From assembly GCA_017474455.1 (NCBI GenBank), contig JAFVHP010000044.1, forward strand, positions 124,001-188,000: a stretch of 64,000 bases of DNA, in the 5' to 3' direction. The stretch comes from Lachnospiraceae bacterium. GTDB lineage: Bacteria > Bacillota > Clostridia > Lachnospirales > Lachnospiraceae. Positions 1 through 64,000 of the stretch are shown one piece after another; position 1 is the stretch's first letter, and each line of letters begins with the position of its first letter. The position numbers and the translations under genes are program-made. The notes under the pieces are model-generated. The model did no database searches and was not told the DNA's origin. It was given only the letters and a program-made list of their open reading frames with translations.

Positions 1-607
1 TGCCGCTGTCCATCAGGCCGGACTCATAAAGAGAGATCAGCCATTCTTCCGGAGCGAGTCCTTTACAGGCATAGACAGCGTCTTTCTCATCTTCCCCGAC
101 ATAGCCCAGCTTTTCCCCGAGACTTCCGGCGTCGGCCGCGCAGAAGGGGACGCAAGTCCTTCCCTGCCACCGGATCGAAGTATAGTCCTGTTCATCTACA
201 GTGACGAACTGGTCATAATATCTGTCAAACAGCAGGGACTCATATGCCATGTCTTCAAAGATAAATTCGATCCTGTCCATGTTGCCGACGAGGCTGAATG
301 CGGTATCCGTCAGTTTACCGAACTTCTCCTGTGCAGCATCGTCGAGACTGCCGGTGCCTTTCAGATAAACAGTCAGCGCATAGGGCTCGGCGTCCGACCA
401 TATCTCGATATGGTCATAGGAGAACCCTTCCGGATAATCCAGCTGCATCGCGATCCGGGATACTTTTGGCGCATCACCGATGTAGATCGTATCTTCTCCC
501 GCAGGCCTTTCATCCGCCGGCACGGGATATGCCGGATATACACACGCAGAAAGACAAAGCGCCAACATTAAAACACTTAAAACCGAAATAACGTTCCGAA
601 ATCTCAT
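1..607 (-). CDS. DUF4825-like lipoprotein, 3' end outside window
   Basis: The reading frame starts at an ATG preceded by GGGGAG and stays open for about 202 codons to the window edge, so the C-terminus is missing. The first 22 residues are a lipoprotein signal with lipobox LSAC, so the mature protein should be tethered to the outer face of the cytoplasmic membrane. Residues about 35-140 (beginning EDTIYIGDAPKVSRIAMQL and including EPYALTVYLKG) resemble the DUF4825 domain of Firmicute lipoproteins and M56-type regulators; this is recognition by eye. No catalytic motif is visible and the function is unknown. The gene lies 110 bases downstream of the leucine-rich-repeat gene on the same strand and may be cotranscribed with it. 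Confidence 0.8.
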   Translation of the reverse strand, partial: MRFRNVISVLSVLMLALCLSACVYPAYPVPADERPAGEDTIYIGDAPKVSRIAMQLDYPEGFSYDHIEIWSDAEPYALTVYLKGTGSLDDAAQEKFGKLTDTAFSLVGNMDRIEFIFEDMAYESLLFDRYYDQFVTVDEQDYTSIRWQGRTCVPFCAADAGSLGEKLGYVGEDEKDAVYACKGLAPEEWLISLYESGLMDSG

Positions 608-719
608 TCCATATCTCCCCGTGATCGGATCCTGCAAGATTACTTTCTTTTCCCCGCAATCGAGACCCGCAGCACTTTTCCCGCAGGATCATTTCCCCAC
701 GGGCTTTTTCCCCACCTGA

Positions 720-2183
720 TCACTTTTTTCTCTTCTTCACCATAACGGCTGCAGCGACCGCTATCGCCGCGGCCAGTCCCGCGATCAGGAGAATGACCGG
801 CAGCGGGTCGCTCTTCCACGTGATCCGGGCGGTGCAGCCCTCGTTCCAGGCTTTGTCCCAATTCTGCTTCGCGTACCGGCGGGTGACATGGAAGGAGAGT
901 TCCTCCAGGCTGTCACAGCCGCGGAACGCGCCCGGGCCGACGAAATTGGTGTTCCCGGTGAAGGAAAGGCTCTTCAGCGCGCTGCAGTCAGTAAATGCAT
1001 AATCGTTGATCCGGTTGACCGGGCCGGCAAAGTCGACGCGTTCCAAAGATGTGCAGCCATAGAAGCAGGTCCTGGGGATCTCCCTTATGTTCCGGGGGAT
1101 CGTGATCTGCGTGAGTTTTGCGCACGATCCGAAGCAGTCGTCGCCGAGTTCCTTAAGTCCTGCCGGAAGCTCGATCTCAGAAAGGTTTTCACAGCCGGAG
1201 AAGCAGTTGTACCGTATCTCTGTCAGGCTTTCGGGCAGCGATACCCTTTCGAGTCCTTTACAGGAATTGAACGCATGATACGAAAGGAGTGTGACGCCTT
1301 CGGGGAGGCTGAGCTCCTTCAGCGCGCTGCATTCTTCAAACGCGCGCTCACCGACGGATGTCAGGCTGTCAGGGAAACGGACGCCCGTGATATCCTCCCG
1401 TCCGCCAAACGCCAGCTTTCCGATCCCTGTGATGCCTTCGGGGATCACAAGCTCACCGCCCGCGCACCGCGTGTCCCCCAGCATGCCGGTCGCTTCCCCC
1501 TCCTCCGCAAAGACAGCATAGCCGTTGACCGCGGTCCCGGTGAAAACATCGAGCCACATGTCCTTAAGATGCTTCGGAGTGGACTCAAACCAGTATACAT
1601 ATTTCTCGTTCATATCCGTCCGGTAATCACCCTTCGATACCATCATCGAGGAGGCTTCCCGCCACGGCCCTTTTATCCGCGCGGCGGCTTCGCCGGTCTT
1701 ACTGTCAATCAGAAGCACGGCATATGTCTGGTAATATACAGTTCCCAGGCTGATATAGGACGCGCTGTCGCTGTAGCCGGGGCAGTACAGAACGGGAAAG
1801 AGGGCCCGGGCGCCTTCCGGGACTTCACTGACCTGTACCAGCGTTTCGTCCGCACGGATCACGGCGCCGGAGGGGAGATCTCCCGGCTCATAATGCAGGG
1901 CCATCTGATCAGGTATAAACAGATCGTCAGGGCCGTCTTCCGCCGGCGCGACATAAAGATAAGGCCCGGTAAGATACATATCTTCGGGCATCGGCGCATC
2001 TTCGCCAAGCACAGGTACGTCATCCAGCGGCTGCCGGAGCGCTTCCTCCGCCATAAGGACGGCTTCGCTTATCTCAGCCGCCGGCTCCGCATCCGGAGCA
2101 GCCTCCGCCCTTACGTTCAGCGCCGTCAGGGCCAGAAGGAGCATAGGCAAAACAATAAATCCCGTTATCCTGATCTTCTTCAT
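720..2183 (-). CDS. BspA-type leucine-rich-repeat surface protein
   Basis: The 487-residue protein begins with a signal peptide (MKKIRITGFIVLPMLLLALT, cleavage probably after an Ala near residue 28). A unique region follows to about residue 235. Residues about 237-430 are LRR_5/BspA-type repeats of about 23 residues, with recurring units such as FPDSLTSVGERAFEECSALK. The C-terminus has a single membrane helix (PVILLIAGLAAAIAVAAAV) and a KKRKK tail. This is a membrane-anchored extracellular protein with no LPXTG motif. BspA repeats commonly mediate binding to host or matrix proteins, but the ligand cannot be read from sequence. The start is supported by a purine-rich GAGGAAAG just upstream. 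Confidence 0.88.
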   Translation of the reverse strand: MKKIRITGFIVLPMLLLALTALNVRAEAAPDAEPAAEISEAVLMAEEALRQPLDDVPVLGEDAPMPEDMYLTGPYLYVAPAEDGPDDLFIPDQMALHYEPGDLPSGAVIRADETLVQVSEVPEGARALFPVLYCPGYSDSASYISLGTVYYQTYAVLLIDSKTGEAAARIKGPWREASSMMVSKGDYRTDMNEKYVYWFESTPKHLKDMWLDVFTGTAVNGYAVFAEEGEATGMLGDTRCAGGELVIPEGITGIGKLAFGGREDITGVRFPDSLTSVGERAFEECSALKELSLPEGVTLLSYHAFNSCKGLERVSLPESLTEIRYNCFSGCENLSEIELPAGLKELGDDCFGSCAKLTQITIPRNIREIPRTCFYGCTSLERVDFAGPVNRINDYAFTDCSALKSLSFTGNTNFVGPGAFRGCDSLEELSFHVTRRYAKQNWDKAWNEGCTARITWKSDPLPVILLIAGLAAAIAVAAAVMVKKRKK

Positions 2184-2248
2184 CGGTCTTTCCTCCCCGG
2201 GCTTCCGGAAATCCAGGCACAGTTATGTCTTTCTGCATATCATTGTAT

Positions 2249-2278
2249 CAAAAAAGCGCCCCGGTATACGAGGCGCTT
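2249..2278 (-). terminator. Rho-independent terminator after the C-glycoside deglycosidase genes
   Basis: On the minus strand a 7-bp stem GAAGCGCC-type arm (AAGCGCC pairing with GGCGCTT) closes on an 11-base loop and is followed by a run of six T. It sits about 90 bases downstream of the beta-subunit stop codon and upstream of the leucine-rich-repeat gene, so it separates the two transcription units. Confidence 0.7.
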
Positions 2279-2365
2279 CATGTATTGCTTTCTATATCGC
2301 TTTTGTATTGCTTCACGCTGCATCCCGGCGGTCTGCCGGGCTCAGTCCGGTCCGGCGTCTGTCCG

Positions 2366-2791
2366 TCAGTTGACCAGGATCATCCTGCGGGTGTAGGGCT
2401 TCGCGGGCATGCGCGCGAAAGCTTCATCGCTGTTTACGATGGGCGGGATGTAGGACATGATGAAGCGGTAGCTGATCTCGACATCATGGTAGCCCATCTC
2501 CAGGCCGCCGGCCTTTTTGACTTTGACAGTGGCGGCTTTGTCGATCGGCCACTGCTCGTCTTCCACTTCCAGCATCTCGGCGGGCGTATATTCGATCCCG
2601 TTGACGACCCAGGTCGTCTCCGCCGCGGGATAGGTCACGCCGTCAACGACGACGTCGCCGGGACGGTACATGGAAAGCCATGCGCCGCGGTAATAGCTGT
2701 TGCGGATGCGGAATTCAAAACCGGTCACATTGCCGTTTTCGTCTTTTGTATTTTTGAAACCTCTTGTCTGAATGATCTCTCTTTCAAGCAT
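2366..2791 (-). CDS. C-glycoside deglycosidase beta subunit (DUF6379 family)
   Basis: The 141-residue protein (starts MLEREIIQTRGFKN; strong GGAGGG site) matches the size and pattern of the small beta subunit of gut C-glycoside deglycosidases (DfgB/DgpB type, DUF6379): a single beta-rich domain with segments FRIRNSYYRGAWLSMYRPGDV and a C-terminal PAKPYTRRMILVN. In the known enzymes the beta subunit packs against the TIM-barrel alpha subunit and both are needed to cleave the C-C bond between sugar and aglycone after the sugar has been oxidised to a 3-keto form. The alpha-subunit gene lies immediately upstream with a 14-base gap, which strongly supports the call. The oxidoreductase that makes the 3-keto substrate is not in the window. 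Confidence 0.82.
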   Translation of the reverse strand: MLEREIIQTRGFKNTKDENGNVTGFEFRIRNSYYRGAWLSMYRPGDVVVDGVTYPAAETTWVVNGIEYTPAEMLEVEDEQWPIDKAATVKVKKAGGLEMGYHDVEISYRFIMSYIPPIVNSDEAFARMPAKPYTRRMILVN

Positions 2792-2805
2792 ATCCGTACC
2801 CTCCC

Positions 2806-3687
2806 TTATTCTTCGCCGAGCAGGCGCTTCATCATAACGTGCTGACGGCGGATCTGTTCTGTAACATAGCCGGCTTCGCCGCGGCGGGGTCCTTCATACT
2901 CACTCATCATGAAGCCGTTCCAGTTGTTGTCCTTCAGGACCTTCAGGATCTCTTCGTAAGGGATGGTCACTTCCTTGAAGTCTTCGCTCATCTCGTTGAA
3001 CTTCGCGTGGCAGCAGTAGATGTACTTAAGAAGCGGTACGAGTTCTTCCGGATAGCTGCAGGGGCTGCCGTCCTCGGGCATGCCGGGATAGCGGCGGCCG
3101 TTCGGGAAAACGTTCTGGAAAGTACCGAAGTCGATGTTCAGTCCGAAGTACTTCGTTCCGGTCTGCTCGATGAACTCTACATAATCATCTACCATTTTGC
3201 TCTTTAAAGCGGTAGGGATATGGATCTCGGGGCACATACGGACGTCATATTTTTCCGCATAGGGAAGGGCCATCTTAATGAACTCGCGCCAGTTTTCCAC
3301 GGGCGTCAGGGTGTCGTCGATAACGCCGAGCTTGGTGCGCAATACTTTGAAGCCGAGCCTGTTCGCCAGCTTGAAGTCGCGGATCAGCATTTCCAGCGAT
3401 TCTTTTGCGTCCAGTGTGTGGTCTTTGCGGCGGCGGGAATCTACCCAGTGGCCGTATTCGCCGGGTGTGACATTGTACTTGTTGCAGAGAGCCCACCATT
3501 TGTCGACCCACTCATCCGTAGGGTTCGGATAATTCTCGATATGCGCGTTCGCAAGGATCTCGATGCCTGTGGCTCCAAGGTCGTTGATCTCGATGAAAGC
3601 GTCTTCCAGATCCATGTCGATACCGAACTGGCCTGTGTAGCTGTACACCGAGACCCCGCGTTTAGGGCCGATCTTTTCGTTTGCCAT
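2806..3687 (-). CDS. C-glycoside deglycosidase alpha subunit (AP-endonuclease-2-type TIM barrel)
   Basis: The start at 3687 (MANEKIGPKRGVSVY) is chosen for the AAAGGAGG site nine bases upstream; the protein has 293 residues. It belongs to the xylose-isomerase-like/AP endonuclease 2 barrel fold. The expected divalent-metal quartet is visible: E154 (CPEIHIP), D186 (NIDFGTF), H227 (CCHAKFNE) and E263 (MSEYEGP). On its own it could pass for a sugar-phosphate isomerase, but the adjacent DUF6379 gene is diagnostic of the C-glycoside deglycosidase alpha/beta pair (DfgA/DgpC type). The known members cleave C-glucosyl flavonoids or aromatic C-glucosides after 3-oxidation; the substrate here is not known. 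The pair faces away from a beta-helix/GH2 operon, which suggests a plant-glycoside utilisation locus. Confidence 0.82.
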   Translation of the reverse strand: MANEKIGPKRGVSVYSYTGQFGIDMDLEDAFIEINDLGATGIEILANAHIENYPNPTDEWVDKWWALCNKYNVTPGEYGHWVDSRRRKDHTLDAKESLEMLIRDFKLANRLGFKVLRTKLGVIDDTLTPVENWREFIKMALPYAEKYDVRMCPEIHIPTALKSKMVDDYVEFIEQTGTKYFGLNIDFGTFQNVFPNGRRYPGMPEDGSPCSYPEELVPLLKYIYCCHAKFNEMSEDFKEVTIPYEEILKVLKDNNWNGFMMSEYEGPRRGEAGYVTEQIRRQHVMMKRLLGEE

Positions 3688-3705
3688 AATACGTTCCTCC
3701 TTCAT

Positions 3706-4015
3706 TTACTTTATGTTGTTGCTGATTCTTCTCCGGGTCTCCCATCGGAAAGAATATTGCTTCATAAGATATATACAGGATTATCTTAATACATTAATAA
3801 GATATCTTCCAGTTTTAATTCTGACCGTTGACCGCCGACAGCGGCCGTTTACATTTGATCCCGGCGGGCAGCTGAACAGGAATAAGCCGGAAAATAAGTG
3901 TCTAGGGGGAGGCGCGGTGAATGTGTCACCGCCCCTTCCCTGTATATTTCTGCTAAAATTATTTTATCCGATAAAGACTTCCATCGGGCAAAGACACAGG
4001 AATAGGAGGGATACT
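3706..4015. promoter_or_regulatory. Divergent intergenic region with A+T-rich inverted repeat and hairpin
   Basis: This 310-base spacer separates the deglycosidase genes (minus) from the beta-helix gene (plus) and holds no supported gene. Around 3766-3806 it has an A+T-rich block in which ATAAGATAT occurs twice and ATCTTAAT faces ATTAATAAGAT, an imperfect inverted repeat that could be an operator. At 3914-3932 there is a clean hairpin, GCGGTGA and TCACCGC around a 5-base loop. A GGAGG site precedes the ATG at 4016. I cannot assign -35/-10 boxes with confidence. Confidence 0.45.
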
Positions 4016-6001
4016 ATGACTATTTATGTGGATATCAACTCTGTTTTCGACGGAGACGGCAGCAAAGATCGTCCTTTCAGGCAGATCCAGCAGGCCGCCG
4101 CCGCAGCCATGCCCGGCGACACGGTTATGGTGATGCCCGGTATTTACAGGGAATATGTGCACCCCGTCCATAAAGGCACGGCCGAAGCCCCGATATCCTA
4201 TGTTTCTGCAGAGCCTCTGGGCGCCGTGATCACCGGTGCCGAAGAACTGAAATACTGGGAAAGGACTGAAAACGGGCTTTGGAAAACGTCCGTGGACAAC
4301 GGGATCTTCGGAGCTTACAACCCCTATACCACTTACGTCTACGGCGACTGGTACTTCGCGGGCAGGACGAGGCATACGGGCTGCGTGTTCCTGAACGATA
4401 ACATGATGTACGAAGCGCTCACAATGGAGGAATGCGCCGCGGGCGAAATATACCCCTGCTCCTGGGAGCCCGAAGCTTCCCGCTTCAAATGGATCAGTTT
4501 CCAGGAGGACGGGCGCACGGTCTTTTACGCCAATTTCGGCAGTCTCGATCCCAATGAAGAAAAGGTCGAGATCAGTGTCAGAAGGGAATGCTTTTTCCCC
4601 GAAGTCACCGGTATCGACTATATCCGCGTATCCGGCTTTGTCATCTGCAAAGCGGCGACTACATGGGCGCCGCCTGCAGCTTTTCAGGATGGTATGATCG
4701 GTCCCCACTGGTCGAAGGGATGGATCATCGAGGACTGCGAGATCTACGGAAGCAAATGCGCGGGCATAAGTATCGGGAAGTACCTGGATCCCGAAAATGA
4801 TCACTATTTCACCGTTAAACATGTAAAAAGTCCGACCCAGATGGAGCGTGACGCCGTCTGCCGCGGCCAGTACCACGGGTGGCTGAAGGAGAATATCGGT
4901 TCGCACATCATCCGCCGCAACAATATCCACAACTGCGAGCAGGGCGGGATCATAGGCAGGATGGGCGGTGTATTCTCCCTGATCGAGGACAACCACATCC
5001 ATCACATCAACATGATGCACGAACTGGGCGGCGCAGAGATCGCGGGCATCAAGATCCATGCCGCCATAGATGTTGTCATGAGAAGGAACCACATCCACCA
5101 CTGCACGATGGGGATCTGGACCGACTGGGAAGCCCAGGGTACCAGGATCTCGCAGAATATCCTGCATCACAATCAGATGCCTGATTTCGCAGAGCCCTTA
5201 AGGGGCGGCATGCAGAGCCAGGATATTTTCGTCGAAGTCAGCCACGGCCCCACTCTGATAGACAACAACCTGCTGCTGTCGGATGCTTCCCTGCGTTTCG
5301 CGACCCAGGGCGTCGCGCTGGTGCACAACCTGATCCTCGGCGCTTTCACCTGCGTCGGCGACGGCACGGGACCCAGATATACTCCCTATCACATCCCTCA
5401 CAGGACAGAAGTCATGGGTTTCATGACCATCCTGCACGGCGATGACCGCTTCTATAACAACATTTTCCTGCAGCACTATCCGCCGGAAGATAAAGTGTTC
5501 CGGTCGGATTCCAACCCCGACCGGATGCTTCCCGAAAACAGGATCACCGGCACTGCCGTATTTGACGAATATCCCACTTATGAAGAGTGGATCTCCCACT
5601 TTGACATTGACGATCCGACCCCTGTCATGTGGGCTCTCGCCAAATGGCATGACGGGCATCTTCCGGTATGGGCGGACGGGAACGTCTACCTCTGTGGCGC
5701 GAAGGCCTGGAAGCACGAAGGCAGGAAACTGGTGCTGGACGGGCCTGCGTCTTTCGAGCTGGAAGAAAAGGACGGACGCTGGTATATCTCTACGGACATT
5801 TACGACCTGATCAAAGACTTTACCGTTTCAATGATCGATTCAGATACGCTCGGCAAGGCTTTTGAACCCGAGGAGCGGTTTGAGGATCCCGACGGCAGTC
5901 CGATCACCTTCGATACGGACTATTTCGGGAGCCACAGGGATCTGTATGTGATCCCCGGACCGTTCGCGTCTGCACTGACCAGCGACAGACCGGTGTGGTA
6001 A
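4016..6001 (+). CDS. Right-handed parallel beta-helix protein (polysaccharide-lyase/glycosidase-like)
   Basis: The start is placed at 4016 (MTIYVDINSVFDGDGS, after AGGAGG), giving 661 residues; the frame is open 101 codons further upstream, but that part has no coding character. The N-terminus has the DUF1565-like signature GDGSKDRPFRQIQQA seen in pectate-lyase-like beta-helices. Residues about 230-450 contain many Asn/His-rich helix rungs such as IIRRNNIHNCEQGG and LIEDNHIHHINMMHELGG. There is no signal peptide, so it probably works in the cytoplasm on short or imported substrates. It is followed after 30 bases by a GH2 gene, so the two are probably cotranscribed. The substrate is unknown; a role with glycans or glycosides is inferred from fold and neighbours. 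Confidence 0.78.
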   Translation: MTIYVDINSVFDGDGSKDRPFRQIQQAAAAAMPGDTVMVMPGIYREYVHPVHKGTAEAPISYVSAEPLGAVITGAEELKYWERTENGLWKTSVDNGIFGAYNPYTTYVYGDWYFAGRTRHTGCVFLNDNMMYEALTMEECAAGEIYPCSWEPEASRFKWISFQEDGRTVFYANFGSLDPNEEKVEISVRRECFFPEVTGIDYIRVSGFVICKAATTWAPPAAFQDGMIGPHWSKGWIIEDCEIYGSKCAGISIGKYLDPENDHYFTVKHVKSPTQMERDAVCRGQYHGWLKENIGSHIIRRNNIHNCEQGGIIGRMGGVFSLIEDNHIHHINMMHELGGAEIAGIKIHAAIDVVMRRNHIHHCTMGIWTDWEAQGTRISQNILHHNQMPDFAEPLRGGMQSQDIFVEVSHGPTLIDNNLLLSDASLRFATQGVALVHNLILGAFTCVGDGTGPRYTPYHIPHRTEVMGFMTILHGDDRFYNNIFLQHYPPEDKVFRSDSNPDRMLPENRITGTAVFDEYPTYEEWISHFDIDDPTPVMWALAKWHDGHLPVWADGNVYLCGAKAWKHEGRKLVLDGPASFELEEKDGRWYISTDIYDLIKDFTVSMIDSDTLGKAFEPEERFEDPDGSPITFDTDYFGSHRDLYVIPGPFASALTSDRPVW

Positions 6002-6031
6002 GACAGAATTCAAGAAAGGAGCCCTTGTATC

Positions 6032-8563
6032 ATGAGAAATATCAATCTTGACAGAGAATGGCAGTTCGGCCCGGGGATGGGATCCGAGATCACGGCACCG
6101 GGAGCGGAAAACAGCGAGATCACGGTCAGCCTCCCTCACGACTATATGATATCCTCTCCCGCTTACGCCGAAGCGCCGTCCGGCTCCGCGTCGGGCTATT
6201 TCAACGCGGGCGTAGGCCACTATTCCAGGATGGTCAGCATCCCGGCCGAATGGAAAAACGACAAGGTCTTCGTTACATTTGACGGCGTAATGATGAACGC
6301 GACCCTGAATGTCAACGGCGGCAGAGTCATGCTGCACCACTACGGATACACGCCCTTCACAGCCGATATAACGAATTATCTGACCTTCGGCGAGGACAAC
6401 AGGCTCTCTCTCATCGTCAACCCCAGCATGCAGCCGAACAGCCGCTGGTATTCCGGGGCCGGTATTTTCCGCAGCGTCACACTTACGCACACTCCGTACC
6501 TGCGCATCTGCCGGGACGGTATCTACGGATATACAAAGGAAATACTGCGCGATGAAGAGGGAAACGCCAGGGCCGCTTTCCTGATGACGGAAGTAAAAGT
6601 CGCGAACGATACCTTAAAAGATCATATCTGCAGGGTCACCGTCCGCCTGATCGACGACGCCACCGGCGAAACTGTCGTGGAGCGTGCCTCCAGGATACAG
6701 GTGGATACCGGAACCGTCAGCACCGCCCGGATCGCCATGACAGTGGAAAATCCCAGGCTATGGGATATCGACTCCCCCAACCTCTACCGGCTTGCGGCCA
6801 GAGTCGAGGACGACGGCATCTTTACGACCAGGAGGATCCCTGCCGAAGCTCCGACATGCGACGAGGACGAGTGTCTCTTCGGTATCCGTACCGTTACGGC
6901 CGATCCCGTGAGAGGCCTTCAGATCAACGGCAGGACCGTGAAGCTCAAGGGCGGCTGCGTCCACCATGACAACGGGCTGCTCGGAGCCGTATCCCTGTAC
7001 GATGCCGAGGTCCGCCGGATAAAGAAGCTGAAGGAAGTCGGTTTCAACGCCATACGCACGACCCACAATCCTCCGTCAAGCGCCCTGATGGAAGCCTGCG
7101 ACAGGCTCGGAATGTACGTATTTGCCGAAGCCTTTGATGCCTGGGGCATCATGAAACAGCCCGGCGACTTCAACATGTTCTTTGAATCCGATGCGGAAGC
7201 GGAGCTGAAAGCCTTTATGCAGCGCGACCGCTCCCATCCTTCCATCATCATGTGGTCCATCGGGAACGAGATCTTCGAGCGCGGAGGCCTTGGACACGGC
7301 TATACGCTGGCTGAAAAGCTCGCGGCCATTGCCCGTTCCATGGACGCTTCCCGTCCTGTTTCGAACGGGATCTGTTCCTACTGGTCAGCCCTCGACGATC
7401 ATCTGGCCGCGGAAAACAGGAAGAAGCTTTCTGCCCAGATGAGCGGCGGGGAATTCCAGAACGCGGACGGCGGCAAACTGGATACCAGCTGGGAAGAAAT
7501 ATCCGAGCCCTTTACCAACGGGCTGGATATCGTCGGCTATAACTACATGGAAGATAAATATACGCTTGACCACGAGATGTTCCCCGAAAGGGTGATCCTG
7601 GGTTCCGAGAACTATCCCAAGGAGATTGGCAGACGCTGGCCAATGGTGGAATCCACCCCCTATGTCATAGGCGATTTTACCTGGACCGCTTATGATTACA
7701 TCGGTGAAGCCGGCATAGGCAAGTCCTTCTTTGTTGATGAAGATGATCCCCGGATCAAAATGGGCTTCCTGGCCTTTGCTTCCCAGACCTCTCCTTTCCC
7801 CTACAGGCTGGCCAATGACGCTGACCTCGATATCAACGGGCAGATCCTGCCCCAGGGCTATTACAGGAGGATAGTATTCGGCTCGGATGAGACCGCTCTC
7901 TTCGCGTACAGCCCGGATACGTATGGAAAGATCGAACTGATCTCCCCGTGGGGCTTCACCCAGTGCGAAAAGAACTGGAACTACGCAGGCTGCGAGGGAA
8001 AGATGACCAGGATCATCGTCTTCTCCCGTTCTGAAGAGGTCGAAATACTCCTGAACGGCGCATCCCTCGGCAGGAAAAAACAGGGCGAAGCGCCGGGTGC
8101 GGAAAATCTTCCCTTCAGCTTCGTGTTCGAAACGGTCTATGAAGCGGGAACCGTCACAGCCGTCAGCTATGACAGCGGCAAAGAAGTCTCGAGGGATACA
8201 CTTTCCACGGCCGGAAAGTCCGCCGGTATCCGCCTGACGGCTGACAGAAAAACTCTTCGTGCCGATGGCCACAGCCTGATCTACATCGATGTCGAAGTTG
8301 TCGACGCCGACGGAACGCTTGTGCCCGACGCGGCCGTCGAACTGACCGCGGAGCTGACGCCTGATACAGAAGGCGCCGCCTGCCTTGCGGGCTTCGGCTC
8401 CGGCAATCCCGTAACAGATGAAGACTATACGGATAATAAAGCCGGGACATACCGCGGAAGAGCGGAGATCATCCTCAGAAGCGGATACAGCAAAGGTACT
8501 TTCAGAATAAAAGTGACCGGACAGGGCCTGGAAGCCGCACAGTTCAGCGGCGAAACAGAGTAA
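6032..8563 (+). CDS. GH2 family beta-galactosidase-like enzyme with DUF4982 and Ig-like C-terminus
   Basis: The 843-residue protein has the GH2 order: sugar-binding jelly roll (residues about 1-180), Ig-like domain, TIM barrel (about 295-600), a DUF4982-type domain (about 620-700) and a C-terminal invasin-like Ig domain (GIRLTADRKTLRADGHSLIYI). The acid/base is E413 in WSIGNEIF and the likely nucleophile is E526 in ILGSENYPKE. There is no signal peptide. AAAGGAG lies before the ATG. A beta-galactosidase activity is the default for this architecture, but GH2 also contains glucuronidases, mannosidases and arabinosidases. It is coupled to the preceding beta-helix gene and ends at a strong terminator. 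Confidence 0.88.
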   Translation: MRNINLDREWQFGPGMGSEITAPGAENSEITVSLPHDYMISSPAYAEAPSGSASGYFNAGVGHYSRMVSIPAEWKNDKVFVTFDGVMMNATLNVNGGRVMLHHYGYTPFTADITNYLTFGEDNRLSLIVNPSMQPNSRWYSGAGIFRSVTLTHTPYLRICRDGIYGYTKEILRDEEGNARAAFLMTEVKVANDTLKDHICRVTVRLIDDATGETVVERASRIQVDTGTVSTARIAMTVENPRLWDIDSPNLYRLAARVEDDGIFTTRRIPAEAPTCDEDECLFGIRTVTADPVRGLQINGRTVKLKGGCVHHDNGLLGAVSLYDAEVRRIKKLKEVGFNAIRTTHNPPSSALMEACDRLGMYVFAEAFDAWGIMKQPGDFNMFFESDAEAELKAFMQRDRSHPSIIMWSIGNEIFERGGLGHGYTLAEKLAAIARSMDASRPVSNGICSYWSALDDHLAAENRKKLSAQMSGGEFQNADGGKLDTSWEEISEPFTNGLDIVGYNYMEDKYTLDHEMFPERVILGSENYPKEIGRRWPMVESTPYVIGDFTWTAYDYIGEAGIGKSFFVDEDDPRIKMGFLAFASQTSPFPYRLANDADLDINGQILPQGYYRRIVFGSDETALFAYSPDTYGKIELISPWGFTQCEKNWNYAGCEGKMTRIIVFSRSEEVEILLNGASLGRKKQGEAPGAENLPFSFVFETVYEAGTVTAVSYDSGKEVSRDTLSTAGKSAGIRLTADRKTLRADGHSLIYIDVEVVDADGTLVPDAAVELTAELTPDTEGAACLAGFGSGNPVTDEDYTDNKAGTYRGRAEIILRSGYSKGTFRIKVTGQGLEAAQFSGETE

Positions 8564-8569
8564 TGAGTC

Positions 8570-8607
8570 AAAAAGGCAGCCGCATCAGGTGATGCGGCTG
8601 CCTTTTT
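8570..8607. terminator. Strong bidirectional terminator
   Basis: An 18-bp perfect stem (AAAAAGGCAGCCGCATCA and its complement) closes on a two-base loop, with A-tract on one side and T-tract on the other. It lies between the convergent GH2 gene and the small membrane-protein gene and should stop transcription from both. Confidence 0.92.
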
Positions 8608-8616
8608 CGTACTGGA

Positions 8617-9072
8617 TTATTTTGCGCTGATCGTTGTGCTGCCTACCGCCTTATGCATATCAAAAAAGACCATGTACACGCCTGCCGGCACTTCCAGATC
8701 GAAACTGCCGCTTCCTTCCACGCCGCTCCTGCCGAAGACTTCGCCTTCCGCGGGAAGAGCCGTAAGATCGGTATTATGGAAAACATCAAGTCCATCGTCT
8801 CCAAGGTGGAACGCGAGATCATAGCTGCCCTCTTTCAGCGCATATTCAACATGCAGCCGCTCACCCTCGCCGACGGTGATGGTACCGGAACCACTCACGA
8901 ATTCAGTGCCGGACGCCGAATTCATGATAACGAGATTTCTTTCGATAAGCGTCGTAACGCCGATGATATCGGTATGCCGCTTTGCCAGGCGGCGGCCCAG
9001 GGCAGTCCCTCCAAGGATCGCAAGGACAAGCAGGACGCAGGCAGCAATGATGATTATCGTTTTCTTTTTCAT
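8617..9072 (-). CDS. Small membrane-anchored extracytoplasmic protein, function unknown
   Basis: The 151-residue protein starts MKKKTIIIIAACVLLVLAILGG, a membrane anchor or uncleaved signal, followed by an acidic beta-rich domain (for example GSGTITVGEGERLHVEYALK). No known catalytic motif is visible. It ends a few bases from the shared terminator with the GH2 gene and is transcribed alone. Similar one-helix plus beta-sandwich proteins are common and uncharacterised in gut Firmicutes. Confidence 0.75.
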   Translation of the reverse strand: MKKKTIIIIAACVLLVLAILGGTALGRRLAKRHTDIIGVTTLIERNLVIMNSASGTEFVSGSGTITVGEGERLHVEYALKEGSYDLAFHLGDDGLDVFHNTDLTALPAEGEVFGRSGVEGSGSFDLEVPAGVYMVFFDMHKAVGSTTISAK

Positions 9073-9269
9073 AATTTCCTCTCCAAAATGATCACTTTAC
9101 AGATGAATACAATATGAATGAATTATAACGCATTCTTACAGGCTGGAACTTCAATATCTTCCCCTGCGCATGAACACTGAATTCTATAAAGTTCATTTCC
9201 CCTCCGCATGGTATAATCATCCTGATCGGCTGTACGGCCGGAACACTTTGACGAAAGGACAACAGGACT

Positions 9270-10394
9270 ATGGAATTTAAGATCGATCCGGAATTTTTGA
9301 AGAACCGGATGCCGAAGAGTCCGGACATGAATAACCCGGTCCCGAAGGATCCGGGCAGGAAACCGCTCGCCTTTATCGGGATCGCGGCGGCTGTCATCAT
9401 CGCAGCGATCGTGATATTCAACTCCATCTATTCAGTCGGGGAGCAGGAGAACGCGGTCGTCACCATGTTCGGCAAGGTAGTCCGCACGGATACTGCAGGA
9501 CTCCATTTCAAGGTGCCGCTTTTACAGCAGGTGCAGATCGTCGACATGACGACCCACGGCTTCGGGATCGGCTACGACGTATCGAACGACGGGCAGAATG
9601 TCGTGGTGAATGACGAAGGCGTCATGATCACTTCCGACTTCAATTTCGTCGATATCGACTTTTATCTGGAATACAAGGTCAGCGACCCTATCAAGTACAT
9701 TTACAACTCCCGGGAGCCGGAGGCGATCCTCAAGAACGCGGCCCTCGCCGCGATCCGATCCACCGTCAGCGACTATCCGGTGGACGACGTCATCACCACC
9801 GGGAAGGGCCAGATCCAGTCGGAGATCAGGGAACGGCTGACTACGTCGCTCAGTAACAAGGATATCGGCATCCAGGTCGTCAACATCCAGATCCAGGACG
9901 CGGAGCCGCCGACGTCTGAGATCGTGCAGGCCTTCAAGGCGGTCGAAACTGCGAAGCAGGGCAAGGAGACCGCCGTCAATAACGCCAACCGCTACCGGAA
10001 CGAGACACTGCCGATCGCGGAGGCCGAAGCGGACAAGATCATCCAGCAGGCACAGGCCGCGAAGGAAGCCCGTATCGCGGAAGCCGAAGGCCAGGTCGCG
10101 CGCTTTGAGAAGATGTACGACGAATATGTAAAGTACCCGAACATCACGCGCCAGCGTCTTTATTATGAGACGGTGGAAAAGATCCTGCCCGGACAGAAGA
10201 TCATCGTCACGGACGGGAACACGCAGGAACTGCTGCCGATCGGTTCCTTTTCCGGTGACGCATCCGGCGCGGCCGGCGGCATATCAGCTACGCCGCAGCA
10301 CACGTCCGGCAGCGGAACAGGCGTAAGGACTTCCTCCGGCGCGGGCAGCGCTTCAGGTTCTGAAGGAAACGGAGGTGACGGCGATGAAGAATAA
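9270..10394 (+). CDS. hflK: HflK-type SPFH membrane protein
   Basis: The 374-residue protein has a short cytoplasmic N-terminus, one membrane helix at about residues 29-51 (AFIGIAAAVIIAAIVIFNSI), and a band-7/SPFH domain from VGEQENAVVTMFGKVVR to about residue 230. A coiled-coil region rich in EAEADKIIQQAQAAKEARIAEAEG follows, and the tail is Gly/Ser-rich and low in complexity. HflK with HflC forms a large membrane assembly that controls the FtsH protease. The next gene is hflC, overlapping by 11 bases, as usual for the pair. Confidence 0.93.
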   Translation: MEFKIDPEFLKNRMPKSPDMNNPVPKDPGRKPLAFIGIAAAVIIAAIVIFNSIYSVGEQENAVVTMFGKVVRTDTAGLHFKVPLLQQVQIVDMTTHGFGIGYDVSNDGQNVVVNDEGVMITSDFNFVDIDFYLEYKVSDPIKYIYNSREPEAILKNAALAAIRSTVSDYPVDDVITTGKGQIQSEIRERLTTSLSNKDIGIQVVNIQIQDAEPPTSEIVQAFKAVETAKQGKETAVNNANRYRNETLPIAEAEADKIIQQAQAAKEARIAEAEGQVARFEKMYDEYVKYPNITRQRLYYETVEKILPGQKIIVTDGNTQELLPIGSFSGDASGAAGGISATPQHTSGSGTGVRTSSGAGSASGSEGNGGDGDEE

Positions 10395-11262
10395 TAAGAA
10401 CAGAAGACTGCTCATCGTAGTGGCGGCGGTCATTGCGCTTCTCCTGATAAGGGCATGCATGTTCTCCGTCCACCAGATGGAATACGTCGCCGTAAGGCAA
10501 TTCGGCAAGATCGTCCGCATCGAAAACGCGCCGGGCTTAAAGCTCAAGCTCCCCTTCATCCAGGACATCCAGCGTATCAGCGCCGCGACCATCCTCTATG
10601 ATATCCCGGTCTCGGACGTCATCACCAAAGATAAGAAATCCATGATCGCGGACAACTATGTGCTCTGGCGTGTGACCGATCCCCAGAAGTACATCCAGAC
10701 CCTCAACGCCGTCAAGGCCAGGGCGGACGAACGTGTCGAGGCGGCGGTCTACAACGCGACCAAGAACGTGATTTCTTCCATGACGCAGGACGAGATCATC
10801 GACGCCCGCGGCGAACAGCTGACAGAGCGCATCACCAGGGAGGCCAATACCGATATCGGCGCCTACGGCCTGGAAGTCATCCAGTCCGAAATAAAGGCTC
10901 TGGACCTGCCCAACGACAATAAAGAAGCGGTCTATGAGCGCATGATCTCCGAACGCCAGAACATCGCCGCCAGCTACAAAGCGGAGGGCGAAGCCGAGGC
11001 CCAGAAGATCCGCAACGACACGGACCGCCAGGTCGTCATTATGAAAGCCAACGCGGATAAGGAAGCGCAGGTCCTCGAAGCCGAGGGTGAAGCGGAGTAT
11101 ATGCGGATCCTGCAGGCCGCTTACAATTCCCCGGAAAAGGCAGAATTCTACAATTACCTGCGGAGCCTGGACGCGCTTTCGAATTCACTTTCGTCCGGCA
11201 GCAATACGATCATCCTGGACCATGATTCGGAGATCGTAAAGATCCTGTACGGCGGGCAGTAA
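10384..11262 (+). CDS. hflC: HflC-type SPFH membrane protein
   Basis: The start at 10384 (MKNNKNRRLLIVV) is chosen because GGAGG lies eight bases upstream; a GTG nine bases earlier overlaps that site. The 292-residue protein has one N-terminal membrane helix, an SPFH domain (HQMEYVAVRQFGKIVRIENA) and a coiled coil (AEGEAEAQKIRNDTDRQ). It is the partner of HflK in the FtsH-regulating complex. Translation is probably coupled to hflK through the overlap. It ends at a hairpin terminator. Confidence 0.93.
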   Translation: MKNNKNRRLLIVVAAVIALLLIRACMFSVHQMEYVAVRQFGKIVRIENAPGLKLKLPFIQDIQRISAATILYDIPVSDVITKDKKSMIADNYVLWRVTDPQKYIQTLNAVKARADERVEAAVYNATKNVISSMTQDEIIDARGEQLTERITREANTDIGAYGLEVIQSEIKALDLPNDNKEAVYERMISERQNIAASYKAEGEAEAQKIRNDTDRQVVIMKANADKEAQVLEAEGEAEYMRILQAAYNSPEKAEFYNYLRSLDALSNSLSSGSNTIILDHDSEIVKILYGGQ

Positions 11263-11275
11263 AGCTTTGACATGA

Positions 11276-11303
11276 AAGATCCCGGTCATTCGACCGGGAT
11301 CTT
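11276..11303. terminator. Bidirectional terminator between hflC and the GH2 gene
   Basis: A 12-bp perfect stem (AAGATCCCGGTC with its complement) closes on the loop ATTC. It lies 14 bases after the hflC stop and includes the last codons and the stop of the convergent GH2 gene, so the two genes share it. Confidence 0.85.
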
Positions 11304-13559
11304 ATTCAGTACTTCATTCAATTCAAGGAGCTGCTCTTTGGAGAGCGGTATCTTGTCCATTCCAAAGCCTCCGGAATAAAGCGCATTGGCAAGGCGCAGT
11401 ATGGTCATGGTATCGATCAGCTTGGCGACGATGCCTCCCGCTCCTTTCTCGATCGCCTCTTTGTCCGGCAGGCCGGCTCCCAGCACTTCTTTGACAGCCT
11501 TCTCCGCGGCAGGGGAGGCATAGACGTCCTTCATGACACTGTTGAGGCTGTAATATCCTTCTGTTTCAGCGATGTCGAACCAGTTCAGGACGATGCCGGG
11601 ATCCTTCATGATATAGGCTTCATTGGGTTCGTCCACTTTGCGGATCGTGCAGCGATCCTCCAGCTCGCCGCCACGGCCGGCTCTCGCCGTGATCTCCTGA
11701 ACGCCTTCGTTCGGGATATGGAAGTGGAAGACTTCCTTTTCGGTGTCATTTACTCCAACGCTCTTTCCGTTCACGAAAAGCTCAACACAGGGCTGGTTCG
11801 AATATACTTTGATCTCCGTCTCTTCTTCGGTACGGTCGGCATAGCGCTTGCCGGCGATATGTACGAAAGGATCATCCGACAGCCAGGCCTTGTAGGCATA
11901 GAACGCGTCTTTCTTATACTTTCTGTCGATCGTGACGAGGCCTTTGCGGTTCTGGCCCTTGCCGCCGCCTTCTTCCCTTCTGTCCGCCCCGAAATCGAAC
12001 ATGTTCCATACATGGGTCGCCCACAGATACGGGCGGGCTTTGATCTGGCGGATCATGGATTCGTGGTAAAGGGCCTGGTATTCTTCGGTGTAATCACCCT
12101 TCCTGGGGTTGTTGGTGTGCCAGTCCAGCGCTTCGCTGCCGTACTCGGAGATGCCCAGTGGCTGCTTCGGATGCGCGGCATGGACGGCATCCAGGATCGG
12201 CCCGTTGTCTTCCATATTGCCTTCATACCAGCCGTAGTAGTAATTGTAGGAAATGACGTCCGGCAGGTATACGATCTCTTCCGACTTATCGCAGCTGCCG
12301 ATAAAGGCGATGACCGTCGGACGGGTCTTGTCCATCTTGTGTACCAGATCGTTCAGGGCCCTGTGGTTGTCCATTACATCGTCCGTGATGCCGCTTAAGG
12401 TCGTCTCGTTGGCCAGTCCCCAGACAGCGATGCAGGGATGGTTGTAATTCTGCACGATCAGTTCCGTCATCTGGGAGATCGTGTTCTCCCTTCCGTTCGG
12501 CATATGCATGGAGATATAGGGGATCTCGGCCCATACGACCATACCAAATTCATCGCACAGATCGTAGAAGACCTGGCTGTGCTGGTAATGGGCAAGGCGG
12601 ATCGTGTTGGCGCCCATTTCGCGGATGATCTCAATGTCCTGCCTGTGGTCTTCCGGACTGAGCGCGTTGCCCTTTTCCCAGCGGTCCTGATGCCTTGCCA
12701 CACCGCGCAGGGGATATTTCTCCCCGTTCAGGATGAAGCCTTCATCCGGATCGATCCGGTAGCTGCGCACGCCGAACCGGGTGCTCACGCAGTCGATAAT
12801 ATCGCCTTCCCCGTCCGCGATGATGCTGGCTTCCGCGCGGTACAGGTAAGGGTCTTTTGTGCCGTTCCAGATATGTACGTCCGGCAGCTCGAGCAGTTCG
12901 GTATTGGTATCAGCTGCCGGCACTTCCGTGCAGGCCACTGTGCTGCCGCAGGCGTCCTTAATGACGATACGCAGCGTTCCCCGGGGCTCGGTGATCCAGG
13001 TCTGCACTCTGACAGGCACTGTCCCCGAAGGGGCCTTGTCCTTATCCTCGATGACGGGAGTTACCGCCAGGCCGCTGCTTCCGTAGTATTCCAGGTCGAA
13101 ATGCGTCTTACTGACAGCGAGGATCTTCACATCCCGGTACATCCCGCCGTAAAAGGTAAAATCCGCATTCTGGGGATAAACGCGGTCGTTCGGCGCGTTG
13201 TCCGCGACGACCGTGATCAGGTTCTCCTCCTGCAGCAGCTCTGTTATATCCGCCCGCCAGGTTGAATAGCCGCCGTCGTGAGAAGCGGCCTGCACGCCGT
13301 TTACATATACCGCCGCGGAAGAATTGACGCCGTCGAACTGCAGGAAATACTGCTCCGCTTCCGGCAGGTCGCTCTTTTTCAACTCTTTCGCGTAGTAGCC
13401 TTTTCCGCAGTAATAATCATTGCCGCCGTCCTGGCCGTCGATCGCGTTCCAGGTATGCGGGATATTGACATAATCCCAGCGCTGCGGCATCTTTTCCGGC
13501 ACCGCGTCCGTATCCTTTGTAAAAGCCCATTTATGATTCCAGACTATCTCCGTTCTCAT
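11286..13559 (-). CDS. GH2 glycosidase in the uronate operon, possible beta-glucuronidase
   Basis: The start at 13559 (MRTEIVWNHKWAFTKD) follows a GGGGG site; the frame extends upstream only into the frameshifted end of uxaC. The 757-residue protein has the GH2 sandwich domain, Ig-like domain and barrel, with acid/base E385 in WGLANETTLSG and nucleophile E472 in LGISEYGSEA. N537 and K539 in QNRKGLVT match the NxK motif that binds the carboxylate of glucuronides, although some beta-galactosidases have similar N-x-K residues at this place. Being last in a uxuA-uxuB-kdgA-kdgK-uxaC operon favours release of a uronic acid. The last 80 or so residues are helical and not part of a standard GH2 enzyme. 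There is no signal peptide. Confidence 0.85.
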   Translation of the reverse strand: MRTEIVWNHKWAFTKDTDAVPEKMPQRWDYVNIPHTWNAIDGQDGGNDYYCGKGYYAKELKKSDLPEAEQYFLQFDGVNSSAAVYVNGVQAASHDGGYSTWRADITELLQEENLITVVADNAPNDRVYPQNADFTFYGGMYRDVKILAVSKTHFDLEYYGSSGLAVTPVIEDKDKAPSGTVPVRVQTWITEPRGTLRIVIKDACGSTVACTEVPAADTNTELLELPDVHIWNGTKDPYLYRAEASIIADGEGDIIDCVSTRFGVRSYRIDPDEGFILNGEKYPLRGVARHQDRWEKGNALSPEDHRQDIEIIREMGANTIRLAHYQHSQVFYDLCDEFGMVVWAEIPYISMHMPNGRENTISQMTELIVQNYNHPCIAVWGLANETTLSGITDDVMDNHRALNDLVHKMDKTRPTVIAFIGSCDKSEEIVYLPDVISYNYYYGWYEGNMEDNGPILDAVHAAHPKQPLGISEYGSEALDWHTNNPRKGDYTEEYQALYHESMIRQIKARPYLWATHVWNMFDFGADRREEGGGKGQNRKGLVTIDRKYKKDAFYAYKAWLSDDPFVHIAGKRYADRTEEETEIKVYSNQPCVELFVNGKSVGVNDTEKEVFHFHIPNEGVQEITARAGRGGELEDRCTIRKVDEPNEAYIMKDPGIVLNWFDIAETEGYYSLNSVMKDVYASPAAEKAVKEVLGAGLPDKEAIEKGAGGIVAKLIDTMTILRLANALYSGGFGMDKIPLSKEQLLELNEVLNKIPVE

Positions 13560-13629
13560 GTTCTTTCCCCCAATACTATTGATCGTTACATTCCGAAATA
13601 CTTTTCCGCGTTGCGGAAACAGATCCCTT

Positions 13630-14973
13630 CTATGATCGTCCGGAGCGCTTTTCGTCGCGGGGATATTCCCCGTTCTCGACCCAGGTGCCGACCAGGTCAC
13701 AGAGGATCCTCCGGAAATATTCGTGCCTCGTGTAGCTTAAGAAGCTCCTCGAATCTGTCAGCATGCCGACCGATCCCGCCAGGAAGCCGTCAGCTGCCAG
13801 AGTCCTGAGCTGTTCCTGCATGCCGGCTTTATGATCGTTGAACCACCACGCGCTGCCGTGCTGCACTTTGCATACCGCTTCGCTGTTCTGGAAAGCGCCG
13901 GCCACTGTCACCAGGGCCGCGTTGTCGTTCGGGTTCAGGGAATACAGGATGGTCTTGGGCAGCTCGCCTGTTTCATCCAGTGCGTTCAAAAACGCGGCAA
14001 GTTCTTTTACGGAAGGAGCGTCGCCGATCGAGTCGATGCCAGCATCAGGCCCCAGCGCGCGGAAAACGCGCTGCGAATTATCCCGGATCACACCGAAGTG
14101 CAGCTGCATGACGATCCCCAGCCTGTGATATTCCCGTCCGAGTTCAAGAAGCAGGGCTGTGCGGAACTGCTTTGCCTCCTGCGCGGAAGGCAGGATACCG
14201 GACAGACGCCTTGCGAAAATGGCCTCCGCTTCTTCCGCGGTGACCGGCGCGAAGGGAACTGCTTCCATCCCGTGGTCCGAGACCCTGCAGCCCAGGCTGA
14301 CAAAGAAGGCAAGCCTTTCTTTCAGCTTCCCGGTAAGCTCGGCGAAACTGCCGATCCCGCCCAGGCGCTGCAGATAATCTGTGTAATCCGCCTTCTCGAT
14401 CCCGAGCGCTTTGTCCGGGCGGAAGCTCGGCAAGACCTTTACGGAAAAGCCGGGATCGGCCGCGATCTTCTGATGCCACTCCAGGCTGTCCGCCGGGTCA
14501 TCCGTCGTACAAAGACATTTTACACCGGAATCCACGATCAGACTGCGGGCTGTCATGTTTTTCAGCTTCTCATTGCAGAGATCCCAGACTTCCTGTGCTG
14601 TATCGCCGTTCAGGATGCCTTCGTATCCGAAGTATCTGCGCAGCTCCAGATGGCTCCAGTGATACAGCGGGTTGCCGATGGCGAGCGAGAGCGTTTCGGC
14701 CCATTTCTGAAATTTCTCCCTGTCGGAGGCGTTTCCGGTGATATACTCTTCTTCCACGCCTGCCGAGCGCATCAGCCGCCACTTGTAATGATCGCCGCCC
14801 AGCCAGACCTGGGTGATATTCTCGAACTGCCGGTCCTCAAAGATCTCCCTGGGATCCAGATGGCAGTGATAGTCGATGATCGGCATCCCTTCCGCGATAT
14901 CATGATAAAGGTGCTTTGCTGTTTCCGAAGAAAGCAGAAAGTCTTCGTCCATAAATCTCTTCATATCCGTCAT
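13630..14973 (-). CDS. uxaC: Glucuronate isomerase UxaC with frameshifted C-terminus
   Basis: UxaC converts D-glucuronate to D-fructuronate (and galacturonate to tagaturonate), first step of uronate breakdown. The 447 residues begin MTDMKRFMDEDFLLSSETAK and contain the amidohydrolase-type metal motif DYHCHLDP at about residues 34-41; the family is usually about 465 residues. The start overlaps the kdgK stop (ATGA). The last eight residues, KRSGRS-like, are not family-like. One base further on, the other frame reads EKALRTIIEGICFRNAEKYFGM and stops at 13586, which is a normal UxaC ending. One base is therefore missing near 13646-13653. The lost tail is short, so activity may persist, or this may be a sequencing error. 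Confidence 0.92.
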   Translation of the reverse strand: MTDMKRFMDEDFLLSSETAKHLYHDIAEGMPIIDYHCHLDPREIFEDRQFENITQVWLGGDHYKWRLMRSAGVEEEYITGNASDREKFQKWAETLSLAIGNPLYHWSHLELRRYFGYEGILNGDTAQEVWDLCNEKLKNMTARSLIVDSGVKCLCTTDDPADSLEWHQKIAADPGFSVKVLPSFRPDKALGIEKADYTDYLQRLGGIGSFAELTGKLKERLAFFVSLGCRVSDHGMEAVPFAPVTAEEAEAIFARRLSGILPSAQEAKQFRTALLLELGREYHRLGIVMQLHFGVIRDNSQRVFRALGPDAGIDSIGDAPSVKELAAFLNALDETGELPKTILYSLNPNDNAALVTVAGAFQNSEAVCKVQHGSAWWFNDHKAGMQEQLRTLAADGFLAGSVGMLTDSRSFLSYTRHEYFRRILCDLVGTWVENGEYPRDEKRSGRS

Positions 14974-15992
14974 CTCTGTACCCGTCCCGAGCCGTCGCCG
15001 CCCGCGAGCTTTTGTACTTCCGCGACGCTGACCATGTTGTAATCGCCTTCCACCGAATGCTTCAGGGCGCTGGCTGCCACCGCGAATTCGACTGCGCTCT
15101 GCAGGTCATAGCCGCTTAAAAGGGAATAGATCAGGCCGCCGCCGAAGCTGTCGCCGCCGCCGATCCTGTCGATGATATGCAGGTGATAGACTTTGGAGAA
15201 GCAGTACTCTTTTCCGTCATAGAGCATGGCCGACCAATCATTGTCAAAAGCGCTCTTGCTCTCGCGCAGCGTAATGGCGACCTTTTCAAAACCGAACCTC
15301 TCCATCAGCTGGCGGGCAACGCTCTTATAGCCTTCCTTGTTCAGTTCGCCGCCGGTGATGTCCGTCGCTTCCGCCTCGATTCCGAACACATCCTTCGCGT
15401 CTTCTTCGTTGGAGATGCAGACGTCCACATATTTGCAGAGCTCTGTCATCGTCTCCCTGGCCTGTTCACGGGTCCACAATTTGCCGCGGTAGTTGAGGTC
15501 GCAGGAGACTTTCACGCCGCGGGCCCTGGCTGCTTTGCACGCTTCCAGGCAGATCGCGGCTACTCCTTCGCCAAGGGCGGGCGTAATGCCGGTGAAATGG
15601 AACCAGTCCGCGCCGTCGAAGATCGCGTCCCAGTCGAAATCTTCCGGGACCGCCTCGGCTATGGCCGAGTGCGCGCGGTCGTAAATGCAGACGCTGGGCC
15701 TCTGGGAAGCGCCTTTCTCGTTGAAATAGATTCCTACACGGTCGCCTCCGCGGACGATCATGGACGTATCGACACCGTAACGGCGGAGGGAATTGACCGC
15801 GGCCTGGCCGATGGCGTGGGCCGGGAGCTTCGTCACAAAAGCGGCATCCATTCCGTAGTTGGCCAGAGATACGGCAACATTGGCCTCACCGCCGCCAAAG
15901 GTAAACTCCAGATGGTCTGCCTGGACGAACCGCTCATAGTTATAGGGCTGGAGCCTGATCATCAATTCTCCGAAAGTGATCACTTTAGCCAT
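14970..15992 (-). CDS. kdgK: 2-keto-3-deoxygluconate kinase
   Basis: The 340-residue PfkB-family sugar kinase phosphorylates KDG to KDPG. Visible family features are the N-terminal GGGEANVAVSLANYG, the substrate/nucleotide segment SCDLNYRGKLW, and the C-terminal anion-hole and catalytic-base motif RIGGGDSFGGGLIYSLL, whose Asp is the base. GGAGG lies before the ATG. It overlaps kdgA by eight bases and uxaC by four, indicating translational coupling in the uronate operon. Confidence 0.93.
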   Translation of the reverse strand: MAKVITFGELMIRLQPYNYERFVQADHLEFTFGGGEANVAVSLANYGMDAAFVTKLPAHAIGQAAVNSLRRYGVDTSMIVRGGDRVGIYFNEKGASQRPSVCIYDRAHSAIAEAVPEDFDWDAIFDGADWFHFTGITPALGEGVAAICLEACKAARARGVKVSCDLNYRGKLWTREQARETMTELCKYVDVCISNEEDAKDVFGIEAEATDITGGELNKEGYKSVARQLMERFGFEKVAITLRESKSAFDNDWSAMLYDGKEYCFSKVYHLHIIDRIGGGDSFGGGLIYSLLSGYDLQSAVEFAVAASALKHSVEGDYNMVSVAEVQKLAGGDGSGRVQR

Positions 15993-16632
15993 TTTCCCTT
16001 ACCTCCTTTACGATCTTTACAGATTCTTCGCACAGCCGGGTGATCTCGTCCCACCGGTTGTTGTCGATCAGGTCCGCCGTGACCATATAGGAACCTCCGC
16101 AGGCCGCGACTGCAGGGCAGGACAGATACTCTTTCAGGTTCTTCAGGGAGATCCCGCCGGTGGGCATGATCTTAAACATCGGGAACGGTGCAGCAAGAGC
16201 TTTGATCTTAGCGAGTCCGCCGGACTGTTCGGCAGGGAAGAACTTGATGACTTCCAGTCCGAACTTCAGCGCCTGGTGGTATTCGCTGGCCGTTGTGCAT
16301 CCGGGATAGACCGGGATATTCTTTTCCTGCGCGTAAGCGACCAGTTCGGGATCGAAACCGGGGCTGACGATAAAGTCGCCGCCTGCCGCGATCACGGCAT
16401 CGATCTGGTCCGTATTGGTCACTGTGCCTGCACCCACCAGCATGTCAGGGCAGGCTTCTTTCATCAGACGGATCGCCAGATCCGCCCCGGCTGCGCGGAA
16501 AGTGACTTCCGCCACGCCTACGCCGCCAGCGCAGAGCGCTTTCGCCAGGCCCGCGGCATCCCGTTCCGGGTGATTGAGTTTGATGACCGGCACGACGCCG
16601 ATCGCGGAGATCCGTTCATTCATTGTATTCAT
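15985..16632 (-). CDS. kdgA: KDPG aldolase (2-dehydro-3-deoxyphosphogluconate aldolase)
   Basis: The 215-residue protein cleaves KDPG into pyruvate and glyceraldehyde 3-phosphate. It has the class I aldolase family motifs: VAEVTFRAAGA with the catalytic Glu, GAGTVTNTDQIDAVIAAG, the Schiff-base Lys in LEVIKFFPAEQSGG, and the phosphate loop MPTGGISLKNL. The start at MNTMNERI has AGGAGG eight bases upstream. It lies between uxuB and kdgK, completing the lower uronate pathway. Confidence 0.93.
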   Translation of the reverse strand: MNTMNERISAIGVVPVIKLNHPERDAAGLAKALCAGGVGVAEVTFRAAGADLAIRLMKEACPDMLVGAGTVTNTDQIDAVIAAGGDFIVSPGFDPELVAYAQEKNIPVYPGCTTASEYHQALKFGLEVIKFFPAEQSGGLAKIKALAAPFPMFKIMPTGGISLKNLKEYLSCPAVAACGGSYMVTADLIDNNRWDEITRLCEESVKIVKEVRENG

Positions 16633-16652
16633 ATATGCAGCCTCCTTATTCC

Positions 16653-17504
16653 TTATACGCCTGAATAAGCTGAGAAACCGCCGTCGATGGGCAGTGTTAC
16701 GCCGGTGATAAAGCCCGCCGCCTCATTGTTCAGAAGGAACAGGAGCGCGCCGTTGAGTTCTTCGCTCTCCCCGAAGCGTCCCATGGGGGTCGCCGCCAGG
16801 ATCTTGCCGGTACGCGCGGTCGGCGTGCCGTCGCTGTTCCAGAGGAGGCTCGCGTTCTGGGCTGTGGAGAAGAATCCCGGCGCGATGGCGTTGACGCGGA
16901 TCCCCTGATGCGAGAAGTGCACGGCCAGCCACTGGGTAAAGTTCGAGATAGCGGCTTTGGCTCCGGAATAAGCAGGGATCTTGGTCAGGGGCGTGAACGC
17001 GTTCATGGAACTGATATTCAGGATGCAGCAGCCTTCGCGCCCGAGCATCTGCTTCGCGAACGCCTGCGTGGGGATCAGCGTTCCGAGGAAGTTCAGGTCA
17101 AATACGAAGCGTACGCCCGATTCTTCCAGGTCGAAGAAGCTCTTGGTATCGCCGTCGAGGTCGCCGTCTTCATAGTATTCCTTATCCGTGGTCGCCCTCG
17201 GATTATTGCCGCCGGCACCGTTTACCAGGATATCGCAGGGGCCGAGGTCTTCCAGGACCTGTCCGGCTACGGTCTCGCACAATTCCTTTTCCAGCACGTT
17301 GCAGGCATAGGCTTTGGCGATCCCGCCTTCCGACGTGATCTCATCCGCGAATTTCTGCGCCTTTTCCAGGGTCAGGTCCAGCAGCGCGACCTTCGCGCCG
17401 GCGCGGGCCAGCACCTTGGAGAATCCGGAGCAAAGCACACCGCCGGCACCGGTAACCACTGCAACTTTTCCACTCAGATCTGTATTCAATACGTTCTTAT
17501 TCAT
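16653..17504 (-). CDS. uxuB: D-mannonate oxidoreductase (fructuronate reductase), SDR type
   Basis: The start at 17504 (MNKNVLNTDLSGKVAV) is set by AAGGAGG eight bases upstream; a TTG further up lies over that site. The 283-residue protein is a classical short-chain dehydrogenase: nucleotide motif TGAGGVLCSGFSKVLA near residue 20, NGAGGNNP, and the catalytic Ser-Tyr-Lys (NISSMNAF, then PAYSGAKAA). It reduces D-fructuronate to D-mannonate with NAD(P)H. This SDR form is the Firmicute (YjmF-like) type and not the longer enterobacterial UxuB. Position between uxuA and kdgA supports the role. Confidence 0.88.
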   Translation of the reverse strand: MNKNVLNTDLSGKVAVVTGAGGVLCSGFSKVLARAGAKVALLDLTLEKAQKFADEITSEGGIAKAYACNVLEKELCETVAGQVLEDLGPCDILVNGAGGNNPRATTDKEYYEDGDLDGDTKSFFDLEESGVRFVFDLNFLGTLIPTQAFAKQMLGREGCCILNISSMNAFTPLTKIPAYSGAKAAISNFTQWLAVHFSHQGIRVNAIAPGFFSTAQNASLLWNSDGTPTARTGKILAATPMGRFGESEELNGALLFLLNNEAAGFITGVTLPIDGGFSAYSGV

Positions 17505-17542
17505 TTTTATACCTCCTTGAGGCAAAATCCGCGAAGGCGGTT

Positions 17543-18622
17543 TTACTTTCCCCCTTCTTCTTTATCCATCATGTCCCAGGCGCCCAGCATGTACATAATG
17601 CCGAGGGCCCTGTCGTACAGCCCGTAACCGGGGCGTACATTGCCGGGCTTTTCATCCCAGAGATGCCGTCCGTGGTCAGGGCGGATATATCCCTTAAAAC
17701 CGGCATCGTGATACGCGCGGAGGATATCCAGGATCCCCGTATCCCCGTCGCAGTCGCGGTGGCTGGCTTCGGAAAAGTCCCCGTTCGGGAAATGCTTTAC
17801 GTTCCTTATATGGGCAAAGGCGATGCGGTCCGCGTGCTTCCTGACGATATCCGCGACGTTGTTGTCCGGATTCGCGTTAAGGCTGCCGGAGCAGAGCGTC
17901 AGGCAGTTGTACGGATCATCCACCATCTTCAGGAAACGGCTGATGCTCTCCTCATCCACCAGGAGCCTCGGCAGTCCGAAGATATCCCACGGCGGATCGT
18001 CCATATGGATCGCCATCCGGATATCGCATTCACGGCAGACAGGCATGAGCTGCTCAAGGAAATATGCCAGGTTCTCCCAGAGTTTTTCCTTGGTGACATC
18101 GCTGTAAGCCGCGAACAGCTCATCCAGCTTTGCCATCCTCTCCGGTTCCCATCCGGGGAAAGAAAGACCGTGCAGGTTCCCGAGGATGTAGTCCGCCATG
18201 GCCTTCGGGTCGTCCTGGATCATACCGGCTTCGTAGTAGAGTGCCGTCGATCCGTCGCCGACCGGATGGAACAGGTCCGTGCGGGTCCAGTCGAAAATGG
18301 GCATGAAATTGTAACAGATGACCTTCACGCCGAAGGGCGCCAGGTTCCGGATCGTCTGTTTATAGTTTTCGATATATCCGTCCCGTGTCGGCAGGCCGAT
18401 CTTAATATCGTCATGGACGTTGACCGACTCCACCACGTCCGCGTTGAAACCGGCTTCCCGTATCTGTGATACCGTCTTTTCGATCTCTTCCGGCTCCCAC
18501 ACTTCGCCGGGCATCTTATCGTGCAGCGCCCATACGATCGTGGAAACGCCGGGTATCTGCCTTATATCGCCGAGCGATATCCTGTCATTGCCTTCGCCGT
18601 ACCAGCGAAATCCCATCTGCAT
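17543..18622 (-). CDS. uxuA: Mannonate dehydratase
   Basis: The 359-residue protein dehydrates D-mannonate to 2-keto-3-deoxygluconate. The start at 18622 (MQMGFRWYGEGND) follows AAAGGAGGA; the frame extends upstream without coding character. The N-terminal FRWYGEGNDRISLGDIRQIPG and motifs AIHMDDPPW and FAHIRNVKHFPNGDFSE are typical of UxuA, which binds Mn2+/Fe2+ in a TIM barrel. It is the first gene of the minus-strand uronate operon, facing an AraC regulator. Confidence 0.94.
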   Translation of the reverse strand: MQMGFRWYGEGNDRISLGDIRQIPGVSTIVWALHDKMPGEVWEPEEIEKTVSQIREAGFNADVVESVNVHDDIKIGLPTRDGYIENYKQTIRNLAPFGVKVICYNFMPIFDWTRTDLFHPVGDGSTALYYEAGMIQDDPKAMADYILGNLHGLSFPGWEPERMAKLDELFAAYSDVTKEKLWENLAYFLEQLMPVCRECDIRMAIHMDDPPWDIFGLPRLLVDEESISRFLKMVDDPYNCLTLCSGSLNANPDNNVADIVRKHADRIAFAHIRNVKHFPNGDFSEASHRDCDGDTGILDILRAYHDAGFKGYIRPDHGRHLWDEKPGNVRPGYGLYDRALGIMYMLGAWDMMDKEEGGK

Positions 18623-18656
18623 CACCGTTTTCCTCCTTTTCAGCTTTGATACATTT

Positions 18657-18734
18657 ATTATAAAAAGCCGCACCGGAATCGGAAATTGCGGCAGTTGTTG
18701 CATACATTGCAAATCTTGCGGTAGGATAGATAAT
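18657..18734. promoter_or_regulatory. Divergent uxuA/araC promoter region with repeated TTGC boxes
   Basis: Toward uxuA there is a perfect TATAAT -10 (rc of 18657-18662) with only a weak -35. Toward the regulator gene, TTGCAA (18707-18712) and GATAAT (18729-18734) with 16 bases between them form a good promoter. Four TTGC boxes start at 18686, 18698, 18707 and 18716, two of them within TTGCGG. Their 9-12 base spacing places them on one face of the helix, as expected for AraC-family half-sites. Binding by the neighbouring regulator is inferred. Confidence 0.55.
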
Positions 18735-18774
18735 ACAGACGGAAAAGATAATGGAAATAAGGGAGTCCTGACGA

Positions 18775-19653
18775 ATGAAAAAGAAACTGCGCTCCGAATT
18801 CAATCCCCGCCAGTACATGCTCGCGGAAGACTTTGAACTCTATTACTACAGCGACCTCCATTTCAAAAGTGTAGGCAGACATACCCATCCCTATACGGAG
18901 ATCTACCTTTTCATAGAGGGTAACGTCGATATGGAGATCGAGGGGAAACGCTTTCCCTTAAAGCCGGGCAGCGTGCTGGTCGTTCATCCGCACACGCCCC
19001 ACCGGGCCGTTATCAGAGATGATGCCGTGCCCTACCGCCGTTTCGTGTTCTGGGTCAGCGAACGGTTCTTAGACGCTCTGCGCATGGAATCGGAGGATTA
19101 TCTGTATCTCCCGGACCTTGCCGGCACGAAGAAGAAGTATATCTATCCCCTGCCGCCTCTGGAATTCAACACCCTCCAGAGCAAAGTATTCTCACTTCTG
19201 GAGACGATCCACACCGGGAATTTCGGCCGCGAAACACAGATCGGCCTGTCCGTTCGTGACCTTCTGCTGGCCCTCGGCCGTATGATCTACCGGCAGGAAA
19301 ACCCGGTCAGAAAGAAGGAGACCGTCTCCAGCTACCAGGTCATCACGGATTATATCCACGAAAACCTGGCCGGGGACCTCAGCCTGGACACATTGAGCCG
19401 TGAATTATTCCTCAGCAAGTACTATATTGCCCACCTCGTGCAGGAAAACACAGGCATCTCCCTGCACCAGTACATCACAAAAAAACGCCTGTCCGCCTGC
19501 ATCGAAGCGATACAGAGCGGACAGGGCATCAGTGAAAGCAGCCTGCAGCTTGGCTTTGCCAACTATTCCGGATTCTACCGGGCGTTTATGAAGGAATACG
19601 GATGTCCGCCTTCCGTTTATCTGGAGGAGTACCTGCCGGGGAATGGTGCCTGA
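18775..19653 (+). CDS. AraC-family regulator of the uronate operon (inferred)
   Basis: The 292-residue protein has an N-terminal cupin sensor domain (HTHPYTEIYLFIEGNVDMEI, with HPHTPHRAVI) and a C-terminal double helix-turn-helix of AraC type (about residues 185-285, including LSLDTLSRELFLSKYYIAHL and the ending LGFANYSGFYRAFMKEYG). It is divergent from uxuA and the spacer holds repeated TTGC boxes, so it probably senses a uronate-derived sugar and controls both units. Its last codons and stop lie inside a palindromic repeat (AATGGTGCCTGACACCATT), so the extreme C-terminus may have been replaced by that element. Confidence 0.85.
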   Translation: MKKKLRSEFNPRQYMLAEDFELYYYSDLHFKSVGRHTHPYTEIYLFIEGNVDMEIEGKRFPLKPGSVLVVHPHTPHRAVIRDDAVPYRRFVFWVSERFLDALRMESEDYLYLPDLAGTKKKYIYPLPPLEFNTLQSKVFSLLETIHTGNFGRETQIGLSVRDLLLALGRMIYRQENPVRKKETVSSYQVITDYIHENLAGDLSLDTLSRELFLSKYYIAHLVQENTGISLHQYITKKRLSACIEAIQSGQGISESSLQLGFANYSGFYRAFMKEYGCPPSVYLEEYLPGNGA

Positions 19654-19663
19654 CACCATTAAA
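19642..19663. repeat. Palindromic REP-like repeat, copy 1
   Basis: AATGGTGCCTGACACCATT is a perfect 7-bp inverted repeat around CCTGA. The 20 bases TGGTGCCTGACACCATTAAA recur exactly at 54308-54327. It supplies the stop codon of the AraC gene and could also fold as a hairpin at the end of two convergent genes. Confidence 0.75.
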
Positions 19664-19686
19664 CAGTCAGCTTCTCAGACAGTACT

Positions 19687-20784
19687 TTACCGCACCGCCT
19701 CGTCATAGAAGCCCAGAAACTGCGCAAACAGATCTTCATCCAGCCTGCTGCTCCATCTGGCGTGATCCAGGTTCTCCGTAATGTATGCCGCCTTGTCTTC
19801 GGCGAACCGGGCTTTGTTCTCCTCGGCGTTATAATCATAGCCAAGCGCGTCACGCCACTTATCGAATCCGGCATTGAATTCATCTTTGTATGTATCGTCC
19901 GGATCGTTCAGAATGTCGTTGTGGCCCCTGTCCTCAAACCTCAGAAAAGTGAAGCGGGGGTCATCCTTATACTTTTTATAATACTTATCGCACCCGTACT
20001 CTATCCCGATCACATCATCGTCCGCGCTGTGCACGACCATGATCTTCGCCTCTGAAGAATCAAAACCGTCCATTGCGGTCTTTGCCGCGTACCTGCCGTA
20101 TTTAACGCGCTCATGGATCCTGACAAAGGGCGTCATGGTATAGCTCAGGCTGCCGGCCTGGGATCTTCCGCCCGACTCGAACATGTCCGAAGACCGGTTG
20201 AATCCCGAGACCTCGATGACCGCCTTCACCTCGGGATGATAGTTCAGAACAGCACTTACGCTGTATCCGCCCCAGCTGTGTCCGAAAAGGACAATGGGCA
20301 GATCAGGGATATCATCATTTGCTTCCACGAAGGAAATGGCATAGTTAAGATCGATCACACCCTGCGGTACGCCGCCTACACCTTCCCCTTCGCTCTTGTC
20401 CGTACCGGTGGCGTCATAGGCAAACACATAATATCCGTTCCGGGCGAAGTAATACGCGGCGTCCATATAGGAGTTGTGGCCGCCCCCTCCGAATCCGTGG
20501 GCGATGACCACTGTCCCCTTCTGCCCTTCACCGACACTGTACATATAGCCGGCGAGCATCTGCCCCCTGTCAGAGGGGAAAGTGTATTCCGTGCACTTAA
20601 GGCCGTCGAAGTCCTCTGTACGCAGCATCAGCGGCTCATAGCTGTCCCCGCGTACATTGAAATTCTCATTGTATATATTCACGCAGAGCAGCCACCATCC
20701 GATGATCAAGATAACGAGAATCAACAGCAGGATGATGAGAAGCGTTTTTAATATCGATCTTTTCTTTTTTATTGTCTTTTCCAT
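19687..20784 (-). CDS. Membrane-anchored alpha/beta hydrolase
   Basis: The 365-residue protein has a basic start and one membrane helix at about residues 12-34 (LKTLLIILLLILVILIIGWW), then an extracytoplasmic alpha/beta hydrolase fold. The oxyanion segment VIAHGFGGGGHNSY and nucleophile elbow GHSWGG with S170 are clear; ADDDVIGIEYG and a late DRGHND supply likely Asp and His. It resembles uncharacterised BAAT/peptidase-S9-like hydrolases of Firmicutes. Substrate is unknown. It follows a secreted-protein gene on the same strand with a 23-base gap, so the two are probably cotranscribed. Confidence 0.85.
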   Translation of the reverse strand: MEKTIKKKRSILKTLLIILLLILVILIIGWWLLCVNIYNENFNVRGDSYEPLMLRTEDFDGLKCTEYTFPSDRGQMLAGYMYSVGEGQKGTVVIAHGFGGGGHNSYMDAAYYFARNGYYVFAYDATGTDKSEGEGVGGVPQGVIDLNYAISFVEANDDIPDLPIVLFGHSWGGYSVSAVLNYHPEVKAVIEVSGFNRSSDMFESGGRSQAGSLSYTMTPFVRIHERVKYGRYAAKTAMDGFDSSEAKIMVVHSADDDVIGIEYGCDKYYKKYKDDPRFTFLRFEDRGHNDILNDPDDTYKDEFNAGFDKWRDALGYDYNAEENKARFAEDKAAYITENLDHARWSSRLDEDLFAQFLGFYDEAVR

Positions 20785-20807
20785 CTAAATACAGGCTCTT
20801 ACTTATA

Positions 20808-22712
20808 TCAGTATCCCGTTTCCACAACTGTACTGCCGCTGGCGATCACTTCTGTCGCAGCATTCACTGCTGCCGGATCCTTTTCGCATCTCACACGGAG
20901 CTTGAGTGTGGAGATCCCGGTGAAGCCGGGGATATTATTCAGGATGTCCTTATAACCTATATAGATCAGATCTGTCATGACGGGGTCATGAGGCTCATCA
21001 TTGTCAAAATACGCAGTCTCCAGCGTCCGCTGTGTATCTTCCCAGTTCAACAGTCCGGAGCCGTTCAGCTCATCCAGTATGACCGACGTATGGATCTCAT
21101 CAGGAATGTTCTCTCCCCGGATGATCAGCGCGATATCGTCATTCCTGTACACCGCGCCTTCCAGCACTACGCGCATGTCATCCTGCTCCAGCAGGACCGT
21201 TTCGGGCACTTCAACGTCCTGATCGATCCCGAGACGGGCTATGGGATCAAGAAGCAGCGCCTCCTGCTCTTCCTCGTCGGGGAATACCTGCGCATCCTCC
21301 GGCACACTGTCCCTGGTGACGTCAATGCTGAAAGTACTGTTATTTTTGGGCAGCGATAAGCCCACCTGATAATCCCATCCGATCCTGTACGAAGTGTCTC
21401 CTTCACCGTCGGATCCATATTGTGCGTCTATGTATTCCAATGCCTCTTCTTTTACTTCACCGCTTAAGAAGAACGAAACAATGTCTTCAAAGAATGTCCT
21501 GGCTTCCCCGTTTGCCTTTTCCCTCTCATCGTCGTCGACAAAACTGAGTTCGTATCCGGCATCGACAGAAACGACACGCTCATTTTCGTCGAGTGTTACA
21601 GAACCGTAGTAAGGAGAATCCAGATAATAACTCCTCTTCTCTCCAAGCTGGACTTTGCGCGTACAGGAAGCCTCTTCCCCGCCTACGTCCTGCATATAAG
21701 CCAGCGCGTCTTCAAGAGTGTACGGGATGACTCCGTATGCCCTGTGCATCTTCGCAAAATAAAGCTCTGTATTCTTGCCCCGGCAGTAAACACTCAGCAT
21801 GCATTCCTGTCCGACGTCTTCACTGCAGAATTCAGCGTACGGCTGTTCTTCATCAAACATTTTTTCGGAGAGAAACTCCTCAGCCCCTTCAAAATCAAGG
21901 TCTGTTTTATCCGAGAACTCCTCGAGGAAAGAAAGCAGCGTCTGCGTCATTTCCTCTTCGTCCATTTTGTTCCGGGCATTGCTGCGGATGGTGGCAGAAA
22001 GATTGACCAGACTTTCCTTGTCCGGCGTCAGCTGCCCCTTCAGGGTCAGGAACTCACCGTTAACGCTCCATACCGGCTCACCCCATTCAGGCTCCATGTC
22101 CGGAGCATACTTCTGCATGAATTCGACCAGTTCGGCGGACTGCCTGAAAGTGTAGCGGTCCAGATCAGAACCATAGTCTTTGCTCTCCACCGGAGAAACA
22201 TTCACGAACGGGGCTTCTTCCGACGCGTACCAGTCGAACTGTACAGTCTCTGTGATGTCGGCCTCGCTGATGACCTTCAGCAGGTACGTTCCCTGATAAC
22301 ACTCTTCGATATCCCCCACCAGGCCGTCCCAGTCCTGCACCGCGGCCGTTATAGCCTTACTGACAGTCTCCCCCGCGTGTACTACGGAATTACAGGTACT
22401 TTCATAGCTTCCCTCCGGATAGCCGACGGCCCTGATATCGCCGTCGGAAAGATTCTCCACATTCGCGTATAGCCGGAGCGCCATCCCGTCGTTCGAACTC
22501 TTATAGACCAGCTTCCCGGCACTGACACGCACCAGCTCCGTTTCCATGAGCACTATTTCGCCTTCTTCATATTCATACGTCCGTTCCGTTTCCGTGTCCC
22601 ACTGTTCAGTCCCGGATGCTGACGAAGCCGCGAGTGCCGTAAGGCTGCTGCCGCATAGCGTAAGGCACAGTGCCATAACAAGTGCAAGTGCTGAAGTAAA
22701 CTGTTTTTTCAT
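20808..22712 (-). CDS. Large secreted acidic protein, function unknown
   Basis: The start at 22712 (MKKQFTSALALVMALC) is chosen because GGGGGG lies ten bases before it. The 634-residue protein has a signal peptide with a probable cleavage after ALAA near residue 29, then an Asp/Glu-rich extracellular region without a domain I recognise. Segments such as GYELSFVDDDEREKANGEA and the final beta-rich LKLRVRCEKDPAAVNAATEV suggest PepSY-like or Ig-like folds, but this is weak. It precedes the membrane-anchored hydrolase gene in the same direction. Confidence 0.8.
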   Translation of the reverse strand: MKKQFTSALALVMALCLTLCGSSLTALAASSASGTEQWDTETERTYEYEEGEIVLMETELVRVSAGKLVYKSSNDGMALRLYANVENLSDGDIRAVGYPEGSYESTCNSVVHAGETVSKAITAAVQDWDGLVGDIEECYQGTYLLKVISEADITETVQFDWYASEEAPFVNVSPVESKDYGSDLDRYTFRQSAELVEFMQKYAPDMEPEWGEPVWSVNGEFLTLKGQLTPDKESLVNLSATIRSNARNKMDEEEMTQTLLSFLEEFSDKTDLDFEGAEEFLSEKMFDEEQPYAEFCSEDVGQECMLSVYCRGKNTELYFAKMHRAYGVIPYTLEDALAYMQDVGGEEASCTRKVQLGEKRSYYLDSPYYGSVTLDENERVVSVDAGYELSFVDDDEREKANGEARTFFEDIVSFFLSGEVKEEALEYIDAQYGSDGEGDTSYRIGWDYQVGLSLPKNNSTFSIDVTRDSVPEDAQVFPDEEEQEALLLDPIARLGIDQDVEVPETVLLEQDDMRVVLEGAVYRNDDIALIIRGENIPDEIHTSVILDELNGSGLLNWEDTQRTLETAYFDNDEPHDPVMTDLIYIGYKDILNNIPGFTGISTLKLRVRCEKDPAAVNAATEVIASGSTVVETGY

Positions 22713-22769
22713 TGCGATCATTCCCCCCTTTATGTATCTTTGATCTTCCCGCAGATCTGTATTGCAGTC

Positions 22770-24002
22770 TCACTTTTTATTGGATATCAGCGAGATTATG
22801 AACTTCGTCAGGTCGCTGACGGTGAACTTGCCGTCGTGACTGTTGGAGAATTCTTCCGCCTTTTTCATGATAGCCGGCAAATACCTGTTGTATAACTCCA
22901 TGATCTCTTTCTCATAATCCACGGAAGTCCTCTCCGCTTCTCCGGAGTATACCCTTTCAAACATCGTCTTGCTGACTTCACCGGCAGCAAACGTAACGAT
23001 CCCGGCAACCGCGGCATTTAATACAGCCGCCGCCACATTCAGTCCCGGTATCGCTTTGAGAGCGGTCAAAAGGCTTTTCCCGATGGCGGTGGTCGCACCG
23101 ACTTTCAGCGTGGTATCTATTATCTTATTCGCTGTTGAATCATCACCTATGCCGTACGTCTTTGAGATCGCCTTTAACATACCTGTCTGGATCGCCACCA
23201 GGACCGGGGCGTCAGGCATCGGGATCGGTATCGCCCCGACTGTTGCCGCCGCCACAGCAGCGGCTGCAACGATCGAATTCGCGGCGCCGCCCTTAAGCTT
23301 GATATCTATTTCCTTGATCGTGCTGTTGGCAACACGCTTTGCCTCGGGAGTCAGTTCATTCGTCCTGGTGACAAGTGTATCCAGTCCCCTGCGCGGTACG
23401 ATCGTAGTATCGTTGATCAGATACTCCTTCGCCACAACAGGTATGATATCCACCACATTTAAGGGTCTTCTGGAATGCCTCCTGTTGTAAGTCCGGACAG
23501 CCTCCGAAGCCATCTCGATATTCTCCGACACATCCAGCTCGGAATATGATTTGGTAAAGACTATGATCACCGGCACGTCTTTCCAGTCATTGGTCACACT
23601 TCTGATGTATTCGAGCGTTTTCTGATCGATACGCTTGGTGGTCCCGTCAATACAGAACCAGATCATGTGGATCAGCTTGTCCAGCTCAGTCTTTTTGATC
23701 CCTTCCACACAGAACTTCGCAAGATCCGATTTGATCTTGTTCTGCCTCAGAAAGCCGTATTCATATCCCACGGTATCGATCATCCGGAACGGGATCTTCT
23801 CGTCCTCATATACCGAAATAGTATCCGTGACCGCACTGCCGACTCCCGTCTGGGCCACTTCCGATTCCAGTAGCGCATTGATCAGAGTACTCTTGCCGCA
23901 GCCGGAAGTACCCAGGATCAATACGTTTATCTTCTCATCGTTCAAGTCGATGATCTGCTGATACCTGGTCTTATCAGGTTTGCCAGTCTTTTTAGCCGCC
24001 AT
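22770..24002 (-). CDS. YcjF/DUF697-like GTPase
   Basis: The start at 24002 (MAAKKTGKPDKTRYQ) is set by GGGGAG ten bases upstream. The 410-residue protein has a GTPase domain with P-loop GTSGCGKS (residues 31-38), a switch II DTVGYEYG, and a probable NKxD-equivalent near VIIVFTKSYSE. After about residue 230 it has a hydrophobic, Ala-rich region (NSIVAAAAVAAATVGAIPIPMPDAPV) of the DUF697/YcjF type, which inserts in or lies on the membrane. Function is unknown; related proteins act in stress responses or next to defence genes. It lies alone, upstream of a secreted-protein gene. Confidence 0.85.
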   Translation of the reverse strand: MAAKKTGKPDKTRYQQIIDLNDEKINVLILGTSGCGKSTLINALLESEVAQTGVGSAVTDTISVYEDEKIPFRMIDTVGYEYGFLRQNKIKSDLAKFCVEGIKKTELDKLIHMIWFCIDGTTKRIDQKTLEYIRSVTNDWKDVPVIIVFTKSYSELDVSENIEMASEAVRTYNRRHSRRPLNVVDIIPVVAKEYLINDTTIVPRRGLDTLVTRTNELTPEAKRVANSTIKEIDIKLKGGAANSIVAAAAVAAATVGAIPIPMPDAPVLVAIQTGMLKAISKTYGIGDDSTANKIIDTTLKVGATTAIGKSLLTALKAIPGLNVAAAVLNAAVAGIVTFAAGEVSKTMFERVYSGEAERTSVDYEKEIMELYNRYLPAIMKKAEEFSNSHDGKFTVSDLTKFIISLISNKK

Positions 24003-24047
24003 GATCGTCATTCTCCCCAAACAAATATAAAAGAGACGAGTCTATAC

Positions 24048-24713
24048 CTAAACGCGTCTCGCCAGAAGATTGATCCATCGTTCCGCCGCCCTGTCGGGCC
24101 TGACGTCATAGGTGGACCAGGTCTCAAATACCGGCATCGATCCCATATCCTGCCAGACCTCTGCCAGCGTTTCCTCCGTATAATCGCTGAACAACCGCCC
24201 GTTCCGTATCCCCTCAAAATCTCCATACTTCAAAGAAGCATACAGAACGCCGTTCTTCTTCAAAGCCGCCGCGATCTTCGGCAGCACCGTCTCTTTCAAT
24301 TCAGCTTTCGGCAGGTGCAGAAGCGAAGCGCAGGCCCAGATCCCGTCGTACTTCTCCGTCTCATCCAGGTCCCGGAACAGCATCTGCCGCACCTGAACGC
24401 CGGCATATTCCGAAGCCCTCCGGCACAGCTCCGCCGAGCCGTCGATCGCGTCTACAGCATAGCCCTTCTCCAGGAAGATCTTCGTATCCCTGCCGGAGCC
24501 GCAGCCCAGGTCCAGGATGCATCCGTTGTCCGGAACATGCGCAAGAAAGCGCGCCCGCGCATCCGACATATCCGCCGGCATACTGCCGGCGATGAAGGAG
24601 TCGGTGTTGGTGTTGTAATATTCGAGGGTCTGGGTCTGCCAGCCCGGCACACCATTATTCTGCATATCCATATCCTGTACCGTCATATTGTAAGCTCTGA
24701 TGTCAGATTCCAT
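24048..24713 (-). CDS. Class I SAM-dependent methyltransferase
   Basis: The 221-residue protein has the SAM-binding motif ILDLGCGSGRDTKIFLEKGY at about residues 74-93, motif II VDAIDGSAELCRRA and a following IWACASLLHLP. It is of the small-molecule/tellurite-resistance-like methyltransferase type; the substrate cannot be inferred. It is GC-rich like the host region, unlike the A+T-rich genes after it. Confidence 0.85.
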   Translation of the reverse strand: MESDIRAYNMTVQDMDMQNNGVPGWQTQTLEYYNTNTDSFIAGSMPADMSDARARFLAHVPDNGCILDLGCGSGRDTKIFLEKGYAVDAIDGSAELCRRASEYAGVQVRQMLFRDLDETEKYDGIWACASLLHLPKAELKETVLPKIAAALKKNGVLYASLKYGDFEGIRNGRLFSDYTEETLAEVWQDMGSMPVFETWSTYDVRPDRAAERWINLLARRV

Positions 24714-24775
24714 ATCCTTGAAAGTTCCTCATAGCCATAATAACAGTATTAGGACGGATTTACTATTATCTCAAC

Positions 24776-25726
24776 TCATCCATCTTTAAGGCACAGCTGC
24801 TCAATCCATTCTCTTTTCTGAATCACCTCCAGCCACTCAGATGGAATACTGTCATACCCATAATAGAGGCCTGCCAGACCGCCGGCTATTGCTCCTACTG
24901 TATCTGCATCACCGGCTAAGTTTACTGCTCTCAATAATGCTTCTCTGAAATCTCCTGTATTGATAACTGACCAGATGGCAGCTTCCAGAGAATCCACGAT
25001 ATATCCGCTGCTCCTGATCGAATCTTCGGAACATTTTGAAAACACAGTCAGATCCTTTAACCGTTCATAGTATGCCAATTCCCCGATATTCCGGCGGTCC
25101 TGCATATAGTATGAGAACCCCCTGTCCATGCCCTGCTGCATTCTTTCCATCAATGTTCCGGATCCATCAAGAATGGAAGAAACACAGAAGTAATACAGTC
25201 CGCAGCCTATACGGCTGCGCAGATGATCGTGTGTCAATCCTGATCCCGTATGCACAAGCTTCAGCGCAGCCTCCGGATCAAGATGCCGGCTGTATGCATA
25301 CAGACAAAATGGCATGATCCGCATCAAAGAGCCGTTCCCATTTGAATCCTCGTAGGTCCTTCCACATGAAGAACAGTCATGATGATCTTCATAATCTTCA
25401 ATAGCCAGTGAACAGGTGTTGCCAATATCGAACGCTTTTCCATAGGGTGTATAAGCGCCATCCTCATACCAGCTGATAAACCGGGTCATGATATCATCAA
25501 AGTCCACTTCACCTGATTCCCGGATACTGTCCAACGCGGCCAGTGTCATGCTGCTGTCATCCGTCCATGTCCCTACAGGCATATCGTATGTGCCATGCCC
25601 TTCCATTCCGGTTACAGGCCCGCGTTCTCTTAATCTCTCCCGTGAGAGGAACTGTACAGGGCAGCCAAGAGCATCCCCTGTTACAACTCCCATGATCCCA
25701 TCAAGCCAAATGTTTCTCTCGCTCAT
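24776..25726 (-). CDS. ADP-ribosylglycohydrolase (DraG family)
   Basis: The 316-residue protein has the two metal-binding motifs of the family: TDDSS (residues 55-59) after GVVTGDALGCPVQF, and AGDADTVGAIAGGLAG with D273 and D275. It should use two Mg2+/Mn2+ ions to remove ADP-ribose from protein (Arg, Ser) or small acceptors. GGAGGG precedes the ATG. It is next to a VWA gene and near a macro-domain gene on the same strand, suggesting shared work in ADP-ribose turnover. Confidence 0.9.
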   Translation of the reverse strand: MSERNIWLDGIMGVVTGDALGCPVQFLSRERLRERGPVTGMEGHGTYDMPVGTWTDDSSMTLAALDSIRESGEVDFDDIMTRFISWYEDGAYTPYGKAFDIGNTCSLAIEDYEDHHDCSSCGRTYEDSNGNGSLMRIMPFCLYAYSRHLDPEAALKLVHTGSGLTHDHLRSRIGCGLYYFCVSSILDGSGTLMERMQQGMDRGFSYYMQDRRNIGELAYYERLKDLTVFSKCSEDSIRSSGYIVDSLEAAIWSVINTGDFREALLRAVNLAGDADTVGAIAGGLAGLYYGYDSIPSEWLEVIQKREWIEQLCLKDG

Positions 25727-25773
25727 GATAATTCCCTCCCTTTATTTCCTTTCCGAGAAGATCGTCTGTTACA

Positions 25774-26448
25774 TCAATCGCGATGCCTCTTCTTATAATC
25801 CTCTCTGATCGGCATAAGAAGCTCCTCATCATCCAGTGCTTTTGACATGGCTCCTGGAGTTACAGATGCTCTCGCATAGCTCACAGCTCTTTCCATTACA
25901 TTAAAATTCAGTCTGGTCCCCATGCCGTCATGCTCATATCTCACAGCTCTGTTCGCCGCGATCCCAAATCTGCCGGCTTCCCGGACTGCATCGATATTTG
26001 CTCCGAGGAACATAAACTCCCACTGATACTTTTCTTTCTCATGCTCGATCATCTGACGGACCATATCGTAGCTGTAGCTGCAGGATGCATTTTCCATCCC
26101 GTCCGTTGTTATGATAAAAAGCGTTTTCTCCGGCACATCTTCTTCACGGGCATATTTATGGACATTCCCTATGTGATGGATAGCCCCTCCCACAGCATCC
26201 AGAAGGGCTGTGCATCCTCTTACGTAATATTGCCTGTCATTCATGGATTCAACCTTCCGGATATCCATACGGTCATAGATCACTTCAGAAACATCATCAA
26301 AAAGAACGACCGAAACCAACGCCTCCCCTTCTTCTTTCTTTTGCTTCTCTATCAAACTGTTGAAACCACCGATCGTATCCGCCTCAAGGCCGGACATGGA
26401 TCCGCTCCTGTCAAGAATAAATACCAGTTCTGTTAAACCTTTCTTCAT
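25774..26448 (-). CDS. von Willebrand factor A domain protein
   Basis: The start at 26448 (MKKGLTELVFILDRSGSM) follows a GAGGA site; the frame runs upstream without coding character. The whole 224-residue protein is a VWA fold with the metal-ion-dependent adhesion site: D13-R-S15-G-S17, the Thr in RGCTALLDAVG and Asp in TTDGMENAS. No signal peptide, so it is cytoplasmic. Cytoplasmic VWA proteins of this type are often found beside macro-domain and ADP-ribosylglycohydrolase genes; their partner is unknown. The final stretch SKALDDEELLMPIREDYKK is conserved-looking but has no assigned role. Confidence 0.88.
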   Translation of the reverse strand: MKKGLTELVFILDRSGSMSGLEADTIGGFNSLIEKQKKEEGEALVSVVLFDDVSEVIYDRMDIRKVESMNDRQYYVRGCTALLDAVGGAIHHIGNVHKYAREEDVPEKTLFIITTDGMENASCSYSYDMVRQMIEHEKEKYQWEFMFLGANIDAVREAGRFGIAANRAVRYEHDGMGTRLNFNVMERAVSYARASVTPGAMSKALDDEELLMPIREDYKKRHRD

Positions 26449-26524
26449 TTCTGTCCTCACTTTCTGCTGCCCTGCAGCGCTTTCCTGTCTGATGTGAGGC
26501 CAGTATAACAATCCGGAACTGAAA

Positions 26525-26549
26525 AACGGTCGCCCGAAAGGCGACCGTT
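26525..26549 (-). terminator. Terminator after the macro-domain gene
   Basis: On the minus strand a 10-bp stem (AACGGTCGCC with its complement) with a 5-base loop is followed by TTTTT. It sits between the macro-domain stop (26562) and the VWA start (26448), so the VWA and glycohydrolase genes probably need their own promoter or partial readthrough. Confidence 0.8.
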
Positions 26550-26561
26550 ACATTGACTGTA

Positions 26562-27746
26562 TTATGAAATGATACATGGCAGTCCATGCTCTTCAAGCTG
26601 TATATCCAATTCGATCATGTCATATATACCATGCTCTATAAAGTATGAAAAGATAATGTCCGTTTTATCACATGGAGACAAAGCGTAGCCTGCCCGCGAA
26701 AGAAGGTCTTTCGACTCATCCAGGTTCAGCATTGCGCCGATGCAAAGGCAAAGTGCAGTCAGTTTCTGAGGGTGATAGTCCGGGTTATTCTTGATCTTGG
26801 AGAATACTTTCTTATCTACGATCGCCCTTTTATAAACATCCGAATTCTCAAGCCCTTTTTCATTGATCAAATAGAAAAGGTACTGAGGGAAAGTATCTGA
26901 CATATGTGCCATACGCTCAGCGATCTTCTGCTCTATCTCCTCGATCGCAAAGTCCTCGTCCGCAGGTAAGCCCGGAAGCGGGGCTTCATTCTTATCAAAG
27001 AAAGATCCGGTCTCCGCTCCCGCCAAAGACGGCAGTGCAGCCGTATCTCCGGCTTCTTCTCTTCTGGCATTTTTTGACTTTCCCCAAAGTCTTTTTGTTC
27101 TTATCTCTTTCCGATAGGTATTCTGCTGCAAAGAGGGTTCATGATCAGGATATGCCGGGCTAGTAGTAGCAGAGGGATAAAAATCCGCTCCGTATTCTTC
27201 CAGATTTTTTTCCTGTACATAATTCTGATCAATGTATGCTTCCAGATCCGGGTACAGGTTCTTCCCCATCCTGGCAGCATTTTCATCAAATACGACCAGG
27301 TAGATCTGCATCTCCGAGTTCAGAAGAAACGCATGGATCTCATCGACAGCGATCCTCATGCCTTCTTCCTTCGGATATCCGAATCCGCCTGTTGAAATGA
27401 GAGGGAATGCGATGGATGTAATTCCATGTTCTGCTGCCAGCGCAAGACTTTTCCGATAACAGGACCGTAAGAGCTCTTCCTCCCCATGCTGTCCATCGAT
27501 ATAGAGCGGACTCACCGCGTGAATGATATATCTTGTCGGAAGCTTAAATGCGGGTGTAATGAAAGCACCGCCTTCTTCTACGTAACCGATGTTTTCTTTA
27601 CGATAAGAAAGAAGCTCTTCATACCCTGCCGCTTCATATATGGCATGGTCACATCCGGTACCGACCGTGGGATGATCATTGGCGGTATTGACTATCGCCT
27701 CCGTATTCATTTTTGTTATGTCATTACGAACAATTTTGAAAGGCAT
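26562..27746 (-). CDS. Macro-domain protein with C-terminal helical domain
   Basis: Residues 1-160 are a macro domain that binds or hydrolyses ADP-ribose: IVRNDITKMNTEAIVNTAND, TVGTGCDHAIYEAAG and the phosphate loop PLISTGGFGYPKEEG. The usual GGGG(V) loop is GTGC here. Residues about 165-270 are a low-complexity linker, and residues about 275-394 are a helical domain (QYLFYLINEKGLENSDVYKR ending DIQLEEHGLPCIIS) seen in many Firmicute macro proteins, possibly a helix-turn-helix-like module. The 394-residue gene ends at its own terminator. Confidence 0.85.
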   Translation of the reverse strand: MPFKIVRNDITKMNTEAIVNTANDHPTVGTGCDHAIYEAAGYEELLSYRKENIGYVEEGGAFITPAFKLPTRYIIHAVSPLYIDGQHGEEELLRSCYRKSLALAAEHGITSIAFPLISTGGFGYPKEEGMRIAVDEIHAFLLNSEMQIYLVVFDENAARMGKNLYPDLEAYIDQNYVQEKNLEEYGADFYPSATTSPAYPDHEPSLQQNTYRKEIRTKRLWGKSKNARREEAGDTAALPSLAGAETGSFFDKNEAPLPGLPADEDFAIEEIEQKIAERMAHMSDTFPQYLFYLINEKGLENSDVYKRAIVDKKVFSKIKNNPDYHPQKLTALCLCIGAMLNLDESKDLLSRAGYALSPCDKTDIIFSYFIEHGIYDMIELDIQLEEHGLPCIIS

Positions 27747-27768
27747 AATCCTCGTGACCCTTAATCAG

Positions 27769-27789
27769 CAAAAATCAAGTTTTTCTTGA
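27769..27789 (-). terminator. Possible weak terminator after the HIRAN operon
   Basis: On the minus strand TCAAG and CTTGA form a 5-bp stem around AAAAA, followed by a run of T. It lies just after the stop of the last HIRAN gene and before the macro-domain gene. The stem is short, so termination may be leaky. Confidence 0.45.
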
Positions 27790-27795
27790 ATATCG

Positions 27796-29571
27796 TCAGT
27801 CTCGCATATAAATATTAATGTATATCTCGATCCAGGTGTCCTCTTCATCCAGATTCTCACCTATGTCACCGCTTGCAACTATGCCAAACAGCTCTTTTCC
27901 TGCATCCATGAGATGATTCAGCGGCTCATTCCTATGTTTCGGTATATACCCCAGTTTTTCACCCCCTGGGTCCAGCACAAGAATCGCTTTGCTATCATAT
28001 TTGTTCATTGTTTCCATGCGGAGCGTTACCTGATCACCGACCTTTAGCGCCTTGGCAAGAGAATGAATGTTTTCAACGTGCATGGCACCATTGATCATCG
28101 TCGTCATCAGGAGAATCTCCCGGGAAAACGGCAGCGGCGTATCTATGCCATTTGTGCTGTAACTGCCGGCTGCTATACTCCCGAACTCCTCACCTTCCTC
28201 AAGGGTCCCGGCAACAGCATAGGCAGAATCCTGATTACCCTTTATCCTTGGCGTCAGCTCTTTGGTTACCTTATACTCACCGGTATTATCGTCCAGCTCA
28301 ACGAACAGATCTCCCGTTTCTTCTATTACGTTGTCATCCTCATCCAGAATAACAAACCGGAGGGCAACCGACTCTACTTCATCGATCTCATATTCTTCAA
28401 AGATTTCGGAATAAAACTCCAGGGTATTCTGTACTTCTTCGTCTTCGTAAACTCTATAAGTAACGTCAATTGGCAGTTCTTCATCCGTATCATAGTTGAA
28501 TCCGCAAAACGGCGTTTCTATCCCATTGCACTCGCTCTTTACAAGACGCACTCTGTAAGCCTTTTCTGACTTTACATCCGTAATAAGGCTCATATCTACA
28601 TAGACTACGGGATCATATCCCGCGACGTTCATATAATCAAGAATAATCCTGACCGTCTGACCATCGAAAAGAATCTGGCTCGTCGTATTTTCGGAAGTCG
28701 CTTCAAAGCAGGCATCCAGACCTTTTATATGACCTCTACGGCTGATGACCAGATTGCGGAATTCCTGAAACTCTTCCCTTGTGCAGTCTTCTCCAATATC
28801 TACGGCAACACTTAGAATATCGACTATTCTCAGGCTTTTGCCGTCGAGCCAGGCTTCAAAAATATCTGTACTCTCCCGGAAGATCCTGATCACGTCCTCG
28901 TTTGGCAGATCGGTGGTCATAACTGCCATCCATGTGTTATAGGGAACCGGCTTTAAAACATCATGGACAGCAGCGAATTTTCTCATAATAGCGACAACGA
29001 CATCCAACCGGCCCATCCTGGAAAGCCGTTTAAAACTGATCATAAACTCTTCGGACATCCGGTTGATATTCGGTGCCCCGCCTTTCCCTTTGGGTTTAGG
29101 GAAAGTCGTATAAACATCCGCGTCCTCCAGCAGACGGGCTATATAATCCTCTTCCTCTACGCAGTTCAGATCGATTTTATAAAGTTCGCCATACTTTAAT
29201 TCATCCACATCTCTCTGCGGTAGATATGGCATCATCCGATAAACCAGCTGCTTAACGTTTTCCCGCATCTGATCTGTTATATCTTTCTTATCCCAGTTGT
29301 CCTTTTCATAATAATCATATTCATGGATCAGCCATATCAGGGTAAGTGCATTTAGGCGTCCCCAGCCATTCAGATCCTCATAGCCTTCATACTCTTTTGT
29401 CCCCGCCATCATATCAACGAGCTGGGCTGCTCTGTCGACATCACCCATTTTCACACAGGCGGATATCATTTCGAATCGCTGAATATAACTATTCGGAGAA
29501 TCCTGAAAAAAGTACTTCGCATTCTCCTCATCCATAGCCATTCTATAGTTGTCTTTCAGCCGCTCGTTCAC
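27796..29571 (-). CDS. HIRAN-domain protein with large N-terminal region
   Basis: The 591-residue protein starts at a GTG (MNERLKDNYRMAMDEEN) with only a weak ribosome site. Residues 1-300 are helical, repeat-like and not recognised (for example IQRFEMISACVKMGDVDRAAQ). Residues about 300-450 are an acidic beta-rich region. Residues about 455-590 hold a HIRAN domain: PLPFSREILLM, LKVGDQVTLRMETMNKYDSK, AILVLDPGGEKLGYIPK. HIRAN domains bind 3' ends of single-stranded DNA or stalled-fork structures and are usually attached to helicases. This protein lacks a helicase domain but sits in an operon with one. It ends in YMRD, as does its short paralogue upstream. Confidence 0.82.
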   Translation of the reverse strand: MNERLKDNYRMAMDEENAKYFFQDSPNSYIQRFEMISACVKMGDVDRAAQLVDMMAGTKEYEGYEDLNGWGRLNALTLIWLIHEYDYYEKDNWDKKDITDQMRENVKQLVYRMMPYLPQRDVDELKYGELYKIDLNCVEEEDYIARLLEDADVYTTFPKPKGKGGAPNINRMSEEFMISFKRLSRMGRLDVVVAIMRKFAAVHDVLKPVPYNTWMAVMTTDLPNEDVIRIFRESTDIFEAWLDGKSLRIVDILSVAVDIGEDCTREEFQEFRNLVISRRGHIKGLDACFEATSENTTSQILFDGQTVRIILDYMNVAGYDPVVYVDMSLITDVKSEKAYRVRLVKSECNGIETPFCGFNYDTDEELPIDVTYRVYEDEEVQNTLEFYSEIFEEYEIDEVESVALRFVILDEDDNVIEETGDLFVELDDNTGEYKVTKELTPRIKGNQDSAYAVAGTLEEGEEFGSIAAGSYSTNGIDTPLPFSREILLMTTMINGAMHVENIHSLAKALKVGDQVTLRMETMNKYDSKAILVLDPGGEKLGYIPKHRNEPLNHLMDAGKELFGIVASGDIGENLDEEDTWIEIYINIYMRD

Positions 29572-29619
29572 TTCTTACTATGCCCCGGCAATCTCTTTAT
29601 CTAAGGGTCGCTTATCCCA

Positions 29620-30039
29620 TCAGTCGCGCATATACAGGTCTATATCTATCTCAACCCGCTGATCCTTCTCTTTCAAATCATCTCCGATATCACCGCCCTG
29701 TACGATTCCATACAGTTCTTTCCCGGCCGCCAGGAGGTTATAAGGCACTTCCTCGATATCTATCGGTAAATAGCCTAGTTTCTTATTATGTGAATCAAGT
29801 ATCAGAACGGCCGTATTATTTTCTTTATTCTCAGGATCCAAATGAAATGTCACCTGTTCCCCTACCAGAAGTTCCTTTGCCAGCTGGTATATATTCCTGA
29901 CCGTGTGGTGCCAATCTGTCTTAACTTTCATCAAAAAGATATCTCTGGAAAACGGCAGCTGTGTTTCAATGCCGTTTTTGCTGAGAATACTGGCCGTCAA
30001 AGCATCATTCTGAACATTACTAAGATCGTTCCCGCCCAT
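29620..30039 (-). CDS. Stand-alone HIRAN-domain protein
   Basis: The 139-residue protein is a single HIRAN domain: GIETQLPFSRDIFLM, LLVGEQVTFHLDPENKENNT, AVLILDSHNKKLGYLP and LLAAGKELYGIVQGGDIGDD. It is clearly paralogous to the C-terminus of the downstream 591-residue protein, and both end in YMRD. Within HIRAN proteins it would be expected to recognise damaged or branched DNA. It lies 48 bases before the larger HIRAN gene and 11 bases after the J-domain gene in the same operon. Confidence 0.8.
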   Translation of the reverse strand: MGGNDLSNVQNDALTASILSKNGIETQLPFSRDIFLMKVKTDWHHTVRNIYQLAKELLVGEQVTFHLDPENKENNTAVLILDSHNKKLGYLPIDIEEVPYNLLAAGKELYGIVQGGDIGDDLKEKDQRVEIDIDLYMRD

Positions 30040-30050
30040 GTACGTATACC

Positions 30051-31034
30051 TTACGAACTCTTTTTCTTACGCTGTTCCGCTTCCTGCTCATTCCTTTCAG
30101 CGACCTTACTCAGCTCTATGATTTTATTCTGCAATTCAATGATCTTATCCGCGCATTCCTTATTAAATTCAGTCAGTTCTGCCTGTTTCCTAGCAACTGC
30201 CTCTTCGTCTGCGAGAAAATCCTTCTGGTTGTAAGGGAAGCTGTTCTTGATCTTCTCAATATGCTCCATGAGGATGATCACCTTTTCAGCAAGCTTATCC
30301 CTTAAGTCACGGAGCCTTGCCAGATCATCCAGCGTATCACTGTACTTTTCTGTAAGCTCTGTGTCATCCAGCCGATCCGCAATCTCCCGCAGCGTCTCGA
30401 GATCACCTTCCGCGTATGCCTTTTGCGCTCTGCTAAGAAGTTCCAATTCGGCTTCGGTAATATCCGGATTCACATCTGGATGCAGCTTCTTCACGATATA
30501 CCTGTAGAGCCGCTTCAGCTCTTCCAAGGGACTCTCATGAATGTCTTCCGTGCCAGCTCCACCGGCATCCGCTTTTTCATTTACCTCTGATTCTGTCTGG
30601 TCTTTCGATTTACGCACTTCTTCAGACCGCTGCTCGTTTTCCTGATCCTGCTTTGCGCGGCGTTTCGCGTAATCGCTGTCGCGCTTCATCTCTTCCGCTT
30701 TTTTATGAAGATCTTCTTCGTATTCCTTATATTCTTCTTCTACGCGTTTTTGAACATCTTCATATTTCGCAGCTTCCTGTCTGTTAATGGCCGCCTGCAA
30801 AAGCTCTATCGCGCGTTTCAGTCTGGCAATCTCCAATCGATATGCCAGTGCCTGGTATTCGAGATTGCCGATCTTCTGGTCATACTCCGCCCTGAGTTCG
30901 ACGCATACGTGATTCTCCAGGTCATCGATCTCTTCTGCCAAGGCGGCTGTCTTGAGTTCGAGTTCCTGGATTTCCTCTAATAGTTTCTTATATTCACTTA
31001 CGACCGGAACGAGGTCGGTTTGTCTTCTTTTCAC
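30051..31034 (-). CDS. Coiled-coil protein with internal J domain
   Basis: The 327-residue protein starts at a GTG (MKRRQTDLVPVVSEYKKLLE). Residues about 10-150 are a long coiled coil rich in Glu, Lys and Arg. Residues about 165-235 contain a J-domain signature, LKRLYRYIVKKLHPDVNPD, with H185-P186-D187, then ELLSRAQKAYAEGDLETLRE. The C-terminal 90 residues are again coiled coil. J domains stimulate DnaK ATPase, so this may bring an Hsp70 to the operon's proteins; alternatively the fold is used only structurally. It lies between the DUF2325-like gene (7-base gap) and the HIRAN gene. Confidence 0.82.
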   Translation of the reverse strand: MKRRQTDLVPVVSEYKKLLEEIQELELKTAALAEEIDDLENHVCVELRAEYDQKIGNLEYQALAYRLEIARLKRAIELLQAAINRQEAAKYEDVQKRVEEEYKEYEEDLHKKAEEMKRDSDYAKRRAKQDQENEQRSEEVRKSKDQTESEVNEKADAGGAGTEDIHESPLEELKRLYRYIVKKLHPDVNPDITEAELELLSRAQKAYAEGDLETLREIADRLDDTELTEKYSDTLDDLARLRDLRDKLAEKVIILMEHIEKIKNSFPYNQKDFLADEEAVARKQAELTEFNKECADKIIELQNKIIELSKVAERNEQEAEQRKKKSS

Positions 31035-31041
31035 AGTACTC

Positions 31042-32739
31042 TTACGCTATCGACTGCAGATACACAGCCATTTTCATCATGGCATCAAATATTGAGGCAT
31101 TGGAAATCTTCAGCGCACCTGACTTGTCCCTTGCTTCCTCAATATGAGGATAACCTTCTTCTGTTTTCATCTGTTCAATAAAGCTGGAATATCCTTTAGT
31201 ATCTTTCGCTTTATGTGGACAGGGGCCAACAATAATACCTGCATACTTACTATCCCATTGGATTATCCGAGAAGAATAGGACTTCACATCATCATAGTCT
31301 AATACAAACTCCAATTGATCCTTTTCAAAGACAAACCCCATGCTTTTAAGCTTGCCTCTAAGGTGAGATTCCTTCGTTTCAGAGCCGCCAATAATAAGAA
31401 TCTTCTTATTTCTTTGTAAGTAATTGTTAACCTTAAGGATATCAAGCAGCGAAGATTGGACAGCAGTGGCTGTCGGTTTATCCGTTAACTCACGGTCTTC
31501 ACGAGAAACTTCATCTTTTGTGGATCTTGAGGCTCTCTCTTCCGCTTCCTTAATAGCTGCTTCTGCTGCCTCGATCTGTGTCCTTTGACTTTCGATAACA
31601 GTATGAAGCTTCCGGTTTTCCTCCTGGTGTTGAAGTAAGCTGTTTTCAAGCTCTGATATCGTCGACTGATGCTGATTGATTTCAGTCTGGAGTCTTTTGA
31701 TGTGCCTTTGGCTCACAGTTAATGCATTTTTCAGATCCTCAACATCAGTCCGAAGTTCACCAATTAAAGCCGCATTTTCTTCCAACTGTTTTCGCGTTGT
31801 TTCACTGCCGGAAAGCTGACGTTCTAAAGCCTGGCACCTTGCCTCTATGGTATACTCATGCTCTTTGGCAATTTTCAGTTTTTCTTTCTGGTGAGCTACA
31901 TTATTCTCAAGTGAACTCTTCTCACTCTGAAGAACATCTATTTGTTTAAGTTGGTCTTCAGTAACTCTCTTATTCTGTTCAATCGTAAGGGCTTGTTTAT
32001 CTACGATAGCCTGCAGCTCAATCAGGCGCTTGTTCAGTTCAACAGCCATCTGTTCATAGACCGAACCATCCTTAGTTTCAAGTTCGATCTCCGATTCATC
32101 CGGCCAATCAGGTACAGCAGGAATAATTCCAAGAGCTGCTTTGAAGTTAAGACATTCTCTGGAATCTGCTATTCCAAGATCTTCCGCTTTTGCCAGAATA
32201 GCTTCTTTATCGACTCCAGAAACATCTTTTGTTCTTGCAAGCTCACTGATACGGTTTAGAAACTCTAAGTACAGAAACCTTCTGCGGCTTACTGATTCCA
32301 GATCTGATTCATTAATTCCATCTATCCTCTTAAAGAGGAGTTTCGGAACTTCAGCCCAATACAGAATATTCTCTGTATGAATCTGCGCAGATGCATAATA
32401 CAGATTCACCCAGTCCGGAAGATTATCCTCATTGGCATCAAGAATCATCAGCTTGTTGATGGCTTCATCATATTTCCGAAACTGAAAATAAATCCTTGCT
32501 ATCCGCTGGCTTGCAGTAAGGAAGCATTCCCGATTCACACGGATATTCAAGCCTAATGCAAATGCCTTTTCGTAAGCATCCATACTGAGCTTGTCAGCCT
32601 CACCTAATGCCTGTTCATACATGAAGCTGCCTATCCAATAAGCATCATCCCAGACTTCTGCTGTTTCGATATCCTGCTTTATGATGTCCACATCCGGCAT
32701 TTCTGCCTTCTGTTTTAATAGTGCCTCATAATTATGCAT
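31042..32739 (-). CDS. TPR-like/coiled-coil protein with DUF2325-like C-terminal domain
   Basis: The 565-residue protein begins MHNYEALLKQKAEMPDVDII with helical TPR-like repeats (to about residue 220), followed by a coiled coil of about 200 residues. The last 120 residues form a Rossmann-like domain: KKILIIGGSETKESHLRGKL, then GIIVGPCPHKAKDTKGYSS. This resembles DUF2325, a domain found in proteins near defence and mobile elements, but the central HxxxK pattern differs from the usual form. GGGG precedes the ATG. It follows the 560-residue unknown gene by 15 bases in the helicase/HIRAN operon. Confidence 0.75.
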   Translation of the reverse strand: MHNYEALLKQKAEMPDVDIIKQDIETAEVWDDAYWIGSFMYEQALGEADKLSMDAYEKAFALGLNIRVNRECFLTASQRIARIYFQFRKYDEAINKLMILDANEDNLPDWVNLYYASAQIHTENILYWAEVPKLLFKRIDGINESDLESVSRRRFLYLEFLNRISELARTKDVSGVDKEAILAKAEDLGIADSRECLNFKAALGIIPAVPDWPDESEIELETKDGSVYEQMAVELNKRLIELQAIVDKQALTIEQNKRVTEDQLKQIDVLQSEKSSLENNVAHQKEKLKIAKEHEYTIEARCQALERQLSGSETTRKQLEENAALIGELRTDVEDLKNALTVSQRHIKRLQTEINQHQSTISELENSLLQHQEENRKLHTVIESQRTQIEAAEAAIKEAEERASRSTKDEVSREDRELTDKPTATAVQSSLLDILKVNNYLQRNKKILIIGGSETKESHLRGKLKSMGFVFEKDQLEFVLDYDDVKSYSSRIIQWDSKYAGIIVGPCPHKAKDTKGYSSFIEQMKTEEGYPHIEEARDKSGALKISNASIFDAMMKMAVYLQSIA

Positions 32740-32754
32740 TCTTTTTCCCCGGAG

Positions 32755-34437
32755 TTATTTGAAGGCTTTCTTCCAGTAATCTGGATCTATACTGAAGACA
32801 AACTCAAATCTATTCTTATCTTCAACGTAATCTGTGAACAACTTTTCCTTATTAGGCACAGATACCTTACAGTCTTTCACCAGCCGCTCAAGGTCTTTTC
32901 TGATACTGGCATTCAATTCATCTCCCTCCCTGATTTCTGGAAGAGAAATCGATGCCACGCTGTGTGCATATCCCTTACTCTCTGCTTTCTTCTTACTGCC
33001 CACTTCCACTTCAGCAGCTTCAAGCAGTTTTGCATATACCGCATCACCCAAACTCTCTTTAGATATGGCAAGCAGCTCTTCCCGTAAGTCCCCGGCTGTA
33101 ATGATGCGTTCTTCCGTTAACGAGATTCCGAGCACTGCACCATTCTCCACTTCAACCTCAGGCATAGTTACAGCCAGTGAAGGCAGTATCTGAGCTTCCT
33201 TGTCGTTAACAAATGCCTCAATGAACTTCCACAGCTGCTGATTATCCTTACCAAAATCTTCGCCGGGCATTCCATACAATCCATTCAAAGCACCCCAGAG
33301 AACTGCAGCACGGCGTTTTGTAAGCAAATCTGCGTGATATACTTCCAGTGACTCTAAGAACAGTTCATACCGATTTGGATTCTTTGCCACAAATAAGAGT
33401 GCCTTCAGTGCATCTATCGGTTCCGGAATGCTTGCCATAATTTCTTCCGGCGCCTTATCAGATACATCTGATATGAGCCTTTCGATTTCAGCAATCACCT
33501 GGCGTATAATTTTGGCGTCGCCAGGTTTTTCACATTCTGCCGCCACCTTTTCACTTATGGAATCCAAGAGAACAGCAATTTGTTCCGGCTGTTTCTGTGT
33601 GTTATACGGCTGCTCTTTTAAAGTATTGAAGATGTGATTATAGATTATCTGATTAAACTCGCCATTCTGCCTTGTTGTTTCACCGGCCAGGCAGAGTCTT
33701 TCCTCATTATCTTTATTTTTAACTTCGACATAATGCGGCAGAACAGCAGATATTGCTGCATCCGTTAATCCAAGCAGTTGCTGCATCCTGCTGTCTATGT
33801 TGAAAAGATACCGGTCATACTGCCATCTCTTCGTTCCATTTATAAAATTCAAAAGTACAGCTCTCTGTTTTTCCCTTTCTCTTATTGCAGAAATAATACT
33901 CTCTTCGTCGAGACCGCATGCGTTGATTATCTTATCTTCTTCCGGTTCTATAGCGAATTCTTCAGAAAACTCCTCGGGAAGCAGCCCATACTTATTCACT
34001 GGATACCAATAATCCGATGATGGCCTTGAAAACATATCTTGATCATCCTGTGTATCGAAATAAATCTTTTCAACGCGCGAGAATGGAATCTCACCGATCA
34101 GGTAAGCACCGATATGTTTGTTCGGATCATAGTCTGACAGTTTTTCGAGAGAGTATGCCAGGCTTGATTCATTATTGCTTACAAGAACAGCAAAGCCATC
34201 GTCATCCTGTATTTCCGAAAGCTCCAAAGTCACCGGATAAACAAATTCCGGCTCTGCAATCCCCTGTTCACGTGATTTTCGATCCAGCTTTTTATGCGTG
34301 ACAAACAGAAAACAGTCTGATGCAGTCGCGATGGTACGATATCTCTTTATATCCTTTATAATCCGGTCTGGCGCTATGATGCTGCGTCCCAGGAAATCAA
34401 ACATTACATTCTTATTTGTGTAAAAATAGAGTTTCAT
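32755..34437 (-). CDS. Uncharacterised 560-residue protein of the helicase/HIRAN operon
   Basis: The start at 34437 (MKLYFYTNKNVMFDFLG) is preferred because GAGGAG lies eight bases upstream; a GTG at 34452 overlapping the helicase stop is the alternative. I recognise no domain. The first 150 residues look like a compact alpha/beta domain (FLFVTHKKLDRKSREQG, FAVLVSNNESSLAYSLEKL), and the rest is helical with acidic segments. The family resembles the uncharacterised partner proteins found with UvrD-like helicases in defence islands, but I cannot name it. It is directly coupled to the helicase gene. Confidence 0.7.
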   Translation of the reverse strand: MKLYFYTNKNVMFDFLGRSIIAPDRIIKDIKRYRTIATASDCFLFVTHKKLDRKSREQGIAEPEFVYPVTLELSEIQDDDGFAVLVSNNESSLAYSLEKLSDYDPNKHIGAYLIGEIPFSRVEKIYFDTQDDQDMFSRPSSDYWYPVNKYGLLPEEFSEEFAIEPEEDKIINACGLDEESIISAIREREKQRAVLLNFINGTKRWQYDRYLFNIDSRMQQLLGLTDAAISAVLPHYVEVKNKDNEERLCLAGETTRQNGEFNQIIYNHIFNTLKEQPYNTQKQPEQIAVLLDSISEKVAAECEKPGDAKIIRQVIAEIERLISDVSDKAPEEIMASIPEPIDALKALLFVAKNPNRYELFLESLEVYHADLLTKRRAAVLWGALNGLYGMPGEDFGKDNQQLWKFIEAFVNDKEAQILPSLAVTMPEVEVENGAVLGISLTEERIITAGDLREELLAISKESLGDAVYAKLLEAAEVEVGSKKKAESKGYAHSVASISLPEIREGDELNASIRKDLERLVKDCKVSVPNKEKLFTDYVEDKNRFEFVFSIDPDYWKKAFK

Positions 34438-34448
34438 GCGATAACTCC

Positions 34449-35558
34449 TCACCTCCAGTCAACCATGCTTCTATGAGTGATCAGAGCGGTCATCGTATCG
34501 ACTTTCCCAAGGCTCGGTATCTCATTCCAATAGAAGAGATATAATTCGTTTATCGGCCTGGTAACTGCAACATAGACTCTGTTCATATTCACAGTGTCGT
34601 TTTCCTTCATTTCTATTTTGTCAAACATTGGAAGCAAAACAATGTCAAACTCAAGCCCCTTCATTGTCCCGTAAGACAGAATCTTGACTCCCGGTTTACT
34701 AAAATCGATTGTATTCTGCGTTTTAGGCTTATGCATCTGGATAGTCACATCACTTGGTAAAAGCTTTCGAAGGGAAGCGTATGTATTACTTACAGCTTTC
34801 CAATTGGTAATAATGCCTATGCTCTTTTCTTTATTTCGTTTGATAATATCTGCCATCTTGCGATTCTGATCATCAAAATCACGAGACGCACATTTAATGA
34901 TTATCGGCTTCCTTCCAGGAACATCGGAAGCTGCCGGTTCTCCATCCTTGCAATATAGAGCTGACAGATCTCTGATTGGCTTTGTGTTGCGAAAATTTCG
35001 AGTCAATTTGTACGGGGATTCTACACACAGTGTTTTTATAGCATCGAATACATTTGTCTTACCTTCTTCTACTGCCTGGTTTGGATCAATAAAACACGTC
35101 ATGTTATCTGAAAGTCTTTTCAGGATTTTTAGAAGCTCAATAGGGAAATCCTGCGCTTCATCGATAATTACGTGGGCATATATCTTCCCAATCCCGGACA
35201 ATTCAGTGGCGATTGCTGTCCAGTTAAAGTTGTCGTTTCTATCCTTTGGGATATAACCAAGTCTATATTCTCTGTACATATCATTCACCCACTGATGATA
35301 TGTCTCAACTTTGACATTTTTGTAATAGTTCCCCTGCACCGCAGTGGAAAGAAAACGCATCAAGGGATTATTGAAGACCAGCATCAAAACTGTCTTGCCA
35401 CTGAATATCTGGCTCGCCTGCCCTGCTCTGTAAATCGCCATCACGGTTTTACCCGTTCCCGGCGCGCCTTTAATCACCCAGTCTCTCGTGATGGGAAGAT
35501 TTATAATATCCAGCTGTTCTTCACTTAAATCTCCACCATTCGGCAGTTTGAAGCCCAT
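34449..35558 (-). CDS. UvrD/Rep-like superfamily 1 helicase, compact
   Basis: The 369-residue protein has the Q-like motif LSEEQLDIINLP, Walker A GAPGTGKT (residues 31-38), Walker B DEAQDFP (D133), a motif III-like TCFIDPNQAVEEG, and the C-terminal VYVAVTRPINELYLFYW. It is about half the length of UvrD and appears to lack the 1B and 2B subdomains, so it may be a reduced ATPase/translocase. GGAGG precedes the ATG. It is the first gene of the six-gene HIRAN operon and is followed with a short overlap by the 560-residue unknown. Confidence 0.85.
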   Translation of the reverse strand: MGFKLPNGGDLSEEQLDIINLPITRDWVIKGAPGTGKTVMAIYRAGQASQIFSGKTVLMLVFNNPLMRFLSTAVQGNYYKNVKVETYHQWVNDMYREYRLGYIPKDRNDNFNWTAIATELSGIGKIYAHVIIDEAQDFPIELLKILKRLSDNMTCFIDPNQAVEEGKTNVFDAIKTLCVESPYKLTRNFRNTKPIRDLSALYCKDGEPAASDVPGRKPIIIKCASRDFDDQNRKMADIIKRNKEKSIGIITNWKAVSNTYASLRKLLPSDVTIQMHKPKTQNTIDFSKPGVKILSYGTMKGLEFDIVLLPMFDKIEMKENDTVNMNRVYVAVTRPINELYLFYWNEIPSLGKVDTMTALITHRSMVDWR

Positions 35559-35750
35559 TTTATAACCTCCTTTATGCGTTACAGATTTTAGCTAAATAAT
35601 GATTCGGGTCTTTGATGACAAATACAATAAGTCTTCTGGTTATGGCTTCATCCGTTTCCTTCAGAATGTGCCATAACCTCTTTTCACTATGATCCTAGAT
35701 TGCCTAAGACCCATTTGGTTTTAGCTTTTATCAACAGTCTGCACGCAGAT
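35559..35750 (-). other. Intergenic region with a reading-frame relic before the helicase operon
   Basis: On the minus strand an open frame without a start codon (DHSEKRLWHILKETDEAIT onward, about 40 codons) ends in TAA just before the GGAGG of the helicase gene. It looks like the C-terminus of a lost gene. The same stretch contains the inverted repeat GGTTATGGC (35638-35646) and GCCATAACC (35670-35678). No convincing promoter was found. Confidence 0.35.
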
Positions 35751-37886
35751 CTAGATTTCCTCAATCCCAATACTCTTCAAGTATCGATATGTTCCATCGT
35801 AATATTCCGGCAAACGCGTACTGTCTTCCCAGAAACCGCTGGCGGTTCTATTTGCATTTCCTTCTGGAACACAGATCACCATTCCAGCCCTTGCCCTGGT
35901 AAGAAGAACACGATAAGCGTTAAGCATGTATTTGAGCTTATCCTGCTTGCTTTCGCTATTGCCAAATTGCTCATTCCATTTCGTATTTCCATTAAATGTA
36001 TAGAAGTGCCAACCTCCGTTTTCACAACGCATGTCAGCATCCCACAGCACGCACGTATAATCCAATTCCAGTCCCTGTACCTGTATCTCTGTAGCCGCAT
36101 CTTCCAGATAGTTAGAAGATCTGGTATCAACTTTATCCTCGAGGAACCAATGGACTGCGTTTTCATCACCAGAAGGTAAGATATGGATTGCCAACGGCTT
36201 AAATCTTGCGGCTTCCTTCGTCACTAAAACTCCAGTTCGTTCCGAGCCCCTCACCTTGCTATGAAGCCACTTCCTGGCTTTTTCCATATTTCTTGTCAGA
36301 ACAATCGGATAGCGGTCTTTGATTTCCTGATATAGTCGGGAAGCGCTTTCGTCAAAGGCTAATAATGCGTGCACAAAAGCGGATACTTTTTCAGCCCTGT
36401 ATGAACGAAGTGAAACGCCTAGATGCAGATCTTCTGAATACCGGACGTTCGGATTGTCTGCCAACAGCTCATTGACCTTTCCCTCGGCATACTCTGCCTC
36501 TGTCAACTTCGGTGAAATATGCACTTCCCAACGCCTATATTCATTGTTTAGTGCTTTGATCCATTCCGTTATTCCGGCTTCGCCGGTGTTGATTTCCTGA
36601 CCTCCGCCAACCAGGCAGACGATAGTCGCCCAGTCCTCACGCTGATCGAGCGACCAGATCAAAAAAGCAGCCTCTGACACGGGGAAATTCGGCACTTTCA
36701 ACTTGTTGCCGTATGTTCCGCCTCTTTTCAAGTATTCAGCCAACCGCTTATGGGTCCATGAACGCTGTGCTTCATCAAAGATCGCTACATGTTCGACTTC
36801 ACCGAATCCGGCCTGTTCCATCCTCACAGCCTTCTCAGGATCGATTTCAAGAACACCGTTTTCCACAGGATTCTTTATCTTCGCCAGCATATTATCCCGA
36901 TACCGGTGAATCATCTGAATCGACTTGCCCACTTCACGGCGAGAATCAGTTAATTTCTTATCCTCGTGTTTTTCGCGTGCCTTTTTATAATTATCCTGCG
37001 CAAGCGCTTCCGTTAACACTGCCACTAAAGGACCATTTCCCGATAGGTATACTGCTCCCTCATCTTTAACCGGTTTATCCTGTCCTTGATATGTCTGTTT
37101 GATAGCTACATCAAGGCCAACCAGCGTTTTCCCTGCACCAGGGACTCCTGTCACAAAGCAGATACTTTTCTTTTGTTTTTCTTTGCTCTCTTTTATGACC
37201 TGAAGGATATAGTTAATTGTCCTATCCGTAGAAACATCATCTGCTTCATGCCGAGTGATGTCTTCCACAGAATGATTTTCATACAGTGCCCTTGCCGCCT
37301 CAACAATCGTCGGTGTAGGTGCATATGGGCTGATTATCCATCGGGAATCGATAGGTGCTTCATTCGGGAACCTATTTAACACCGCTATGATCAAATCTAA
37401 AAGATGGTCTTTGCCTGTTACTAATGGATTTACAACTTTATCGTCGTAAACAGACATCTGAATGACTGAAGAGCTATTTCTATGCTCTGTCGCCACAAGA
37501 ATTGGAACAATTACTTTTTCACGACTGAATTTATGGAAGTTTTTGAGATCCAATGCATAATCAAGAACCTGATCCACATCAGCTTCTAATATCTGAGACT
37601 CCCCGACCTTAAATTCGATGCAAAATATAATGCCTTTATACAGCAATACCGCATCTACACGCTTTCCAAGGCGAGGAATGTCATATTCGAATATTATTTG
37701 CCCGTTTCCTTCGCACCTGCATAATACTTCCTGTAGGATTGTTATTTCAGATTTCCATGCTTCTCTGGTTGTAGTACGTGCTTCACCGTGATAATTGTCA
37801 CACAGGGCTCCAAGGACCAACATAGGTGAATCAGTTATAAAAGCCAAAAAAGTATTTTCGTATAGACAGCGAGGGTTGTTATTCAT
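35751..37886 (-). CDS. PD-(D/E)XK nuclease fused to DUF2075 (schlafen-like) SF1 helicase
   Basis: The 711-residue protein starts MNNNPRCLYENTFLAFITDS. Residues about 60-115 show a restriction-endonuclease-like core: RVDAVLLYKGIIFCIEFKVGES with D78, E91 and K93, then DVDQVLDYA (Q106). Residues about 220-700 are a DUF2075-type superfamily 1 helicase: Walker A TGVPGAGKT (246-254), Walker B IFDEAQRSW (D371), and C-terminal LLTRARAGMVICVPEGN. A nuclease-translocase fusion next to BREX fits an accessory restriction effector. It has a weak ribosome site and lies 154 bases after the DUF4062 gene, so it may be a separate unit. Confidence 0.85.
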   Translation of the reverse strand: MNNNPRCLYENTFLAFITDSPMLVLGALCDNYHGEARTTTREAWKSEITILQEVLCRCEGNGQIIFEYDIPRLGKRVDAVLLYKGIIFCIEFKVGESQILEADVDQVLDYALDLKNFHKFSREKVIVPILVATEHRNSSSVIQMSVYDDKVVNPLVTGKDHLLDLIIAVLNRFPNEAPIDSRWIISPYAPTPTIVEAARALYENHSVEDITRHEADDVSTDRTINYILQVIKESKEKQKKSICFVTGVPGAGKTLVGLDVAIKQTYQGQDKPVKDEGAVYLSGNGPLVAVLTEALAQDNYKKAREKHEDKKLTDSRREVGKSIQMIHRYRDNMLAKIKNPVENGVLEIDPEKAVRMEQAGFGEVEHVAIFDEAQRSWTHKRLAEYLKRGGTYGNKLKVPNFPVSEAAFLIWSLDQREDWATIVCLVGGGQEINTGEAGITEWIKALNNEYRRWEVHISPKLTEAEYAEGKVNELLADNPNVRYSEDLHLGVSLRSYRAEKVSAFVHALLAFDESASRLYQEIKDRYPIVLTRNMEKARKWLHSKVRGSERTGVLVTKEAARFKPLAIHILPSGDENAVHWFLEDKVDTRSSNYLEDAATEIQVQGLELDYTCVLWDADMRCENGGWHFYTFNGNTKWNEQFGNSESKQDKLKYMLNAYRVLLTRARAGMVICVPEGNANRTASGFWEDSTRLPEYYDGTYRYLKSIGIEEI

Positions 37887-38040
37887 AGTTGGTTTCAGTT
37901 TTTATCTTCCGCAATTATGCTTACTTATTATTTTCGCTCTTGTTGAGAATCTCTATTGCAGCAAAATACGTATCAATTGAGTTTTTTATTAGGTTATTCT
38001 GAATCATTTTTCGCTTTGCCGCGTATCACTGCTCCCTTTG

Positions 38041-38736
38041 TCATTGCGATTCAATAATCACCGTATCTCCGCCTGCTTCATTTGGTTCAACTCGAACCTT
38101 CGAACCAGAATGAGCTGAAAACTTCTTGTCGAACAATGCATCAATATCTTCAATTGTAGCAGCATGTTCCTTCATGTATTTATCCAACATAGACTCTAAA
38201 GAGGAATCTGTATCAATTCCGTCTGCTCTCACCCAGCCAACGGCAGGAAAGTCTCTGATGCAATTTTGCAGGGAAATGGCTACTCCAGCTTGTAGATTCT
38301 CTTTTGAAGAATACTTTCTTATCATTCTGCTTGCTGATACTTTAGCTCGGAATTTAATCAGAGCTGCTCTTCCCACATCCGTATTTTCACATTTTTCACT
38401 AGGCAGTTTGCCAATATCTTCAATAATAAAGCTCATTACAGGGATTTCATTTGCGACCGCATAATCGTATTCCTTTTCTGTGTATCCGACACCATCAGTA
38501 GGATCAACCGAGCCATATCTTCCAGCCAGGATCAAAATATAGTAATCACATGTTTCCAGCATTTTCTTAATGTAGTCCATTTGGCTCATTCCACTTGCTG
38601 GAAACTGCTCCATACCGATAGGAATACACCCTAAGTCAAGAAGTATCTGGCTCACGGCTGCGCGTTCCTCTTTTAGGTCTTCATATGTAGAGCTAACGAA
38701 CACCTGATACTTTTTCTCTTTTATACCCTGTCCCAT
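38041..38736 (-). CDS. DUF4062-domain protein
   Basis: The start at 38736 (MGQGIKEKKYQVFVSST) is set by GAGG five bases upstream; an ATG 15 bases earlier is possible. Residues about 9-110 form a DUF4062 domain, a TIR-like flavodoxin fold: KYQVFVSSTYEDLKEERAAV, CDYYILILAGRYGSVDPTDG, GYTEKEYDYAVANEIPVMSF. This domain usually marks the N-terminus of STAND-type or TPR signalling proteins and occurs in defence islands. Here the rest of the protein is short and ends KVRVEPNEAGGDTVIIESQ, with no effector domain visible. It follows a decayed gene after brxL. Confidence 0.85.
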   Translation of the reverse strand: MGQGIKEKKYQVFVSSTYEDLKEERAAVSQILLDLGCIPIGMEQFPASGMSQMDYIKKMLETCDYYILILAGRYGSVDPTDGVGYTEKEYDYAVANEIPVMSFIIEDIGKLPSEKCENTDVGRAALIKFRAKVSASRMIRKYSSKENLQAGVAISLQNCIRDFPAVGWVRADGIDTDSSLESMLDKYMKEHAATIEDIDALFDKKFSAHSGSKVRVEPNEAGGDTVIIESQ

Positions 38737-38747
38737 AAAAACCTCTT

Positions 38748-38980
38748 TCATAAAACTCGTTTCAGCAGTTCCTCCGCGCTTTCGTTGGCGGGATCGTTGG
38801 TTCTCAGCTCACTGAGGGAAGCGTGGCAAGATTAGCCAAGTCCGTACCGTAAAATAAAATGTAATTATAATAAAATAGGCGTTAACTCATATCTAAGTGA
38901 ACGATAGGAATATGAAGCTCATACTTTTCTACTACACTATGTATAACTTTCTCAAACCACTTTGCCGTATGCCTGATGTC
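38748..38980 (-). pseudogene. Decayed gene between brxL and the DUF4062 gene
   Basis: Right after the brxL stop, an AGGAGG is followed by a frame without a start codon (DIRHTAKWFEKVIHSVVEK onward, ending TAA at 38882). Nearer the DUF4062 start a second open stretch (SCHASLSELRTNDPANESAE, ending TGA at 38748) looks like the C-terminus of a protein. Together they suggest that one operon gene has lost its start and most of its middle. The family cannot be identified from these fragments. Confidence 0.4.
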
Positions 38981-38985
38981 CTCCT

Positions 38986-41052
38986 TTACTCCACACCCAA
39001 CGCTTTGAATACTGCATCTTCCGCACTGTTGTAGAAGACGAGGTTGAAGCAGCCTATCAGCTCTGCCGGGACAGTACCAAGGTCTGCCGCCGACGTGATC
39101 GGCAAGAGCACTTTCTTTGCTCCGCTATCAAGGCATACCTGCAGCACATTGGCGAGTTCCTCAACTTTGATCATCGTTCCGCTGATACTGATTTCACCCA
39201 GTACGGCGAGACTGCTCAGTGTCGGCTTATTTAGGGCGATAGAGCACAGTGCGATCAGCGTGGGAAGCGCTAGCTTGCCTGTCATCCCGATGCCCTGAAG
39301 ATCCTGATAATTGATGATATAGTCCTTCGTGGTCGTGCTGATGGAACCACTGATCCGATTCCCATTAGCCTTCAGGAAGTTGAATGCTGTATTGGAGGAC
39401 TCTCGCGCATCACGATCAGTGCCGATGCCGGTTCGCTCGAATTTTCCATTACCGGGCAGCATCTGGCTTTCCAGACGGAAGACACCGATCATGCCAGATT
39501 TGCCGTGGCCGATGGTATATACCTGACCAGGATTGCAGAGCCCCTCTGGGATCAGCTTGCCGCCTCCTTGCTCCGGAACGGAAACAAAATGCTCCTCAAA
39601 ACTCTCGTTATCTATGTAGGAGAAGTTGACGTCGTAGAATTCCATGCCGCCCAGCTTCTTGAGCTGCTCTTTGACACGACGGCGCATCTCCAGTGCCAGT
39701 TTCAGGATTTCTTCCAGCTGCTCTTTGGTGTACACACCGTCCGGATACAGCAGTTTGATGAGGCCGCCGACCATCTTCCTGACAGCGATGGTATCACGCT
39801 GATTCAGGTTCTTGCCAAGATGATAGAAATGGTCGAGCGCATCTCCATATTGCTCCTTCCGCAGCTCCCGGATAAACTCGGCGAGGTAGTCTGTGATGAA
39901 GCCGTAGTCATCAGTGAAGTGTTCCGGACGGAACTTCGGAATCTCCCAGCCGGGGATATAGCAGTGCATACGGTCGAGGAACGCCGTATCGGTTCCCATC
40001 TCCGGAGGGAACGGATCAAAGAGGCTGCTGGTCTTCAGGAGAACGTCCACGCTCTGATTGATGTTTCCAACAAACACCATCGAAGCGCTGGCGGCCTTTT
40101 CTTCCTTGCCACGGGCAAAGGAACCGGATGCCATGTAGTCCTTCATGATCTGGATTCCGTCTTTGTCTTTGAAGTTAATTCCGGCCACTTCATCGAAGGC
40201 GACGCAGTCCCACAGGCCAACGAGGCCAACCTGCTTCCGGGCCATGTTGTAGAACAGATTCGCCACCGTCGTCTGGCCACCGGAAACGAGGATACTGTTG
40301 GGAGAGATTTCTTTGAACAGGTGGCTTTTGCCGGTGCTTCTCGGCCCGAGTTCACACAGATTAAAGTTGTTCTCTACCAGCGGAACCATACGGAGAAAGA
40401 GCAGCCACTTTTCACGCTCGGTCAGGGTGTCCGGCTCCATGCCGATGGAACGGAGAAGGACATCCATCCACTCTTCCTTGGTGAACGATTTCCGGCCTTC
40501 TTTCAGTTCGTTGATATCCACATGGGGCATCTGGATCGGAGTGAGCTTCCGGATCTGGATCGGATTCCCGTTCTTCTTATCCTCTTCGATGTACTCGTAA
40601 TCCAGCTGAACGATGCACCAGATACCTCCGCAGAGCAGTCGGTCGAATTTTTCCGGATACTCATCAGAGATTGGAACGGTCTTCAGGCCAAGATTGGAGA
40701 ACTCTGCCTCGTACACGTCCCGCTTGATGTTCAGGCTTACCGTGATCTTGTCGATGACGGTATAGCTGCCACGGGAGCGTAGCATGGAGAGGATCTTCTG
40801 AGCCTCATCCGGGCGCACGAAATTATCAGCAAGAATCCGCTTGACGTTCTCGACGCCTTTTTCGATGACTTCTTCGTCGTCGGAGCTGCAATACTGCCCC
40901 AGCAGGAACTCAAGGACATAGACGGGTACGTTGGCCCCTTCCTTGATTTTCTTTGTGAGGTCTTTTCGGACAATCTTTCCGTCGAAGCACTGGCGGAGCT
41001 TGCCCTTGATGATTTCACGGGCATCCATCGTACCCTCTATGAACTGATCCAT
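38986..41052 (-). CDS. brxL: BREX protein BrxL (Lon-like AAA ATPase)
   Basis: The 688-residue protein starts MDQFIEGTMDAREIIKGKL after GGAGG. The AAA+ part has Walker A ELGPRSTGKSHLF (K242-S243), a Walker B-like LWDCVAFDEVAG, and a C-terminal Lon-like domain (GKLALPTLIALCSIALNKPT, SGAKKVLLPITSAADL). The Lon catalytic Ser-Lys context is not obvious, in line with known BrxL proteins, which form DNA-binding rings and need no proteolysis. BrxL is required for phage exclusion in type 1 BREX. It is the last core gene, 11 bases after pglZ. Confidence 0.93.
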   Translation of the reverse strand: MDQFIEGTMDAREIIKGKLRQCFDGKIVRKDLTKKIKEGANVPVYVLEFLLGQYCSSDDEEVIEKGVENVKRILADNFVRPDEAQKILSMLRSRGSYTVIDKITVSLNIKRDVYEAEFSNLGLKTVPISDEYPEKFDRLLCGGIWCIVQLDYEYIEEDKKNGNPIQIRKLTPIQMPHVDINELKEGRKSFTKEEWMDVLLRSIGMEPDTLTEREKWLLFLRMVPLVENNFNLCELGPRSTGKSHLFKEISPNSILVSGGQTTVANLFYNMARKQVGLVGLWDCVAFDEVAGINFKDKDGIQIMKDYMASGSFARGKEEKAASASMVFVGNINQSVDVLLKTSSLFDPFPPEMGTDTAFLDRMHCYIPGWEIPKFRPEHFTDDYGFITDYLAEFIRELRKEQYGDALDHFYHLGKNLNQRDTIAVRKMVGGLIKLLYPDGVYTKEQLEEILKLALEMRRRVKEQLKKLGGMEFYDVNFSYIDNESFEEHFVSVPEQGGGKLIPEGLCNPGQVYTIGHGKSGMIGVFRLESQMLPGNGKFERTGIGTDRDARESSNTAFNFLKANGNRISGSISTTTKDYIINYQDLQGIGMTGKLALPTLIALCSIALNKPTLSSLAVLGEISISGTMIKVEELANVLQVCLDSGAKKVLLPITSAADLGTVPAELIGCFNLVFYNSAEDAVFKALGVE

Positions 41053-41063
41053 GATGTTCCTCC

Positions 41064-43670
41064 TTAGCCGAAGAAGTCGAATTCATCCACCGCAAATGCG
41101 ATATCGATCTGGAACTCTTCGCGCTGCACTTGCAGGCCGTTCTCATCAGCGATGATGAGGTAGTAGATCTCGGTATTGCTGTATTTCAGCGATTTCAGGT
41201 TAAAGCTGCAGCGGAAGGTGCGATCCTGCCCGTTGTCGCTGGTCTTGTCCGCGATGATCTTCTGGACATCGCTGATCGGCTTTCCTGCACTGTCCGTGAA
41301 GTACAACTGATATGTCGCCGCTTCTCGGTTCCCGCCAACAGGCTCTTTCTGATAGAAGTTCAGGGAGAAGATCATATTGCTGATCTTCCGGTTGGCAGAG
41401 AGCAGGCTGATCTCCACAGGCTTCGTGTCGTACTTGCTCCTGTTCCTCTTGTATTCTTTGCTCTGGTTCCGCAGGAAGTGGTACTCGATCACCGGCACAA
41501 CCATCTCCTGCAGGCTGATGCCACCGTGAACGAAGTTCAGGCCGCCGCCCTTCATCTTGATCCGGATCGTCTCGCGGGGAGCCCAACCATCATAGTGCGG
41601 ATTGTCTCCAGCAATGAACTTCACCGGGAGCAGGAAGTTAGAGTGATAGCTGTTGTGCATGATCGCATAACGTCTGCCAACCTCTATCCGCTGATCGTCC
41701 TGCGATTCGAGGTTTACCTTGTCATCCTCCTTCAGCGGACTGTAGATGTACAGGAACCCGTGGTCAGAGGTGATGATAATATTCGCGCCGCCCCATTCGT
41801 TAGCGATGATGCGGACCATGTTTTTGATCTCTTCAATCGCCGTGTCGCAGGCAGAAAAGATGGAGCTCTCCAAATGACCGGCCTCATCAATGGTGTCGTG
41901 GTAGATATAAACCACATTCATGCCCTTGATGAGCGCCTGTCGGTCAGCCCGCTTCATGCCGATGATGTCTTTATACTTGAGCGCCACGCTGGCTGGGTCT
42001 GCCGCCTTCAGGAGCTTGTCCCGGTTATTTGCCTCGGTGGACTGACCGTCAGCCAGCACCACCAACCGCTCGGAGCTGTCACTGCCTTTGATCTCCGTAT
42101 GGATGTGCTTGTGCGGAAGCAGCGCCGCCATGCCAAACTTCGTGATTGTGGGGAAGACTGCCTGCATGGACTTCAGGTCAACCTTGGCTTGCGTCTCCCG
42201 CTGCAGCTGCTCAGCGAGGGAGGCCGCCACTTCGTAGCGCAGAGCATCGGAAATGATCACATACACCTTGCTGTCGGAAGCCGCTACTTTTTGACGATAG
42301 AAATCCGTCTGCTGCGGAACTTCCAGCACCCGGCCATACTCGCGCAGATTGTCCGCACAGGCATCCGACCAGTTGTTGCCCAGCTGGCCGAGGAACCACG
42401 TGGTATAGAGCCCTTCGACCTTCTCCATCACATGGGTGAATAGGTCAGACAGCTCCTCGTGGTAATTCTTCAGGCTCTCGGAATAGGTATTATGGAACTC
42501 CCGGTAGTAGGTGTCCATGATGTAATATTCCGTCGTGTATTCTTTCCACACCTTAGCGGGCTCCACGGTATGGAACCCGGCGGAGTGTTCCTTGAAGAAG
42601 GCCTGCATCTTCGCTACCTGCAGGATGCCTTCATAGTAGTTCTTCACATCGTTGTACCAGACACAGGTACGGCGCTTCTCCACGGTCTGGGTGATCGTGT
42701 CCACGTCGATGATGTGGTCGCTGATCTCAGTCATCAGCTTCACAAGGATGACCTCATTGACGCACGGGAAGACCTCGGTCTCCACCAGATCGGCCACCTG
42801 CAGCTTCATAAACCGCTGCGGCAGCTTCAGCTCACCCTCGACATGCTCGGCAATGGCATAGATGTCTCCGGCGTCCTCGCTGTGCATCCAATCGGATACG
42901 AAGTCATAGCAGTACGCCTGATGCGCAGAGGAGATGAACATCTGCAGTCCCGCGAGGAACTCCTGACGCATCGTCCGGGTGGAGGCCGTCAGCAACAGGC
43001 GCATGGCCAACTGGGCAAGATCGGAATCCATGTCCTGGTATCCTGTGCCCTGCGCAACCATGCGCCAGAAGGCCTCGTCGATACCGTAGCTCACAAACTC
43101 CTGATAAACCGCATTGCTGTCCTTCTGGAGACCTGACTTCAGTACCGCCTTGATGATCGCGTTCGGCTTGGCGTCCTTCAGCCCCGCCAATGCCACCATG
43201 ATGGCCATCTGCAGCTGGGCAGGCGTAGCCGGAGTGGCAGCCTGCGAGGACACCTTGTTCCGGCGCGTCTGGGCATTGAAGAACTTCCGGTACTGCTTGA
43301 AGCCGCGACGGAGCGCAGGTGTTTGCGGGATGCCCATCTCGTCCATCCACATGGAGACCAGATCGGCACGGAACTCCTCGCCGTACAGCTCCACATCCAG
43401 CAGCCAGTTATCCTCGTCGGACTCGTAGGCGAAAGGACGGTACACCAAATAATTACTGGTGGGATCGTCCACCGCCAGCAGCTTCTTCACATAGAAGTTG
43501 TTGCTGCCGGTGAGTGCGACGACCTTGGCCCCATTGACCGTGATCTCGTCCAGCTTGTCCACGAACTCCTGATCCTCGTCGATCCAAACGATAATCCGGC
43601 GCTTATAGAACTCCGGCAGCGGTACCGCAAACCGTCGGTTCAGGTCTTGAATAATCTTGTCCGCGTCCAT
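41064..43670 (-). CDS. pglZ: BREX protein PglZ (alkaline-phosphatase-like)
   Basis: The start at 43670 (MDADKIIQDLNRRFAVPL) is set by GGAGG five bases upstream. The 868-residue protein has the BREX-1 PglZ signature N-terminus (YKRRIIVWIDEDQEFVDKL) and an alkaline-phosphatase superfamily core: IISDALRYEVAASLAEQL with D475, and ITSDHGFLYIY with D636-H637. Known PglZ proteins bind the PglX methyltransferase and are essential for defence, with a reported metal-dependent nuclease activity for related domains. It lies between the GHKL gene and brxL with gaps of about 12 bases. Confidence 0.94.
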   Translation of the reverse strand: MDADKIIQDLNRRFAVPLPEFYKRRIIVWIDEDQEFVDKLDEITVNGAKVVALTGSNNFYVKKLLAVDDPTSNYLVYRPFAYESDEDNWLLDVELYGEEFRADLVSMWMDEMGIPQTPALRRGFKQYRKFFNAQTRRNKVSSQAATPATPAQLQMAIMVALAGLKDAKPNAIIKAVLKSGLQKDSNAVYQEFVSYGIDEAFWRMVAQGTGYQDMDSDLAQLAMRLLLTASTRTMRQEFLAGLQMFISSAHQAYCYDFVSDWMHSEDAGDIYAIAEHVEGELKLPQRFMKLQVADLVETEVFPCVNEVILVKLMTEISDHIIDVDTITQTVEKRRTCVWYNDVKNYYEGILQVAKMQAFFKEHSAGFHTVEPAKVWKEYTTEYYIMDTYYREFHNTYSESLKNYHEELSDLFTHVMEKVEGLYTTWFLGQLGNNWSDACADNLREYGRVLEVPQQTDFYRQKVAASDSKVYVIISDALRYEVAASLAEQLQRETQAKVDLKSMQAVFPTITKFGMAALLPHKHIHTEIKGSDSSERLVVLADGQSTEANNRDKLLKAADPASVALKYKDIIGMKRADRQALIKGMNVVYIYHDTIDEAGHLESSIFSACDTAIEEIKNMVRIIANEWGGANIIITSDHGFLYIYSPLKEDDKVNLESQDDQRIEVGRRYAIMHNSYHSNFLLPVKFIAGDNPHYDGWAPRETIRIKMKGGGLNFVHGGISLQEMVVPVIEYHFLRNQSKEYKRNRSKYDTKPVEISLLSANRKISNMIFSLNFYQKEPVGGNREAATYQLYFTDSAGKPISDVQKIIADKTSDNGQDRTFRCSFNLKSLKYSNTEIYYLIIADENGLQVQREEFQIDIAFAVDEFDFFG

Positions 43671-43683
43671 TACTTCCTCCATA

Positions 43684-44709
43684 TTATTCGAAGTTTAAAC
43701 GATCCATCAATCCCTTTGACGGTCGCGATGATTGCTTGAAAGCATTCCTTATCAATTTTGCCTCAGCCTCTCCCTGAACATTTATTTCTCTGATGATTTC
43801 CTGTGCATTTTGAATTCGCTTCGATGGAACTCGAATCCGAATAGCTGTCCCATGAAAAGAAGTCTTCCCTTTTCGTAAACCATGATTGTCCAAATGAATG
43901 AAATCATCATAGCTAATCATGGTAAAGCTTCCATTCAGTTTCCTACATATCTGGCTTACCATATATAGGCCAAAACCAGAGTTTGCCCATACATCATCAC
44001 TTTTCTGTTTGGTCGACGGGGCTATTGCTTGGGAGATACCAGCTCGTATTGCCCAATCGAGTGCGTTTGCATTGTCTACAATGTACTCACGATGAGCACG
44101 ATTCTTTGTGATACTTTGAAAAACACCGATACCTTCGTCTATGATTGCAATCTCGGCCAGTTTATATGAAGGCCAGTATTGACCACATACCCATGTCTGA
44201 TCTGTCTCAGCATGTTCTGGTGTGTTCCGGAGTATTTCCCGTATCAGATACGTGAGAAGAATATGGAGTTCCTTTTCTCCCCTATCTACAATGGTTGCCA
44301 AACGTCCAGCTTCTTTTTCAATAATATTGCCATCAGAAATAAAGAACCCCTGAGCAGCTTGCTCACTTCGTAGCATGGAAATGGACAACTGTGTGATTGG
44401 AATATAGTTATTACTGCCTTTGGCTTCACCAGGTTCCTTTCCGAATGGTATTGATGGGTTGATGTACTTAAAGAATCCCATTGTTCCAGCATATGATTTC
44501 TCCTCTATTCCACTCAAATAAAACTTATTTGTAGGAAATTTTGCTCTATAACGTCGTATGATGGCACCCATCATAAGCATCGGCAACGGGTCAAATTTCC
44601 TGACTCGGCTAAAATCAAAACAGAATTCCGGATCAGGAGCGTTTGAATTCAGGTCCTTTTCAAGCGTCAATGCTTCTGCAATTGTGAACTCAGGTACTGT
44701 ATAAATCAA
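43684..44709 (-). CDS. STAS-like/GHKL ATPase protein inside the BREX operon
   Basis: The 341-residue protein starts at TTG with AGAGG seven bases before it. Residues 1-80 resemble a STAS-type domain (DPEFCFDFSRVRKFDPLPML). Residues about 145-295 are a GHKL ATPase of histidine-kinase/anti-sigma type: N-box LIREILRNTPEHAE (E158, N162, H166), G1 DEGIGV (D191-G195), G2 GFGLYMV (G245, G247). No histidine phosphoacceptor or sensor domain is seen. The gene lies between pglX and pglZ with gaps of 15 and 13 bases, so it belongs to the same transcript. It looks A+T-rich compared with pglZ and brxC. It is not part of the canonical six-gene BREX set. Confidence 0.87.
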   Translation of the reverse strand: MIYTVPEFTIAEALTLEKDLNSNAPDPEFCFDFSRVRKFDPLPMLMMGAIIRRYRAKFPTNKFYLSGIEEKSYAGTMGFFKYINPSIPFGKEPGEAKGSNNYIPITQLSISMLRSEQAAQGFFISDGNIIEKEAGRLATIVDRGEKELHILLTYLIREILRNTPEHAETDQTWVCGQYWPSYKLAEIAIIDEGIGVFQSITKNRAHREYIVDNANALDWAIRAGISQAIAPSTKQKSDDVWANSGFGLYMVSQICRKLNGSFTMISYDDFIHLDNHGLRKGKTSFHGTAIRIRVPSKRIQNAQEIIREINVQGEAEAKLIRNAFKQSSRPSKGLMDRLNFE

Positions 44710-44724
44710 AAGAATTCCTCTCTA

Positions 44725-47700
44725 TTACTTGATCTTTGCCAGCACATCCTTAAAGATTTCGTAGTTGTGCTTCACACCATCATCCAAATCGATCTTGATC
44801 ATCTGGTCGGCAAGATGATGGATTTTTTCTTCGTAGACCCGGATCTCCTCAGCCTGCGCCTGCAGGGTAGCCAGTTGCTTAGACAGCTTTACGCGCTCGG
44901 AAGTGGACGCGCCGTTAATGCGCTGCTCCAGATCGGCGATAGCTGTACGATAGCGGGACTGTTGTTCGTGGACGTAATCCGTGCGTATACGGGCAATCGT
45001 GTCAGGCTGATAACGGTGCATGTAGATCAGACACTTGAATCCATTCTTCTTGCCGCTATCAAAGAGCCAGTAGATCGGACGCTTCTGGTATACTTTCAAA
45101 TGATCGGTGTAGAAATCGTTGATAAAGTAATTGCGAATAACCTCGCGAGAGGAGCCTTTACCACCGAGAGCATCGGCTATGTAGCGAAGGTTTTCTTCAA
45201 GTGTTGTTTTACCAAAGGCCACTTCAACAAACTTCACAAACCTGCCCACAATATCATCTTCAAAGTATTCATCATTACAGATCGGGATAATGGCATCCTT
45301 ATCTGGATGGAAGGTAATGTATTTGGAATCATCCCATGGGCCACCGGCATAGACGAGACCAGATTGTCCAAGAGAATAGCGTCCAAACATGCAACCGACC
45401 GCATAGGAAATTAAGCTTTTCACCTCGCGTCGCAGATCAGCTCTACGAACAGTAATATCTTTCTCATCTACTTCAGGAATCAATTCCTCACCAAGTCCAT
45501 AGAGTTCAATAAAAATACGGTTTAGCTTCTCCTCATTTTCCTTAAGTGTTTGGAATCGATTATCTGCTATGGCTTTCCAATCATCAAATGCCTCTTTTAT
45601 GGTAGAAGCACCACCACTATAAGGCAATCTCCGAGTAGAAGTAAGTAATGGATGTTCAGTGAAATCCCATGAAATCTCATATGAATCCCAATCGCTTTTA
45701 GAGATTGCTATGCAATCCTCCGCTAAACTTTCAACTTCATCCGTACGTGCCTTGATATATGGAATTCGTCCAATTTGCTCAACCCCGAAGTTTAGCGTAG
45801 GGGCAAGCAGAGTTAAAATATCTTCAGCTGCAACTGAATTTATAAGTGCCATGATATATTTTAAATCTGCTTCAAACGCTTCCATAGCAGCACTCGAAAA
45901 CGCAAATCCATACCCTACGTACCTTGCACTAATGCGAGAAGTTGAAATAGCAGACCAGCCGATACTTTCAGTAAAAAACCGATCTGGATTAATGATATAT
46001 CGAGACCAATGCCCTCCATGATTAAGCTTTGTTGCAAGCGCCTTCATTTCAGCGCCATCTGACTCCCAATTCACGACATCAAATCTATTCCCATACCACT
46101 TTCTTCTTTCACCACCTCCATTTATAGGAAACCACTTCTTTCCTGTCTCTAACGCCTCCTGTGGACTATGAGCAGTAAAGCAAGTTCTCGTTATATCAAC
46201 TTCCTGCCATTGGCGAATGAATCTCTTATTATCCCCAGTGCTCGTTCCCTTTTTGAGAACACAAATATCGCGCATCACCGGATATTTCTCAAAAGCATCA
46301 AACCAATGTGGATTTATCCAGTATGCTATAGGAGCTCCCGGAATTTTAGAGAATTCATCCTGTGTTACAAAATAGCGATTTCTTTGGGAAAGGAACAACT
46401 CTTCCTTGCCATCTTGAGAGAGAGGGCCAATTAAACGACAATAGGTCCCACGATACCGATCAAAGTGACTGTTTCTAAACACAAAACTTGTGGTTTGAAC
46501 AACCTCACCGCTTATTTCCTCGAAAGCCCGAGCCCCCAAGTGAGCCATGTTAATCGTATCTGTTATTAGAAGTTTCTTGCGCAACTTTTCAAAACTGGCA
46601 AGGAACATCCATGAGTGCTGCGTTATCATTGCCTGAAAGCCTAATGGTTTGGCAAAATGCATACATTGTTCAATAAAGACGCCAAATAGATCTGATTTGG
46701 TATCAAAGAAGTATTTCTTCACATATTCTGTAAGCTTGGGGTCCATCCCGCCTGCGCTCATATAAGGCGGATTCGTAACAACGGCATGATATTTCTGAGT
46801 TAAAGCCTCCCCTATATTGATCAGCACTTGTAATCTGGCCGAGGCCTCAATCTCTCCATGAATATCAAGATGTAATTGCCCATCTTCATATCTGGGTATG
46901 GCGAAGCGTCGGAGCAGATTCCAATCACCCGGCGTTACATTTATGATGCTGCCATACTCCTTGGCGTCGTGCATTTCCTCAACCAAACGCATGGCCTGCT
47001 TGACTGCCTCACCATACTCTTCCTGCGAGAGGTTCAGTCCCATGTCGTGCATCGGCGCAGAAGTGATGCCGTTACTCTCCTCGATGGCATAAACATGTGG
47101 CTGTACCTTCCGGGTGAAGAAGCACCGGTCGTACTGTCGGGCTTTCATCATCACAGCAAAGTAGGACAACTGAGCAGCACGCTCGTCAATGTCTAATCCC
47201 CACAGGTTATTCTCCACGATCTTGACCGCCGCCTCGCGTGCGGTGTAGCCGTAATCTTCATAGATACGGACAAGTACATCAAAGAGCACGCAAAGTATGT
47301 GGCCGGAGCCCATACAGGGATCGATGACACGGATTTCTTCCGGTTTCATGGAAGCGTATTCCTTTCTGATGGTGGCAAGCTGTGCCTGCACCTCCGGCTC
47401 CTGCTCAGCCTCGTCCAGATAGTACTTCCATTCGGATTTCAGGGCATCATTGGGATGGCCCTCCAGCCACAGGCGACCGAGGCTGTTCTCGACCATGTAA
47501 TGAACGATCCAGTCCGGCGTGAAAAGCTGAGTAGCCGCAGGAATATTCTCCTTAGTGATCTTGATGTTTTTCTTCAGGTCAGCAAAAACCTTGTCCTTCG
47601 GCTCGGTATTGTAATACTGATACAGCCAGCCGATGATCTGCACCTGATCCGTCCAGTCCTCTTCCGGGATGGTTGTGACCATCTGCTCAATCACGCTGCC

Positions 47701-48240
47701 CTCCCGGAGCAGGTAATCCGGGAGCAGCAGTTCGGTATAGTCCTCAATCCGCTGGAACATTCCCGGCAGAATGCTGTTCAGGGCATTGCATTGCACGATC
47801 AACAGGTACTTGAACAGCTCCTCGCTCTTGTTGGCACTCTCCAGCTCATAGACCTTGTTCATATTCAGACCGTCCAACTCAAGATGGATGACCTCGGCAA
47901 GGATCTGCGGCTTGAACTCCCCGGCGTCATTGGTGAATACGCGGATGTGGGAGGGCAAATAGCCGTTGACCTCCATGAAGCGCAGGGCGGCAAAACGGTT
48001 AAACCACGTGTAGGCCACTTCCTCCATGACCTGCTCGTAGCCCTTTGTCTTGATGTTTCGGATTAGCGCCTGCCGCTGCCGCTTCTCAGCCTGCGACAGC
48101 AGATGGCCGTTCACGCTGTCTTCTTTCGGATCGCCGATGTCTTTTTCGGTGATTCCATATATCATAGCCCGCTGGGAGACGCGCTCGATCAGCTCGCGTC
48201 TTGCCCAGACCGCATATTTCTTAATCGCATTCTTATCCAT
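44725..48240 (-). CDS. pglX: BREX adenine-specific DNA methyltransferase PglX
   Basis: The start at 48240 (MDKNAIKKYAVWARRELI) follows GGAGGG. The 1171-residue protein has the PglX N-terminal helical region, SAM motif I DPCMGSGHILCVLFDVLV, and catalytic NPPY at N490 (VVTNPPYMSAGGMDPKL) with the methyltransferase core. The target-recognition part follows. PglX methylates the BREX site on host DNA, marking self. Composition is mosaic: the first 400 or so codons look GC-rich, codons about 500-900 look distinctly A+T-rich, and the end is intermediate. That pattern suggests replacement of the specificity region. Confidence 0.95.
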   Translation of the reverse strand: MDKNAIKKYAVWARRELIERVSQRAMIYGITEKDIGDPKEDSVNGHLLSQAEKRQRQALIRNIKTKGYEQVMEEVAYTWFNRFAALRFMEVNGYLPSHIRVFTNDAGEFKPQILAEVIHLELDGLNMNKVYELESANKSEELFKYLLIVQCNALNSILPGMFQRIEDYTELLLPDYLLREGSVIEQMVTTIPEEDWTDQVQIIGWLYQYYNTEPKDKVFADLKKNIKITKENIPAATQLFTPDWIVHYMVENSLGRLWLEGHPNDALKSEWKYYLDEAEQEPEVQAQLATIRKEYASMKPEEIRVIDPCMGSGHILCVLFDVLVRIYEDYGYTAREAAVKIVENNLWGLDIDERAAQLSYFAVMMKARQYDRCFFTRKVQPHVYAIEESNGITSAPMHDMGLNLSQEEYGEAVKQAMRLVEEMHDAKEYGSIINVTPGDWNLLRRFAIPRYEDGQLHLDIHGEIEASARLQVLINIGEALTQKYHAVVTNPPYMSAGGMDPKLTEYVKKYFFDTKSDLFGVFIEQCMHFAKPLGFQAMITQHSWMFLASFEKLRKKLLITDTINMAHLGARAFEEISGEVVQTTSFVFRNSHFDRYRGTYCRLIGPLSQDGKEELFLSQRNRYFVTQDEFSKIPGAPIAYWINPHWFDAFEKYPVMRDICVLKKGTSTGDNKRFIRQWQEVDITRTCFTAHSPQEALETGKKWFPINGGGERRKWYGNRFDVVNWESDGAEMKALATKLNHGGHWSRYIINPDRFFTESIGWSAISTSRISARYVGYGFAFSSAAMEAFEADLKYIMALINSVAAEDILTLLAPTLNFGVEQIGRIPYIKARTDEVESLAEDCIAISKSDWDSYEISWDFTEHPLLTSTRRLPYSGGASTIKEAFDDWKAIADNRFQTLKENEEKLNRIFIELYGLGEELIPEVDEKDITVRRADLRREVKSLISYAVGCMFGRYSLGQSGLVYAGGPWDDSKYITFHPDKDAIIPICNDEYFEDDIVGRFVKFVEVAFGKTTLEENLRYIADALGGKGSSREVIRNYFINDFYTDHLKVYQKRPIYWLFDSGKKNGFKCLIYMHRYQPDTIARIRTDYVHEQQSRYRTAIADLEQRINGASTSERVKLSKQLATLQAQAEEIRVYEEKIHHLADQMIKIDLDDGVKHNYEIFKDVLAKIK

Positions 48241-48251
48241 AGTGCCCTCCG

Positions 48252-51200
48252 TTAGTTCAGCTTGATGCCGTCGCATCCTTTCAACAGCTGCTTCATGTTG
48301 GTACGGATCTTCTCAACGTAGGCGTCGATCTCTTCTTCGGTCTTCAGGGTTTTCGCCGGGAACATAGCCTGCCGGTGGATAGTCTTGATGACTTCCTTTT
48401 GAGGAGGCTTTACTGGATCAACCACAGGAGGTTTTACAGGCGGGTTCACTACACTCTCAATACGGCCAAGTGTATCATCTTTGTACTGCCACATCGGAGG
48501 AACCAGACCATCAAGTAATGCCAACGTCTGGTAAGATACAATCTGCTGTTTTTTCTGAGTGAAATAATTATCGGCTGTATTGGAGATATTCCTTGCAGTC
48601 GGGTTATCACCAGCGGTCGTATGGATCTCTGCCATGCATTGACGCACAATCTCCAACAGTTCGTCGCGCTTCGCGTCCAGCATCTTTCCGTGGGAGGCCT
48701 TCACCTTAGCCATAAGGTCGTTCAATTCTGGAATGCGGTCATACTGGAACTTGCCGCCTGTTAGGATCATTGTGATCATACGGATATGATTCAATGCCTG
48801 ATTTGCATCCTCATCTTTACCAATATAATCAAGGTCTACGCGTAAATCCTGCTCATACTTAACTGCGCTATCAAATAGAGCCACTCTTGTCTTGAAGAAC
48901 TCCTCGACATCCTGCAGCTCATCGCGCATATCGTAGAGGGTATCCTCACGGTCGATGACGCGCTGGATCAGAGCCGTGTTGTCCTTCTGCTGGGACAGAA
49001 CATCCTTAATCAACGCGATGGCTTGCTTGACCTTGCCCTGATCCGGGTACTTGTGGCCGTCGTAGCGGGCATCCAGCTTGGTGTAATGGTCCAGCTCACC
49101 GTTGAACTTCTCCACGATGTGAGCGATCAGGCCGTCCTCATCCTCCGGTACATCCATCTCATCGAAGAAGTCGCGCAGGAAATCGCGGACCTCCCGGATC
49201 TTCTGGATGGAAACGACCTGCCGCTTGGAAATGGAGGTCTTGCCGATCTCGCTCTTCTTACGCAGCATGTCCGGGAGCTTCTGATCGCTGGGCTGGATAG
49301 TCGCCCCGCCATACTTGATGGTGACCTTCTGGTCATAGATCAGCATAGCCACGACCGCGGCGATATCGATCTCGCGCCAGCCATAGGGCTTCTTCTGGAA
49401 CCGATCCTGCAGGTCGGACATGGTGGTCGGGAGATTCTGGTTGAACTGGATCTCCAGATATTTCTCCACCTTGGCGGCTGCGTCACGGTTGGGCTCGGTG
49501 CCCGGAATATACTGCTCCTCGCCGTGGAGGATCTTATAAATATCAGCATCGGTCTCGGCGAACTTGGTGATCAGGCCGAGGTCGCTATATACGTGTGCAA
49601 CGAGATACTCCAGAGCCTGGTCGATTTTGCTCTTGGCATCGCCGCCCTTGATCTCGATGTGTTCGCCGTCCACATAGAACTCAGCTGTTGCGATAGCCTT
49701 CCTCAGATCCTCGGCTGCGGTCAGCTCATACTTTCCGGCCTCGTCCTGCTGATCACGGATGATGTCCTGTACGGATTTCGGAAGCTGCGCCACGTTCCGC
49801 TGCTTCACGTACTTGCGGATCTTCATAGCGCTTTCCAGAGATTCGTAATAGGGATTCTCCGCCAGCACCACAATGGCCTGTCCAGCAGACTCCGCCATCA
49901 GACGCAGCTCGTTCTTCTCGGTGGGATCGGTGGCCACGGTCAAGACACGCAGCATCATGCCGCCTGTCAGCGCTCCAACAGCCTGCCCATCCACCATCTG
50001 GTCAAAGGCGAAGTCGTACTTTCCATAGCGGAACTTCTTTGTCGTGTATATGTCCGCGAAGATCATCTGGGCAATGCGGCCTACGATGTCCGCTGTCGCC
50101 ACAGGCGTATTTTTGATCTCGCGCTGGATGTCCTGTTCCTCATCGGTCAGGAAGTTGTATGTATCACCGGTGCGTCCGATATAGTTCTGGCTCATCAGGC
50201 GATCCAGAGAGCCGCGCACCTGCTCACGCATGGTAATCTTATCCAGCCGGATGTCGTCCGCCATCAGGATGACGATGTTATCCAGATTGGCCTTCACATC
50301 ATCAACGTAGCGAACCAGATACAGTAGCTTCAGCACATCCACGTCCTGCGACTCGATACCGTTGCCATCGATAGCGGCACGTTCGCAGCGCTCAATCACG
50401 CGCCGGATTGAGCTGTCGAGGAAGGTGTGCACGGTATCATAGAAGAGGTAGAACGGTGCCAGCGCGTACTCGTCCTTGTCCTCAATCTTCTGGGCAGCCT
50501 CTTGGAAACCGGAAAGCATGGACCGCTCACCACCGGAGAGGTGCTTGCCGGAATTGCCGTGTTTCCTGATCTCGGCAAATACTTTCTGCATCAAGATGAA
50601 CTGATAGGGCACGAACGGGAAGTTACGCGCAAACTCGCCCGCACCGGAGTATCCCTTGATGTCCAGAATGGCATCGGTGAAGGAGAACAAGTTCCGCAGC
50701 ACGGAGTCGTTGGCAGCGTATACCTGTTCCAGTCCATGCTCGGCCTCGTCCGTTTTCAAAAGGATACGCTTCTGGATAACCTCATCCGCAGAGGAGGAGG
50801 ACAGGGACAGGCGGGTCTTAAAGCGGGCCTGAATGCGGGAGAACTCATTCTCGCGGGCTTTGATGATCTCGTCGATGGCTTCCTGCCCGGTGCAGACCAC
50901 CCATACTTTACCCATGCACTCGCTGCCGATCTTCTCAACAAGGGACTGCAGGTTGATGAGCAGGTCAGTATCGCCACCGACGTACTGGCCAACCTCGTCG
51001 ATCATGAACAGCAGCCTGAAATCCTTCGGCTGGCTGTCCACATATTCCTTGATCTCGGAAACAAGCTGGGCAATGGAGGTCTCCACGGTCTCGGTGCCAT
51101 TGAACCAGTTGCTGGCTGCCTGTTCGCTCATGCCGAGCACTTCCTGTAGGGTAGCAACAATGTCATCCTCGAAGAAAGCATAGGCATCGCGGGACTCCAG

Positions 51201-51776
51201 CCATGACGCGCCGTTCTTCTCTTCGAACACGCGCCGGAACTCCTCGGTCTTACCCTTCTTCGCAATGAACTGCTCCAGCTTGGCAACCTTCAGGTTCTCG
51301 CCATAGAAGCCAAGGTAGTTATAGAACATCTTGGCAAAGACGCGCAACACGGCGGTCTTGTCCTTGTTGATGGAGCCTTCGATGTCGATATTGAAAAGGA
51401 TGGTGTGGGTCAGTCCCCTGGTAGCGCGGTCGATAAGCATGAAGGTTGCCGGATCATCCGCGAACTTCGCCCGGAACCGCTCCACGGTCTTCACACCTTG
51501 CACTTCTTTATTTTCCAGAAGGTAGGACAGCATTTTCAGGAAGTGGGATTTACCACTTCCGAAGAAGCCTGAGATCCAGACGCCAATATCGGCAGTCTCC
51601 TCATTGAAGGATTCAATGTAATTGTTGAAGAAGGTGATGAAATGCTTCTTCAGCTCACGGGTAATGACATACTCGTTCAGTTCCTGTACGAGCACGCTGC
51701 TTTCATCCTGGTCGACCTTGACGACACCATTGATTTTACGGTTGATGTCGTCTTTGAACATCGATTGAATTCTCAT
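48252..51776 (-). CDS. brxC: BREX protein BrxC (large P-loop ATPase, DUF499/PglY-like)
   Basis: The 1174-residue protein starts MRIQSMFKDDINRKINGVVK, the standard BrxC N-terminus, with Walker A SGFFGSGKSHFLKMLSYLL (residues 69-87) and a later LLFMIDEVGQYVGGD Walker B-like motif. It is the largest subunit of the core complex with BrxB, PglX and PglZ. The C-terminus holds a Pro-rich linker (NPPVKPPVVDPVKPPQ) and a helical end. It is 15 bases after brxB and overlaps the extended frame of pglX. Confidence 0.95.
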   Translation of the reverse strand: MRIQSMFKDDINRKINGVVKVDQDESSVLVQELNEYVITRELKKHFITFFNNYIESFNEETADIGVWISGFFGSGKSHFLKMLSYLLENKEVQGVKTVERFRAKFADDPATFMLIDRATRGLTHTILFNIDIEGSINKDKTAVLRVFAKMFYNYLGFYGENLKVAKLEQFIAKKGKTEEFRRVFEEKNGASWLESRDAYAFFEDDIVATLQEVLGMSEQAASNWFNGTETVETSIAQLVSEIKEYVDSQPKDFRLLFMIDEVGQYVGGDTDLLINLQSLVEKIGSECMGKVWVVCTGQEAIDEIIKARENEFSRIQARFKTRLSLSSSSADEVIQKRILLKTDEAEHGLEQVYAANDSVLRNLFSFTDAILDIKGYSGAGEFARNFPFVPYQFILMQKVFAEIRKHGNSGKHLSGGERSMLSGFQEAAQKIEDKDEYALAPFYLFYDTVHTFLDSSIRRVIERCERAAIDGNGIESQDVDVLKLLYLVRYVDDVKANLDNIVILMADDIRLDKITMREQVRGSLDRLMSQNYIGRTGDTYNFLTDEEQDIQREIKNTPVATADIVGRIAQMIFADIYTTKKFRYGKYDFAFDQMVDGQAVGALTGGMMLRVLTVATDPTEKNELRLMAESAGQAIVVLAENPYYESLESAMKIRKYVKQRNVAQLPKSVQDIIRDQQDEAGKYELTAAEDLRKAIATAEFYVDGEHIEIKGGDAKSKIDQALEYLVAHVYSDLGLITKFAETDADIYKILHGEEQYIPGTEPNRDAAAKVEKYLEIQFNQNLPTTMSDLQDRFQKKPYGWREIDIAAVVAMLIYDQKVTIKYGGATIQPSDQKLPDMLRKKSEIGKTSISKRQVVSIQKIREVRDFLRDFFDEMDVPEDEDGLIAHIVEKFNGELDHYTKLDARYDGHKYPDQGKVKQAIALIKDVLSQQKDNTALIQRVIDREDTLYDMRDELQDVEEFFKTRVALFDSAVKYEQDLRVDLDYIGKDEDANQALNHIRMITMILTGGKFQYDRIPELNDLMAKVKASHGKMLDAKRDELLEIVRQCMAEIHTTAGDNPTARNISNTADNYFTQKKQQIVSYQTLALLDGLVPPMWQYKDDTLGRIESVVNPPVKPPVVDPVKPPQKEVIKTIHRQAMFPAKTLKTEEEIDAYVEKIRTNMKQLLKGCDGIKLN

Positions 51777-51791
51777 GTCGCGGCTCCTTCC

Positions 51792-52349
51792 TTATATCAC
51801 GTTAAACGCCCGATAGTACGGATTCGGCGTCAGTTTATCAAACAGTTTCACATAGCGGCCATCAAAGGTTCCCGGATACATCACCAACACCGGAACATCC
51901 GAGAAGTACGGCTGCATGGCATCCAGCAGGGCATGTACCCGGATGAACGGGAAGGCCTCTCCAACGCCAGTGATCAGGATCACATCTCCCGGCTCATGCG
52001 GCTCGTACTGCATCTTCCCGATGAAGGCGGTGTTGTTCGCCATGCGCTTCATCTGATCCAGCACGAACTGCTTTCCCTTTTTCTCTTCCTGCTGAGCGAC
52101 CCGATCAGTGATCCGCTTATCATCGCAGATGGAGAGGAATACCTTGTACAGGTTGTACTCGATCAGGTGGCAATTCAGGCTCTGGTCGGTCATCAGCTTT
52201 TCTGTAAAGTGGCGGACAGCCATTTCATCCTTTGGATCGTAACAGAAGATCCGGATATTCACTTCGTTGCTCAGGCCTTTGCCTTCCAAGAACTCTGGTT
52301 CCTGAATCAGAGCCCGGAGGTTGTCAAGGCGCTCCATTAGATTGTTCAT
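51792..52349 (-). CDS. brxB: BREX protein BrxB (DUF1788)
   Basis: The 185-residue protein starts MNNLMERLDNLRALIQEPEF and matches DUF1788/BrxB: RIFCYDPKDEMAVRHFTEKL, EPGDVILITGVGEAFPFIRV and VLVMYPGTFDGRYVKLFDKL. BrxB bridges other BREX core subunits and is needed for defence. GC content matches brxC, unlike the A+T-rich brxA before it. Confidence 0.94.
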   Translation of the reverse strand: MNNLMERLDNLRALIQEPEFLEGKGLSNEVNIRIFCYDPKDEMAVRHFTEKLMTDQSLNCHLIEYNLYKVFLSICDDKRITDRVAQQEEKKGKQFVLDQMKRMANNTAFIGKMQYEPHEPGDVILITGVGEAFPFIRVHALLDAMQPYFSDVPVLVMYPGTFDGRYVKLFDKLTPNPYYRAFNVI

Positions 52350-52363
52350 TGATACAATTCCTC

Positions 52364-52984
52364 CTAATTCAGGCAGTTAAATGCTGAAAGAGCAAGAGTA
52401 TCTCCACTTTCTCGTATAGTATTTTCGAGCTTTCGGCTAATAAGTACCGGGTTAAGCCTCAGAGATTTTGCACTATCGATATACTCTGTCTCTATAAGAA
52501 TTCTGGATATAACAGAAATTATTTTCTTTATAGTTGTGTCTGACCATGAAGCAACAAGATCATCCTGTTCCTGGAGTTGCAAAAAGAAAGCATTTAGGTC
52601 TCTTCGACCAAAAAAGGTGTCTTTTTGCTGATATTTAGCTCCTATAACTGTGATCATAAAGTCCCACATCAACCGATACTGCTTCATCATTGCATATAAA
52701 CAAATTTGCTTTGAAACATCACTAGGATCAAATGCAATTGCACTAATAAGATAATCACTGTTCAGCGCATTAAGTCTATGTATACAGGTCTGTGCTATCC
52801 TTCTCACCATTCTTTCAGTAGGATACTGAAACAGGTTTTCTTCTGTAATCCGTGCAACAATGCTTTCTTCATCTAGACCTTCATATTTTAGTTTTGCTGT
52901 AATTCGCATTTCATAAAACAGAAATTGTTCTCTTGTTAGAGAAGCATTTCCTTTATAAGGGCTATCAATTACAGGACTTATCAT
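52364..52984 (-). CDS. brxA: BREX protein BrxA (DUF1819)
   Basis: The 206-residue protein starts MISPVIDSPYKGNASLTREQ and matches the DUF1819/BrxA family, a small helical DNA-binding protein structurally related to phage NusB-like folds (ERMVRRIAQTCIHRLNALNS and IRESGDTLALSAFNCLN). It is A+T-rich compared with the following genes, as is the HTH gene before it. It precedes brxB by 14 bases. Confidence 0.92.
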   Translation of the reverse strand: MISPVIDSPYKGNASLTREQFLFYEMRITAKLKYEGLDEESIVARITEENLFQYPTERMVRRIAQTCIHRLNALNSDYLISAIAFDPSDVSKQICLYAMMKQYRLMWDFMITVIGAKYQQKDTFFGRRDLNAFFLQLQEQDDLVASWSDTTIKKIISVISRILIETEYIDSAKSLRLNPVLISRKLENTIRESGDTLALSAFNCLN

Positions 52985-52999
52985 TTCTCTTTTACCTTC

Positions 53000-53209
53000 C
53001 TACTTTGTGTCATCTATTTTTATACCGGATCTGATGTATTTCCCATTTTTAATTCTTCCATCTTTAGGTTTTTCTGCATCAGAAGGAATGGCCCAGGTAT
53101 TGCCAACACGAAATGCTCCGGGTATCCGATTGTCTTTACATAAAACCTGGATCCATCGAATAGAAATGCCCCAACGTTCAGCAGTCTGCTTAATTGAATA
53201 ATACTCCAT
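53000..53209 (-). CDS. Small MerR/excisionase-like HTH protein, first gene of the BREX operon
   Basis: The 69-residue protein starts MEYYSIKQTAERWGISIRWI, an HTH_17-type helix-turn-helix with a winged continuation (LCKDNRIPGAFRVGNTWAIP). Proteins of this kind bind DNA as regulators or recombination directionality factors. It is 15 bases before brxA and just after the BREX promoter, so autoregulation of the operon is likely. The usual WYL-domain BREX regulator BrxR was not seen in the window. Confidence 0.82.
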   Translation of the reverse strand: MEYYSIKQTAERWGISIRWIQVLCKDNRIPGAFRVGNTWAIPSDAEKPKDGRIKNGKYIRSGIKIDDTK

Positions 53210-53224
53210 AACTACCTCGCCCTA

Positions 53225-53253
53225 TTGATATTCCAATTACCTACTAATACTAT
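53225..53253 (+). promoter_or_regulatory. Promoter of the DUF4160 gene
   Basis: TTGATA (53225-53230) and TACTAT (53248-53253) are separated by 17 bases, a good match to a vegetative promoter. It fires away from the BREX operon, with a leader of about 100 bases. Confidence 0.55.
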
Positions 53254-53267
53254 TTCGTGGTAATGTG

Positions 53268-53296
53268 ATTTTATGCGAAAAAGCGAAGACAATCAA
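53268..53296 (-). promoter_or_regulatory. Promoter of the BREX operon
   Basis: On the minus strand TTGATT (rc of 53291-53296) and TAAAAT (rc of 53268-53273) are separated by 17 bases. Transcription would start near 53261 and reach the HTH gene after about 50 bases. It overlaps the start region of the divergent promoter, so the two may interfere or be controlled together. Confidence 0.6.
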
Positions 53297-53357
53297 ATAC
53301 GGTTATCCTTTTGTGCCTTCATACAGGCCAATTAATCATCGGAGAGAAGTGACTAAA

Positions 53358-54044
53358 ATGATCTATACCATACACTTTTCAGTACATGTATACGCTGAAG
53401 ATGTCGCGATCGATGAACTGCTAAACTATGGAAGCCACCAATATGGCATTCTCGGAAAAGAGTTACTAGAACCTCTTCGTCTCATTAATGACACATCTTA
53501 TTTTCTCAATATCACCAATGTAGAAGATCTTTGGAACTGGACTGATTTCAAGCTTTATGGGAAAAGCACTGGTTCAATTGCATTTATGCCAGTATTAGAC
53601 TTTGTGAAAAAGAACCACATTGTTCAGAAATATTTGATGTTTAATAACCTTCGTTACCATATAGACAATCCTCAGTTGCCTCTTCAATACTATCTACAGA
53701 GGATGTCATATGGAGATACATCTACTATTGAAGTTCAACTATTAATCAACTCAGATGCTGGTACATTCTACAAGAAGAATGATATCCGCATATATATGAA
53801 TACACGCGAAAATGGACATCATAATATACCTCATATACATGTTGATATACATCATGACTTATCTGCTACTTTTTCAATAATAGATGGAAGGCAATTAACA
53901 AATCATAAAATTCTAAAGAAATATGAAAAACTGATTACTGAATTCATTCATACTCATAGGCAAGAACTATTAGTATTTTGGAATGAGCATACTGATGGAT
54001 TAACCGTTGACCTTAACCAGTACTTTAACTTAATAGCCTATTGA
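53358..54044 (+). CDS. DUF4160-domain protein divergent from BREX
   Basis: The start at 53358 (MIYTIHFSVHVYAEDVAI) follows GGAGAGAAG. The 228-residue protein has an unrecognised N-terminal half and a C-terminal DUF4160-like domain: FYKKNDIRIYMNTREN, HNIPHIHVDIHHDLSATFSI and LITEFIHTHRQELLVFWNEH. DUF4160 proteins are small and often linked with toxin-antitoxin-like pairs. The gene is very A+T-rich, like brxA and the HTH gene. Its own promoter diverges from that of BREX. Confidence 0.78.
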   Translation: MIYTIHFSVHVYAEDVAIDELLNYGSHQYGILGKELLEPLRLINDTSYFLNITNVEDLWNWTDFKLYGKSTGSIAFMPVLDFVKKNHIVQKYLMFNNLRYHIDNPQLPLQYYLQRMSYGDTSTIEVQLLINSDAGTFYKKNDIRIYMNTRENGHHNIPHIHVDIHHDLSATFSIIDGRQLTNHKILKKYEKLITEFIHTHRQELLVFWNEHTDGLTVDLNQYFNLIAY

Positions 54045-54209
54045 CAAAGAGTATTTATCAAAACATCTGTGCTATATAGATAATTTGATCAGCGCCTTTC
54101 AAGTTATACTTAATGGAACTTGAATAGTTTAAAAATCAAATCAGAAAATACGATCTTTGAACAGTCCGAAACAGATAGAACGCGAACCAGAAGATGAATA
54201 GAATGTATT
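54045..54209. other. A+T-rich stretch without a gene
   Basis: I see no gene, hairpin of note or promoter in this stretch. It lies between the DUF4160 gene and the MATE remnant and appears to be the outer edge of the island. Confidence 0.5.
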
Positions 54210-54307
54210 TTTATTCCTTCTGTTCACTATACCTTTGCATAGCGTTTTTCCATTTACCGGAACGATAACTCGCGATTCCGATCAGAAGCGAAAGCGTCCA
54301 GCCCACA
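54210..54307 (-). pseudogene. 3' remnant of a MATE transporter gene
   Basis: Read on the minus strand this gives VGWTLSLLIGIASYRSGKWK, then NAMQRYSEQKE and a stop. It is nearly identical to the C-terminus of the intact MATE gene nearby (VGWTLSLLIGIARYRSGKW and so on). Over the last 70 bases about 62 match (54231-54300 against 55908 onward). The coding homology stops exactly where the palindromic element begins at 54308. It is a fragment of a paralogous MATE gene, not a copy of the whole. Confidence 0.8.
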
Positions 54308-54382
54308 GTGGTGCCTGACACCATTAAAAATCCATAAAAAATGTCATTACTATTTTATATAATCTTTCAGGCGTCAGGCACT
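54308..54382. mobile_element. Short element with palindromic ends (REP/MITE-like), copy 2 of the repeat
   Basis: One end is TGGTGCCTGACACCATTAAA, identical over 20 bases to the repeat at 19644-19663. The other end, read inward, is GTGCCTGACGCCTGAAAG. The two ends are imperfect inverted repeats about 75 bases apart around an A+T-rich core. The element joins two truncated genes. No transposase is encoded. Confidence 0.6.
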
Positions 54383-54603
54383 ATACTATAGCGCAGGTCG
54401 GAAAGCACGATGTCATCGTTTTCCACATAGGAGCGGCCGGAGATCCTCTGATATACGTGATCTACTTCCACGATCTCGCGGATCGAAAAGGGCTGTCCCA
54501 GATGTTCGCTGTCGATCAGCTCCGCGTCTATGACCGCCCCGGGTTCATATCCGTCGATGGAAGCCAGGAAAGCAGATGTGGAGTCCGGTGTCTTATGGTT
54601 CAT
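54367..54603 (-). pseudogene. Truncated M15-type D-Ala-D-Ala carboxypeptidase-like gene
   Basis: The start at 54603 overlaps the lipoprotein stop (ATGA). The 78 codons (MNHKTPDSTSAFLASIDG onward, with GQPFSIREIVEVDHVYQRIS and SYVENDDIVLSDLRY) resemble the N-terminal part of M15-family peptidases, where FARI-G-SY and DLRY normally lead into the metal-binding GE(M)ICN region. After DLRY the frame enters the palindromic element and ends SIVPDA. The catalytic half is missing, so it is not an active enzyme. Confidence 0.65.
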
Positions 54604-55652
54604 TCCGCCGGAACCCACTCAAACACCATATCCTCACCATATTCAGACTGGTCCTCATGCCAGGTAAAGGTCCCGTCGTTATGGAAAGTTATTGTTCCGG
54701 TGCCGTCCTCATACACAGGCTCCTGGCTCACCACGTCGCCGTTTTCGTCATAGGTGAGGATCGACTTCATGACGCCGGCATACTCGATGGTCAATGTATC
54801 CGTATCCAGGCGTCCGATAATATCCCAGTGCGCCGTTTCCGAAGCACTTGCGCCCCAATCAATGGTGATCAGCGCTTCTTCGTACCCGAAGCATTCCACC
54901 GAAGCTCCGGCGCGGCCGCTCTGATAATTGCCGACGAAGTTCATGACCGGATTCTGCCAGTCGGGATCTTCTTCAAACACCGCTATATAGTCCGCGCTCT
55001 CATCCAGCAGCACTGTGATGACCGGCTCGGTGGAATAATCCTCGCCGTCTTTCGTCCACTTAACAAATATGTGCCCCGCTTCCGGAGCCGCCGCAAAAGT
55101 ATATGTCTGCGGATCCGCCAGATTGATCTGCGCCGACTGGAACGGCCACTCGGGATCGAGCTCCGGAGCGGTTTCGCCCTCTTCGTAGCCGATCATGCCA
55201 AAGCCTTCAATGTTGATCCTCACAATGATCCTGGCCGTCATATCCCCCATAGAAGTGAAATGGTACGTATCGCCGCCTTCGACCGATAGGACAAGACCGT
55301 CTTCGCCCTCTTCCGAGACTGTGACTGTAAGATCGTCTTTGCTGCCCGAAGAGAAGAGCGTGCCGTGCAGGGAGCTGCCTTCCTGCGGCAGTGTGCCGCC
55401 CCAGGAATCTTCAACGAGATCTTCACCCAGCATGCATCCGACGTACCATCCGGGATCGTCGATGTCTTCCATCCAGGTGACAGAAATCATGTTCCCGTTT
55501 TCATCCTGGAAGTAGCCCGCTCTGGTCCATTCAGCTGTTTCCTGCTCTGTTTCAGGTGAAGCTGATGTTTCTGCTGCCCGCATTTCTACGCTGCATGCCG
55601 CGCATGCCATCATCGTAAACAGCATAGCTGTGCATAAAATCCAACTCTTCAT
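54600..55652 (-). CDS. Lipoprotein with InlB-type beta-repeat
   Basis: The start at 55652 (MKSWILCTAMLFTMMACA) overlaps the stop of the decayed HD gene. The 350-residue protein has a lipoprotein signal with cleavage before the Cys in CAACS. A divergent InlB B-repeat is seen at AAAPEAGHIFVKWTKDGEDY, ending in YIAVFEEDP. The region before and after is a beta-rich lipocalin-like pattern (GYFQDENGNMISVTWMEDI, then GTGTITFHNDGTFTWHED). It is an extracellular lipid-anchored protein of unknown role. It is translationally coupled to both neighbours. Confidence 0.82.
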   Translation of the reverse strand: MKSWILCTAMLFTMMACAACSVEMRAAETSASPETEQETAEWTRAGYFQDENGNMISVTWMEDIDDPGWYVGCMLGEDLVEDSWGGTLPQEGSSLHGTLFSSGSKDDLTVTVSEEGEDGLVLSVEGGDTYHFTSMGDMTARIIVRINIEGFGMIGYEEGETAPELDPEWPFQSAQINLADPQTYTFAAAPEAGHIFVKWTKDGEDYSTEPVITVLLDESADYIAVFEEDPDWQNPVMNFVGNYQSGRAGASVECFGYEEALITIDWGASASETAHWDIIGRLDTDTLTIEYAGVMKSILTYDENGDVVSQEPVYEDGTGTITFHNDGTFTWHEDQSEYGEDMVFEWVPAE

Positions 55653-55854
55653 TCTCTGCCTGTCTCCTCCCGATATTCTCTCAAAAAGTCTTCCAGAAAC
55701 GCATGTCTGCACTCCGCCATGCGGCTTCCTCTTCCGCGATCAGGAGGGCGTTGCGGTACACACGAAGCGTGTGCTCCACATCATGCCCGCCGGCATCGGA
55801 CCGGAAAAGTTCAGTGATATAGGCGATGACCTTCTCAATAATCTGCTCGTCCAT
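55649..55854 (-). pseudogene. HD-domain phosphohydrolase relic with internal deletion and frameshift
   Basis: The first 40 codons (MDEQIIEKVIAYITELFRSD, then GHDVEHTLRVYRNALLIAEE) are the start of an HD-family phosphohydrolase, including the first His of the metal site. The reading frame then stops early at 55681. In the next frame HAFLEDFLREYREETGRE, a normal HD-protein ending, runs to a stop that overlaps the lipoprotein start. The central HD dyad and about 100 residues are gone. It is a deleted pseudogene. Confidence 0.72.
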
Positions 55855-55888
55855 GGCTAATAGATCACCCCGCTCAAATGACCGCACC

Positions 55889-57241
55889 TCATGTCTTCCT
55901 TTGCATAACCGTCTTCCATTTACCCGAACGATAACGCGCGATCCCGATCAGGAGCGAAAGCGTCCAGCCGACTGGCGTCGCCCACCAGATGCCATTGTAT
56001 CCGAACCGGCCGGAAAGCTGGAAGGGAAGAAAGCCGCGGCATACGATCTCTGCCGTGCTCATCAGGACAGTCGGAAAGACGTCGGAGACATTGCGCAGGA
56101 AATTCTGAAAAACAAACAGCACGCCGAGGACCGGGGCAAAGCTTGCCGAGATCCGGACGATCTGTGTACTGATACGGATCACTTCCGCGCTTTCGGTGAA
56201 CAGTTTGATTATATGCGGCGCCATTGCAAAAAACACGCCTCCCATCAGGATATGGTACAGAAGGGTGATACGGATCCCGGCCCTGAGGCCTGCCAGGACA
56301 CGGTCAGTCTTTCTGGCGCCGGCATTCTGCGCTGTAAAAATGCCTGTGGCCATCCCTATGGAATAGCTGAGGCAAAGATAAATATTCTCCGCGCGGCCCG
56401 CAGCCGTATAGGCAGCCACGACGGTAGAACCATATGCATTGACGGCGCGCTGGATCAGCATCACGGAAAAGATGACCACCGCCATGGAGAGCGCCGCCGG
56501 AACGCCCACGCGGATGACCTCCCGCAGGGTATCGCCATAGATCCGATATTCCTTAAGTCGGAGACGGAATGCCGGTATATTCCGATATACGAAATAGAAG
56601 CATACGCATCCTGAAACCAGCTGAGAAAGGATCGTAGCGATCGCTGCACCGCTTACACCAAACCCAAGGCCGCGCACAAACACGAGATCCAGTATGATGT
56701 TCAGAATGCTGGCTAAGATCAGAGCGATCAGCGGCGTCGCCGAATCGCCGACTGAGCGGAGGATGGATGCCGTTCCGTTATACAGGCAGGTGGCCAGGAC
56801 CCCTATACACATCCATTGCAGATAGCTCCGGCTCGCTTCCAGCACATTTCCCGGCGTATGCAATAACAGCAGGAGCGGGCGTATCAGAAACGTACTCAAA
56901 ACGGTAACGGCAGCACCGGAGATCATCAGCACCATCATGGACGTGCTGTAGGCTTTGCGCATATTTTCCTCATCGCCGCTGCCAAACGCCTGGGCGACCA
57001 CGACGGAAGCACCGTTCGCAAAGCCGGAAATGACCATGGTAAACATCGAATAACCCGGCGCTGCCGCGCCGACGGCAGCCAGCGCTTCCGGCCCAAGGAC
57101 GCGTCCGACGATGGCCGCATCCACCAGGTTGTAAAACATCTGAAAAAGATCGCCAAGAAACAGGGGCAGCGCGAACGCCAGGATCAGGCGCATCGGCTTT
57201 CCTGTAGTCATATCCTTTGCTTTACTCTTAGTCAACTTCAT
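55889..57241 (-). CDS. MATE-family efflux transporter
   Basis: The start at 57241 (MKLTKSKAKDMTTGKPMR) follows GGGGAG; the frame is open further up, but an ATG two codons earlier is too near the ribosome site. The 451-residue protein has 12 predicted membrane helices with the MATE N-terminus PMRLILAFALPLFLGDLFQM and FYNLVDAAIVGRVLGPEALAA. It should export organic cations or drugs in exchange for Na+ or H+. It is divergent from an AraC-type regulator. A paralogous C-terminal fragment lies at 54210-54307. Confidence 0.93.
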   Translation of the reverse strand: MKLTKSKAKDMTTGKPMRLILAFALPLFLGDLFQMFYNLVDAAIVGRVLGPEALAAVGAAAPGYSMFTMVISGFANGASVVVAQAFGSGDEENMRKAYSTSMMVLMISGAAVTVLSTFLIRPLLLLLHTPGNVLEASRSYLQWMCIGVLATCLYNGTASILRSVGDSATPLIALILASILNIILDLVFVRGLGFGVSGAAIATILSQLVSGCVCFYFVYRNIPAFRLRLKEYRIYGDTLREVIRVGVPAALSMAVVIFSVMLIQRAVNAYGSTVVAAYTAAGRAENIYLCLSYSIGMATGIFTAQNAGARKTDRVLAGLRAGIRITLLYHILMGGVFFAMAPHIIKLFTESAEVIRISTQIVRISASFAPVLGVLFVFQNFLRNVSDVFPTVLMSTAEIVCRGFLPFQLSGRFGYNGIWWATPVGWTLSLLIGIARYRSGKWKTVMQRKT

Positions 57242-57397
57242 GCCCATCTCCCCGGAATCTGTCTTACTGCAAAGTATAATGAAATAACGGACATCTCGAA
57301 ATCGGAATATCGTCATGTTTATAGTATAATATTCCTATCCTGATGAAATCCGGCTGCTGCAGCTGACCGTGTCTACTTTCCGTATGAGGTCCTGCCC

Positions 57398-58228
57398 ATG
57401 CTTGTACACCTGCAATCCCGTTACGAAGATGACAGCAAACTTCCTTTGACCGTGACCGGTATTGCCTTTGATCATCGTCCGGTCGCCTATGCGACCGTCA
57501 ACGGCTTTCCGGCCTTTTACTGGTTTTTATGCCGCAGCGGGACCGGTGAGATCTGCATTGATCGTCAAAGATCCGTCATCTCCAAAGATTCCGGCTTTCT
57601 CATCTGCCCCGGCACGCCTTATTCTCTGAAACAGCTCACAGAAGACTGGTCTCTGGACTGTGTACAGTTTGCCGGTCCCGCCGCCATGATCATTCTGGAA
57701 AACCTGGGAATGAGCGAAAGCGGTGTTCATCACTTCTTTTCTTCTGATTCATTTCATGATCATGTGATGACAATGTATAAACTCTACTGTCAAAAACCGT
57801 CTTCTCTGCCGACGGTTTTATCTGAACACTGCTACAGCTTTTTACTGGAGCAGCCAAAATATATCAGGCATATCGAGCGGTGGAAAGGAGAAAGCGACCA
57901 GATCCTGGAAAACAGGACTGTACTGGAGATCCTGAATTATCTGGAGACACGTTTTACAGAAGACATCTCTTTAGACGAACTGGCGGAACATGTCGGACTG
58001 ACCAAAAAGTATATTTGTTCGCTGTTCAAGAAAGAGATGCAGCGTACCATTGTCACGGAGCTGACTTATATCCGCATCGGACACGCAAGAATTCTGCTAA
58101 AGCAGCATCCGGAGAAACGGATCGCTGAAATAGCAGAACTCTGCGGTTATCGTGATGCAGGATACTTTGGCAAAGTATTTCAGAAGGTGAATGGGGAGAC
58201 GCCGGATCAGTATCGCAGAAAGCGTTGA
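57398..58228 (+). CDS. AraC-family regulator
   Basis: The 276-residue protein has an N-terminal AraC ligand-binding cupin (to about residue 150, with DSGFLICPGTPYSLKQL) and a C-terminal AraC DNA-binding domain: EDISLDELAEHVGLTKKYIC, SLFKKEM, and the ending AELCGYRDAGYFGKVFQKVN with the PDQYRRKR signature. It is divergent from the MATE gene and convergent with the esterase gene, so it may control the transporter. The inducer is unknown. Confidence 0.9.
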   Translation: MLVHLQSRYEDDSKLPLTVTGIAFDHRPVAYATVNGFPAFYWFLCRSGTGEICIDRQRSVISKDSGFLICPGTPYSLKQLTEDWSLDCVQFAGPAAMIILENLGMSESGVHHFFSSDSFHDHVMTMYKLYCQKPSSLPTVLSEHCYSFLLEQPKYIRHIERWKGESDQILENRTVLEILNYLETRFTEDISLDELAEHVGLTKKYICSLFKKEMQRTIVTELTYIRIGHARILLKQHPEKRIAEIAELCGYRDAGYFGKVFQKVNGETPDQYRRKR

Positions 58229-58276
58229 ATGCCTGCAAGACCCGGTGCCTGCCTGATGGATGGGCATAAAGCACGC

Positions 58277-59812
58277 TTACAGCGCATAGCTCCGGGGCTT
58301 TTGGTACTTCGCGATCATTTCCAGGAGCTTCCGGTCGTACCCTGTGCGGGGGCTGGAATGTAAGTCGAACACATATGTATTTTCCGTTTCCTGTGTCAAT
58401 GCCGGCCAGCCGCCAACAGAACCACCTGACGGATCGCCTTTCCGGGCAAAGTTGACAAATGCACGGCTCATAGTCTCTTCCACGACCGCAGCACCTGGGA
58501 AATGGCACAGCGGGACCTTGTCCGCGTTATGAAATACAAACGGGAGCTCCGCGCAATGCCAGGCCGGCGTACCGCCGTCAAAAGGAAAAGTCAGCGCAAA
58601 ATTGTAATTGAACACAGGGGCGGAAGCCACCTCTGCGAACTTCCTGCAGAAATCCAAAGAACCCAGGCGGTTGGACAGATACAGCGCATAGATCGGCGCA
58701 TTGCCCGGATATGCCGCCTGATAGGCGTCAAAGATCTCCTTCGCATGCTCATTCCCATACTCATCTGCCAGATATTTCATCGTGTCCGATTCGGAGAGCG
58801 TCTCACGGTCAGGGAGCTTGCCGCGGTACCCTATCTCCGCGCAGACAGTCCCTACGATCAGCGGTATCGTCTTTGCGTGCTCAGTAAAGCCCACTTCCTC
58901 CGGATCTCCCAGGTACCAGTCATTCGCGACCGGTCCATAGCCTACCAGATCCATAAAGCTGAGGTCAAGAGAATGGAACGCGTCCATATACGCTTTCTGC
59001 AGCTCCGCCAGCGGGACCGTCTCAAGGCAGGCAATATTATTTTCATCGCCGGAAAGGGCTTCGGCCATTTTCTTCGCGATCGGAACGTCATACCTCGTTT
59101 TGGGCAGTTCACCGAGGCCGGCGCCTACGCCAGACTGTACGATCGCTTTATGGAATAACCCATCTGCCGCGGGCGTCTGCATCAATGTGATGACTTTGGC
59201 TCCGCCGCCTGACTGGCCGAATATGGTAACGTTATCCGGATCTCCGCCGAAGGCCCGTATATTTTTCTGCACCCACTGCAGGGCCAAGACCAGATCCTCC
59301 ATCCCGAGGTTGCCGGTATTCTTATACCGTTCCCCAAAGGAAGATAAGTCAAAATACCCGAGATGATTCAAGCGATGGTTCACGCTGACCACCACCACAT
59401 CTCCGAACAATGCCAGATTGTCCCCATCATACGCGATGATCTCTATGGAGGAACCGCCGTAGTAGCCGCCTCCGTGCAGCCATACCATGACCGGCTTCGC
59501 AGCCCGCTCATCCAGCTGCGGCGTCCAGATGTTCAGATTCAGACAGTCTTCTCTCTGCGGCCAGAACCGATGTGATATTAAAAAGTCGTCCGAGATCCCG
59601 GACTCCTGCGGCGTCGGAGCGGTATACCCCCAGACCAGCGCATCTTTAACGCCTTCCCAAGGTTCTGCCGGCTTCGGTGACATATATCGCCCGGCACTGC
59701 CATAGCGTATCCCCCGGAACTGATACACTCCGTTCTGATAAAAGCCTCTTACTTTTCCCGCGCGGGTCTGCACGACCGGCGCTTCTGTCCTGCATAAAAA
59801 ATCTGTTTTCAA
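58277..59812 (-). CDS. Type B carboxylesterase
   Basis: The likely start is a TTG at 59812 (L/M-KTDFLCRTEAPVVQTRAG) with AGGGGG eight bases before; an ATG at 59875 is possible but has a poor ribosome site. The 511-residue protein has the carboxylesterase signature EDCLNLNIWTPQ, the oxyanion HGGGYYGGSS, and the nucleophile elbow FGQSGGGAK with S201. The Glu and His follow in the C-terminal half. It should hydrolyse carboxylic esters (drug, plant phenolic or lipid esters); substrate unknown. It follows a nitroreductase gene on the same strand, which suggests work on aromatic xenobiotics. Confidence 0.9.
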   Translation of the reverse strand: MKTDFLCRTEAPVVQTRAGKVRGFYQNGVYQFRGIRYGSAGRYMSPKPAEPWEGVKDALVWGYTAPTPQESGISDDFLISHRFWPQREDCLNLNIWTPQLDERAAKPVMVWLHGGGYYGGSSIEIIAYDGDNLALFGDVVVVSVNHRLNHLGYFDLSSFGERYKNTGNLGMEDLVLALQWVQKNIRAFGGDPDNVTIFGQSGGGAKVITLMQTPAADGLFHKAIVQSGVGAGLGELPKTRYDVPIAKKMAEALSGDENNIACLETVPLAELQKAYMDAFHSLDLSFMDLVGYGPVANDWYLGDPEEVGFTEHAKTIPLIVGTVCAEIGYRGKLPDRETLSESDTMKYLADEYGNEHAKEIFDAYQAAYPGNAPIYALYLSNRLGSLDFCRKFAEVASAPVFNYNFALTFPFDGGTPAWHCAELPFVFHNADKVPLCHFPGAAVVEETMSRAFVNFARKGDPSGGSVGGWPALTQETENTYVFDLHSSPRTGYDRKLLEMIAKYQKPRSYAL

Positions 59813-59882
59813 AATAGTTCCCCCTGTTATTTCTTCCCGCCAGACGCCTTCGCGGCGTTTGTACTGCCTCTGCATCGATACT

Positions 59883-60485
59883 CTATTCCACCCACGTCAC
59901 GGGATTGCCCGTCCGCGGCAGCGCGGTCCTGACCGGCAGGCCGCCGCCTTCTGCGCCGGTATCGGCAAAGCCGAGCACAAGGCCGCCTGTGATGGTCTCG
60001 TCCTCTTCCAGCCCCAGTGCACCCAGGTATTTCATGATGACTTCGTTCCCGTCCAGCCAGTGAAGCTGGTTGACCCAGCAGGAACCCATATCCAAAGCAT
60101 TCGCCGCGATCATCATATTTTCCAGCGCACACGCGCTGTCCGCCATGGCATTGCTGTAATCTGTACGGTTCGCAACGACGATCAGGACCGGCGCATTGTA
60201 GTGGAACAAAAGAGTCCCCTTTTTCGCCGCGTTAATGGCGTTCTGCTTAGATCTGTACATGCCGGGGTAAATGTCCATCTTCGCGAATTCTTCCCTGACG
60301 ATCATTGCCAGCTCGGCCAGCTTTGCAGGGTTGGTGATCACGATGAAGTGTGTCGTCTGATTGTTGCCGCCGCTCGGCGCATGCCTGCCGGCTTCGATGA
60401 TCCTGTCGATCAGCTCTCTGCCGGGCATTTCCGCCCTAAACTTCCTGGTACTTCTTCTCGTGAGGATCGCTTCCAATGCTTCCAT
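59883..60485 (-). CDS. Nitroreductase-family flavoenzyme
   Basis: The 200-residue protein has the family N-terminus MEALEAILTRRSTRKFRAEM, the FMN-binding RHAPSGGNNQTTHFIVIT, and a C-terminal segment (YLGALGLEEDETITGGLVLG) with the usual glycine-rich FMN loop. It should use NAD(P)H to reduce nitro groups, quinones or enones. It lies 70 bases before the esterase start on the same strand. The 206-base gap before the glycyl radical enzyme gene holds no gene. Confidence 0.9.
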   Translation of the reverse strand: MEALEAILTRRSTRKFRAEMPGRELIDRIIEAGRHAPSGGNNQTTHFIVITNPAKLAELAMIVREEFAKMDIYPGMYRSKQNAINAAKKGTLLFHYNAPVLIVVANRTDYSNAMADSACALENMMIAANALDMGSCWVNQLHWLDGNEVIMKYLGALGLEEDETITGGLVLGFADTGAEGGGLPVRTALPRTGNPVTWVE

Positions 60486-60691
60486 TGTTATGTTCCTTGC
60501 CCTTCCTTATGATGTCGTTGTTCTGATTTGCTTTTATTTATTATACCTGCTGTATATGGTAAATGATGCAGTGTTCTGGCGCTGACACAGTGACATCACT
60601 AAAAAATCCGCCTCCCCATTACGGTTCGGCGATCAATGAGTCATTATTTAATTCTCTTACATTATTATTTCTTTGTATATTTTCTGTCTGT

Positions 60692-63082
60692 TTATGCAAA
60701 GTCAGTACGATCGATAACTTCCTGCTGCACCATTTTGGTCAGGTTTGTAAAATAAGCGCTGTATCCGGCAACACGGACGATCAGATCGCGGTATTTTTCA
60801 GGTTCTGCCTGGGCGTTCAGCAGGGTCTGCTTATCCACCACATTGAACTGGATATGTTTGCCGCCATTCGTCAGATATGTCCGGACTACAGCGGCCAGCT
60901 TCAGTTCATCCGCGTCCGTAGCCAGCGCCGACTTCATATATTTGTGGTTCAGCAGCGTTGCGTTGAACTTGCTGTGGTCGATCTTCATGGCGCTGCGCAG
61001 GCCGGCCAGAGGTCCGTTATGATCGGCGCCCTGTTCCGGCGAAACACTGCCGTCCGCCATGATCTCGAATGCTTTCCGTCCTTCCGGCGTTGCGGCGGTC
61101 CTGGAACCGATCATCTGATGCGTTGAAACAGAGATACCGGCTGTGATCCCGTGCCCCCACGGATGCGCAAACGCTTCGACATCTTCCGCCCAGCGCTTAT
61201 AGTAATTCACGGCGATGCTGTCCACATAATCATCATCATTGCCGAACTTCGGTGCCGCCTTGAAATCACGGCGCATTTCTTCGTAGCCGTTCCAGTCATT
61301 GTCGATCGCCGTGATCAGTTCAGCCATTGTATATTTCTTTTTGTCATAGATCCAGTATTTGATCGCTGCCAGCGAGTCAACGGCGTTGATGGCGCCTACC
61401 ATCGCGTGCATCATCAGATTATCGTATGGGCTGCACTTCCTGTTCGTGAGTTCCTTGCCTTCCTCGATGCATCCTTCCATCAGGCCGGAGAAGAAGGGAT
61501 CCTGGTTGTAGCGCATGTTGACCAGCGTCTGGACGTTGCATACCCTGGAGACTTTTTCCATCAGATAATGCTGCTGCCTGTAATAGCCTGCCAGGAAATC
61601 CTCAAAGGTTTCAAAGGATGACGGATCTCCCGTTTCGATGCCGGCCATCATGCCGCTGAATCTGGAGTAGCCGTTATGCATGAAGATATCCAGGAACTCG
61701 GGGTTATTCAGCATGGAGCCGCCGGAGATCCTGGTCTTGCCGGGAAGATTGCCATCAAGGCATCCGGAGATAGCATAATCACGCGCTTCTTCCAGGGTCG
61801 CGCCATGCTGCATGAAAAACGAGATATACTCCTTATCGCTGATAAAAGCGGGCATGCCCAGGCCGGTCTTCACTACGTCCATGGCTTTCTTCATCAGCAG
61901 TTCCGGCGTATTCTCGTGCACCCTCAGGGTCAGCGTATGATGAGGGAGCTGGGTCTCAAGGCTTGCCTCCAGGAGCAGGTAGGTGAGGTCGTTGGTCGCG
62001 TCCTTCCCTTCGCTGTCGACGCCGCCGATCGTGAAATTGAACCAGTTCGCGCCGCCGGCGCTGCCCATCCTTGTCTGCGATCCGCGGACGGAAACGAAGC
62101 TCTGGCATCGGGTCTTGATGTTTTCCAGAAGCTCCAGCGCTTCATCCTTTGTGATGGTGCCTTCTTCAATATCCTTTTTATAGAAGGGATACATATACTG
62201 GTCAAATCTGCCTACTGAATTGGTGGGGCTCGGCATCATGATCCAGGTGAACCAGAAAGCCTGTACTGCCTCCCTGAAATTACGGGCAGGGTATTCCGGC
62301 ACGCGTCTGCAGATCTCCGCTATCCTCTTCAGTTCCGCAGCCCGTACGCTGTCCCTGCAATCAACCGCCATCTCTTCCGCTTTGTCCGCGTACCGGTTCG
62401 CGAAGCGTATCCAGGCTTCATAGACTCTGATCAGGCCTTCCCAGAAATCGATCTTGTCCAGGCTGTCCGGAGATTCAAACTTTTCAGCGGCGATCATTGC
62501 CTTGCAGCTGTCAATGATACTTCTGGCGCCTTTGTTCAGCACTCTGGTATACAGCGGTATGGCAAGGGATACATTCGGAAAATGCCCTATTCCCGCATTG
62601 CCCCAGGCCGTCCTGTGTACACCGGATTCCAGACTCTTCCAGCCGATCAGGCCGGAAAGCTGGACCGCTACGAGATCGTCGTACTTTTTAAAATAATCCA
62701 CGGCTTTCTGTGTGAGATTCAGCGCGTGGCCTTCATTCTCGGCATTGTATTTCAGGGCGAATGCAAGATCGTCTTCCTCCATGTAGCACCAGGTGCATTC
62801 CTCCTGCATTTCCAGCAGTTCCTTGCTGCTCCACATACCGAACTCATAATTAAGTTCGATGCCGTACGGCTTGCTGGCGCCTTCCCCGACGATCAGTTCA
62901 TCGTCCGGAATAAACACCGGCATCTGGTCCAGATATGCCTCCAAAAGGAGTACCCGTTTCATGTAAGGCATTGCGTCCGCATTGTTCTTCAGGACTTCAT
63001 GTGCGATCTGGAACTTCTTCGTGCAGATAGGATGTCTTGTATTCCGTACGCGCTGTATCAGTCTTTGTATTCTTTCTGTCAT
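60692..63082 (-). CDS. Glycyl radical enzyme, substrate unknown (GCLD active-site motif)
   Basis: The 796-residue protein has the pyruvate-formate-lyase fold. The glycyl radical motif is RVAGYSAYF with G773, and the catalytic Cys is C441 in DYAISGCLDGNLPGKTR. PFL itself has two adjacent cysteines; dehydratases and decarboxylases such as glycerol, choline and hydroxyproline enzymes have GCVE. Here GCLD changes the Glu to Asp at position 443. GGAGG precedes the ATG. The activase gene follows 38 bases upstream in transcription order. Length fits the glycerol-dehydratase/choline-lyase group and not the longer 4-hydroxyphenylacetate decarboxylase. The substrate cannot be named. Confidence 0.9.
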   Translation of the reverse strand: MTERIQRLIQRVRNTRHPICTKKFQIAHEVLKNNADAMPYMKRVLLLEAYLDQMPVFIPDDELIVGEGASKPYGIELNYEFGMWSSKELLEMQEECTWCYMEEDDLAFALKYNAENEGHALNLTQKAVDYFKKYDDLVAVQLSGLIGWKSLESGVHRTAWGNAGIGHFPNVSLAIPLYTRVLNKGARSIIDSCKAMIAAEKFESPDSLDKIDFWEGLIRVYEAWIRFANRYADKAEEMAVDCRDSVRAAELKRIAEICRRVPEYPARNFREAVQAFWFTWIMMPSPTNSVGRFDQYMYPFYKKDIEEGTITKDEALELLENIKTRCQSFVSVRGSQTRMGSAGGANWFNFTIGGVDSEGKDATNDLTYLLLEASLETQLPHHTLTLRVHENTPELLMKKAMDVVKTGLGMPAFISDKEYISFFMQHGATLEEARDYAISGCLDGNLPGKTRISGGSMLNNPEFLDIFMHNGYSRFSGMMAGIETGDPSSFETFEDFLAGYYRQQHYLMEKVSRVCNVQTLVNMRYNQDPFFSGLMEGCIEEGKELTNRKCSPYDNLMMHAMVGAINAVDSLAAIKYWIYDKKKYTMAELITAIDNDWNGYEEMRRDFKAAPKFGNDDDYVDSIAVNYYKRWAEDVEAFAHPWGHGITAGISVSTHQMIGSRTAATPEGRKAFEIMADGSVSPEQGADHNGPLAGLRSAMKIDHSKFNATLLNHKYMKSALATDADELKLAAVVRTYLTNGGKHIQFNVVDKQTLLNAQAEPEKYRDLIVRVAGYSAYFTNLTKMVQQEVIDRTDFA

Positions 63083-63120
63083 ATTTTCCTCCGTTCCCGC
63101 ATGAGCAGCGGCGCTGCAGG

Positions 63121-64000
63121 TTACATGCTTCCGCCGATCTGGGCCGCAAGCCCGAGACCGTTCAAAATGTCCGTGTATTCTTTAAGTTCATCATTTCCGG
63201 GCGCTTTAACATCCAGAAAATCATTTCTTCCAAGAGATTCTTTTTTACCTTCTCCCAGATTGTGATACGGAAGAAGATGTACAGGGACGTCCGTTCCCAG
63301 CGACCGGGCAACGAACTCGCCTGTCTTCCGGATATTATCCGGTGTGAGGTTGTATCCCGGAACTGACGGTATCCTGATTACCATATCCTTGTGCATTTCC
63401 TTTTTGAGGATCACTGCATTTTCCAGGATCGTCCGGTTGGATACTCCTGTACACCGGATATGCAGATCCTCATCGAACGCTTTGATATCATACAGGATCA
63501 GGTCTATATCGCGGAAAGCACTCCGCAGCACCTGACTCCCGGTAAAGCCGGAGGTTTCCACAGCCACATGGAGTCTTTCATCATGAAAAGCTGCCGCGAG
63601 CCCTGCCGTGAATGCCGGCTGCATCAAAGGCTCTCCCCCGCTGATCGTCACGCCGCCTCCGGAAGTCTCCATAAACAGCCTGTCTTTTAAGACTGCATCC
63701 ATGACCTCCTGCACGGACTCTTCCTTACCCGTGATCTCGCGGGCACCGTATTCGCACACTTTGACGCATTCCCCGCACTGTGTACACAGAGCCCTGTCAG
63801 TCACGACTGTTCCGTCACCGCCTGTCCGGACCGCGCCGGACGGGCATACCTCCAGGCATCTGCCGCAGCCTGTACACTTGTCCGTATGAAGCATCAGTTC
63901 CGGTCCGCAATTGTTGGATTCCGGGTTATGGCACCATACACACCTTAACGGACAGCCCTTTAAAAACACCGTTGTCCTGATCCCCGGTCCGTCGTGGACA
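63121..64000 (-). CDS. Glycyl radical enzyme activase (radical SAM), N-terminus outside window
   Basis: The frame continues to the window edge and reads [20 protein letters not shown], so only a few N-terminal residues are missing. The radical-SAM cluster is CPLRCVWC (CX3CX2C). Two further ferredoxin-like clusters, [11 protein letters not shown] and [11 protein letters not shown], are typical of activases of the glycerol-dehydratase/choline-lyase group. It should abstract a hydrogen from G773 of the neighbouring enzyme, using S-adenosylmethionine. It stops 38 bases before the start of the enzyme gene. Confidence 0.93.

Follow-up and report, generated by a model that had tools for sequence, protein, structure and literature searches.

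Six closely spaced genes next to a BREX locus in a Lachnospiraceae bacterium raise the question of whether they work as one system or were brought together as separate modules. We analysed the surrounding 64,000-nucleotide stretch of one contig (the window), in which the six genes, here called A to F, had initially been annotated as a single candidate system for defence or DNA processing. On balance, we lean towards a composite locus in a defence island, in which A-B-C is most likely an anti-phage or anti-plasmid cassette and a relative of an uncharacterised DISARM-like class, with D-E as a separate module.

Layout of the locus

An ORF check placed A to F on the minus strand from 35558 to 27796, exactly as first annotated, with spacings of -4, 15, 7, 11 and 48 nt. 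The reported position beside BREX and its accessory genes was likewise borne out: BrxA, BrxB, BrxC, PglX, PglZ and BrxL lie at 38986-52984, and genes for a PDC-S41/SLFN-g3 protein and a DUF4062 protein separate BrxL from A. The gene run extends past F to a seventh minus-strand gene, encoding a macro-domain protein with a conserved C-terminal region (26562-27746), ahead of the first strong intrinsic-terminator-like hairpin (26525-26549, minus strand; 11 pairs, 7 of them GC, and a T-rich tail). A weaker terminator-like hairpin lies within F at 28374-28354, and the whole region contains 21 such sites compared with 14.8 ± 3.7 in shuffles. The main ORFs remain on the minus strand as far as 19687, and synteny with two same-genus genomes (the two used of four fetched relatives) ends at 19,629. 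The relatives G058 and G041 have little in common with the window beyond a uxuA-type gene; an additional stretch of G058 matches the window at 4.0-5.9 kb. GC content is unequal between blocks (0.420 vs 0.449-0.472), and the searches made returned no second occurrence of the order A-F.

Gene A and its relatives

Gene A (34449-35558, minus strand) encodes a compact SF1 helicase of 369 aa with the motifs GAPGTGKT (31), DEAQD (133), NFRNT (188) and GLEFD (301), which upholds its annotation as a reduced UvrD-like helicase. Because GAPGTGKT begins at residue 31, the Walker A lysine had been correctly assigned as K37. The helicase match covers residues 11-343, and no accessory domain was recognised. 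The best PDB matches were HelD-type chains, and the best NCBIfam match was the HelD equivalog, whose cut-off A fails (68.3 vs 419 bits).

Outside the A-B-C loci, the relatives scoring highest with one A profile were those of L067 (218 bits), L013 (185), L069 (166) and L068 (163), followed by L011 (122), L012 (121) and L070 (111); every other outside relative scored 79 bits or less. Five of these seven high-scoring relatives (L067, L013, L069, L068 and L070), with the four closest among them, lie directly after DrmA-DrmB, which were identified by PADLOC in L067 (6.9e-196 and 2.7e-74, respectively) and by similarity to L067 in L013 and L068-L070. In these DISARM-like loci the gene directly after DrmA-DrmB encodes a helicase homologous to A; in L104, L108 and L109, which are annotated DISARM loci, DrmC takes that place. 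Unlike this class, in which position 3 is an SF1 helicase, the window has no DrmA-DrmB before its A. Neither DrmB (DUF1998) nor DrmC (PLD) was found among the window genes scanned, and the stretches from L003, L004 and L008 contained neither DrmA nor DrmB; a DrmA query retrieved nothing from the four A-B-C genomes (the window's, L003, L004 and L008), which are incomplete, in a search that had no positive control.

The remaining two relatives above 100 bits, L011 and L012, are on viral contigs with no DrmA, DrmB, B or C in the 16-17 kb covered. A PDB search with the neighbour genes of L011 gave no match; in L012 the A relative is directly followed by a DarT-family protein (29% identical to an annotated one) and then by an ADP-ribosylglycohydrolase relative. 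A tree of A relatives gave no firm place to the helicases of L011 and L008 (the latter labelled L006 there). Scans of viral contigs returned no match with the window's A as sole query, only L013's own contig with the L013 helicase, and none with the L067 helicase.

Genes B and C

Gene B (32755-34452, minus strand; 565 aa, with a possible ATG start at 34437) is conserved with A and, as first annotated, is of unknown family: searches of Pfam, PADLOC and NCBIfam gave nothing convincing. A protein of no recognised family also occupies B's slot in four of the five DrmA-DrmB loci (L067, L013, L069 and L068). Compared with the protein after A in these loci, a B profile scored 36.8 with four sequences (maximum of 60 column shuffles, 21.6) and 24.8 with three (shuffle maximum, 23.6); the resemblance is weak, with hhalign probabilities of 22% and 1% and a single short segment. 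The L067 protein in this slot itself had no significant match to those of L068, L069 and L013 (E 0.56; phmmer 1.6-2.5 for L068 and L069). Plasmids, phages and viral contigs gave no match to B. A match in G086 was judged to be due to chance, being inside an unrelated long protein.

Gene C (31042-32739, minus strand; 565 aa) has a conserved domain of some 130 aa at its C terminus (31042-31440). Pfam returned nothing above threshold for C; the sub-threshold matches, mostly to coiled coils, agree with the coiled coil originally assigned, and the TPR and DUF2325-like assignments were not confirmed. The C-terminal 132 residues had two sub-threshold Pfam matches, to Latarcin (0.012) and to NARF (0.079), a Rossmannoid fold. 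This domain also exists as a stand-alone 186-aa protein in the Type I RM locus L122 (E 3.7e-23); its gene is flanked by those of HsdM and a methylase-specificity fusion, and HsdS, HsdR and GmrSD lie alongside. The DISARM-like loci differ from the window in lacking C: the best C-profile E value was 0.6 among the CDS tested, and L013 gave none. No match was found in plasmids searched with C, its L008 relative and the L122 protein, or in phages and viral contigs searched with the C domain. A match to this domain in G238 was judged to be due to chance, in an unrelated protein; another, in G231, spans 49 residues (6.8e-4).

A-B-C also occur together in L003 and L008, and L004 contains A and the start of B, where its contig ends. 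A is 77% identical in L003, 71% in L004 and 33% in L008/L006, and B is 67% identical in L003 and 25% in L006/L008; C is 32% identical in L008, which is from another family of the same phylum. The genes are rare and patchy, found at E ≤ 1e-40 in 2/398, 1/291 and 1/120 genomes with source genomes counted, and because the known loci are few (the window, L003, L008 and the truncated L004), the association of A-B-C is thin. L003 carries A-B-C without D-E-F and also has AbiEi/AbiEii. In L008 the three genes lie close to a contig end and near what we take to be trp genes, a setting that is not an obvious defence island. No description of A-B-C was found in the papers searched.

Genes D, E and F

Gene D (30051-31034, minus strand) encodes a coiled-coil protein with HPD at residues 185-187. 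The Pfam DnaJ match of D falls below the curated cut-off (21.5 vs 27.8 bits), but HPD, the motif that defines J-domain proteins, is invariant across all 17 D proteins that were aligned (that of the window among them), which confirms the J-domain annotation. Genes E (29620-30039, minus strand; a stand-alone HIRAN of 139 aa) and F (27796-29571, minus strand; a 455-aa N-terminal region followed by HIRAN) had also been named correctly, with Pfam scores of 29.4 and 43.5 bits against a cut-off of 24.7. N-x-[YF]-D is the ligand motif for 3'-end binding, after work on HLTF. F keeps this motif as NKYD and E has lost it (NKEN); its N and D are present in F as well as in all 16 further HIRANs of the comparison, a count that leaves out L048 (a wrong-frame ORF) and the L055 HIRAN. 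The two HIRANs of the window are 48% identical, the one in F being a duplicate that is carried on an extension of 455 residues. The HIRAN of F matches that of lp_0118 (3k2y) at 1e-10 and that of HLTF weakly (0.7-0.97); in contrast to both, HIRAN is here paired with a J-domain protein.

D and E lie side by side in 18 of the 19 further loci retrieved, all from the same family, and in 18 of 18 they occur without A-B-C within the stretch fetched. The few neighbours scanned include sugar-metabolism enzymes, TPR/Sel1 proteins, WYL proteins and SbcC. A mainly core genomic context had been named in advance as counting against a defence role, and for D-E it may hold. It is still plausible, as originally suggested, that HIRAN senses DNA ends and that the J domain recruits Hsp70, but the stand-alone HIRAN, E, is the one without the NxYD motif. 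The J-domain-HIRAN pair was not described in the papers searched.

Genes after F and comparison with known systems

The macro gene is followed by genes for a VWA protein (25774-26448, minus strand; likely ATG start at 26448) and an ADP-ribosylglycohydrolase (24776-25726, minus strand). In L003 the VWA relative sits directly before A and the macro relative two genes before A. The macro gene is found in 40 of 150 genomes of the family (its own included), and as a dedicated partner of A-B-C it was rejected: none of 29 other macro loci fetched has A-F within the flanks covered. These three genes match components of the ADP-ribosylglycohydrolase/macro/vWA conflict systems treated in section 3.8 of PMC9503650, a section that describes neither A-B-C nor the J-domain-HIRAN pair; a difference from those systems is that neither macro nor VWA is specific to A-F.

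ARMADA type II contains a GajB-like UvrD helicase (ArmD) in a YprA-helicase operon, has shown anti-phage activity and requires the Walker A site of ArmD (PMC12458937). ArmD works with YprA, BrxHII-like and PglX-like partners and carries a RelE-like domain at its N terminus (PMC12458937), whereas A consists of the bare core (369 aa) and the neighbouring PglX belongs to BREX. Gabija GajB and HelD have the SF1 helicase superfamily in common with A; neither neighbour of A (the PDC-S41 protein and B) matches GajA.

Discussion

The link to anti-phage defence made in the initial annotation is supported for A-B-C by the DISARM-like relatives of A, the Type I RM occurrence of the C domain and the BREX and AbiE neighbours. 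A-B-C is therefore a candidate defence cassette, related to DISARM but lacking the DISARM core. From the gene content, modularity, contexts and motif states of the locus, we infer how its parts could act. A would be an SF1 translocase, the third gene after DrmA-DrmB in its closest relatives, with B as its dedicated partner and C as a coiled-coil scaffold whose C-terminal domain probably binds a ligand or partner complex. B and C would guide A, as the motor, to DNA that is foreign or replicating, where A may displace or stall DNA-processing complexes. Since none of the three was recognised as a nuclease, any cutting would depend on a further partner or on an activity that escaped detection. In D-E, HIRAN would serve to mark stalled forks or 3' DNA ends, and the J domain to recruit DnaK for remodelling whatever is bound there; F probably took over the end-binding role in this locus. 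Both modules and the macro, VWA and ADP-ribosylglycohydrolase genes were probably joined by growth of the island.

The transcript-like spacing of the genes counts against this modular reading, and joint action of all six would fit it. Possible, if doubtful, is an expanded system beside BREX, in which A-B-C would be a stand-alone undescribed defence system, with the position-3 helicase freed from DrmA-DrmB and joined by B and a sensor or effector domain in C, and would share a transcript with a J-domain-HIRAN module passing DNA ends on to DnaK. The tight spacing, together with the lack of a strong terminator-like site before 26549, also favours one integrated system of six or seven genes (A-F and perhaps macro), in which HIRAN senses abnormal DNA ends and helicase A and DnaK remodel them. 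We consider this unlikely, and the original proposal of one six-gene system was not supported, given A-B-C without D-E-F in L003, D-E without A-B-C in all 18 loci fetched, an order A-F seen nowhere else in our searches and the GC differences between blocks.

If A-B-C were instead a stress or repair module that merely lies among defence genes, A would be a HelD- or UvrD-like protein acting on stalled polymerases or forks; its best NCBIfam and PDB matches and the presumed trp genes near the L008 locus agree with this, but the patchy distribution and the DISARM-like, Type I RM, AbiE and BREX contexts make it quite improbable. Very improbable, in our view, is a DarTG-like ADP-ribosylation system with B as the ADP-ribosyltransferase and the macro protein as its reversing partner. 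Macro and VWA genes do adjoin A-B-C in L003 and, with D-F between, in the window, where the ADP-ribosylglycohydrolase follows, and the viral contig L012 has its A relative beside DarT-family and ADP-ribosylglycohydrolase genes. However, profile comparisons gave B no support, with E 0.17 and 0.37 for a single DarT-family protein and a score of 14.4 for a DarT-family pair (mean of 40 shuffles 14.3, maximum 20.5), and the distribution of the macro gene across the family, with A-F at none of the 29 other loci fetched, speaks against such a partnership.

If the composite reading with a DISARM-related A-B-C cassette is true, part of a DISARM-like machine would be heritable without the DrmA-DrmB core that is thought to define such systems. 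It would also add two undescribed gene families with links to defence, B and the C-terminal domain of C, and three genes would suffice for testing. Separately, the J-domain-HIRAN pair, itself a conserved unit, would tie DnaK chaperoning to the recognition of DNA ends in bacteria.

A six-gene run beside a BREX operon

The six minus-strand genes (A to F), proposed in the initial annotation as one DNA-processing or defence system directly after BREX and its accessory genes, were found at the positions it gave, with intergenic spacings from A to F of -4, 15, 7, 11 and 48 nt. Pfam supported the proposed identities of A (35558-34449), which has an SF1 helicase core, and of E (30039-29620) and F (29571-27796), both HIRAN proteins. 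The reading of D (31034-30051) as a J-domain protein stood in part; its HPD motif is invariant in 17/17 aligned D proteins, although its Pfam score fell below the curated cut-off. For C (32739-31042), the coiled coil was recovered, whereas the TPR and DUF2325 assignments were not confirmed by family search. B (34452-32755) has no convincing family.

The location beside BREX was also borne out. A is preceded by genes for a PDC-S41/SLFN-g3 protein and a DUF4062 protein and, further upstream, by BrxL, PglZ, PglX, BrxC, BrxB and BrxA, a set that we take to be type 1 BREX. The 711-aa SLFN-g3 helicase-domain protein (35751-37886) matched the PADLOC candidate PDC-S41 at 7.7e-245, and a 341-aa protein between PglX and PglZ inside the BREX operon (43684-44709) had no PADLOC or Pfam match.

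The gene run extends beyond the six genes, with a macro-domain gene 49 nt past F followed by a strong terminator-like hairpin at 26549-26525. Past this terminator, minus-strand genes at 19687-26511 encode VWA, ADP-ribosylglycohydrolase, methyltransferase, a GTPase with DUF697, a 637-aa protein without a Pfam match and an alpha/beta hydrolase. Synteny with two same-genus genomes (G018 and G019, two of the four relatives fetched) runs from 16.6 kb of the window up to 19,629 and then ends. Their next 14-15 kb yielded no other strong match; what remained was a 29%-identity match to the window's MATE gene (56-57 kb) and short matches that resemble chance. GC is 0.55-0.56 left of 19.6 kb, 0.462 in the stretch 24,700-27,790, 0.449 in E-F, 0.472 in D and 0.420 in A-B-C. 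No tRNA genes were found within the window.

A-B-C is rare and occurs apart from D, E and F

Searches of 145 other genomes close to that of the window did not recover B; one match, in G086, was judged to be chance on inspection. The B profile matched 3/398 genomes, namely the window's own, G207 and, doubtfully over 49 residues, G231. Helicase A at E<=1e-40 was similarly restricted: among 398 genomes from the phylum it was found in two (the window's own and G207), among 291 from the class in one (own) and among 120 relatives of G207 in one (G207 itself). In the G207 locus (L008), A, B and C share 33%, 25% and 32% identity with those of the window; about 0.6 kb separates this A-B-C set from the end of the contig, and genes some 4 kb away were read as trp genes.

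A scan of the species-genome collection added a Lachnospiraceae MAG locus (L003) and one in a MAG titled Rhodocyclaceae (L004). L003 carries kinase, VWA, PP2C, macro and VWA genes (596-5445) directly 5' of A-B-C, and D, E and F are absent from the 16.7 kb examined. It is flanked by an integrase-core gene at the contig edge and, downstream, by HTH regulators and AbiEii/AbiEi. Its kinase-VWA-PP2C set resembles, with extra genes, the TerY-P triads described in PMC11090510. In L004, A is followed by roughly the first 90 residues of B (6100-8502) at a contig end where GC drops from 0.61-0.65 to 0.48, and this copy may therefore be a cross-phylum transfer or an assembly chimaera.

Relatives of the macro protein were present in 40/150 family genomes, own included. 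Among 29 other macro loci that were fetched, VWA adjoined macro in 18 and an ADP-ribosylglycohydrolase relative was near in four, and A-F were absent from all 29 (flanks up to 1.5 kb). The macro gene forms a module of its own, even if it borders the gene run here and A-B-C in L003. A similar GC-rich inverted repeat, noted by eye, lies between macro and VWA in the window (26525-26549) and in L003 (about 4680-4700), which suggests that macro and VWA move as a pair. PMC9503650 describes conflict systems that are centred on ADP-ribosylglycohydrolase and have macro and vWA components.

The helicase points to DISARM-like loci

A plasmid search with the window's A (limit 1e-20) returned one record, and one with the L008 helicase (limit 1e-15) returned four, from Deinococcus gobiensis, Photobacterium (two) and Streptomyces. 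In all four plasmid loci (L067-L070) the helicase directly follows homologues of DrmA and DrmB, and the viral contig L013 has the same arrangement. When relatives outside A-B-C loci were ranked with a single A profile (L067 218 bits, L013 185, L069 166, L068 163, viral contigs L011 122 and L012 121, L070 111, the rest at most 79), DrmA-DrmB preceded the helicase in each of the top four and in five of the seven that exceeded 100 bits. In the tree, one clade (97/96) united the five DrmAB-linked helicases and a second (100/100) those of the window, L003 and L004, with no resolution of the deeper branching.

A DrmB relative was present in 47 plasmid records, of which the first four (one being the query's own) were those with the A-type helicase. 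In eight of the other 43, whose gene tables were incomplete, DrmB was followed by DrmC (three), a NERD protein (two), another helicase (one) or no listed same-strand gene (two). The five SF1 helicase loci apparently form an uncharacterised DISARM-like class. A DrmA query, run without a positive control, had no match in the window's own genome or in those of L003, L004 and L008 (0/4).

L011 and L012 had no DrmA, DrmB, B or C within the 16-17 kb examined, and the helicase's two neighbours in L011 had no PDB match. In L012 (7974-11840) the A relative directly precedes a DarT-family protein (29% identity to an annotated one, 4e-15) and an ADP-ribosylglycohydrolase relative; other neighbours were read as restriction genes.

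An uncharacterised protein occupies B's place in four of the five DrmAB-linked loci, the exception being L070. B matched these proteins weakly, in one segment (IPFSRVEKIYF). Its profile score was 24.8 against a three-sequence set (column-shuffle maximum 23.6, n=60) and 36.8 against a four-sequence set (maximum 21.6, n=60) whose L067 member is itself of unsupported relatedness to the other three (E 0.56). The hhalign probabilities were only 22% and 1%. The link between B and its counterpart is best called suggestive.

A three-sequence profile of the C-terminal domain of C matched 4/119 genomes: own, G207, G174 (E 3.7e-23) and G238, the last judged to be chance on inspection. In G174 the domain stands alone as a 186-aa protein in a Type I RM locus (L122:1475-11858), where it is flanked by HsdM and by an extra methylase-specificity fusion; HsdS and HsdR follow, and a GmrSD protein adjoins. 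Across the four C-domain sequences, 22 positions do not vary, among them G-P-x-x-H, S-S and G-x-L-K, a pattern suggestive of a site for ligand binding or catalysis.

The J-domain-HIRAN pair is a recurrent family module

Within the window's family, 25/299 genomes, its own among them, had a match to F. The HIRAN region was fetched for 19 of the 24 others (five weaker ones were left out), and a D-type J-domain gene lay directly beside the HIRAN gene in 18/19 loci. A TPR/Sel1 gene adjoined the pair in 11/18 and a WYL regulator lay within about 3 kb in 5/18; L053, L054, L055, L056 and L061 exemplify pairs with such neighbours. Ten proteins from the pairs or their surroundings were scanned, and among them were SbcC at one locus and enzymes of sugar metabolism at two. 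In L065 (9017-9812) the J-domain gene is spread over two reading frames and is probably broken.

The HIRAN motif N-x-[YF]-D, which we presume to have a 3'-end-binding role, is kept in F, whose NKYD aligns with NPYD of HLTF. In other HIRANs the N and D are kept in 16/16 and the aromatic residue in 15/16; E has NKEN. Since E and the HIRAN of F are 48% identical, they look like the products of a duplication after which F retained the site. The N-terminal region of F had one partial relative, a 134-aa protein (L066:8825-9229; 37% over 75 residues) sharing a KPxGKGGAP segment.

Probably two modules rather than one system

Of the tested systems that have a UvrD-like helicase, ARMADA comes closest; according to PMC12458937, an ArmD Walker A mutation abolished its protection, and by analogy a catalytic role for A is plausible. 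PMC11706625 describes a different set, in which HIRAN genes neighbour those for HipA and diDNase, and the text consulted from PMC12839542 makes no mention of HIRAN, DnaJ or DUF2325.

The proposal that A-F act as one system was not upheld, because A-B-C occurs without D-E-F in L003 and A, B and C are absent from the stretch fetched at each of 18 D-E loci. The favoured reading of A-B-C is a putative defence cassette with kinship to the DISARM-like class, now without its core, and that of D-E(-F) a second, separate J-domain-HIRAN pair that is family-wide.
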